Origin: a virus
Length of the DNA: 26,340 nucleotides
Virus record (IMG/VR): IMGVR_UViG_3300033571_010663
Span: 1-26,340 of that record
Reading direction: 5' to 3' (one strand)
Positions within the stretch are counted from its first letter, which is position 1; every line of letters begins with the position of its first letter. Below are positions 1 through 26,340 of this stretch, in pieces. Below the pieces are notes generated by a model that was not told the DNA's origin, searched no databases, and saw only the letters and a program-made list of their open reading frames with translations. Position numbers and translations under genes: made by a program.

Positions 1-25
1 CGCCGGAAAGAACGGTTGCGGGCAT
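1..25 (-). CDS. Start of a probable tail tube (major tail) gene, cut by the window edge
   Basis: An ATG at 23-25 on the minus strand opens MPATVLSG before the window ends. It lies 56 bases after the stop of the tail-terminator-like gene, which is where a siphovirus tail tube gene is expected. The beginning M-x-x-T-V-L-S-G resembles the start of tail tube proteins as I remember them, but eight codons cannot prove it. There is no strong ribosome binding site. A small GGGC-AGT-GCCC hairpin lies in the gap at 50-60. The inference rests mainly on gene order. Confidence 0.4.
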
Positions 26-81
26 GGCAGGTCAGGGGTAACGGCTTGCGGGCACTGCCCAGCTAGGAACAGAATAGCGAT

Positions 82-510
82 TCAACTTGACCTAGCCTGC
101 CAGCCAGCATCAATACGTCCGATAAAATGAGGAGTGGTGTCTGGGGACTGAAAAGATGGTCCCGTAATTTGACCAATTCTTACATAAGTTGAGTCCGCTG
201 TTTTGCCTGTAGCGTTAATAGTATCAATAATTCCTTTTGCAATGCGAACTAATTCTTGACAACGAGCAGCGCCAGCTCCTTTTTTGGTAAAACAACGCAC
301 AATAATCGCACCCCTTGCGTAATCTAGTGAACCACTTAACGTTGATTCAGTCGTAATACCGAATACAATATTTATTCGTATGTACTCCTTTGGTGCATCT
401 GGCGGAACTGATGTAATGTTATCGAAATAAACCGGAACCGAAGGGATCTGAGAATCGTAGGCTGCCAGCAGCGGTGCTTCCATTGCGGCCCGAATTGATT
501 GGTAGTTCAT
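82..510 (-). CDS. Phage tail terminator-like protein (142 aa)
   Basis: This protein probably caps the tail tube at its head-proximal end and ends tail polymerisation. Its length, its mixed alpha/beta look and its place as the last neck gene before the tube gene fit tail terminators of the lambda gpU / minor tail U type. The N-terminus MNYQSIRAAMEAPLLAAY, followed by a VPVYFDN segment and then PKEYIRINIVFG, is the pattern I associate with this group. The ATG directly abuts the TAA stop of the preceding gene, which implies translational coupling. The family call is from recognition of pattern and synteny; no catalytic residues are expected. Confidence 0.62.
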   Translation of the reverse strand: MNYQSIRAAMEAPLLAAYDSQIPSVPVYFDNITSVPPDAPKEYIRINIVFGITTESTLSGSLDYARGAIIVRCFTKKGAGAARCQELVRIAKGIIDTINATGKTADSTYVRIGQITGPSFQSPDTTPHFIGRIDAGWQARSS

Positions 511-1035
511 TTAATTACTTGTTGCAAATGCAATTTTAATTCCATGCTCAAGCGATTTTTGAAGTCCACCACCATTTACGTAACTAACAAACCAATCGGG
601 TTCAGCGGTTGCAAAAGAAGTTGGATCTTTGCCTTCTAGGGGTTCGACAATATCCGTTCTCATGCTGCCAACCCGCCTACCCTCAATAACAATATCCCCC
701 TTAGGCTTGAAACCAGGATTCTCAAATTTCCCCTCTTCAAGATCCATCGCGGCCATTGCGTAATCCGTGGTATTGATAATCCTTAGCTTTGGATTTCTTT
801 TGGTTGCTGCAATCGTATCAGGTAATGCAGGAGTGTCCCTGATGGTATATGGATACAAGCCCCGCTTGCCCTTGCCAACTCCTGGAGCATCTGCAACCCA
901 GCTATTTTTAAATTCTCCTCCCCAGTCAGGCCCTCTGTCTGCAAGGTCATTCATAATTGCTGCAGCGGTATGTCTCGCGGCACTTTGGATCTGCCTTCTC
1001 AAGTCTCGATTGATCTGTTTAATCGGTTTTCCCAT
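511..1035 (-). CDS. Neck / tail completion protein (HK97 gp10-like), 174 aa
   Basis: This is probably a neck protein joining the head-closure ring to the tail. It starts with a basic helix (residues 1-30, KQINRDLRRQIQSAARHTA), followed by a W-rich stretch (PDWGGEFKNSWV). Later segments such as INTTDYAMAAMDLEEGKFENPG resemble the HK97 gp10-like fold, in which a stretch about being 'squeezed' between strands often reads Y-A-x-x-x-E-x-G. It lies between the head closure and tail terminator genes, one base after the former's stop. The ATG at 1033-1035 is the only reasonable start. Function is inferred mostly from order and general shape. Confidence 0.55.
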   Translation of the reverse strand: MGKPIKQINRDLRRQIQSAARHTAAAIMNDLADRGPDWGGEFKNSWVADAPGVGKGKRGLYPYTIRDTPALPDTIAATKRNPKLRIINTTDYAMAAMDLEEGKFENPGFKPKGDIVIEGRRVGSMRTDIVEPLEGKDPTSFATAEPDWFVSYVNGGGLQKSLEHGIKIAFATSN

Positions 1036-1036
1036 G

Positions 1037-1414
1037 TCAGTTCACTCTCGCAATAACGACATGTAATATAGGGTTATCGCCACGATAAGAAATCGGGTCA
1101 ATAATTCTGGCTGTCCTGGTTGCACCATTTTGTAAATAGCTAATGGAATCAGTTGTTTGCGGATAGTAGCCTAGCAAGTAACCAGCCGGGATGAGGATCT
1201 TCATGTCTCCATGCTGATACATCCCTTCGATTTCCCTTGCCTTAAGGTAGGCTATAATAACTTTTACTGGAATTTTAGCAGCAACACCAAGGACGGTTCC
1301 TGTTTCTGGATTGTAAGATTGATTTTTACTTGCCTTTAGATAAGTAGCGGCTATCCCAAACTGCTCAACTAGCGGTCCTGGAATTGTAGAAAAAATGTCA
1401 TCTACGAGGGCCAT
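1037..1414 (-). CDS. Head closure (stopper) protein, 125 aa
   Basis: This small protein lies directly after the DnaT-like adaptor, the usual place of the stopper that seals the portal channel after packaging. It reads as a helix (MALVDDIFSTIPGPLVEQFG) followed by beta-rich sequence, ending ISYRGDNPILHVVIARVN, which matches the small beta-barrel character of SPP1 gp16-like or HK97 gp7-like stoppers. The ATG at 1412-1414 follows the previous stop by six bases. There is no strong Shine-Dalgarno site, so coupling to the upstream gene is likely. The role is inferred from synteny. Confidence 0.55.
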   Translation of the reverse strand: MALVDDIFSTIPGPLVEQFGIAATYLKASKNQSYNPETGTVLGVAAKIPVKVIIAYLKAREIEGMYQHGDMKILIPAGYLLGYYPQTTDSISYLQNGATRTARIIDPISYRGDNPILHVVIARVN

Positions 1415-1420
1415 GGTGTA

Positions 1421-2077
1421 TTATAGTGGATTACTATACCAGCCGCCATACGCTGGAAATACTTGGCCATTAGCAAAGCGGATTCCTCTTGAACGAGGGG
1501 AGCCGCTATAACGTGCATCGACCCTTGCAGTGCTTCTGCGATTTACATATGGCTGGTTGAAGTTTTCGTCAACCATGTAACGACGCAAAATATCCATTGA
1601 AAATGGAGGGATATAATCGGTTCCGGTCTGAGGTCCGTTTTCTTTCTTAAACTTTACCTGCAATGCTCCATCGCCAAGATTAACTTCATCGTATTGGCTT
1701 GTACTGCGAAGAGGGGAGCCACCATCATTAACAGCAACAGCCGTGTACCCACCGCCACTGCCAAGGAAGGCTGCCATATAGGCAACGGCAATTTCAAAGT
1801 CAATCGGCAGCTCGTCACTTGCAAGCCGCCTGCTGTCGGAAATAATAATTCTCGGCCAGGCAAGGGACTGCTCTGAAGACGAAGCAGCACCCTTCCACTT
1901 GAGAGGATTGATTGTCATTGTAGATGCAACAAGTGTTTGTTGCTTTTGCGTATCACTTAACGCAAGCCAGGCTGAAATACCAGCGCTCACCGGCAAGTCG
2001 CCAAGTAAAGCCACAGCCCTTGCAACACTCAGGAAGGAGTTAGCGTTATCCGCTCCAAGAGTCGAAACAAAGGCCAT
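1421..2077 (-). CDS. Head-tail connector (adaptor), DnaT-like domain family (218 aa)
   Basis: The N-terminal 100 residues show the pattern of phage adaptors that databases call 'DnaT-like ssDNA-binding': NSFLSVARAVALL, then AWLALSDTQKQQTLVASTMTI, W-K-G, and SLAWPR near residue 73, then a helix DFEIAVAYMAAFLG. Despite the name, these proteins form the first ring below the portal. The C-terminal 60 residues are loop-rich (RRSTARVDARYSGSPRSRG) and may reach the tail. The start is ATG at 2075-2077. Two of the next three genes fit closure and terminator roles, which supports the call. Confidence 0.72.
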   Translation of the reverse strand: MAFVSTLGADNANSFLSVARAVALLGDLPVSAGISAWLALSDTQKQQTLVASTMTINPLKWKGAASSSEQSLAWPRIIISDSRRLASDELPIDFEIAVAYMAAFLGSGGGYTAVAVNDGGSPLRSTSQYDEVNLGDGALQVKFKKENGPQTGTDYIPPFSMDILRRYMVDENFNQPYVNRRSTARVDARYSGSPRSRGIRFANGQVFPAYGGWYSNPL

Positions 2078-2105
2078 GGCGGTTCCCTGGTGGCTCTCTA
2101 GGGGT

Positions 2106-2273
2106 TCAGGACTTCACGGTAGCTGGCTTGGCCTTGGCGGCCGGTGCAGGCGATGCAGGGGCGGGCTTGGGGGCTTCTACCGGCCCTGCAGGCTCGATAG
2201 AGGGCTCAGGCGCAGGGCTGGAAGCTTGGGCATTTTGACGCTCTTTTGCAAGGCGAGCAGCGAACATTCCCAT
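2106..2273 (-). CDS. Small Pro/Ala-rich protein after the capsid gene (55 aa)
   Basis: A short reading frame runs from ATG 2271-2273 to TGA 2106-2108. It begins MGMFAARLAKERQNAQ, a basic helix, and then becomes a Pro/Ala/Glu/Lys tail (PEPSIEPAGPVEAPKPAP). Local G+C is clearly higher than in the neighbours because of the Pro and Ala codons. It fills the gap between the capsid terminator and the adaptor gene, and small disordered proteins of this kind are common directly after capsid genes. No function is known to me. No clear ribosome binding site is visible, which keeps confidence moderate. Confidence 0.6.
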   Translation of the reverse strand: MGMFAARLAKERQNAQASSPAPEPSIEPAGPVEAPKPAPASPAPAAKAKPATVKS

Positions 2274-2321
2274 GATTTAGAATTGAAATGGATTGGTGAT
2301 TAGAAATTGAAATGGACTGGT

Positions 2322-2343
2322 AAAAGCCCCGCCGAAGCGGGGC
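2322..2343 (-). terminator. Intrinsic terminator after the major capsid gene
   Basis: On the minus strand a perfect 7-bp stem GCCCCGC/GCGGGGC closes a TTCG loop and is followed by TTTT. It begins 24 bases after the capsid stop codon. UUCG-capped GC stems are unusually stable, so this should end or strongly reduce capsid transcription before the adaptor genes. Confidence 0.9.
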
Positions 2344-2367
2344 CATGTTGAACCGAAATCGCTCTAA

Positions 2368-3354
2368 TCAGATGAAGGCCCGAAGTTGGGTAATCCGAAT
2401 GTTGCGATTGTCGGTGAACACCTTTTCCCAGTTGCTGCCAGTAGCAAGCTCGGTGTTGGTAGGACCACCTTGGGCAGCCGCATTGCCATTCCAGGAAATA
2501 CCGTTGGGGTGAACCAGGTAATGGGTGCGGTTGAACAGATAGTCAACACCAACAGCGGGATCGCGGTCGGTTTCAAGGGGAGTCTTCGCGGGAGCACTTG
2601 CATAAGCAAATGCACCAGGACCGAAGAAGTAGGTCTGCAGAACATCAGCACTGCCAGTACCAGCGCCAACTTCAACAGGCAGGGTGTCGTCTACGAAAAC
2701 CGGGCGACCCAGATAGGTGCCAAGCTCCAGACGCTCACTGGAGAGCCGAGTGTCAATCTGAGAGGTGTTACTAGCGGGAACAATTAGATCCAGCTTCATC
2801 AAGCGGTAATAGGTGCGCGAGTGCATCAAAGCACCAGTCAACTCATTACCTGCATCACCGAGCTTGGCAATGGTGTCAACCATTACATCGGCGCTGAGCT
2901 GGGTAGAGGTTCCACCAACGGCGTGGGAGGAAGCAAGTGGGCCACCAGTTGCAAACAGACCACGAATCGTGGAAATCAAGGTGGCTTGCATCCTGCGAAC
3001 CCAGAACTGACCAGTGCGACGAGCAACGGCCTGCATGGGATCGGAACCAGTCAATTCAGCCGCAAGATCCGAAGCCTTCCAGGACTTACCACGCATGAGA
3101 CGAACGCCGGTTTGCAGGTTGCCTGCCAGCGTGTCAGCCGTAAGGCCAACGGTATCGCTCACGACTTCATCTTCTCCGGTCAGATCACCGAAAAAGGGAA
3201 GGTCGATAGTCTTGCCGCCTTTGGCGAATTCAGCTTGGATAGCGTTATTCGTAACCATCAGGCCACTGGTAACAAGAGCATTCTTGTTCTTCAACTCTTC
3301 CTGCTGGTATTCCAGGAAGAGCTGGGGGATAAAAGGAACGCCAGCGAGGAGCAT
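2368..3354 (-). CDS. Major capsid protein (HK97 fold, about 328 aa)
   Basis: This is the shell subunit. The order portal, scaffold, accessory proteins, this gene, adaptor places it firmly. The N-terminus (VPFIPQLFLEYQQEELKNKN, then LVTSGLMVTN) and the segment GKTIDLPFFGDLTG are typical of HK97-fold coat proteins of the group I know as Gp13-like. The second half carries the usual ELTGALMHSRTYYRLMKLDL and GTYLGRPVFVDDTLP motifs of the P and A domains. There is no N-terminal protease-cleaved delta domain, in keeping with the separate scaffold gene upstream. The ATG has an AAGG site nine bases before it. A structured 150-nt leader precedes it. Confidence 0.85.
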   Translation of the reverse strand: MLLAGVPFIPQLFLEYQQEELKNKNALVTSGLMVTNNAIQAEFAKGGKTIDLPFFGDLTGEDEVVSDTVGLTADTLAGNLQTGVRLMRGKSWKASDLAAELTGSDPMQAVARRTGQFWVRRMQATLISTIRGLFATGGPLASSHAVGGTSTQLSADVMVDTIAKLGDAGNELTGALMHSRTYYRLMKLDLIVPASNTSQIDTRLSSERLELGTYLGRPVFVDDTLPVEVGAGTGSADVLQTYFFGPGAFAYASAPAKTPLETDRDPAVGVDYLFNRTHYLVHPNGISWNGNAAAQGGPTNTELATGSNWEKVFTDNRNIRITQLRAFI

Positions 3355-3402
3355 GGTTTTTTACCTTAGAGAAGGGTGGGAAGGGGATTGATTTGTGCTC
3401 TT

Positions 3403-3479
3403 GTGGCACTGCCACTGCTAGAGCGAATGCTTGCGGCACAACCGCTAAACGGGTGCTCGACCCGGCGAGGCACAGCCTC
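3403..3479 (-). other. Four tandem hairpins in the capsid gene leader
   Basis: Read on the minus strand, four short stem-loops follow one another: GAGGC-tgt-GCCTC (3467-3479), CGGGT-cgagc-ACCCG (3450-3464), GCGG-ttgtg-CCGC (3433-3445) and GTGGC-agt-GCCAC (3403-3415). None has a T tract, so they are not ordinary terminators. They sit in the 155-base gap between the small Lys-rich gene and the capsid start, 49 bases before the ATG. A role in mRNA stability or processing is an inference. Confidence 0.7.
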
Positions 3480-3509
3480 TGTTGCCAATAGACTAGCAAA
3501 AAATCATGG

Positions 3510-3683
3510 TCAAGCTTTCTTCTTTTTTTTCTTTCTCATGCCAGCCTCGCTCATTGCAATTGCAATAGCCTGCTTGCGACTTTTAACAACTGGACCCTTC
3601 TTGCTACCCATACGAAGAGTGCCAGCAGAATACTCTTTCATAACCTTGCTCATCTTCTTTTCGGCTTTGGTTGCTTTTTTCAT
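3510..3683 (-). CDS. Small Lys-rich protein, DUF6496-like (57 aa)
   Basis: The frame runs from ATG 3681-3683 to TGA 3510-3512. The sequence has a Lys-rich start (MKKATKAEKK), then KVMKEYSAGTLRMGSKKG, then PVVKSRKQAIAIAMSEAG, then a run of six Lys. The motif K-V-M-x-E-[FY]-x-x-G-x-L followed by S-x-x-G-x-x-V-K-[SN]-R-x-Q-A-[IV]-A-I-A-[LM]-S-E-A is the one I know as DUF6496, found in phages and bacteria with no assigned function. The strong positive charge suggests nucleic acid or scaffold binding. It sits just before the capsid gene and just after a terminator. Confidence 0.8.
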   Translation of the reverse strand: MKKATKAEKKMSKVMKEYSAGTLRMGSKKGPVVKSRKQAIAIAMSEAGMRKKKKKKA

Positions 3684-3706
3684 TTGTTTGTTGGTAAGTG
3701 TTCAAC

Positions 3707-3730
3707 AAAAAAGCCCTGCCGAAGCAGGGC
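3707..3730 (-). terminator. Intrinsic terminator with UUCG loop
   Basis: The minus strand reads GCCCTGC-TTCG-GCAGGGC followed by six T. It lies 19 bases after the stop of the 97-aa gene and ends transcription before the Lys-rich gene and the capsid gene. That implies a promoter for those two genes between here and 3354, or substantial read-through. Confidence 0.9.
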
Positions 3731-3748
3731 TTGTAAGCCTGAACTCAA

Positions 3749-4042
3749 TCAAGTAAGAGTTAGCGTCCAGCCCTTGCCAGTAGCAATTGCTTTTTCACCA
3801 GTGGTAAGAGCAGCAGTGCCGGTGGCGCCAACAATGTCCAAAGTCTGAGTACCAGTTACAGTTGGAAGACCGTTGAAAATCCGCACAAGCTGCGCCTGGG
3901 TCAAGGCAGTTGGAAGCTTGATGTTAGTAGCAGTCCGAAGACCAGTACCGGCCGCATACATAATGCGAATGCCTGCAATCAATTCGTCGGCATCATCAGT
4001 AACCTGACGGCCAAGAATGTTCTGATCGGTTTTGTAGGGCAT
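3749..4042 (-). CDS. Small protein with a leucine-rich-repeat-like tail, possible head decoration (97 aa)
   Basis: Residues 43-97 (TALTQAQLVRIFNGLP, then GTQTLDIVGATGTAALT, then IATGKGWTLTLT) resemble a single repeat of the kind 'T-x-x-Q-x-x-x-I-L ... G-x-L-D-L-x-G-N ... A-x-x-K-G-W-T-V', which I have seen in phage structural and tail proteins and in BspA-type repeats. The first 40 residues form a separate helical segment (DDADELIAGIRIMYAAG). The gene is between scaffold and capsid and has its own terminator, which fits a structural protein needed in quantity. Decoration is a guess. The start ATG has no clear ribosome binding site. Confidence 0.5.
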   Translation of the reverse strand: MPYKTDQNILGRQVTDDADELIAGIRIMYAAGTGLRTATNIKLPTALTQAQLVRIFNGLPTVTGTQTLDIVGATGTAALTTGEKAIATGKGWTLTLT

Positions 4043-4187
4043 GACAAATGGGGGAATCGCTCAAGACCAGTTTACTGAAGACCACCCGGCCAGAACCGCT
4101 CCAATTACAATTAGTCGATTCTTCCATTATGAAACAAAAGATGTTCCGGTACGCCTTTCCGCATTCTCCTGAGATGGCCGGGGCTGA

Positions 4188-4544
4188 CTAGGACTTGTCC
4201 TCGGCTGCGTCCATCCGGCGAGCAATCGAACGAGCCCAGCTTCGCCCTGGGTTACCGCCCCAACCGTCCCAAGCCTGACGACCCTTACCGTAATCGTCCC
4301 AGCTTGATCCCTTTTTGTCTACTTCGTGACGATCAAAATAACTCACCATTCTGTCAATAGTTGCAGGCGAAAGCTCTTGACGGTTTGAAAGTTGTCGCGC
4401 TCTAGCCAGGCCAACTGAAGTCATCCCACGATTTGATGGTGGTTTATCGTTTCGCTTTTTTAAAGCGCGACGAGCTGCAGCAGCAACAGCAGCAGGCGGC
4501 TTAAAGGAAATTCCACTGTAGGAATTTTTACTACGGCGTGGCAT
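4188..4544 (-). CDS. Phage head-region protein with a conserved LSPxTIxRMxxYFxRHExDKxG domain (118 aa)
   Basis: From about residue 38 the protein follows a pattern I recognise from many phage structural regions: GLARARQLSNRQELSPATI, DRMVSYFDRHEVDKKGSSW, then GRQAWDGWGGNPGRSWA ending with a helix (RSIARRMD). The domain is often fused to, or coded near, head maturation or portal proteins. Its function is not established. The N-terminus is basic and Ala-rich (KPPAAVAAAARRALKKR). A terminator separates it from the scaffold-like gene upstream. Presence of the domain is well supported; any role in head assembly is inferred from position. Confidence 0.6.
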   Translation of the reverse strand: MPRRSKNSYSGISFKPPAAVAAAARRALKKRNDKPPSNRGMTSVGLARARQLSNRQELSPATIDRMVSYFDRHEVDKKGSSWDDYGKGRQAWDGWGGNPGRSWARSIARRMDAAEDKS

Positions 4545-4580
4545 AGTTGCAAGAGCTAATACTAAAAAGATTCTAGCAAC

Positions 4581-4606
4581 AAAAAGCCCCCGGCTTTAAC
4601 GGGGGC
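4581..4606 (-). terminator. Intrinsic terminator after the scaffold gene
   Basis: On the minus strand the stem GCCCCCG/CGGGGGC closes a seven-base loop (TTAAAGC) and is followed by TTTTT. It lies 56 bases after the scaffold stop and before the 118-aa gene. Confidence 0.88.
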
Positions 4607-4661
4607 GGTGACCCAACAAGAGCCAAATCAGTTTACATCAGTCAGTAGACTTTGGCTGGAA

Positions 4662-5498
4662 TTACATTGATTGCAACGCTCTGGAGATTACCGGATCAAG
4701 CTTTCCAGCAAGCCTTGCATCTTGAATCAAGCGCTTTGCCTTGTCCGGATCGGAGCTAAGCAACCTTGCGGCTTCAGTAGCATTGGCCGAATCCTTGCTA
4801 AAAGGATTATTCGTGTATGTAAGAGCCGGTGCGCGACTTGTAGTCATACCAGAGCCAGTTGCGCCACTACCACGGAAGTAGATCGAATACTCTTCGTCAT
4901 CACGCAGTCTGGTTACCGCATCACGAAGCGCGATCGGATCTTGTTCCGAACCGAAAACAACAGTGCTTTCATCATCGAGAAGCCTAAAGCTATCTTGCTG
5001 AAGCTTGAAAACATGCTTTGGCCTGGTGCATTCAACTTTTGAAAGCTCTTCTGTTACTAAAGTCTCAAGCTTGCTTTGACGACGCTTTTCTTTTTCAAGA
5101 TTCTTTTCTTTCTCTAGGTCTTCGTTCGTCTTGCGAAGGTTTGCGAGTTCCGTCCTCAGGGAAGCGAATTGCGCCTTCACGGCCTCGTCCATCGCATCGG
5201 AAGGGGATTGCCCCTGGGGCGCGGCGGGGGGCTGTTGCTGGGGCTCCGGGGGCTCAGTGGTGGCGGCCTTCAGGACTGGAGCAAGACGTTCTGCCAGGGC
5301 CTCTTCGTCCAGGTCACCGGATAGATCGAGTCCAGCAATCTTGATAAAGCTATCAACAGTCTTCTTTTTCTTGAGATCCTTAAGAAGACCTTGGTTGGTT
5401 GCCTTTAGTGCTACCTGAGAGCTTTCAAGGCTATTGGTTTGTTGCTGAAGCTCTTTGATCAGAGCAATAGCGTCTTCAAGGGTTTCAGGAAGGTCCAC
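4662..5498 (-). CDS. Capsid scaffolding protein (278 aa)
   Basis: The protein is acidic and helical, with two coiled coils (about residues 8-45 and 105-150, rich in Glu, Lys and Leu) separated by a Pro/Gln-rich linker (PEPQQQPPAAPQGQSP). The C-terminal part is polar and carries a helix KAKRLIQDARLAGK. This build and its place between portal and capsid are typical of scaffolds that guide prohead assembly. No Ser protease motif is visible, so it probably is not a protease-scaffold fusion. The start is GTG at 5496-5498, 21 bases after the portal stop; no ATG fits. Confidence 0.75.
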   Translation of the reverse strand: MDLPETLEDAIALIKELQQQTNSLESSQVALKATNQGLLKDLKKKKTVDSFIKIAGLDLSGDLDEEALAERLAPVLKAATTEPPEPQQQPPAAPQGQSPSDAMDEAVKAQFASLRTELANLRKTNEDLEKEKNLEKEKRRQSKLETLVTEELSKVECTRPKHVFKLQQDSFRLLDDESTVVFGSEQDPIALRDAVTRLRDDEEYSIYFRGSGATGSGMTTSRAPALTYTNNPFSKDSANATEAARLLSSDPDKAKRLIQDARLAGKLDPVISRALQSM

Positions 5499-5519
5499 GC
5501 AAAGTCGTGTGTTGACTCG

Positions 5520-7268
5520 TTAAATCATAGCACCATCGGTTTCGGCTGGTTCTACACTCGTCTCCTGTGTTTCCGCATCAGAGCCTTCCGACAGCGGTGT
5601 ACTGGCATCAACCGGAATCTGGCCGCGATTGGGGGTCTGCGTACTGGCACCGTCTGCAATGCCAAGATCCTCGGCAGTTTCACTGCCCTCTAGGTTCATT
5701 TTCCTCAAAAGATCCTTAACACTGAAATCAGCAAGACCTTCAAACATTTCGCCCGCTTCAAGCATTTGTAAGAAAAGCTCGATTGTGATTGTATTGCTCT
5801 TGAGTAGTGCGAGCAGTGCAAGAACTTGCTGCGAGTGAAGCTTGACTGGAATAAAGTTCTTGCTAATCGAAATTCGCACTGGTGGAATTTTACGATAAGC
5901 AGATGCGTAGAGCAACGCTCTATTAACAGAATCCTCTAAACTTTGAACAAGTACGGCGAGCAGCGAATCACTTTGAGAACGATCCAGCAATTTTGCGAAG
6001 CCTGATTCGGCTTGCGTTTTGCCAGTTGTCATTGCAACAGCAGCCAATCGCTCCATTGCAGACTCAATTCGCTTTAGGTTCTCAAGAGTGATAGAAGCTC
6101 CGTCCATTGGAGCACTTAGCATTCCATACTTTGCATCCGAATTAGAAGAAAAAAGTGCCCTACCTCCTCCTGCTTCAATCTTGTCTTCTGGACGTACCCC
6201 GGTTCCTGTAAGAATTGGCGAGGCGGTAAGGTGAATTGATTCTGCAAGGTCAGCAGATACGCTCCAGTGGTGGAGGTTTAGACGTGCAATATCGAAAAGA
6301 AGTGGGCGAGCACGAAAAAACGCTTCTTTCTTGCCGCCAAAGATTGGAACAAATGGAATAAAGGGAAGCGAGATGTAGCTGGTTTGCCTGAGAATATACT
6401 TGTCGATTGACTCTTGGCTTATCTTTTTTGTATAAAGACGGCAGCGAACTCTTTGGTTGAAGGGGGTTCCGCCAATAGAGTCTCCGAACTGGGAAACCGT
6501 ATCTGTTCTAGCACTCTCAATATCGTAAACGCGCACAGCCGGAACAACTTCTTCAAAAAATTCGTTAGTTTCCGATTGCTGACGTACTTCTGTTTTGATT
6601 CGCAAATAGGTCGGGAATGCACCGAAGACGCTTTGTCCGCCAAGCTCAACGGTGAATTGATCGTAACGGCATTCAAGTACCTGATCGACACGCATTAAAA
6701 CAAAATATGGCCGAGCATTAATTTTTTTCTCCTCGTCTGCAGTGAGGTCTGGCGAAAGCTCGGGATATTCAACCCAAATACCAGAAACCCCACCGTCAAT
6801 GCTTTCCGTAAAAGCTTCCTTCGTGTAAGAAACCAACGAGTGACCTTCAAGGTCCACATCATCGAAGAAGTTTCCCCATTCCGCAGGAATTTCTTCCGGC
6901 TGCGATACACCTTTGCGAAGTGCAGTGCCTACAACGAGATCCCTTAGGTGTCCGTAGTAGTTCTGAAAGCTACTTTGTGCGCGTGTTTTGCGGACTTCGT
7001 AGCTAGGGAACTCTTCTAAATAATCTTTCGGCAAATAATCTGCTGCTGCTTCTATGAGGTAGAATTCTGGAAGGGTGCAGAAACGAATCGGCGCTAAACG
7101 AGAAAATTGCTCGGCTTGCTCCAGCGAATAAGCATCGACACCAACAACTTCTTCAAAAGCGGCTTCCTCGTACTCTGGGAACCTGCGCTCAAATGGAAGC
7201 GAATTACTATCTGCTGTTGGAACCAGAGAACTTGGAACGATCGACACTGTTTCTACTGCAATCTGCAA
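5520..7268 (-). CDS. Portal protein (582 aa, DUF4055-like)
   Basis: The portal is the dodecameric ring through which DNA is packaged and ejected. Length, position directly after the large terminase, and segments such as the pair LVVGTALRKG (residues about 112-121) and DGGVSGIWVEYPELS (about 157-171), followed by RPYFVLMRVDQVLECRY, match the DUF4055 portal group as I know it. Later parts include a helical wing and a crown-like acidic C-terminus (ETQETSVEPAETDGAMI). The start appears to be TTG, 18 bases after the terminase stop with CAGGG upstream; no ATG exists near it. The exact start is therefore uncertain by a few codons. Confidence 0.82.
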   Translation of the reverse strand: MQIAVETVSIVPSSLVPTADSNSLPFERRFPEYEEAAFEEVVGVDAYSLEQAEQFSRLAPIRFCTLPEFYLIEAAADYLPKDYLEEFPSYEVRKTRAQSSFQNYYGHLRDLVVGTALRKGVSQPEEIPAEWGNFFDDVDLEGHSLVSYTKEAFTESIDGGVSGIWVEYPELSPDLTADEEKKINARPYFVLMRVDQVLECRYDQFTVELGGQSVFGAFPTYLRIKTEVRQQSETNEFFEEVVPAVRVYDIESARTDTVSQFGDSIGGTPFNQRVRCRLYTKKISQESIDKYILRQTSYISLPFIPFVPIFGGKKEAFFRARPLLFDIARLNLHHWSVSADLAESIHLTASPILTGTGVRPEDKIEAGGGRALFSSNSDAKYGMLSAPMDGASITLENLKRIESAMERLAAVAMTTGKTQAESGFAKLLDRSQSDSLLAVLVQSLEDSVNRALLYASAYRKIPPVRISISKNFIPVKLHSQQVLALLALLKSNTITIELFLQMLEAGEMFEGLADFSVKDLLRKMNLEGSETAEDLGIADGASTQTPNRGQIPVDASTPLSEGSDAETQETSVEPAETDGAMI

Positions 7269-7286
7269 CAGTGTAGCCCTGGACCG

Positions 7287-8711
7287 TCAACGCCAACGTG
7301 GGCCTCGGCCTGAAGCCATCGAAGAGCGTGGCATTGTATGCCAAATCAAGTACCTAAAGCTATCTCCAGCGTGAGAACGATCATTCTTTCCGCCTTTTGC
7401 TGGCTTGTAGTTGTCGTCGTAAGCCCATTGCTCCAGGGAATCCACCGTTTCAACGCAATTTGTAAGATTTACGAGTATGCTGCCGCCTGCAATGTGCATA
7501 TTGGCGTGAGCAAGAGTCTCTGCAACTGGTGGATTGCGATTTTCTGCAATAACACGCACCCCTGCGCTTCGTAAAATGTCGTGATCGGTTTGGGTTGAGC
7601 TTGTACTGCCGTGACTTCCGCTTGCATCTGGGTGGCAAACAATTAAACCCCTCGCCAAATGCGACGGAAAACGACGTTTCAAATGCTCGACAAGATCAAA
7701 TGTTGTTCCGCAAGTATGTTCGTCAAATACATGCAACATTTGCCCCAGCGGACCGGAGCGCATAACGCCGTAGCAGGACTGACTGCGGCCAATATTGAAG
7801 TCTGCACCAAAAATAATCCTTTCGTCGGCGAGAGGAGAGAAAATAGTTGTACTGTGCTTGGCTCTGTCAAACTCGTAAAAGACGAGAGAGGTGTTGAGTG
7901 AAACAAATTCACCGTTTAGATAGGCTTCAATCAGGTTGGGCGGGTAGGAATTCCTAAGGTTCTGGATAAAACCTGGATCTAGGAAAGGATTGTCTTCCGT
8001 TCTCGCCTTGTATAATGCTTTTTCGTCTGATGCTTCCCTTACGAATAGGTTGTAAAGAGATTTGTGACCTTCAGGCGTGGACGCAAAGCCAAGTTGTGGA
8101 CAATTACCAACGCGAACACGACCTTGCAGCTTGATAATAGCAGCTTCGGCGATGTGGGTTGAAGCTGTATCAATCTCGTCAACCATCATTGATGCAGCGT
8201 TTACACCGATCAATCGCTGGTAGTTCTCAAATGAACGCAAAAGTATTGGTGTATCACCTTTCGGAAGCTTTAGTTTGTAAACAGGCAGTGGGCTGCTTTT
8301 GAATTCGTAAGGAATCGAATACTTTTCAAGCAAAGCCTCCCAGGCGGGAATGGCAATATCTCGTAGGTTTGGGATTGTAGGCTCCAGAAATAGGTGAGTA
8401 AAGCCCTGACTTCTGAAGCAAAGTAAAACTGTCTTAGCAACAGCAGCCCAGCTCTTTCCGCTACCAAATCCTCCGCATAAAGCAACCATGCGATGGTCGA
8501 AATCAGTAACAAAATCGTGCTGATGCGGCAATAAATCTGAAACAATCCTGGCTTCGCAGTGATCGCAGTTAAATCCGTTGTTAGCCCTCTTCGCAACGTT
8601 GCGTAGCAATGAAGTATCCGTAAAAAGTCCTAACGATTGCAGTGCTGCTTTGTCTGCATATCTGCTGCTTCGATTTTTTGCTGGCACGGGTAGGCAGTAA
8701 GCTGATAACAA
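7287..8711 (-). CDS. terL: Large terminase subunit (ATPase and nuclease), 474 aa
   Basis: This is the packaging motor and headful or site nuclease. Walker A is GGFGSGKS at residues 80-87, Walker B is MMVDEID at 175-181 with catalytic Glu179, and the coupling motif is FASTPEG near 209. The RNase H-like nuclease has Asp304 (FGADFN), Asp362 (CHPDAS) and Asp450 (HAGDSFRY). A C-x-x-C pair lies before the ATPase (Cys49, Cys52) with His63 and His65 nearby, which might bind metal. The longest frame starts at TTG 8711; a GTG eight codons further in is an alternative. An intrinsic terminator stands 13 bases upstream, so a promoter close to the start is expected but not recognised. Confidence 0.95.
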   Translation of the reverse strand: MLSAYCLPVPAKNRSSRYADKAALQSLGLFTDTSLLRNVAKRANNGFNCDHCEARIVSDLLPHQHDFVTDFDHRMVALCGGFGSGKSWAAVAKTVLLCFRSQGFTHLFLEPTIPNLRDIAIPAWEALLEKYSIPYEFKSSPLPVYKLKLPKGDTPILLRSFENYQRLIGVNAASMMVDEIDTASTHIAEAAIIKLQGRVRVGNCPQLGFASTPEGHKSLYNLFVREASDEKALYKARTEDNPFLDPGFIQNLRNSYPPNLIEAYLNGEFVSLNTSLVFYEFDRAKHSTTIFSPLADERIIFGADFNIGRSQSCYGVMRSGPLGQMLHVFDEHTCGTTFDLVEHLKRRFPSHLARGLIVCHPDASGSHGSTSSTQTDHDILRSAGVRVIAENRNPPVAETLAHANMHIAGGSILVNLTNCVETVDSLEQWAYDDNYKPAKGGKNDRSHAGDSFRYLIWHTMPRSSMASGRGPRWR

Positions 8712-8723
8712 AAGAATAGCAGC

Positions 8724-8752
8724 AAAAAGCCCCCAACCGCTTGGCTGAGGGC
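8724..8752 (-). terminator. Intrinsic terminator before the large terminase gene
   Basis: The minus strand forms a 10-bp stem GCCCTCAGCC/GGTTGGGGGC (two G-T pairs) with an AAGC loop, followed by TTTTT. It ends the transcript of the acidic coiled-coil gene 46 bases after its stop. Confidence 0.88.
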
Positions 8753-8797
8753 CTTCATAACTTATAGGTAAGTTACTTGCTTGCGCCAGTCCTACCT

Positions 8798-9217
8798 TCA
8801 GGCAGGATCGCTCTCGTCAGCAACAACCTCCTCGGCCTCCAGGGAGTCTTCGACCTCTAGGGAGTCTTCGACCTCTGCGGAATCCAGAGCAGCGTTGATC
8901 ACTTCGTCTTCAACAACGTCAGCATCGGCCAACATTTGAAGCTCAGCCACCTTGGCGACAGCAGCAGCAGCAGCCTCTACAGCAGCAGCAGCCTCAGCCT
9001 GAGCAGCAGCAATGGACTCTGCATCGGCGACATCATTGGCAAGTGCAGTAGCAAGCCGCTCCTTGACTTGTGCCAGTTCTTGCTTCAGGCTCGCTTTATC
9101 GGACAGGAACTTTTGAACTGCAGCAATAACGCGATCGGAAAGAATCGACATGACTTTTAGTACCTGTTGGATGGGGGGGATGAGTTTTTTGAAAAACTCG
9201 TAGGGGGTGAGGTCCAT
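8798..9217 (-). CDS. Acidic coiled-coil protein of unknown function (139 aa)
   Basis: After a short N-terminus the protein is one long helix: FLSDKASLKQELAQVKERL, an Ala-rich run (AEAAAAVEAAAAAVAKVAEL), then a very acidic tail. The tail contains EVEDSL twice because of a perfect 18-bp tandem duplication at 8841-8858 and 8859-8876. Similar Ala/Glu coiled-coil proteins occur in phage head regions as I recall them, with unknown roles. A second candidate start is ATG 9149-9151 (MSILSDRVIAAV), which I consider about equally likely; the extra 22 codons overlap a GAGTTTTT/AAAAACTC hairpin. The gene has its own terminator. Confidence 0.65.
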   Translation of the reverse strand: MDLTPYEFFKKLIPPIQQVLKVMSILSDRVIAAVQKFLSDKASLKQELAQVKERLATALANDVADAESIAAAQAEAAAAVEAAAAAVAKVAELQMLADADVVEDEVINAALDSAEVEDSLEVEDSLEAEEVVADESDPA

Positions 9218-9454
9218 AGCTTTGCTAAAAACCGAAGGCCCATTCCACCCTAGCAGGCATACTTGGTAGATGGTTAAGGCGAGTTAATGGAATTGCGGAG
9301 ATTCATTAAAGTTAACGTTTATACTTAAAAGAAGCTATATAGGTGGAGAGATTACTTTGTAGGTAAGTTGCTGGAATGGGGAAAAAATATTTGGGGGGAG
9401 GGGGACGCCAGGAAGAGGCAGTACAGACGTACTACCCCCGGTAACTATAAACTA
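9218..9454. other. Non-coding stretch with a G-rich tract
   Basis: No gene is supported between the starts of the acidic coiled-coil gene and the 98-aa gene's stop. The stretch holds a purine tract with G runs at 9378-9381, 9393-9398 and 9400-9404, a small palindrome AGTAC-agac-GTACT near 9420-9433, and one copy of the GTAAGTTGCT motif that recurs between 8.8 and 11.8 kb. No promoter of the cassette type is present. Confidence 0.5.
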
Positions 9455-9475
9455 GGGACAAGTAAGTTTGCCCCC
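9455..9475 (-). other. Post-stop hairpin, degenerate copy
   Basis: Thirteen bases after the stop of the 98-aa gene, GGG-a-CAA pairs with TTG-CCC around a loop containing GTAAGT. It is a weaker version of the element at 9815-9834, and the bases between stop and hairpin are also alike (AACTTATA-like). It has no T tract, so it may be a rho-type end or an RNA-stabilising 3' hairpin. Confidence 0.5.
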
Positions 9476-9488
9476 AGTTTATATAAAC

Positions 9489-9785
9489 TTAATCAACCAT
9501 ATAAATACTACCGAAGTGAATAAATCCCCCTCTTTTTATGACACGTTCAATTAACAGTATTGAGTCACAATGTGATAGCCACTCTACGTGACTAGATTCT
9601 CTTAGTGTTACTACACCAGTGACTGAAACATGGCCGGCGAAAGTCTCATGCTTAGCGCAACCGTCCGCACCGCTTGCATGTAAAAAGTGTACGGCAGAAT
9701 GCAGGGGATCGCAGATAGGCACTACCCCGCTAGTATCAGTAACACGACGAAGGCTAGCAGGTTCGGATAAAGTGAGCGTTTCCAT
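9489..9785 (-). CDS. Unknown protein, 98 aa
   Basis: I do not recognise this protein. It begins METLTLSEPASLRRVTDT, is rich in His and Ser, and ends GGFIHFGSIYMVD. The case for a real gene is its leader: ACTTTCTCAAAATGGAAAC before and over the ATG closely matches the starts of the genes at 19664 and 16182. It is followed by a hairpin that is a copy of the one after the next gene upstream. There are two His-rich segments (SAVHFLHASGADGCAKHETF) but no metal site I can name. Moderate confidence. Confidence 0.5.
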   Translation of the reverse strand: METLTLSEPASLRRVTDTSGVVPICDPLHSAVHFLHASGADGCAKHETFAGHVSVTGVVTLRESSHVEWLSHCDSILLIERVIKRGGFIHFGSIYMVD

Positions 9786-9814
9786 TTTGAGAAAGTAGGA
9801 AGAGGAAGGGAGTT

Positions 9815-9834
9815 GGGGCAGGTAAGTCTGCCCC
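9815..9834 (-). other. Post-stop hairpin GGGGCAG/CTGCCCC
   Basis: A perfect 7-bp stem with a six-base loop (ACTTAC on the minus strand) starts 14 bases after the stop of the 218-aa gene. No T tract follows, only pyrimidine-rich sequence. It is the better copy of a pair, the other being at 9455-9475. Confidence 0.65.
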
Positions 9835-9847
9835 GGTTAAGTATAAG

Positions 9848-10504
9848 TTACCTAGCTAAGTTACGACCGGCTGCAATGGCTAGGTTCGCCACTTGACTAA
9901 ACATTGTGTGGCAACTGTGGGTTGGGATTGTAACACTAGTCGAGATCATGCCGTTCTTCACTTCCAATGGTAGGTTCAATCTTGTAGCTACGTTGTCTAT
10001 CATTGTCTTCCAAGTTTCCTTATGCTGAAGGTTAAAGTATAGTGCCATGGCGCATAAGTCTACCATTGACAGTCTGTTGTTAGCCCTGCTAAGTGTGGCA
10101 GCAATTGCTATGATAAGCTGATACTTAGCATCTTCAGTCTTTTTGTTTTCCGCTTTCATCTTCGCCGCTGTCTTCTCATCATAACTTGATGCACCGCGCA
10201 CCTTACCTTCCTTAGAGGGTTGTTGTTTGGGTTTGGCCAGTACGGGCAGGTGCAATACGACCTTTCCTGCGGTGTGCTTAAAGCTGCCAGGGCAGTCTTG
10301 CCATCCTGCCGCCATCATTACGACCTGATCAGACTCAGGAAGGCCAGCGACCCATGCGGACGGGGCCACGGGGCCATCCTTAGGGCGTGCCATCCTGCTG
10401 CCGCTGCTAGGGCTTGCTGTGGCCTCTTCCATTGCCATCCTTAGCAAGTCTTCTAAGGAAGGGTTGCTGTTGTTGCCGTTGTTGTTGCCGTTGTTGTTGG
10501 CCAT
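9848..10504 (-). CDS. Asn/Gly-rich N-terminus protein of unknown function (218 aa)
   Basis: The protein opens with an Asn-Gly repeat (MANNNGNNNGNNSNP) made by repeated TTGTTGCCG-type triplets on the plus strand, then a helix PSLEDLLRMAMEEA. A middle part has a WQDCPGSFKHTAGKVVLHLP stretch that looks like a beta hairpin; a Lys-rich linker follows, then a helical C-terminal domain (about residues 125-218). I cannot name a family. It is the first gene left of the repeat-rich region and may belong to the replication or packaging region. Leader CCACAACTTTAGGA before the ATG supplies an AGGA site. Confidence 0.62.
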   Translation of the reverse strand: MANNNGNNNGNNSNPSLEDLLRMAMEEATASPSSGSRMARPKDGPVAPSAWVAGLPESDQVVMMAAGWQDCPGSFKHTAGKVVLHLPVLAKPKQQPSKEGKVRGASSYDEKTAAKMKAENKKTEDAKYQLIIAIAATLSRANNRLSMVDLCAMALYFNLQHKETWKTMIDNVATRLNLPLEVKNGMISTSVTIPTHSCHTMFSQVANLAIAAGRNLAR

Positions 10505-10553
10505 GGTCGAATCCTAAAGTTGTGGTTTTAAGTTGGAAGCGATCACCCTAGGG

Positions 10554-10583
10554 CTGTCGCTTCCCCCGAATCATAGGCGACAG
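10554..10583 (-). other. Inverted repeat in the leader of the Asn-rich gene
   Basis: CTGTCGC at 10554-10560 and GCGACAG at 10577-10583 form a 7-bp stem with a 16-base loop, 50 bases upstream of the ATG. It has no T tract. It might be a regulatory hairpin or a protein site; nothing more can be said. Confidence 0.45.
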
Positions 10584-10698
10584 AAAGGTGGCCCCGTGGC
10601 TAGTTTGCAGAATTGAACGATCAGAATAGCTTATGTATTGTCAGCATGGGCCAGGCCTTAAAAATAACAATTTAGCTGTCAAGTATAAGTTACAGCAT

Positions 10699-10990
10699 CA
10701 GCTTATACAAACTAAGTTGTTCAGCAACATTTAACGATTGCATTAGTTTAACTATATCAGCCAACTTGCTAAGTAACATTTAGCAATCTCTTTCTTTTAA
10801 CTATATCAACTAAGTCCTTCGGTAACATTTAGTAAGTTGCTTGTGTTAACTATATCAGTCAACTCGTTAAGTAACATTTATATCAACTAAGTTGCTAAGT
10901 AACATTTAGTAAGTTGCTTGTGTTAACTATATCGGCCAAGTCCTTAAGTAACATTCAAGGATTACCATTGATATAGTTTAACTAAGTCGC
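10699..10990. repeat. Iteron-like tandem repeat, period 49 bp
   Basis: The sequence TTAACTATATC recurs at 10748, 10797 and 10846, exactly 49 bases apart, and again at 10923 after a unit shortened by internal deletion. Each unit also carries CAACTTGCTAAGTAACATTTAG or a close variant (quoted here in part: AAGTAACATTTAG). A less similar first copy starts near 10699, and an inverted piece TGATATAGTTTAAC lies at 10968-10981. The region is AT-rich and non-coding on both strands. Such arrays next to a possible initiator gene are typical of replication origins, but partition or packaging sites look alike. Origin function is an inference. Confidence 0.7.
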
Positions 10991-11024
10991 TCGACTGTAA
11001 CTAACACTTTAAGGTGTAAACAGG

Positions 11025-11178
11025 CGCACGAAGTAAGTCTAAAATGTAAGTTTTACTACAGTAAGACTAAGCTAAACAGTGGTGGTAACTAAGTGCAAAG
11101 CATAGGTAAGTACAGCGTGCAAGTAAGTGTAACATGTAAGTAAGTATGGCATGTAAGTAAGTACAAATGCTAACTAAG
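11025..11178. repeat. GTAAGTAAGT repeat tract
   Basis: GTAAGT and its doubled form recur many times (for example CATGTAAGTAAGTA twice, about 17 bases apart near 11134 and 11151). The same GTAAGT core is scattered through 8.76-11.8 kb. The tract is non-coding; frames crossing it only produce low-complexity peptides. Confidence 0.65.
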
Positions 11179-11355
11179 TATGAATGCAATGAATGTCTTG
11201 AATGAATGTAAGTGTGTGGCATGAATGAGTGCAATGAATGAATGCGGTTTATGAATGCAGCAAATGAATGCAACGAATGAATACGGTGAATGAATGTTAT
11301 GAATGAATGAATGCAGTGAATGAATGTTGAATGTGAATGCTATGAATGAATGCTA
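11179..11355. repeat. GAATGAAT short tandem repeat field
   Basis: About 175 bases consist mostly of the tetranucleotide unit GAAT arranged as GAATGAATG blocks separated by three to six variable bases (such as CAGT, CGGT, TTAT). It reaches the stop codon of the winged-helix-like gene, and another short block lies just before that gene's start (11763-11775). The pattern suggests slippage expansion, or bound sites with roughly one to two turns of spacing. Confidence 0.75.
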
Positions 11356-11757
11356 ACTTTCAATGCCCAGCTTAGCCTTGCCTTCATTCCATACTTTAAC
11401 CTTAAGCGCCCTTCTTTTAAGATTGCCAGGATTAACAAGAAACGGTGAAACTATCAGCCCGCTTCCGTCTGTTGACTTATACTTTTCTACGCCTCTTATC
11501 TTGAATGTTATCTTCTTAACTAAGTCAAGCTCCTTGAACTTATGAATGGATGCTGCAACTTTACTGTATGGTTCATCTAATGTTTCTGCCAGGAAGCCTA
11601 GCGAGTATTTAATGTAAATCCTGTCTTGTGAAAGTCTAATTAGGTACCCAAGCAACATAAGATCGTATGGCGACAAACCATGTTGTTTTCTTTTTACGAT
11701 AAGCTGTCTAAGCTTATCTTCGCTTGGACGTAGTTTTGCGTTGAATGTTTCAATCAT
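11353..11757 (-). CDS. Winged-helix-like protein, possible replication initiator (134 aa)
   Basis: Residues 25-85 read as a winged helix: SPYDLMLLGYLIRLSQDRIYI, then LGFLAETLDEPYSKVAASIHKFKELDLV, then a short wing. A C-terminal segment SGLIVSPFLVNPGNLKRR is similar in pattern to the 'Y-x-[IV]-N-P-x-x-x-x-G' end of RepL-type plasmid and phage initiators. I rate that resemblance as weak. The gene reads towards the 49-bp iteron array, and both its ends are flanked by GAATGAAT repeats. It could also be a transcription regulator. ATG at 11755-11757; no clear Shine-Dalgarno site. Confidence 0.6.
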   Translation of the reverse strand: MIETFNAKLRPSEDKLRQLIVKRKQHGLSPYDLMLLGYLIRLSQDRIYIKYSLGFLAETLDEPYSKVAASIHKFKELDLVKKITFKIRGVEKYKSTDGSGLIVSPFLVNPGNLKRRALKVKVWNEGKAKLGIES

Positions 11758-11816
11758 ATAAATGAATGGAATGGATAAACAAGAAACAGGCGAAAAGGTA
11801 AGTTTGCAGGTAAATC

Positions 11817-11870
11817 AGACAGGTTTTGAGTGCCCTAGACTCAAGTAAGACTTACCGAGAGTCCCTGTCT
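11817..11870. other. Nested inverted repeats between the winged-helix gene and the small terminase
   Basis: An outer stem AGACAGG (11817-11823) / CCTGTCT (11864-11870) encloses two smaller ones: TTGAGT (11826-11831) / ACTCAA (11839-11844) and GTAAG-a-CTTAC (11845-11855). As RNA it would form a three-way structure about 60 bases before the winged-helix start; as DNA it could be a protein site. The function is unknown. Confidence 0.55.
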
Positions 11871-12029
11871 ACCGCTGAATTCTATCACTGAACCATAGTA
11901 AAAGTGACCGCTGAGATCGACTGCGCTGGAAGGGATCTCAAGAACGCTTGAAAGGCTATTCTGTGAGAGCCTTCGTGGTCGCGCCAAACTAAATTGCAAT
12001 TGCCACTTCGCCTCGCGCCTTTCATTCAT
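11841..12029 (-). CDS. Doubtful small frame (62 aa)
   Basis: An ATG frame beginning MNERREAKWQLQFSLARPRR occupies most of the 340-base gap between the small terminase and the winged-helix gene. I see no family, no ribosome binding site and no overlap with neighbours. Its end overlaps the nested inverted repeat. The gap may equally be non-coding regulatory DNA. It is listed so that the gap is described. Confidence 0.25.
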   Translation of the reverse strand: MNERREAKWQLQFSLARPRRLSQNSLSSVLEIPSSAVDLSGHFYYGSVIEFSGRQGLSVSLT

Positions 12030-12098
12030 CGTAACGTATCAATGAACTTAAAGTACCTGCCAACTAAGCTACTCATCAATTCATAACTTGCAAGCAAA

Positions 12099-12740
12099 TT
12101 ACTCATCAACATCTGCTTCCTCTAATGCAACTAACAGTTGTTCAACGCCAAGTGCTCCAGACTGTAAACTCTTGCCCACTTCAGCTAACTTTGCAGCGCT
12201 GTTAAGTAGGCCTGGTATATCACGCATATCTACAACTCTTTGTGGGTCATCTATGTATGTATCTAATGTACGTTGTGATAGTGCTGCAAGTTTGGCAGCA
12301 TTGGCTGATAGACTTCTCCCAAGGAACTCCTGCTCCTGTCGGTAGTTCTCTAGTCTACGTTTATGCTCTGTCGCCCTGCTATCTTGTTCCAACTTAAGTT
12401 TCTCAGCAAGCATATCTATATCGTAGTCTGCAGCTCTTTGTTCCCAGTAGTTACGTTTAGCTATTTTGCGGACTGAATTATCTGTTAAATTATAGATGGT
12501 CGATATATATGATGTTGATCTACCCAAACCCGACTTTAAGTAAAATTTAAATATTTCATATTCTTTTTGATTTTCAGAGGCAGCACCTCCGTTCCTAATC
12601 AAGTATGATTTATCAGCGGAGGATCTATTTAAGATGGCGTCGTAGTCTGGCGCGACAACAGAGTCTAAATGTTGCAAGGAATAACTATCTTCAGAGTCCG
12701 TATCTAAATCAAATTCGTTTTCGGTAACTTCGTTGATCAA
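12099..12740 (-). CDS. terS: Probable small terminase subunit (213 aa)
   Basis: Small terminase binds the packaging site and regulates the large subunit. After an acidic disordered N-terminus (NEFDLDTDSEDSYS), residues about 60-100 match the usual small terminase helix-turn-helix pattern: EIFKFYLKSGLGRSTSYIST, then NLTDNSVRKIAKRNYWEQR and AADYD. A long coiled coil follows (LAEKLKLEQDSRATEHKRRL), then helices ending DIPGLLNSAAKLAEVGKSL, as in oligomerising small terminases. The longest frame begins at TTG 12738-12740, just after a terminator; no ATG fits. It is unusual that 3.4 kb separates it from the large subunit. Confidence 0.7.
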   Translation of the reverse strand: MINEVTENEFDLDTDSEDSYSLQHLDSVVAPDYDAILNRSSADKSYLIRNGGAASENQKEYEIFKFYLKSGLGRSTSYISTIYNLTDNSVRKIAKRNYWEQRAADYDIDMLAEKLKLEQDSRATEHKRRLENYRQEQEFLGRSLSANAAKLAALSQRTLDTYIDDPQRVVDMRDIPGLLNSAAKLAEVGKSLQSGALGVEQLLVALEEADVDE

Positions 12741-12775
12741 GATTGAAGGGCGACTAAGGAAAGCTTAGCAGAAAG

Positions 12776-12809
12776 CAAAAAGAAAGCTCGCCAGGAAACC
12801 CAGCGAGCT
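12776..12809 (-). terminator. Intrinsic terminator ending the small-gene region
   Basis: The minus strand has the stem AGCTCGC/GCGAGCT with an 11-base loop followed by TTCTTTTTG. It lies 22 bases after the stop of the 70-aa gene and marks the end of the last cassette. Confidence 0.85.
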
Positions 12810-12830
12810 AAACAAGTATGAAATTAAAAA

Positions 12831-13043
12831 CTAAAGACGAAACATATTCATCAGTTCAAAGTCTTTCTTAAGGTGTTCTCTTGCAGAAGCAAGGAAGCGC
12901 TTCAGAAAGACTTCATCTAACTTTCCCTTCTTGCTAAGTCTCGTAAGCATTGCTGCTTCAAACTTAGCAGGATCACTGATTGCCGCAGCAATCGAAAGCT
13001 TAGCAGAGGCTAACGCCCGCTGATAAGTACCGTAAGGGCACAT
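12831..13043 (-). CDS. Small helical basic protein (70 aa)
   Basis: The ATG at 13041-13043 follows the previous stop by one base and has GAGGA nine bases upstream, so I prefer it over longer alternatives. The protein is helical and basic: TYQRALASAKLSIAAAISDP, then FEAAMLTRLSKKGKLDEVFLKRFLASAREHLKKDF. I do not recognise a family. It is the last gene of the cassette that starts at the 14427-14455 promoter, directly before a terminator. Confidence 0.65.
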   Translation of the reverse strand: MCPYGTYQRALASAKLSIAAAISDPAKFEAAMLTRLSKKGKLDEVFLKRFLASAREHLKKDFELMNMFRL

Positions 13044-13044
13044 T

Positions 13045-13275
13045 TTAAAAATCCTCAGTTTGTGAAAGTTTGTCTGCAATCTTTTTACACTTTTTACAGC
13101 ACTTATTAACGGGGTCGTCTCTCTTGTCAAATGCAACCTGAACTAATGGATTTTTTAATCCGCAGAGTGCTAGTCCAGTTAAGTAACCTTTTCTTTGCAT
13201 TATGTGCGAAGAATGGTTTCTAAGAGCAACCTCTCTTTTGGCTGCTTTCCATTGATGCCAAGTAAGTGGTTCCAT
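13045..13275 (-). CDS. Small Cys-containing protein, possible zinc-binding (76 aa)
   Basis: The start ATG shares its A with the stop of the gene before (TAATG), a strong sign of re-initiation, and gives MEPLTWHQWKAAKR. Cys38 (ALCG) and Cys59, Cys60, Cys63 (NKCCKKCKK) have the spacing of a small zinc knuckle that I have seen in many short phage proteins of the form 'H ... L-C-G ... V-x-C-x-x-C-x-K'. Function is unknown. Its GAGGA near the end serves the next gene. Confidence 0.65.
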   Translation of the reverse strand: MEPLTWHQWKAAKREVALRNHSSHIMQRKGYLTGLALCGLKNPLVQVAFDKRDDPVNKCCKKCKKIADKLSQTEDF

Positions 13276-13442
13276 TAGGAATACATCAGTTGAATTTCTT
13301 CTTGTAAAAGACCCATGCTTGCGTATGGGCCATGCGTTGCAACTAATCTGTTGCACTCAATAATGCGAGCGTAAAGTCTGCCGTCATGTCTGACAACATC
13401 AATTGCGCTGTTACCAACTTGGTAGCACTTAACTGATTTCAT
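13275..13442 (-). CDS. Short unknown protein (55 aa)
   Basis: The frame runs from ATG 13440-13442 to TAA 13275-13277. It begins MKSVKCYQVGNSAIDVVRHD and ends EEIQLMYS. AGAGG lies eight bases before the ATG within the end of the preceding gene, only one base separates it from that gene's stop, and its own stop overlaps the next start. These features together support it despite its length. It has an alternating beta look with one C-terminal helix. No family recognised. Confidence 0.7.
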   Translation of the reverse strand: MKSVKCYQVGNSAIDVVRHDGRLYARIIECNRLVATHGPYASMGLLQEEIQLMYS

Positions 13443-13443
13443 G

Positions 13444-13821
13444 CTAAAAGCCCCTCTTGATTAAGTAATTTGCATAGGCTTGCGCCAAGTTATGCGCTCC
13501 GGCGAGTGTGACTGCATAACCGCAGAACTTACCTGAATTAAAATGCTCATCCGGCTCCCCTGGGTGTCGCAAAGCAGTAAAATAATAATCGCCTCGCGAA
13601 CGAAGAGTTGGTCTGTAACCTCTAGCAATAGAATACAGAGAAGGTTGAACAGTTTCAAGATCGCAGTAGATGAATCCAATTTTCTTTCCGTCTAGCATAA
13701 CCGACTCTTCGTAATAATCGTAGGAACCGGAACTTGTAACTGTGATCGTAATTCGTTCAGTCATTAGAAAGTTGCAATTGGGAAGTAGCAGTTTAATGTC
13801 ATGCTCAGGACAGGTAATCAT
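13444..13821 (-). CDS. Unknown phage protein (125 aa)
   Basis: The ATG overlaps the previous TGA as ATGA, so I keep this start; an internal ATG twenty codons in (MTERITITVTSSGSYDYY) is a possible alternative and begins the better-looking part of the protein. The sequence is Tyr-rich and mixed alpha/beta, ending HNLAQAYANYLIKRGF. I cannot name the family. It is the third gene of the cassette beginning with the 14427-14455 promoter. Confidence 0.6.
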   Translation of the reverse strand: MITCPEHDIKLLLPNCNFLMTERITITVTSSGSYDYYEESVMLDGKKIGFIYCDLETVQPSLYSIARGYRPTLRSRGDYYFTALRHPGEPDEHFNSGKFCGYAVTLAGAHNLAQAYANYLIKRGF

Positions 13822-14111
13822 CCTTTGTAACTAGCAACCTCCGCCATTAAGGCTGCAACTTCGTTTGGAGTAACCCAGCCTGCAACCATTCCTGTGAAAT
13901 CAACCTTGTGCCCAACGGCATCAAACTTTTCGGTTACGAACTCGTCTCCAAGAAGGACTGCAACTTCACAGTCTTCACTTGTGCGAAAACTCTTGCCGTC
14001 ATCTGGCGTGTGTCTTTTTTCACAGTAATTGTTGGCTCCGAACATTACGGATACTTGGTATCCATTGGTGAAGGTAACCTGAAAACCGCTACCAGAGTGA
14101 ACTGCAAACAT
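13818..14111 (-). CDS. Conserved phage/plasmid protein with FxVTFxNGYxVSVxFGxxNYC motif (97 aa)
   Basis: From the ATG at 14109-14111 the protein reads MFAVHSGSGFQVTFTNGYQV, then SVMFGANNYCEKR, then a segment SEDCEVAVLLGDEFV, and ends VTPNEVAALMAEVASYKG. I recognise the first motif as a recurrent small orphan of phages and plasmids; its function is not known. A TTG further upstream would extend it into the preceding gene and is unlikely. The gap before the ATG is 32 bases and has no clear Shine-Dalgarno site. Confidence 0.7.
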   Translation of the reverse strand: MFAVHSGSGFQVTFTNGYQVSVMFGANNYCEKRHTPDDGKSFRTSEDCEVAVLLGDEFVTEKFDAVGHKVDFTGMVAGWVTPNEVAALMAEVASYKG

Positions 14112-14143
14112 TGTCTTGAAAGCAATGGGAAAGTGAAAGCGAA

Positions 14144-14359
14144 CTAAAGGTACTTGCGCTCTACGCAAGCAATCCTTGTTTGATTAACAAAGAAAGCATC
14201 TTCGTAGTGCATAAGAGCCCTGTCCTTGCTGTTAGCACAAATTATCTGCGATGTTGCGTTAAGAGCGTCGTTTAGGGGATAAGAAACCCCGTAGGCCACA
14301 ACTCCGGCCGAACTAAAGCAAGCAAAACTGAAGCCAAGCGAAAAGAGAAAGTCTTTCAT
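14144..14359 (-). CDS. Small membrane-anchored or exported protein (71 aa)
   Basis: The N-terminus MKDFLFSLGFSFACFSSAGV looks like a signal peptide or a single membrane helix after one Lys, with AYGVSYPL after it. The rest is soluble with two Cys (Cys41 and Cys65) that could pair outside the cytoplasm. It is the first gene after the 14427-14455 promoter, and the leader AACCACAACTTTC lacks a Shine-Dalgarno site. A host-envelope role is possible but unproven. Confidence 0.65.
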   Translation of the reverse strand: MKDFLFSLGFSFACFSSAGVVAYGVSYPLNDALNATSQIICANSKDRALMHYEDAFFVNQTRIACVERKYL

Positions 14360-14388
14360 TGAAAAAAGAAAGTTGTGGTTTTAACTAA

Positions 14389-14417
14389 CAGCAGGAAAGT
14401 TGTTACACCTCCCGCTG
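14389..14417 (-). ncRNA. 5' leader hairpin of the 14359 cassette
   Basis: Directly after the expected transcription start, CAGCGGGAGGT pairs with ACTTTCCTGCTG around a six-base loop (GTAACA), with one bulged T and a few G-T pairs. It is one of a family of hairpins at the same place in the cassettes. Confidence 0.65.
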
Positions 14418-14426
14418 CATACATAC

Positions 14427-14455
14427 ATTATACACCATTTACAGTGGTATGTCAA
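14427..14455 (-). promoter_or_regulatory. Cassette promoter with operator-like dyad (for 14359)
   Basis: Minus strand: -35 TTGACA (14450-14455), 17-bp spacer, -10 TATAAT (14427-14432), a perfect sigma70/SigA consensus. The spacer holds ACCA-N7-TGGT. The upstream bases are CTTTGAC, as in the other cassettes. Confidence 0.9.
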
Positions 14456-14484
14456 GTCAAAGTCTGATTGATTTCAAACTTAAC

Positions 14485-14967
14485 TTACTGCAGGTCATCG
14501 TAACTGGCCAGCTTATCAAACAGGAAAGTTGTTTTTCCGCCTGCTCGATAAAGAATCCGTGGCGCATGATGTAAGCTTCCTAAACAAACTACATTCTTAA
14601 AGTCAATCTCATTATGCTTGTTTACAAAGCACATTGAAGTACAAGAGAACAGCGTCTTAAGTTGATCGTAGAACTCAACCGCATAATCATGCACACTGAA
14701 AAACTCAAACTCATCGCCAACAAAAAGTGATCGGTTGTCTTTAATGCACTTCCTAATAAGCTCTTCAGTTAAGGAAACTGAATCTACAAAGTTGTACTCG
14801 TTCAAACAGTTGTAGCCTTCCAGTTCAATGAAAGGAAGAACTTTATCTTTCGGCGCCAGAAAAAGAATACGTTGGGTCTTGGATCTTTGTAAGTGTTCCT
14901 TTGCGCCTTTCAGTCTACGTTCAACTTCAGCCAAACTAAAATGTTCTGTCGTTGGGATCTTTGCCAT
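14485..14967 (-). CDS. Unknown protein (160 aa)
   Basis: The protein begins MAKIPTTEHFSLAEVERRLK and continues with strands such as QRILFLAPKD and FVGDEFEFFSVHDYAVEFYD that suggest an alpha/beta fold, with CFVNKHNEIDF and VVCLGSLHHAPRI later. I cannot assign a family. AAGGA nine bases before the ATG is a clear ribosome binding site. It stands alone between the terminator at 15098-15132 and the next cassette promoter, with a weaker promoter candidate at 15006-15034. Confidence 0.7.
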   Translation of the reverse strand: MAKIPTTEHFSLAEVERRLKGAKEHLQRSKTQRILFLAPKDKVLPFIELEGYNCLNEYNFVDSVSLTEELIRKCIKDNRSLFVGDEFEFFSVHDYAVEFYDQLKTLFSCTSMCFVNKHNEIDFKNVVCLGSLHHAPRILYRAGGKTTFLFDKLASYDDLQ

Positions 14968-15005
14968 CGGAGTTCCTTTATGAAAAGTAACTGTGAAAGT
15001 GCATG

Positions 15006-15034
15006 AATCTAACCTGAATCGCCGCTTTCTTCAA
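15006..15034 (-). promoter_or_regulatory. Possible weak promoter without the dyad
   Basis: TTGAAG (15029-15034), 17 bases, TAGATT (15006-15011) on the minus strand lie after the 15098-15132 terminator and before the 160-aa gene, where a promoter is needed. The match is partial and there is no operator dyad. Confidence 0.3.
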
Positions 15035-15097
15035 CGGCTCCAAGAATCGCCCTGAAGGTGCCTCAACCGTCTCCCGCGCCTATCCCTAGCCAAGCAC

Positions 15098-15132
15098 AAA
15101 GAAAGCCCCTTCCAGGAGCAACTGGAGGGGGC
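15098..15132 (-). terminator. Intrinsic terminator inside the small-gene region
   Basis: The stem GCCCCCTCCAG/CTGGAAGGGGC (one mismatch) closes the loop TTGCTC and is followed by TTTCTTTG on the minus strand. It lies 22 bases after the stop of the 71-aa gene and is the only clear intrinsic terminator within the cassette field. Confidence 0.85.
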
Positions 15133-15153
15133 TGGTGAATCTCTGGGGGCAAG

Positions 15154-15369
15154 CTAGAGGACGCTATCTGGTTTGATAAGCCTGAAGTCTTCGATCCCGT
15201 AGTAAGCGTTTGTACTTTTACTAGCAGACCGAAGAAATTTTATCTCGTTATCTGCGCCATGTCTTGACTTAAACCACTTGTGATTCCATCTGCCGTTGCA
15301 TTTAACTGCAACGCAGAAAGAAGCATCTTTTTCAATCTGTCGCCCTGAGGTGAGAGTAAAGATTTTCAT
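15154..15369 (-). CDS. Unknown small basic protein (71 aa)
   Basis: The ATG at 15367-15369 gives MKIFTLTSGRQIEKDASFCV and later NGRWNHKWFKSRHGAD, ending AYYGIEDFRLIKPDSVL. The protein appears beta-rich with aromatic residues. Longer frames enter the end of the preceding gene and are rejected. It is the last gene before the terminator at 15098-15132. No family recognised. Confidence 0.65.
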   Translation of the reverse strand: MKIFTLTSGRQIEKDASFCVAVKCNGRWNHKWFKSRHGADNEIKFLRSASKSTNAYYGIEDFRLIKPDSVL

Positions 15370-15406
15370 GGTCTTGGTGAAGGTTTTCGTTTGTTCTGTA
15401 AGTGCT

Positions 15407-15619
15407 TCAGCGAATCCTTGTAACCCTGAGAGTTGACTTGCCCATGCCAGAGCGAAAATCAATCCACGCCCACTCATTAACTTCAAGTGCGTCAACGGTG
15501 GCTCTATCTACGCAATGCTGAACAAAAATTGCATTGCCTCGGCTAACTACGCCGTAGCGTTCTACGTCGTAGAGTTTAACAATGTCGTCGTGGGAAATTT
15601 TTGTAAGTGTTGCGGTCAT
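15407..15619 (-). CDS. Unknown small protein (70 aa)
   Basis: The start ATG overlaps the previous TGA as ATGA (15616-15619), so translation is probably coupled. The protein MTATLTKISHDDIVKLYDVE continues with VVSRGNAIFVQHCVDRATVD and ends RSGMGKSTLRVTRIR. The last part looks a little like a P-loop (GMGKST) but is at the extreme C-terminus and lacks the fold, so it is not an ATPase. No family recognised. Confidence 0.65.
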   Translation of the reverse strand: MTATLTKISHDDIVKLYDVERYGVVSRGNAIFVQHCVDRATVDALEVNEWAWIDFRSGMGKSTLRVTRIR

Positions 15620-15822
15620 TTGTTGGGATTGCAAGTGTGCTGAGTGACGGAAACTTGAGTGCAGTTGCCCTCAATCTCCATCAGGGCTGCATCTATGTCG
15701 TAGATGCTTTGGTGATACGTACCTTTCGCGTAAACGTCGGGAAACTTTGACTGAAGGCTGATAAGCTGTGCCCTGTAGTCAATCAGAGCAAGTCTGATAG
15801 TTGTTGAAGAAAGAATTGCCAT
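15616..15822 (-). CDS. Unknown small helical protein (68 aa)
   Basis: The protein is mostly helical: SSTTIRLALIDYRAQLISLQ, then YHQSIYDIDAALMEIEGNC. It is the second gene of the cassette with the 16265-16293 promoter. The leader CAACCACAAACTTTTCTGAC before the ATG is one of the repeated leaders without a Shine-Dalgarno site seen in this region. Confidence 0.65.
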   Translation of the reverse strand: MAILSSTTIRLALIDYRAQLISLQSKFPDVYAKGTYHQSIYDIDAALMEIEGNCTQVSVTQHTCNPNK

Positions 15823-15846
15823 GTCAGAAAAGTTTGTGGTTGATAA

Positions 15847-16182
15847 TTAAACGTAAACCGCGCAGCTAACTGCGGTAAACTCAATAGTTAGCTTGTAACC
15901 GAAAGAAGAGTCTTTACACTTTTCGCATATGGCATTAAAGCCACCGCTGCCACTTACGGCTTTATCAATGCGATCCATCCAGGAAATGGAACTGTTAAAG
16001 AGAACGTGAATCTGTATTTTCATTTCGTCAATCGTTGGACGACGAAACTCATTGCTGGAATGAATCATCCATTTCCAGTCAAGTACCTCCATGACTTTGG
16101 CAACTTTATCAAAGTCAAACTTTTCAATAGCGTCATCTACCGCCATGTAAGCGCGGCCCAGTGAAGGAGTAGAAGTTTCCAT
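15847..16182 (-). CDS. Conserved phage orphan with FDFDKVxKVMExLDWKW motif (111 aa)
   Basis: The motif AIEKFDFDKVAKVMEVLDWKW followed by PTIDEMKIQIHVLF (quoted in part) and then GSGGFNAICEK and a strand-rich end LTIEFTAVSCAVYV is one I recognise from many phage genomes ('W-x-W ... P-T-x-x-E-L-x-x-x-A-x-x-L ... S-G-G-F'). No function is established. It opens its cassette; the leader ACAAAATGGAAAC over the ATG is nearly the same as at 19664 and 9785. Confidence 0.75.
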   Translation of the reverse strand: METSTPSLGRAYMAVDDAIEKFDFDKVAKVMEVLDWKWMIHSSNEFRRPTIDEMKIQIHVLFNSSISWMDRIDKAVSGSGGFNAICEKCKDSSFGYKLTIEFTAVSCAVYV

Positions 16183-16225
16183 TTTGTAAAACTGTGGGGT
16201 GAAAGATTAAATGTGAAACAAAGTC

Positions 16226-16257
16226 TGCGAAGTAAAGTTGTTACACCTCCCGCTGCA
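16226..16257 (-). ncRNA. 5' leader hairpin of the 16182 cassette (chimeric)
   Basis: The left arm TGCAGCGGGAGGT is identical to that at 14389-14417, but the right arm ACTTTACTTCGCA is like the other cassettes. Ten of thirteen positions still pair. The mismatches suggest recombination between leaders. Confidence 0.5.
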
Positions 16258-16264
16258 TACATAC

Positions 16265-16293
16265 ATTATACACCATTTTTAGTGGTGTGTCAA
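16265..16293 (-). promoter_or_regulatory. Cassette promoter with operator-like dyad (for 16182)
   Basis: TTGACA (16288-16293), 17 bp, TATAAT (16265-16270) on the minus strand. ACACCA-N7-TGGTGT is a perfect 6-bp dyad spanning from the last base of the -35 to the first base of the -10. The TGA stop of the preceding gene (16290-16292) lies inside the -35. Confidence 0.92.
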
Positions 16294-16550
16294 GTGAAAG
16301 AACGACCTCCTTTGTACTTGTTTTCCTGAATAAGAAGTTGCTTAGCAGCAGACTTTGCCATAGAAAGCAACTCTGACTGAGTAACCATCTTCTTACCGTT
16401 GCGCCTAAGTAAAGCGTAGATGTTTCCAGTCAAGGAATCCCATTGTTGAGTGTCAGTGTCAACAAAGTTTTCGTGATCCCTTGACTTTATAGCGTGTTTG
16501 TAAGCGACAGAGCCGCGAACAATTTCAATAACTTGGTCGTTAAGGGTCAT
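16290..16550 (-). CDS. Unknown small protein (86 aa)
   Basis: The protein MTLNDQVIEIVRGSVAYKHA is followed by a polar middle and a helix TQSELLSMAKSAAKQLLIQ, with a basic end. It is the second and last gene of the cassette starting at 17134-17162. Its stop codon is embedded in the next promoter's -35. No family recognised. The leader has no Shine-Dalgarno site. Confidence 0.65.
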   Translation of the reverse strand: MTLNDQVIEIVRGSVAYKHAIKSRDHENFVDTDTQQWDSLTGNIYALLRRNGKKMVTQSELLSMAKSAAKQLLIQENKYKGGRSFT

Positions 16551-16579
16551 TTGTTGTAAATAAAACTGTAAACCGTGAA

Positions 16580-17062
16580 CTATCGGGTAAATTCCCGAAT
16601 CTGAGACTTGAGAGCACTAACCTTGGCCTCTAGGCACTTAATCTCTTCTCTTGTCTTGGTGATCTCTTCTACAGTGTAATCTGTACGACCAGGCTCCGAT
16701 TCTCGCCACTCTCCAGACAAGAGAACGCCATCTACGATTGAGCAGACATAAAATTCTCTTTTGACGTAGCTGCAACTGTACTCACCTGATTGGTAAGTCT
16801 TATCCAAAGTAGCATACACTGTGCGTTCGTAACTCCAGTCGATAACGAATCTGAACTTGTTTTCTTGCAATTTATCTTGGAGAGGAAGAAGAAGCTCTTT
16901 GAGTTTCTTGGTTGCGCTCCTGTATGGAGTCACATTGACAATCTTTGTGCCAACCAGCGGCAACAGTAACTGTTGAATCTCTGCCTGAATTTCATTGGCA
17001 GTCTTGTTGACTAAGTTGCGTGTTGCAACTTCTTTGGCGAAAAGTGAATCCGAAGTAAACAT
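16580..17062 (-). CDS. Unknown protein with C-terminal coiled coil (160 aa)
   Basis: An N-terminal helical part (VNKTANEIQAEIQQLLLPLV) is followed by beta-rich sequence (NKFRFVIDWSYERTVYATLD) and a C-terminal coiled coil (EITKTREEIKCLEAKVSALK). I cannot name a family. It is the first gene of its cassette, 72 bases after the -10. The leader has TCACAAACAAACATTC before the ATG and no strong ribosome binding site. Confidence 0.68.
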   Translation of the reverse strand: MFTSDSLFAKEVATRNLVNKTANEIQAEIQQLLLPLVGTKIVNVTPYRSATKKLKELLLPLQDKLQENKFRFVIDWSYERTVYATLDKTYQSGEYSCSYVKREFYVCSIVDGVLLSGEWRESEPGRTDYTVEEITKTREEIKCLEAKVSALKSQIREFTR

Positions 17063-17095
17063 GACAGGAATGTTTGTTTGTGAGTAAAGAAAGTC

Positions 17096-17126
17096 TGCGA
17101 GAGAAAGTTGCTAGTCCTTCCCCCGC
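17096..17126 (-). ncRNA. 5' leader hairpin of the 17062 cassette
   Basis: TGCGGGGGAAGG pairs over 12 positions with CTTTCTCTCGCA (several G-T pairs) around the loop ACTAGCA or similar. Compared with the other copies the sequence differs in both arms while pairing is kept. Confidence 0.7.
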
Positions 17127-17133
17127 ATGAGTT

Positions 17134-17162
17134 AATTATACCACATATTCAGTGGTACGTCA
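17134..17162 (-). promoter_or_regulatory. Cassette promoter with operator-like dyad (for 17062)
   Basis: TTGACG (17157-17162), 17 bp, TATAAT (17134-17139) on the minus strand, with the dyad TACCAC-N7-GTGGTA in spacer and -10 edge. It is the only full copy with a changed -35 (G for A in the sixth base). Confidence 0.88.
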
Positions 17163-17178
17163 AGTGAAAGAATGGATG

Positions 17179-17700
17179 CTATTTATGCAAGCCATCCCAC
17201 CACTTACTTGAATTGGCGACCTGTTTAAGCATTCTGTTGCAGAAAATACTTACCTGGCGCTTGCTTTCGTATGTCATTGGATATTGATCAAAGTTATCCT
17301 CTCCGTAACTGCCAGCAACAGCAATATACCCAGATGCCCTTTCGATTGGATTGTTAGAGCAAAGCTTGTCGATAAGCTCTTCTCTTTTCATGCCAAAATA
17401 GTTAGCAACTGAATCAAGGGATTTGCCATCTCCAAACCATGCCGGTAGGCGTGGATGGTAAACACTATCGCCAACCGCAAATATCTCGGATTCGTGGGAA
17501 AAGATTCTGTGGCATCGCTCAAGTCCAATATCATGCCGAACCCATTTGTCCTTGCCGTCCCTATTTTCAATCTCAACAACTATCAAACATGGATCATAAA
17601 TACCTCTTCGATCAATGCAAAGAAACTTGCCACCATGTTCAACTGGATCGGCATCACCAAGATTGGCGATACAGTGAAAACTAGGCTGATAAGTGCTCAT
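17179..17700 (-). CDS. Conserved orphan, 'IANLGDxxPxExGG' type (173 aa)
   Basis: The protein starts MSTYQPSFHCIANLGDADPV followed by EHGGKFLCIDRRGIYDP, a pattern I associate with a small orphan family. A central SVYHPRLPAWFGDG and a helix VANYFGMKREELIDKLCSNN follow, then FDQYPMTYESKRQVSIFCNR. It is the last gene before the 17134-17162 promoter. Function unknown. The ATG at 17698-17700 has no Shine-Dalgarno site; the leader has CACCACAGAGATTCACA. Confidence 0.68.
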   Translation of the reverse strand: MSTYQPSFHCIANLGDADPVEHGGKFLCIDRRGIYDPCLIVVEIENRDGKDKWVRHDIGLERCHRIFSHESEIFAVGDSVYHPRLPAWFGDGKSLDSVANYFGMKREELIDKLCSNNPIERASGYIAVAGSYGEDNFDQYPMTYESKRQVSIFCNRMLKQVANSSKWWDGLHK

Positions 17701-17738
17701 TGTGAATCTCTGTGGTGAAATGAATTGAAGTGAACTGA

Positions 17739-18308
17739 TCAGAACAGTAGGCCGTCTTCGTTGAAGTCGTAATCATTGGCGCGAATGGACTCAATGACCT
17801 GTTCGCGGGAAGTTTGATAGTCGTACTCCCTGCTAAGAATTGAAAGATAATCCTCAAGCAAAGCACGTTTGTAATTTAACTCTACCTCCTGAGCTTCTTC
17901 GGTATACTTAAACTCTGCCAGCCAATCTTTCGGCTTCCAGTGATCGCAACCACAGTCATCCTCGGAATTGGCTAATTCCCTTTTCTTCCAGTCCTTGAAC
18001 TCCTGTATGTATTCCGCCAGGTACTGTTTGGCCGTCTTGAAAGTATCGCAATGCTTGCCATGGTTACTCCTAATCGCTTTGCAGGAATCAAGTAGATACT
18101 CTTTTAGCTCACCTTTGATTAAGTTGCGACGACCAAAATCAAACTCTGTAATCTCCAGACCAACCAGCTCCGCATCTTCGTAGGTACACTCCCACCAATC
18201 GTGATCGACGTTAAGATCCCAGTGATCGTTAAGTGCTTTTTCTTGCGCTTTTTCTGAAAGCTCATCAAACTTGTAAAGCGTGTAAGTGACTGTTTTTGTT
18301 GTAGGCAT
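17739..18308 (-). CDS. Conserved phage orphan with YKFDELSEKAQEKA motif (189 aa)
   Basis: The N-terminus TYTLYKFDELSEKAQEKALN followed by DWWECTYEDAELVGLEI is a very common phage pattern (sometimes labelled, without evidence, as an antitoxin N-terminus). The C-terminus (LEDYLSILSREYDYQTSREQ, then VIESIRANDYDFNEDG) also matches the family. A Cys/His cluster DDCGCDHW sits in the middle. Function is unknown. GGAGA lies seven bases before the ATG, one of the few clear ribosome binding sites here. Confidence 0.78.
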   Translation of the reverse strand: MPTTKTVTYTLYKFDELSEKAQEKALNDHWDLNVDHDWWECTYEDAELVGLEITEFDFGRRNLIKGELKEYLLDSCKAIRSNHGKHCDTFKTAKQYLAEYIQEFKDWKKRELANSEDDCGCDHWKPKDWLAEFKYTEEAQEVELNYKRALLEDYLSILSREYDYQTSREQVIESIRANDYDFNEDGLLF

Positions 18309-18347
18309 GGTAAATCTCCGGTTTGTGGTTGAAGCTAGTGATTGAAA

Positions 18348-18698
18348 CTAAACAGTAGGGCAGGGCTTACCTTCCCAATAATCGGAAAAAAGTGAAACAA
18401 CGTCATCAACCCTATCCATTAAGGAATCAGATTCTGACCCTATGTCAGCAACTAACTCTTCCGGTTCATTGCCAAGAACAACGAATAGGGTAGCCGTAAC
18501 ACTACCGTCGCTAACGACAACATGAGACTCGTCAACTGAAGTAATTACTTCAGCAACAAACAATCTCTGCCTAAGTATTGACAGTCTGTTGTCAACATGA
18601 AACCATTCGCAACCATCGTTTACCGCATGTAGTCTAAGTCCATCTTTTTGAAGATGGCTTAGCAGTGACATAACAGGTGGATTCCAGTCGTAAGCCAT
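18348..18698 (-). CDS. Conserved orphan with 'VVLGNEPEELVAD' motif (116 aa)
   Basis: Pattern: MSLLSHLQKDGLRLHAVNDG, then VDESHVVVSDGSVTATLFVV and LGNEPEELVADIGSESD, ending FSDYWEGKPCPTV. This combination of an early 'L-x-x-x-G-x-x-L-x-x-V-x-D-G', a 'V-L-G-N-x-P-x-E-[IL]-V-A-D' core and a 'W-x-x-K-P-C-P' end is a family I recognise from plasmids and phages, with unknown function. It lies third in the 19664 cassette. No Shine-Dalgarno site; leader AACTCACTCAAATCATC. Confidence 0.75.
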   Translation of the reverse strand: MAYDWNPPVMSLLSHLQKDGLRLHAVNDGCEWFHVDNRLSILRQRLFVAEVITSVDESHVVVSDGSVTATLFVVLGNEPEELVADIGSESDSLMDRVDDVVSLFSDYWEGKPCPTV

Positions 18699-18741
18699 GA
18701 TGATTTGAGTGAGTTTGAGTGAGTTTGGGTAAATTGATGGT

Positions 18742-19122
18742 TTAGAAGCTGACGCGAGACTCGTAAAAGTCTCCCCAGCTTGTTAATCTCCAGCGACTGT
18801 GAACGTGATCGAGGAGAATTGTCGTTGCATATGTGCAACCAGTATTCAGATAGGTTGCAACAATGTTTCCGTAAAAGCTATCAACGTATGTGTTTTTATC
18901 GTTGATATGCTCCACTCCGTAAGTACGGAGTAACTCATCCAATGCAGAAAGTTTAACCTCAAATTTATGTGGAGAATTATAGCAAGCCTTAACCCACTCG
19001 CAGGTTATTGGGAATCGGCGTGGATGAGAAAGTGGGTCAACCCTACCTTGCATAATTAGCAAAGCAAGGTTGGCCTCAAACAAACTGCAATCCATACAGT
19101 CTGAAATATCTTGCGCTTTCAT
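18742..19122 (-). CDS. Conserved orphan with 'GVE ... NTGxTYxxTxL ... SWGDxxE' motif (126 aa)
   Basis: The C-terminal half, LDELLRTYGVEHIND then VATYLNTGCTYATTILLDHV then WRLTSWGDFYES, fits a widespread small family found in phages and plasmids, usually seen as a stand-alone 60-70 aa protein. Here about 60 residues precede it (MKAQDISDCMDCSLFEANLA), so this version is N-terminally extended. Its ATG overlaps the previous TGA (ATGA) and has AGAGG nine bases before it. Function unknown. Confidence 0.75.
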   Translation of the reverse strand: MKAQDISDCMDCSLFEANLALLIMQGRVDPLSHPRRFPITCEWVKACYNSPHKFEVKLSALDELLRTYGVEHINDKNTYVDSFYGNIVATYLNTGCTYATTILLDHVHSRWRLTSWGDFYESRVSF

Positions 19123-19664
19123 TCTGTTACCTCTGAATCATCGGAAACTCTGAAGCACTTGTAAGGCATGGCACCTTTATCAAACCAGTCTGGCCCCAAG
19201 CAGTAAGTCTTGATACTGCCAGGAGTAAGTAGGTAGCCAGCGCCAGGAGCACAAGGGCTACAGTATGCGCAAAGTGTATAGAACTTTGAGTCGGTAACAA
19301 AAATGTCTCCATCTGAATGAACATCGAATGTTACTCCCATCTCTCCCCCCTCTTCGTAATGGTATCTTGTGCAATCACCAGTATCTTGATGGTCAGTGTC
19401 TAAGTTATCAACAATCTCTTTGGCTATCTCCTTCGCATCAAAATTCGTGGAGTAATCTTCTAGCACTGACTTAACAGCATGAGCCAAGGAAGAAAGAAGT
19501 TCCTCCCTTGCATTTTCGTAGTCTACATCTACGCCATTTGCTTGAATTTCACTCCAAGCAAACTCGCCAAGTCTGTTGCTATGAATAACACCGTACCGAA
19601 TTCCGGTATCAGTGTTAATGTTTGTCTTGCCAAGTCCGTAGTCAATGCCAGAGTAAGTTTCCAT
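19119..19664 (-). CDS. Conserved orphan with CSPCAPGAGYL motif (181 aa)
   Basis: The start is ATG 19662-19664 (METYSGIDYGLGKTNINTDT, then GIRYGVI); a TTG upstream only adds leader sequence. The C-terminal region has YTLCAYCSPCAPGAGYLLTP with Cys132, Cys135 and Cys138, then TYCLGPDWFDKGAMPYKCFR. This arrangement (N-terminal 'G-x-x-x-T-N-I-x-x-x-T-G-I-R-Y-G-V' and 'C-S-P-C-x-P-x-A-G') is a family I know from phages and plasmids; the Cys may bind metal. Function unknown. It is the first gene of its cassette. Confidence 0.8.
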   Translation of the reverse strand: METYSGIDYGLGKTNINTDTGIRYGVIHSNRLGEFAWSEIQANGVDVDYENAREELLSSLAHAVKSVLEDYSTNFDAKEIAKEIVDNLDTDHQDTGDCTRYHYEEGGEMGVTFDVHSDGDIFVTDSKFYTLCAYCSPCAPGAGYLLTPGSIKTYCLGPDWFDKGAMPYKCFRVSDDSEVTE

Positions 19665-19701
19665 TTTGTGAAAGTTGTGAAAGAAAGTTGGGAACAAAGT
19701 C

Positions 19702-19733
19702 TGCGACGAAAAGTAGTTACACCTCTCGCCGCA
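19702..19733 (-). ncRNA. 5' leader hairpin of the 19664 cassette
   Basis: TGCGGCGAGAGGT pairs over all 13 positions with ACTTTTCGTCGCA (four G-T pairs) around the loop GTAACT. This is the most regular of the leader hairpins. Confidence 0.75.
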
Positions 19734-19740
19734 TGACAGT

Positions 19741-19769
19741 ATTATAGCACTTATTTAGTGCTATGTCAA
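19741..19769 (-). promoter_or_regulatory. Cassette promoter with perfect operator-like dyad (for 19664)
   Basis: TTGACA (19764-19769), 17 bp, TATAAT (19741-19746) on the minus strand. The dyad TAGCACT-AAATA-AGTGCTA has perfect 7-bp arms and fills the spacer. The arm core is GCACT rather than the CCACT of most other copies, changed on both sides. Confidence 0.93.
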
Positions 19770-19778
19770 GTGAAAGAA

Positions 19779-20306
19779 TCAGCGATCACCAGCAATGTAG
19801 CGATTAAAGTATTCAAGCGACTGTTCATCGTTATCTTCAAAGGAATCTTCTTGCAAGTCTTCGTCTTCATCTTCTTGATAAATCATGTTGTGCTCAATGT
19901 ATTCGGAGATAAGTGTAAATGGTACACCAATATCATTCAGCTCCGTCAGTGAAACATGTTCACCATTGTATCTTTTGACTATTACATCTCCAAACACTTC
20001 CACAGGCTCTTTAATTTCCGCCCACTTAACAACCTCGCTCGGTAAGTATCCCATGTAACCATTGATCAGCCTTCCGCCGCCATAAACTTCCTTAATTATA
20101 TAACCGCCATTTAATTTATCATTTAATCCGTTGCATTCCAGCGATTCTTCCCAAGTAATGTCTGGATGATCCTTAAGGTAAAGATCACACAAAACTCCCA
20201 AGCAACAGAAAGTGTTATCGCTGGGATTGTGCAAACACTCTTGCCCTTGCTTGTACTCCTCAGATCGAAGAGCCTTGATCCACTGTTGCTTAATTTGCTT
20301 GTTCAT
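19779..20306 (-). CDS. Conserved phage orphan, CCLGVLCDLY family, copy 2 (175 aa)
   Basis: MNKQIKQQWIKALRSEEYKQ then GQECLH, then FCCLGVLCDLYLKDH, then LPSEVVKWAEI and VSLTELNDIGVPFTLISEYI. This is the familiar phage family 'W-x-x-A-L-R-S-G-x-Y-x-Q-G ... F-C-C-L-G-V-L-C-D-L ... L-N-D-x-G-x-x-F-x-x-I-A'. A long acidic tail follows (EDEDEDLQEDSFEDNDEQ). It is the tandem paralogue of the gene at 20344-20751. The ATG at 20304-20306 is preceded by two AAACTTTC repeats and no Shine-Dalgarno site. Function unknown. Confidence 0.82.
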   Translation of the reverse strand: MNKQIKQQWIKALRSEEYKQGQECLHNPSDNTFCCLGVLCDLYLKDHPDITWEESLECNGLNDKLNGGYIIKEVYGGGRLINGYMGYLPSEVVKWAEIKEPVEVFGDVIVKRYNGEHVSLTELNDIGVPFTLISEYIEHNMIYQEDEDEDLQEDSFEDNDEQSLEYFNRYIAGDR

Positions 20307-20343
20307 TGTGAAAGTTTGAAAGTTTGATTGTTTTTGGATTAAA

Positions 20344-20751
20344 TTAAAGGCATTCTTCAATGATAGACGCAATCTCCGCAAAGGAAAGTCCGCCATCGTT
20401 TAAGTGTGTCAGTGCGGTCTTGTGACTGTTATCCATCACACTAATCAATCCATCGCCATAAGCGTCTCCGCAGGGATCTATGCCAGCCCATTTAGCAACA
20501 GACTTAGGCAGTATCTCCGTATTGTTATCAACAGAGTATTCACCTGGATTAACTCGTCTTTGTTCGTCGTCGTCGTCGCTATCGTCGTCGTCGTCGCTTA
20601 ACTTCCATTCCATACTGCAATCACTTAAGTAAAGATCACACAAAACTCCTAAACAGCAAAACTTTTCATCAAACCTAAGCCAATTCTGCCCTTGTTCGTA
20701 ATCTCCAGAACGGAGAGCCTCAACCCAAAGCTGTTTAATCTGTTTGTCCAT
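20344..20751 (-). CDS. Conserved phage orphan, CCLGVLCDLY family, copy 1 (135 aa)
   Basis: MDKQIKQLWVEALRSGDYEQ then GQNWLRFDEKFCCLGVLCDL, then LPKSVAKWAGIDPCG and LTHLNDGGLSFAEIASIIEE. It keeps the family consensus better than its tandem paralogue and is the usual length. An Asp run (DDDDDSDDDDE) comes from a GTC/TCG triplet repeat at 20564-20596 and is an insertion compared with the other copy. Function unknown. Leader GCAAACTTTCCA before the ATG, no Shine-Dalgarno site. Confidence 0.82.
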   Translation of the reverse strand: MDKQIKQLWVEALRSGDYEQGQNWLRFDEKFCCLGVLCDLYLSDCSMEWKLSDDDDDSDDDDEQRRVNPGEYSVDNNTEILPKSVAKWAGIDPCGDAYGDGLISVMDNSHKTALTHLNDGGLSFAEIASIIEECL

Positions 20752-20781
20752 TGGAAAGTTTGCAAGTGAGTAAGTTGGGAG

Positions 20782-20976
20782 TCAAGCAATCAAGTCGTAG
20801 CGACTAAGATCATCGGTGGGAATGACGTGCCATTTGTAGTCAGAATCGGCGCTAAAGAAAACTTCTTCAAGGTTTCGGACAGCAGCCCAAGCGGCTTCTT
20901 CAGTTGGCCATTCATTGTCTCCATGGCCCAGGAAATCGGTCCAACCGTATTCTGTTTTGAGGAGAATTGTGAACAT
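20782..20976 (-). CDS. Small conserved-type protein (64 aa)
   Basis: MFTILLKTEYGWTDFLGHGD, then WPTEEAAWAAVRNLEEVFFS, then KWHVIPTDDLSRYDLIA. The order strand, 'T-E-E-x-A-W-x-A-[VI]', helix, 'Y-x-V-[IV]-P-x-x-x-L' is seen in many very small phage proteins; no function is known. It is the first gene after the incomplete promoter at 21020-21048, so its transcription may depend on read-through from the 22860 cassette. Confidence 0.68.
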   Translation of the reverse strand: MFTILLKTEYGWTDFLGHGDNEWPTEEAAWAAVRNLEEVFFSADSDYKWHVIPTDDLSRYDLIA

Positions 20977-21001
20977 GAGAAACGCTGGTGTGGGATGGGT
21001 T

Positions 21002-21048
21002 GCCGGGATGAACTCCCGGCGGGCTGTCCAATTTTAGTGGTATGTCAA
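21002..21048 (-). promoter_or_regulatory. Degenerate cassette promoter with leader hairpin
   Basis: The minus strand has TTGACA (21043-21048) and the left half of the dyad (TACCACTAAAATTGG), but at the 17-bp position the hexamer is AGCCCG instead of TATAAT. A hairpin GCCGGGA-gttca-TCCCGGC (21002-21020) follows, at the place of the other leader hairpins. It looks like a cassette junction whose -10 was lost or replaced. Confidence 0.6.
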
Positions 21049-21053
21049 GTTAA

Positions 21054-21344
21054 TCAGCGACGATGAATTAAGCCCATAGGCACTGGATGCTTAATAATTG
21101 CTTTCGGAACCTCTGGAATCGGCAACTGATAAAATTCAGAAACCGTAACTGCCTGAATTGATTTAGCAGCGTGGCTGCCAAATCTAAAGTAAACCGCATA
21201 AGTTTCCTCGCCATTTGGCAAGCAACTCCAAGGCTCCCAGCCTAATTCATAACAGCCATGCTTGTGAAGTGTTTCACCTGAATCTCGACAGGCCCACAGG
21301 TACGACTCCTCTTCGATTGTAACAAATTTAAGATGAAGTGTCAT
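21054..21344 (-). CDS. Unknown protein (96 aa)
   Basis: The ATG shares its A with the preceding stop (TAATG) and has a perfect AGGAG site eight bases before it, which fixes the start. MTLHLKFVTIEEESYLWACR is followed by CYELGWEPWSCLP and YAVYFRFGSHAAKSIQAVTV, ending MGLIHRR. It looks like a small beta-rich fold with several Trp. It is the last gene of the 22860 cassette. No family recognised. Confidence 0.68.
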   Translation of the reverse strand: MTLHLKFVTIEEESYLWACRDSGETLHKHGCYELGWEPWSCLPNGEETYAVYFRFGSHAAKSIQAVTVSEFYQLPIPEVPKAIIKHPVPMGLIHRR

Positions 21345-21598
21345 TAATTTTCTCCTGAAAATGCAGAGTTTGCCCAAGTAAGAAGTGAAGTGTCAGAAGT
21401 AAACCCATAGCCTAGCCGACCAAAAGACTTTGGATGATAGACAATCCAAAGATAACTTGAACTGTAATGCGGCTGAAGTCTGCACTCTTTTGGATCAAGA
21501 GTTGCAATGTAATCTTTAACCTGTTGCGCTGTTGTAAAAATCATCAGTTTTTCCAGTTTTTTGGGTGTAACAAACGCAATGACTTTAGAAAAAGTCAT
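21344..21598 (-). CDS. Unknown protein (84 aa)
   Basis: From ATG 21596-21598 it reads MTFSKVIAFVTPKKLEKLMI then FTTAQQVKDYIATLDPKECR and YLWIVYHPKSFGRLGYGFTS. The start overlaps the end of the preceding gene by 14 bases; an internal ATG at 21542-21544 (MIFTTAQQ) would leave a 40-base gap and is a real alternative. Its stop overlaps the next start (TAATG). No family recognised. Confidence 0.62.
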   Translation of the reverse strand: MTFSKVIAFVTPKKLEKLMIFTTAQQVKDYIATLDPKECRLQPHYSSSYLWIVYHPKSFGRLGYGFTSDTSLLTWANSAFSGEN

Positions 21599-22241
21599 CA
21601 CGCAGGAAGCATCTGTAACTGTTAAACTCTACATGTAAAAATGCAGTACGGCCCTCGTCTCCATCTACGATTAACTTATTGCAGCAACCTGCAATCTCAT
21701 CAAAAAGATGATTTGCGATTGAGTGACCATCTAAACCCCTGAAACGTCTTTTGTAAGCCTGGTAACCTTTGCAGATCCAAGCAGTAGCGGAATTTACGTC
21801 ATAATCGAGATCCGCTTCGACTTCTGATTCTGCCTCTCTAATTCCAGAGGCAACAGCTATTCTGATTTCCTGCTCAATCTCTTTATCTTTTAGATGACTG
21901 CTAGCTTCTTTTTCGCAGAAATATCCTTGACCATGAAAACAATTCACCGCAAGTGTTGACACTTCACTTGCAACATCATCGCTGCTTATCCTTCTCCACC
22001 TAGTTCCATGATAGGCTCCACAATGAGCCCAACCATGCTCAACCCTTCCAGCCATAATCCCTCCCAAAGCTAATAGCTCATCGGTCACGGAACAAGGATG
22101 AGGTTTTACCGTGTGCTCAATAATATCATGCGCTGCAACCAATCCATTAAATGGCTCAAAGTAAGGTCTTCCAGTATCTACTATTACGCCCAGTCCTCCA
22201 TACTCTTCGTGCTCTTTAATCTGTAACTTGTAAATTTTCAT
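21585..22241 (-). CDS. Conserved orphan with AHDIIEH motif (218 aa)
   Basis: The ATG 22239-22241 (MKIYKLQIKEHEEYGGLGVI) lies four bases after the previous stop. Residues 28-43 (FEPFNGLVAAHDIIEH) and then TDELLALGGIMAGRVEHGW are a pattern I have met in several phage and plasmid orphans, where an 'A-H-D-[IL]-x-E-H' and an 'E-L-x-A-L-G-G' segment are conserved. The His/Asp/Glu set suggests a metal-dependent enzyme, but no reaction is known. The C-terminal half is acidic and then helical (ICKGYQAYKRRFRGLDGH). Among the largest proteins of the small-gene field. Confidence 0.72.
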   Translation of the reverse strand: MKIYKLQIKEHEEYGGLGVIVDTGRPYFEPFNGLVAAHDIIEHTVKPHPCSVTDELLALGGIMAGRVEHGWAHCGAYHGTRWRRISSDDVASEVSTLAVNCFHGQGYFCEKEASSHLKDKEIEQEIRIAVASGIREAESEVEADLDYDVNSATAWICKGYQAYKRRFRGLDGHSIANHLFDEIAGCCNKLIVDGDEGRTAFLHVEFNSYRCFLRDDFF

Positions 22242-22245
22242 GGTG

Positions 22246-22440
22246 TTAGTGATGAATGAAACGAACATTTTGCCTTGATATGCCGTAAACGTATTGCAGC
22301 ATGTCAAGAGCTTCCACTGATTGAGTCCTTGTCCAAGTCTCTGCCCTGATGTATTCAACACAGTGACCGATGCGAGGTAAAGTAAATGTAAGCCTAAACC
22401 TCATGGAACCAGTAAACTCATGGCGAACTTTAACTTTCAT
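22246..22440 (-). CDS. Unknown small protein (64 aa)
   Basis: The ATG overlaps the previous TGA (ATGA at 22437-22440), so I choose it over a start nine codons upstream. MKVKVRHEFTGSMRFRLTFT is a beta-rich start; HCVEYIRAETWTRTQSVEAL and DMLQYVYGI follow. This strand-strand-helix pattern with a basic surface could bind nucleic acid, but that is speculation. No family recognised. Confidence 0.65.
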   Translation of the reverse strand: MKVKVRHEFTGSMRFRLTFTLPRIGHCVEYIRAETWTRTQSVEALDMLQYVYGISRQNVRFIHH

Positions 22441-22730
22441 GTTGTGGTAAGCGGTTTTTTGTGACACTTGCCATAGCGAGTAAGAAGTCTGTCTAGTTTC
22501 TCAAGAAACTTCTCTGTTCTTCGCTTAGCAACAATGGGTGAATTTGTCTCTAAATCCAATACGACAATACACATGTGATTGATCCATACCTCTTGAACGT
22601 ACTTAAGCCTCAGGATCATGCCTTCAACTGTGATAGAGTCAGCATAAATTGCACCTGAATCAACTAAGGCTTGATGAAAGTTAATAGATACGTTGTAACC
22701 GTATCCGTAATCATATCTGGTTTTCTTCAT
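22437..22730 (-). CDS. Unknown protein (97 aa)
   Basis: From ATG 22728-22730 the protein reads MKKTRYDYGYGYNVSINFHQ, then ADSITVEGMILRLKYVQEVW, then CIVVLDLETNSPI and a basic C-terminal helix (RRTEKFLEKLDRLLTRYGK). A longer frame upstream is the out-of-frame shadow of the 49-aa gene and is rejected. It overlaps that gene by 20 bases. No family recognised. Confidence 0.66.
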   Translation of the reverse strand: MKKTRYDYGYGYNVSINFHQALVDSGAIYADSITVEGMILRLKYVQEVWINHMCIVVLDLETNSPIVAKRRTEKFLEKLDRLLTRYGKCHKKPLTTT

Positions 22731-22860
22731 CACTACCATCGCATTCATCTTCGTAAACATTAAACGGAAACTCTTCTTCTGTCGGATCTGCCATGCAATC
22801 CGAATCAAGCCACGGAAACAAGTGTGCTTCCATAGCCATTTCGTCCCAATCAATGGTCAT
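22711..22860 (-). CDS. Short acidic protein (49 aa)
   Basis: The frame runs from ATG 22858-22860 to TGA 22711-22713 and reads MTIDWDEMAMEAHLFPWLDS, then DPTEEEFPFNVYED, then GSDEENQI. It is strongly acidic. GGAG lies nine bases before the ATG and the frame begins right after a cassette promoter and leader, where a first gene is expected. Small acidic first genes are common in phage early operons, sometimes mimicking DNA or binding host proteins, but nothing specific is shown here. Confidence 0.72.
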   Translation of the reverse strand: MTIDWDEMAMEAHLFPWLDSDCMADPTEEEFPFNVYEDECDGSDEENQI

Positions 22861-22901
22861 TAAGTAACTCCGTTTTTAATTTGTGTTTGTGGTAAAAGAA
22901 C

Positions 22902-22931
22902 TGCGAGAGAGTGATTACTCTCTCTCCCGCA
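22902..22931 (-). ncRNA. 5' leader hairpin of the 22860 cassette
   Basis: TGCGGGAGAG pairs with CTCTCTCGCA over ten positions at the base of the stem, with further GAGAG/CTCTC pairing possible in a shifted register. It lies directly after the promoter, as in the other cassettes, with a different sequence. Confidence 0.7.
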
Positions 22932-22938
22932 TGACAAC

Positions 22939-22967
22939 ATTATAGCACCTATTCAATGCTATGTCAA
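22939..22967 (-). promoter_or_regulatory. Cassette promoter with operator-like dyad (for 22860)
   Basis: TTGACA (22962-22967), 17 bp, TATAAT (22939-22944) on the minus strand. The dyad TAGCATT-N5-GGTGCTA is imperfect. The TGA stop of the preceding gene (22964-22966) is contained in the -35. Confidence 0.91.
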
Positions 22968-23251
22968 GTCAAAGACTTTTCGGCTGCAAAGATTTTAACT
23001 GGTTTAGCTGGAGGAATCTCGCACTTGCAAACACTGCAGAAAGCGTTTTTAACATCATTGTTTGTTCCTCCATCAACAATAGTCCATGCACCTAGCAACG
23101 CAAACCTTTCCCTGAAAGAATAGCAGCACATTGAACAAGCTATAAAACCGCCTTTCGTCACAACCCATTTACTTGCGTGATACTTGCTGTTTTGCAAATA
23201 CCCTGCTGCCATAATATCCGCAACTCGTAGCGAATAACTTTTTGAACTCAT
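22964..23251 (-). CDS. Zinc-ribbon-like small protein (95 aa)
   Basis: Two Cys clusters, CSMCC (Cys39, Cys42, Cys43) and CSVCKC (Cys72, Cys75, Cys77), about thirty residues apart look like a zinc ribbon. The N-terminus MSSKSYSLRVADIMAAGYLQ is helical and the middle GAWTIVDGGTNND resembles a beta turn. Zinc ribbons in phage early proteins may bind nucleic acid or host proteins. No named family. The stop codon lies inside the next promoter. No Shine-Dalgarno site. Confidence 0.68.
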   Translation of the reverse strand: MSSKSYSLRVADIMAAGYLQNSKYHASKWVVTKGGFIACSMCCYSFRERFALLGAWTIVDGGTNNDVKNAFCSVCKCEIPPAKPVKIFAAEKSLT

Positions 23252-23408
23252 TTGAAACAGTTAACTTAAGGGCAATTAAGTAAGTACGGACTGCCCGCCA
23301 GGAAGCCCTGGGAGCGGCGTATCCATGGAGCAGGGAGAATCCATCGGCGACAGGAAAGAAGGGGCGTGGAGCGGCACAGAGAGGCCGCTCACGAATAAAT
23401 CGCCCCGG
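23252..23408. other. GC-rich gap with a hairpin
   Basis: This 157-base gap is clearly richer in G+C than its surroundings. AGCGGC/GCCGCT (with flanking CGTG/CACG) forms a stem around 23367-23394 on the minus strand, 15 bases after the stop of the 62-aa gene. It is followed by CCCCTTCTTT, so a weak terminator is possible. A 22-codon frame in the left part has no ribosome binding site and is not called. Confidence 0.4.
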
Positions 23409-23597
23409 TCAATCAGTCTCCAGCGCTTTCTTGATTCGTGCGTGAAGATCCTTGTAAACAACCCTGGCCTCCTTCCAGGCTTTTTCGTTTTCTTCCTGTG
23501 TACCGTTTTCAACCATGGGAACGTAGTATTTCCCAAAGTTGTGCATAAAAGAAATAGCGGCGAGAAGTGCAAGTTTTTCTTTTTTGTTTAATGCCAT
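23409..23597 (-). CDS. Small helical protein (62 aa)
   Basis: MALNKKEKLALLAAISFMHN, then FGKYYVPMVENGTQEENEKA and WKEARVVYKDLHARIKKALE. It is almost fully helical and basic at both ends, and could be a helical hairpin. I recognise no family. ATG at 23595-23597; the leader GTATAAAGCT gives no ribosome binding site. It is in the middle of the cassette starting at 24924-24952. Confidence 0.65.
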   Translation of the reverse strand: MALNKKEKLALLAAISFMHNFGKYYVPMVENGTQEENEKAWKEARVVYKDLHARIKKALETD

Positions 23598-23617
23598 AGC
23601 TTTATACTAGATAGCCA

Positions 23618-23935
23618 TTATGCAGTAAGCCTCCGCTTTTCTTCAAAGTCGCGCTGCCATCTTTCGTCAGCAGAAAATGCAGGCTCGCCTCCAGTGTTGT
23701 CATACAAAAACTGTGGCGTGGGATCAAAGTCAAAACTAATCTCAATGTCTATGTTGTTTTGATAGGCGTAAACAATGTGATCCATGAGATCAATGATTCC
23801 ACGCCCAGTTTGCTGTGATTCTGGCATCTTTACCTTTAACTCTGAATCCCAGTAAGGTGCAAACGTAACAATCCATTCGCCTTCCCCCCGAGCGAGAGTA
23901 GATTCGATCTCATAATTGAAAACACTCTTAGGCAT
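23618..23935 (-). CDS. Unknown acidic protein (105 aa)
   Basis: The ATG at 23933-23935 overlaps the preceding stop by eight bases and has GGAG eight bases before it; longer frames are rejected. MPKSVFNYEIESTLARGEGE then WIVTFAPYWDSELKVKMPES, then GRGIIDLMDHIVYAYQNNID and IEISFDFDPTPQFLYD. The pattern is alternating strands and one helix. No family recognised. Confidence 0.68.
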   Translation of the reverse strand: MPKSVFNYEIESTLARGEGEWIVTFAPYWDSELKVKMPESQQTGRGIIDLMDHIVYAYQNNIDIEISFDFDPTPQFLYDNTGGEPAFSADERWQRDFEEKRRLTA

Positions 23936-24128
23936 TGATGATCTCCGTTTGTATGTAAAGGGAAGTACCTGGGCCATAGCTCTGGACAATCTCTGGGAAA
24001 GCAGCCATAATTCTTTCACGATTTTTCCGATCTGCGTGGCGAAGAGCAACGCCGAGGGCTCGGTAGAAAGATCCCCCGTAGATTTCTGTCGCACAAACAG
24101 TCACAAAAAACTCAGAATCGTTTAACAT
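23928..24128 (-). CDS. Conserved orphan with FxRALGVALRHADxxNRxRI motif (66 aa)
   Basis: The segment YRALGVALRHADRKNRERIM followed by AAFPEIVQSYGPG is a pattern I recognise from many phages and plasmids ('I-G-V-A-L-R-H-A-D-x-x-N-x-x-[KR]-I-x-x-A-F-P-E-x-x-x-x-Y'). Function is unknown. Length is normal for the family. It is third in the cassette after 24924-24952 and overlaps the next gene by eight bases. Confidence 0.78.
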   Translation of the reverse strand: MLNDSEFFVTVCATEIYGGSFYRALGVALRHADRKNRERIMAAFPEIVQSYGPGTSLYIQTEIINA

Positions 24129-24146
24129 GTTTTACCTGCGATGGTG

Positions 24147-24539
24147 TCAGAAGTAAATAAGGTTGTCGTCGCCAACATAAGCTTCAATTTCTGGATGCAA
24201 GCCAGCAACTGTGGTGAGAATTTCACCAACAGGTTTATACCAGTCTCCATCCCAGAAACCGGCGCCATGATGATTCCTGGTGAGGATGTAATCATGTTCC
24301 AATTGGAAACGATCACTCATGCCAAGAAAGTATCTTGAGAGATCGGCGCAGTAACCACGCTTATCTTTGACTGCAATAATACTAGCCGCGACAAACTCCT
24401 GGAACTCTGATTCAAGCTTAAATAAGCAAGCTGAATCAATTTGATTGATTGAGTAATCTTTGTCAAGGTTTTCATCGTCCCAAGTAGAACACCAAAGCAA
24501 AGTTTTTGCAAGTTGCTGGAGTGATGCTGAGTAATTCAT
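24147..24539 (-). CDS. Conserved orphan with HDxxLTRNxHGAGFWD motif (130 aa)
   Basis: Residues 81-101, HDYILTRNHHGAGFWDGDWY in core, followed by ILTTVAGLHPEIEAYVGDDN and LIYF, match a family widely found in phages and plasmids ('G-H-D-F-W-L-T-R-N-G-H-G-A-G-F-W-D-R ... L-T-x-x-A-x-x-[FY] ... Y-V-G-D-D-G-x-[IV]'). The N-terminal part is helical and variable. His, Asp and Gly conservation suggests an active or metal site, but no reaction is known. The ATG overlaps the preceding TGA (ATGA). Confidence 0.8.
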   Translation of the reverse strand: MNYSASLQQLAKTLLWCSTWDDENLDKDYSINQIDSACLFKLESEFQEFVAASIIAVKDKRGYCADLSRYFLGMSDRFQLEHDYILTRNHHGAGFWDGDWYKPVGEILTTVAGLHPEIEAYVGDDNLIYF

Positions 24540-24874
24540 AGCGTGTAGTTACCAAGTTTAAACTCTTCGATCTCGCCGTAAGCAATTTGCACCGCAGCGG
24601 CTGCGATAAAGCTTGTCTGATAACGATAGAAGCCAACCTTATCGTTAGCGTAACTTGCCCAATACCTGCTCATCCATGTCTGAACAAACTGTGTAGTCCT
24701 AAATGTTGCCTTAGAAAGGTAATCGGCATCGCAGGTTCTTTCTTTGTGAAGAATGCTGAGATCATGCCGTAACCTGTTCCATTCATTGCCATCGCAATTT
24801 TCAAGAAAAATTACGAAATGCCTAAGTTCGTCGCCAGTCAAAAATGAATCTGTAGCTCCAATTGTTTGTGTCAT
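24536..24874 (-). CDS. Unknown protein (112 aa)
   Basis: MTQTIGATDSFLTGDELRHF then VIFLENCDGNEWNRLRHDLS, then TTQFVQTWMSRYWASYANDK and AAAAVQIAYGEIEEF. It appears entirely helical. It is the first gene after the 24924-24952 promoter; the leader ends CACAACTTTCTCAC before the ATG, without a Shine-Dalgarno site. No family recognised. Confidence 0.67.
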   Translation of the reverse strand: MTQTIGATDSFLTGDELRHFVIFLENCDGNEWNRLRHDLSILHKERTCDADYLSKATFRTTQFVQTWMSRYWASYANDKVGFYRYQTSFIAAAAVQIAYGEIEEFKLGNYTL

Positions 24875-24899
24875 GTGAGAAAGTTGTGAATTTGCAAAA

Positions 24900-24915
24900 G
24901 CCAGTCTTTGCTGGC
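24900..24915 (-). ncRNA. 5' leader hairpin of the 24874 cassette
   Basis: GCCAG-caaaga-CTGGC lies right after the promoter and is followed by TTTTGC. The sequence is unrelated to the longer TGCGG-type hairpins but the position is the same. Confidence 0.55.
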
Positions 24916-24923
24916 GTGATTTA

Positions 24924-24952
24924 ATTATACACCACTCTTAGTGGTATGTCAA
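24924..24952 (-). promoter_or_regulatory. Cassette promoter with operator-like dyad (for 24874)
   Basis: TTGACA (24947-24952), 17 bp, TATAAT (24924-24929) on the minus strand, with the dyad ACCACT-AAG-AGTGGT in the spacer (perfect 6-bp arms). The stop of the preceding gene is two bases upstream of the -35. Confidence 0.93.
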
Positions 24953-24953
24953 G

Positions 24954-25259
24954 TCAATCTTCCTCCTCTTCACTCATCATCTCGTCTAAGGAAACAAAGT
25001 TACCATATTCGTCTCGCCCCTGACTTTCCATAATCTTAGCTTGCGTATTACTTAGTACGCCGGTAAGTCTAATGGATTCCATTGCAAGATTAAACAGATT
25101 TTCGTCAAGCCGACGTTTGTTCCATGGTGTCAGGAATGAAAGAATTGTGTGCATTCTGTTTGCGCGGACAACGCCCCTTCCGTTCTCCTCAATCTGAAGA
25201 TTAATCCCCCGCATAATGCAGAGCAGTTCTTCAAGGTAAAACTCGCTTTGGATTTTCAT
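24954..25259 (-). CDS. Unknown protein with acidic C-terminus (101 aa)
   Basis: MKIQSEFYLEELLCIMRGIN, then GRGVVRANRMHTILSFLTPW and LDENLFNLAMESIRLTGVLS, ending DEMMSEEEED. It is mostly helical, and the last ten residues are very acidic. I recognise no family. It is the second gene of the 25732-25760 cassette and its stop abuts the next promoter. No Shine-Dalgarno site. Confidence 0.65.
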   Translation of the reverse strand: MKIQSEFYLEELLCIMRGINLQIEENGRGVVRANRMHTILSFLTPWNKRRLDENLFNLAMESIRLTGVLSNTQAKIMESQGRDEYGNFVSLDEMMSEEEED

Positions 25260-25277
25260 TTGATTAGTAAGTGTGAC

Positions 25278-25709
25278 TCAGGTAAACATAGTTGTTTTGC
25301 CGCAGAACACAAGATCCACGACAGAATGAAAAGTAGTTGGGCAAATAAGAGAATCGCAATCGTTAGCGCCCTTAGTAATGAAGTAATACTTACATTGGGT
25401 TGTTGCAAATTGATCCTCCCTTAAACAACGTAGCATGTGAATCTCGACTGAAGTAAGCTTGTAGTTTTTCTTCAGTTGAGGCTTTTCACTTAGCTTGCAA
25501 TACATAGGCAAAAACAAGCTTCCAAGCTCCCAGATAACCCAGAGCCTGGTGTCTCCTGGTTGCATTTCATCTATGATCTTGCGATCATGGACCGCAACAT
25601 CGGTCCAGTTGTGCTTAACAATGTTTTCACTTTCAAAGCACATCCATTCGTGAAGTGTTTGCACGCAAGAAACTATCTTGCATGTTTTTTGTTGCGAGGT
25701 TAGTTGCAT
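25278..25709 (-). CDS. Unknown protein with many Cys residues (143 aa)
   Basis: The protein has eleven Cys spread through its length and a central MQPGDTRLWVIWELGSLFLP. That segment vaguely resembles 'G-D-x-x-[LF]-W-x-[LV]-R-x-x-G-T-x-L' stretches of phage and plasmid orphans, but I would not claim the family. The C-terminal part NDCDSLICPTTFHSVVDLVF could include a metal site. It is the first gene of its cassette with an unusually short leader, about 23 bases from -10 to ATG, most of it a hairpin. Confidence 0.65.
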   Translation of the reverse strand: MQLTSQQKTCKIVSCVQTLHEWMCFESENIVKHNWTDVAVHDRKIIDEMQPGDTRLWVIWELGSLFLPMYCKLSEKPQLKKNYKLTSVEIHMLRCLREDQFATTQCKYYFITKGANDCDSLICPTTFHSVVDLVFCGKTTMFT

Positions 25710-25711
25710 AC

Positions 25712-25726
25712 AGTCTGGTGAAGACT
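25712..25726 (-). ncRNA. 5' leader hairpin of the 25709 cassette
   Basis: AGTCT-tcacc-AGACT, five base pairs, lies between the -10 and the ATG. It ends two bases before the start codon, so folding could affect initiation directly. Confidence 0.5.
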
Positions 25727-25731
25727 CGTTT

Positions 25732-25760
25732 ATTATAGCAGCTTAGCAATGGTATGTCAA
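25732..25760 (-). promoter_or_regulatory. Cassette promoter, weaker dyad (for 25709)
   Basis: TTGACA (25755-25760), 17 bp, TATAAT (25732-25737) on the minus strand. The spacer TACCATTGCTAAGCTGC keeps the left half-site ACCATT but the right half is not its complement. It may be the least repressed copy. Confidence 0.9.
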
Positions 25761-25775
25761 GTGAAACTACAAAAC

Positions 25776-26321
25776 CTAGAAAACTGTTACATCAAGATCA
25801 GGGTATATTGCTTTATTCATAAGCCTTGGTAATATCTTTCTGACTTCCGCCATTGGAAGAAATGGTTCCGTCCTAACAAAGCCACCTTTTGAATACGGAC
25901 ATACCCACTTTGCAATACTGTTGCTGACGTAAATCAATGGAAACTCGGAAACATTTCCAATCCATATACAGCCCTCGTCAATTGGTTGATGCGATCTAAA
26001 CCTTGTGCGAACAAAAGGAAAGAATGCACCTTCTGGCGCAGTAAATGTTTCGTAGTCAATATACTTCCCTCCCCACGCCATTTCACTAAGCTCAAAATAT
26101 CTCTGAGTAAATAGATAAACCTTGTCAGCTTCTGGAATAGCGTTCTCTTCGGCGTTGAATAAGCTTGAATAAATATCCTTGATTCGCAATGTGTAGCTCT
26201 TGCTATTTGTAAGCGCTTCCTTGCAAAGCGCAAATCTTCTTTTAGTTTGCGTCTCAGTAAACAGAAGGTTTCCACTTTCCGAATACTTGTAATGCAATTT
26301 CTTCGGCTGTCTTGGCCTCAT
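25776..26321 (-). CDS. Unknown protein (181 aa)
   Basis: The ATG at 26319-26321 has GGAGGT seven bases before it, the best ribosome binding site of the region. The protein is basic at the start (MRPRQPKKLHYKYSESGNLL), then TLRIKDIYSSLFNAEE, then aromatic-rich sequence (WGGKYIDYETFTAPEGAFFP) and PLIYVSNSIAKWVCPYSKGG, ending with a helix AEVRKILPRLMNKAIYP. I do not recognise a family. It ends 16 bases before the first cassette promoter of the window, and its own promoter is outside the window. Confidence 0.7.
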   Translation of the reverse strand: MRPRQPKKLHYKYSESGNLLFTETQTKRRFALCKEALTNSKSYTLRIKDIYSSLFNAEENAIPEADKVYLFTQRYFELSEMAWGGKYIDYETFTAPEGAFFPFVRTRFRSHQPIDEGCIWIGNVSEFPLIYVSNSIAKWVCPYSKGGFVRTEPFLPMAEVRKILPRLMNKAIYPDLDVTVF

Positions 26322-26340
26322 ATCTCTTGACCTCCGAAAG

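Follow-up and report, generated by a model that had tools for sequence, protein, structure and literature searches.

The early genes of the window, a viral stretch of 26,340 nucleotides (IMG/VR virus record IMGVR_UViG_3300033571_010663), lie on the minus strand and are arranged as cassettes behind perfect sigma70 promoters, and the leaders predicted to follow these promoters typically open with a hairpin in which one arm has evolved in step with the other. At slightly less than even odds (roughly 45%), these hairpins are 5'-terminal caps that would guard the early mRNAs of the phage against 5'-dependent decay. We infer the protective effect and the exact transcription start from what is observed computationally: the promoters, the position and structure of the stems, the co-evolution of their arms, a strand asymmetry, and the absence of a stem from one cassette with a short leader.

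The relatives of this virus record are cyanobacterial siphophages, and the host of the uncultured group is probably a cyanobacterium. A collection of 50,697 phage records contains no match to the two early proteins tested, and the group therefore seems to have no cultured member there. Promoters of this kind, with 11 or 12 of 12 consensus positions, are absent from the cultured cyanophages S-CBS1, S-CBS3 and KBS-S-2A, and no Rfam family reaches its gathering score within the window.

Four stems, at 19702, 17096, 22902 and 14389, had been proposed to lie directly after promoters, and all four are present on the minus strand, immediately behind sigma70 promoters with 11-12/12 consensus. The most stable of them (19702..19733, 14 pairs, -19.5 kcal/mol by folding) follows a 12/12 promoter at 19741..19769, whose spacer is overlapped by a perfect 8-bp palindrome and whose predicted +1 is at 19734. 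The stem at 22902..22931 (10 pairs and 2 more at the apex, -17.9 kcal/mol), also found before the same gene in a relative (L098:9239), follows a 12/12 promoter at 22939..22967 with a predicted +1 at 22932. At 17096..17127 (12 pairs, -17.0 kcal/mol; ortholog L098:3831) the promoter, 17135..17163, has 11/12 consensus and a predicted +1 at 17128. The stem at 14388..14418, with 12 pairs, one bulge and -16.5 kcal/mol, stands behind a 12/12 promoter, TTGACA-17-TATAAT, at 14427..14455, with a purine as predicted +1 at 14420; its ortholog, L100:9586, keeps the hairpin with a changed sequence. By stability, these four stems rank in the top 0.1-0.5% of the 36-mers of their strand.

The spacer palindrome is significant in the window's clade only, and was rejected as a feature common to all relatives. 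Bacterial promoters of Clostridia carry the same spacer palindrome but lack flush leader hairpins, showing that the two elements are separable.

The window and its uncultured relatives together provide 91 distinct leaders, in which the start is predicted as the 7th base past the -10; this base is a purine in 91/91. The hairpin counts use 81 leaders, one cassette being left out, and 73 of the 81 have a strong hairpin. Among these 73, the gap between the stem and the predicted +1 is 0 nt in 62 and 1-2 nt in 11, so that the stem lies within about 2 nt of the predicted start, as in 5'-terminal stabilising stem-loops. By prediction, the starts are thus flush with the stems or at most 2 nt away, rather than downstream of them, a placement that would have spoken against the idea. 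Stems of unrelated sequence occupy this same flush place. Averaged over the leaders, folding energy has a sharp minimum at +1, of about -14 (background -4.6), and the roughly 40 nt past the stem are unusually unstructured (-1 to -2, against the same background). A fold of -16 kcal/mol or lower is reached by 53% of leaders and by 1.4% of random 42-mers. Furthermore, the sense strand is more stable than its complement in 70/81 leaders and contains many G.U pairs, indicating that the constraint acts on RNA. A DNA operator, as another way to view the hairpin, was rejected because of these G.U pairs and the strand asymmetry.

That the structure is selected, with compensatory changes, had been suggested from the copies of the window and is supported by the larger number of copies from related phages; compensatory change is borne out when these are included. 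MAFFT and RNAalifold, when applied to hairpins of unequal length, misaligned the 3' arms and returned no consensus pairs, and arm swaps and ortholog comparison were used instead. Native arms pair at -11.8 kcal/mol and swapped arms at -8.0 kcal/mol, a difference matched by 0/10,000 permutations in a test that takes in leaders irrespective of their folding; a control stretch is flat (offsets 90 and 110, where the stored sequence is too short, were left out of this control). Native pairing is also better than swapped pairing in 9/9 ortholog clusters tested. Both the arm swaps and the ortholog changes thus indicate that structure is kept rather than sequence, as expected of a 5'-terminal stabilising stem-loop. 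Stem sequence varies widely, as does stem length, which ranges from 7 to 23 pairs, with long extra apical stems in two relatives; that foreign arms nevertheless pair far worse argues that the hairpin is selected as an RNA structure.

Several copies in the window are weak or have failed. The copy at 16226, previously counted among the hairpins, has a 12/12 promoter at 16265..16293 and a predicted +1 at 16258, but its pairing (16227..16253) is broken, at -6.9 kcal/mol with a shuffle p of 0.80. It shares 5' arm and loop exactly with the 14389 copy but differs from it in the 3' arm; its orthologs L098:2956 (-16.4 kcal/mol) and L100:10958 pair well. This loss of a stem within the window counts against a cap.

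The preliminary description further listed equally placed hairpins at 24900, 25712 and 21002, and of these the first stands. Here the promoter (24924..24952, 12/12, predicted +1 at 24917) is followed at 24900..24915 by a weak 5-bp hairpin, GCCAG/CTGGC, which in relatives is an 8-bp or terminator-like stem; it counts as a leader hairpin because one relative, L102:5835, has the compensated stem AAGCCCAC/GTGGGCTT. The 25712 hairpin, also of 5 bp, belongs to the first cassette (promoter 25732..25760) and is not conserved, as a stable leader hairpin occurs in 0/12 leaders of its orthologs (-1.1 to -6.0 kcal/mol); in this hairpin-less cassette the start codon lies close to +1, at 16-20 nt. At 21002..21048 the sequence shows a lost promoter, in which a -35 TTGACA at 21048 is followed by no -10 and then by a stem at 21020-21002. 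This stem is real, but it is not equally placed, since the -10 is gone and the stem extends across the position where transcription would begin; in a relative (L098:7622) promoter and leader are intact.

The geometry described above, a stem flush with the predicted +1, fits the earlier proposal that the hairpins protect mRNA from 5'-dependent decay, and on this basis a protective effect may be envisaged as follows. RNA polymerase would start at the purine that lies 7 nt past each -10, and a stem-loop formed by the initial 26-40 nt would leave 0-2 bases unpaired at the 5' terminus. An end capped in this way would be a poor substrate for RppH-like pyrophosphate removal, for 5'-sensing by RNase E, or for RNase J. 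Past the stem, the leader is open and G-poor and would stay accessible to ribosomes, which would mostly start without a Shine-Dalgarno sequence; most leaders have none. Bacillus RppH requires at least 2 unpaired 5' nucleotides, and E. coli mRNA can be stabilised by 5'-terminal stem-loops (PMC3997798). In a cyanophage infection, RNase E increases and antisense RNA shields the phage transcripts (PMC9692554). In vitro, the psbA2 leader was cut by RNase E and J of Synechocystis whatever its 5' phosphorylation state (PMC7283877), so that decay of the 5'-dependent kind may be less important in cyanobacteria.

Just behind the stem T is enriched, which a pure cap would not need: its frequency is 0.71-0.78 at positions 2, 4, 5 and 6 and about 0.3 further on. 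Because of this U-rich stretch, which the preliminary description does not mention, an intrinsic terminator or attenuator close to the promoter is the main alternative and a real one in the relatives, though overall clearly less probable than a cap. Such an element would end read-through from the upstream cassette, or would stop transcripts of the promoter itself near +40 except where a phage factor overcomes it, or both. In the other clades, 32/69 leaders are terminator-grade (d'Aubenton-Carafa score >0), with an adequate U tract right after the stem, against about 1% of background stretches, and orthologs of cassette 24952 have a classical terminator at +1 that scores +12 to +32. Moreover, none of the 91 promoters has a terminator-grade element in the 110 nt upstream, so that the cassettes are not set apart by any other terminator. 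In the window's own clade, however, the U tract is adequate, and the leader terminator-grade, in 1/22 only, and the two ordinary terminators of the window score +27 (at 12809) and +14 (at 15119). In addition, a terminator directed against read-through need not adjoin +1, and a site ahead of the promoter would be the safer one.

It is rather improbable that the hairpin serves to bind a protein of the phage or the host, or is an RNA that modifies RNA polymerase to pass terminators. The put RNA of phage HK022 does the latter, and is likewise an RNA structure transcribed directly behind early promoters, but put consists of two stem-loops of conserved sequence, whereas the leaders here have one stem of variable sequence and length and no sequence in common. 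The two ordinary terminators, at 12809 and 15119, do lie downstream in the window, purines recur at the hairpin apex, and a U-A-N-Y loop is present in 37/50 long hairpins, the window's clade entirely included. This loop motif may, however, reflect common descent, and several flush hairpins lack it. The range of stem lengths, the extra apical stems and the wide variation in stem sequence argue against one specific binding protein. The antitermination role that had been suggested thus gains no positive support, given stems that vary freely and 91 promoters without a terminator-grade element upstream.

Quite improbable, too, is one exchangeable leader module that joins a cap hairpin to an AUG micro-ORF in the window's clade and to an attenuator in the other clades; if this were true, a single hairpin would govern how each early cassette is terminated and translated and how its mRNA decays. 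The micro-ORF by itself, an AUG at +1 with five codons and a stop in the loop, through which ribosomes that bind the 5' end, as they do on leaderless mRNAs, would regulate or feed the downstream gene, is a very unlikely explanation. The predicted +1 carries AUG in 37/81 leaders, and in the window's clade 12/13 AUG frames stop at codon six in the loop, with UAA or UAG, and would encode MRERE, MRREV, MRGKD and MQREV. In leadered E. coli mRNAs, ribosomes bind to 5'-terminal AUGs, some of which influence the gene that follows (PMC4965119). However, the AUG at +1 would be paired inside the stem, the triplet at +1 is AUA, GUA, GUC or another in other clades, or the frame stays open, and the copies are related, so that the loop stop codon may be inherited. 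It is hardly credible that the structure has no function, a single ancestral leader with one arm rich in purines and the other in pyrimidines having spread with the cassettes, its arms pairing by chance: such arms keep a pair through many random changes (61% in the null), and copies do spread, as the near-identical L100 leaders 10958 and 12120 indicate, but the excess of leaders at -16 kcal/mol or lower, the better pairing of native arms in every set, and the unrelated stems at the same place all argue against it.

If the hairpins are caps, they have counterparts elsewhere. The 5'-terminal stem-loops of the bacterial ompA and papA mRNAs reportedly stabilise them (Emory, Bouvet and Belasco 1992; Bricker and Belasco 1999; both cited in PMC3997798). 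They are similar in having a stem-loop at the very 5' end, few unpaired nucleotides and an open leader behind, but they concern single genes, whereas here nearly every early cassette is involved with a freely changing sequence, the leaders mostly lack a Shine-Dalgarno sequence, and stabilisation is what we infer. The gene 10 leader of bacteriophage T7 is a phage mRNA that starts with a hairpin at +1, but it is made by the phage's own RNA polymerase, whereas the leaders here stand behind sigma70-type promoters. Hairpins that protect mRNA at its 5' end are known mostly gene by gene.

The transcripts of cyanophage P-SSP7 are reported, as cited in PMC9692554, to be protected from RNase E by antisense RNA. 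The hairpins would meet an equal need, that of keeping phage mRNA intact in an infected cyanobacterium, but P-SSP7 uses an antisense duplex in trans and the hairpin acts in cis, suggesting a cis counterpart to the antisense protection of cyanophage. Across a whole phage group, nearly all early cassettes appear to bear a 5' hairpin, different in sequence from one to the next and alike in geometry. Nature thus offers tens of 5' hairpins, most of them flush with the predicted start, as a series which could show what RNA decay in what are probably cyanobacteria reads at the 5' end.

All the elements concerned lie on the minus strand of the window. Each of seven promoters there has a 17-nt spacer and agrees with the sigma70 consensus at 11 or all 12 of its positions. 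The preliminary description placed RNA hairpins right after such promoters between 14389 and 22931, and for four stems, at 19733-19702 (14 pairs), 17127-17096 (twelve), 22931-22902 (ten) and 14418-14388 (twelve, with one bulge), this is correct, and by folding stability all of them rank in the top 0.1-0.5% of 36-mers on that strand. Three further copies did not hold up: the hairpin at 16226 folds with just -6.9 kcal/mol, not above shuffled sequences; that at 25712 is a 5-bp stem in a cassette that carries no conserved hairpin; and the stem at 21020-21002 stands after a -35 element lacking a -10. The 16226 and 14389 copies have exactly the same 5' arm and loop, apparently through recombination between copies. 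Because the relative L098 has both promoter and leader intact at the place corresponding to 21020-21002, it appears that the promoter of the window's 21002 cassette was lost upon arrival of the gene at 20976-20782.

A scan by pattern, together with a search that used the early protein family encoded at 25776-26321, yielded related contigs (L098, L100, L102 and L125-L140), and nearly all of their promoters matching at 11-12 of 12 positions begin the RNA with a hairpin. The resulting set holds 91 distinct leaders after removal of duplicates; since the seventh base after the -10 is a purine in every one (91/91), the +1 is well predictable. Excluding the first cassette, 79% of 81 leaders fold at -12 kcal/mol or below, compared to 7% of random 42-mers. 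Of these 81, 73 have a strong hairpin: its stem is flush with the predicted +1 in 62 and is preceded by at most two unpaired bases in all 73. The first cassette (25760 orthologs) has a stable hairpin in none of its 12 leaders, and its start codon lies about 16-20 nt from the predicted +1. In two leaders (L138:16370, L137:13042) a long additional apical stem is inserted and the basal stem is retained. In four orthologs of the 24952 cassette (L126:11403, L133:11389, L136:12297, L139:6610) a classical terminator, GACCGC...GCGGTCTTTTTT, starts on the predicted +1 or immediately upstream of it.

The claim that both arms vary while pairing persists is borne out in this enlarged set. Every leader was split at a fixed point, and its 5' arm was combined with 3' arms taken from the others. 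With 18 non-redundant leaders, not chosen by folding, native arms gave -11.8 versus -8.0 kcal/mol for swapped arms; 0 of 10,000 permutations attained the native energy, and the effect was absent from a control stretch that began 50 nt past the -10. Native exceeded swapped stability in 9/9 ortholog clusters, whose leaders were preselected for having a hairpin. Between close orthologs, 106 of 130 changed pairs still pair, against 61% with the same substitutions randomly placed, a descriptive figure as comparisons overlap and a few are paralog pairs. Double changes include C-G to U-A (L126:15220 versus L127:14572) and G-C to A-U (L133:18854 versus L136:19760). For the window's six copies by themselves, about 0.4-0.6% of permutations equal the native energy, and compensations within the window alone are weak evidence because purine-rich and pyrimidine-rich arms often keep pairs by chance; it is the larger set that settles the matter. 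The sense strand is more stable than its complement in 70/81 leaders and G.U makes up 18% of counted pairs, indicating that the constraint acts on RNA.

The main alternative is that the hairpin and the T-rich stretch behind it form an attenuator, or a terminator of read-through. T frequency behind the stem is 0.71-0.78 at positions 2, 4, 5 and 6 and about 0.3 further along, no promoter has a terminator-grade element within 110 nt upstream, and by the d'Aubenton-Carafa score 32 of the 69 leaders outside the window's clade are terminator-grade, versus about 1% of background stretches. Within the window's clade, however, only 1/22 reaches this grade, so that such a function may be real in relatives and lost or weakened here; it could also coexist with protection of the 5' end. 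An AUG-initiated micro-ORF at the RNA 5' end is possible but not probable: AUG falls exactly on the predicted +1 in 37/81 leaders, and 12/13 such frames in the window's clade end at codon six within the hairpin loop (in the window at 14420, 16258, 17128, 19734 and 22932, minus strand, each stopping after five codons), but these are related copies, and the triplet in other clades is AUA or a different one. Antitermination, proposed at the outset along with mRNA protection and a protein-binding site, gains no support: put RNA has two stems and conserved sequence, and these leaders do not fit that definition. No Rfam family matches them.

The 17-nt spacers of the window's clade are themselves palindromic (ATAsCAC...GTGsTAT; 5.7 symmetric pairs versus 4.0 when shuffled, z 9.4), in the window at promoters 14455, 16293, 17163, 19769, 22967 and 24952 (minus strand); in relatives outside this clade the symmetry is not significant. 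In lambda, the OR1 operator is positioned in the PR promoter, and the palindrome occupies the same position, so by analogy it is possibly a repressor operator. In four clostridial bacterial contigs (L117, L118, L120, L122), a nearly identical palindrome (TACCACTCAATGAGTGG or close variants) sits in the spacer of consensus promoters, which lack flush leader hairpins. A phage contig whose kinship to the window is not established (L021, IMGVR 3300022746_000027) has, at 1075-1103, a palindromic-spacer promoter followed at its start by a perfect 12-bp hairpin, GCATTGGAAGGG...CCCTTCCAATGC.

The window, a virus record from IMG/VR, encodes a terminase, a portal and head proteins with matches to phage families. 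Its large terminase is nearest to those of Synechococcus phages S-H1 and KBS-S-2A (39%), and the close relative L098/L099 extends into replication and recombination genes and a sigma factor that best matches the sigma factors of cyanophages S-CBS1, S-CBS3 and KBS-S-2A; judging from these matches, the host is likely a cyanobacterium. In L099, the gene at 8972-9883 encodes a sigma70-like factor; the one at 11942-12286 encodes a 114-aa protein that matches the RNA polymerase alpha C-terminal domain. Two early proteins have no matches among 50,697 phage records. Short degenerate repeats (CATTCATTC; GTTACTTAGCAACTTAGTTGATATA-like) fill 10700-11380 of the window, a long stretch with no clear genes.

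Of the proposed roles, the best explanation is that the hairpin would cap the RNA 5' end against 5'-dependent decay. The flush stem, free sequence, variable stem length and open, G-poor leader downstream fit this notion, as does the missing hairpin where the start codon is already close to the 5' end. In E. coli, mRNA can be stabilised by 5'-terminal stem-loops, and Bacillus RppH needs at least two unpaired 5' nucleotides (PMC3997798). When one cyanophage infects its host, RNase E increases and antisense RNA shields phage transcripts (PMC9692554). Counting against a cap, cyanobacterial RNase E and J cut the psbA2 leader in vitro whatever its 5' phosphorylation (PMC7283877). The geometry fits the first suggestion of the preliminary description, protection from 5'-dependent decay; the protective effect itself, which we infer, is given a probability slightly below even (about 0.45). 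The module resembles the T7 gene 10 leader and, by analogy, would act as the ompA and papA 5' stem-loops do; unlike known 5' stem-loops, it is attached to almost all early cassettes of a phage group, and its sequence varies freely.
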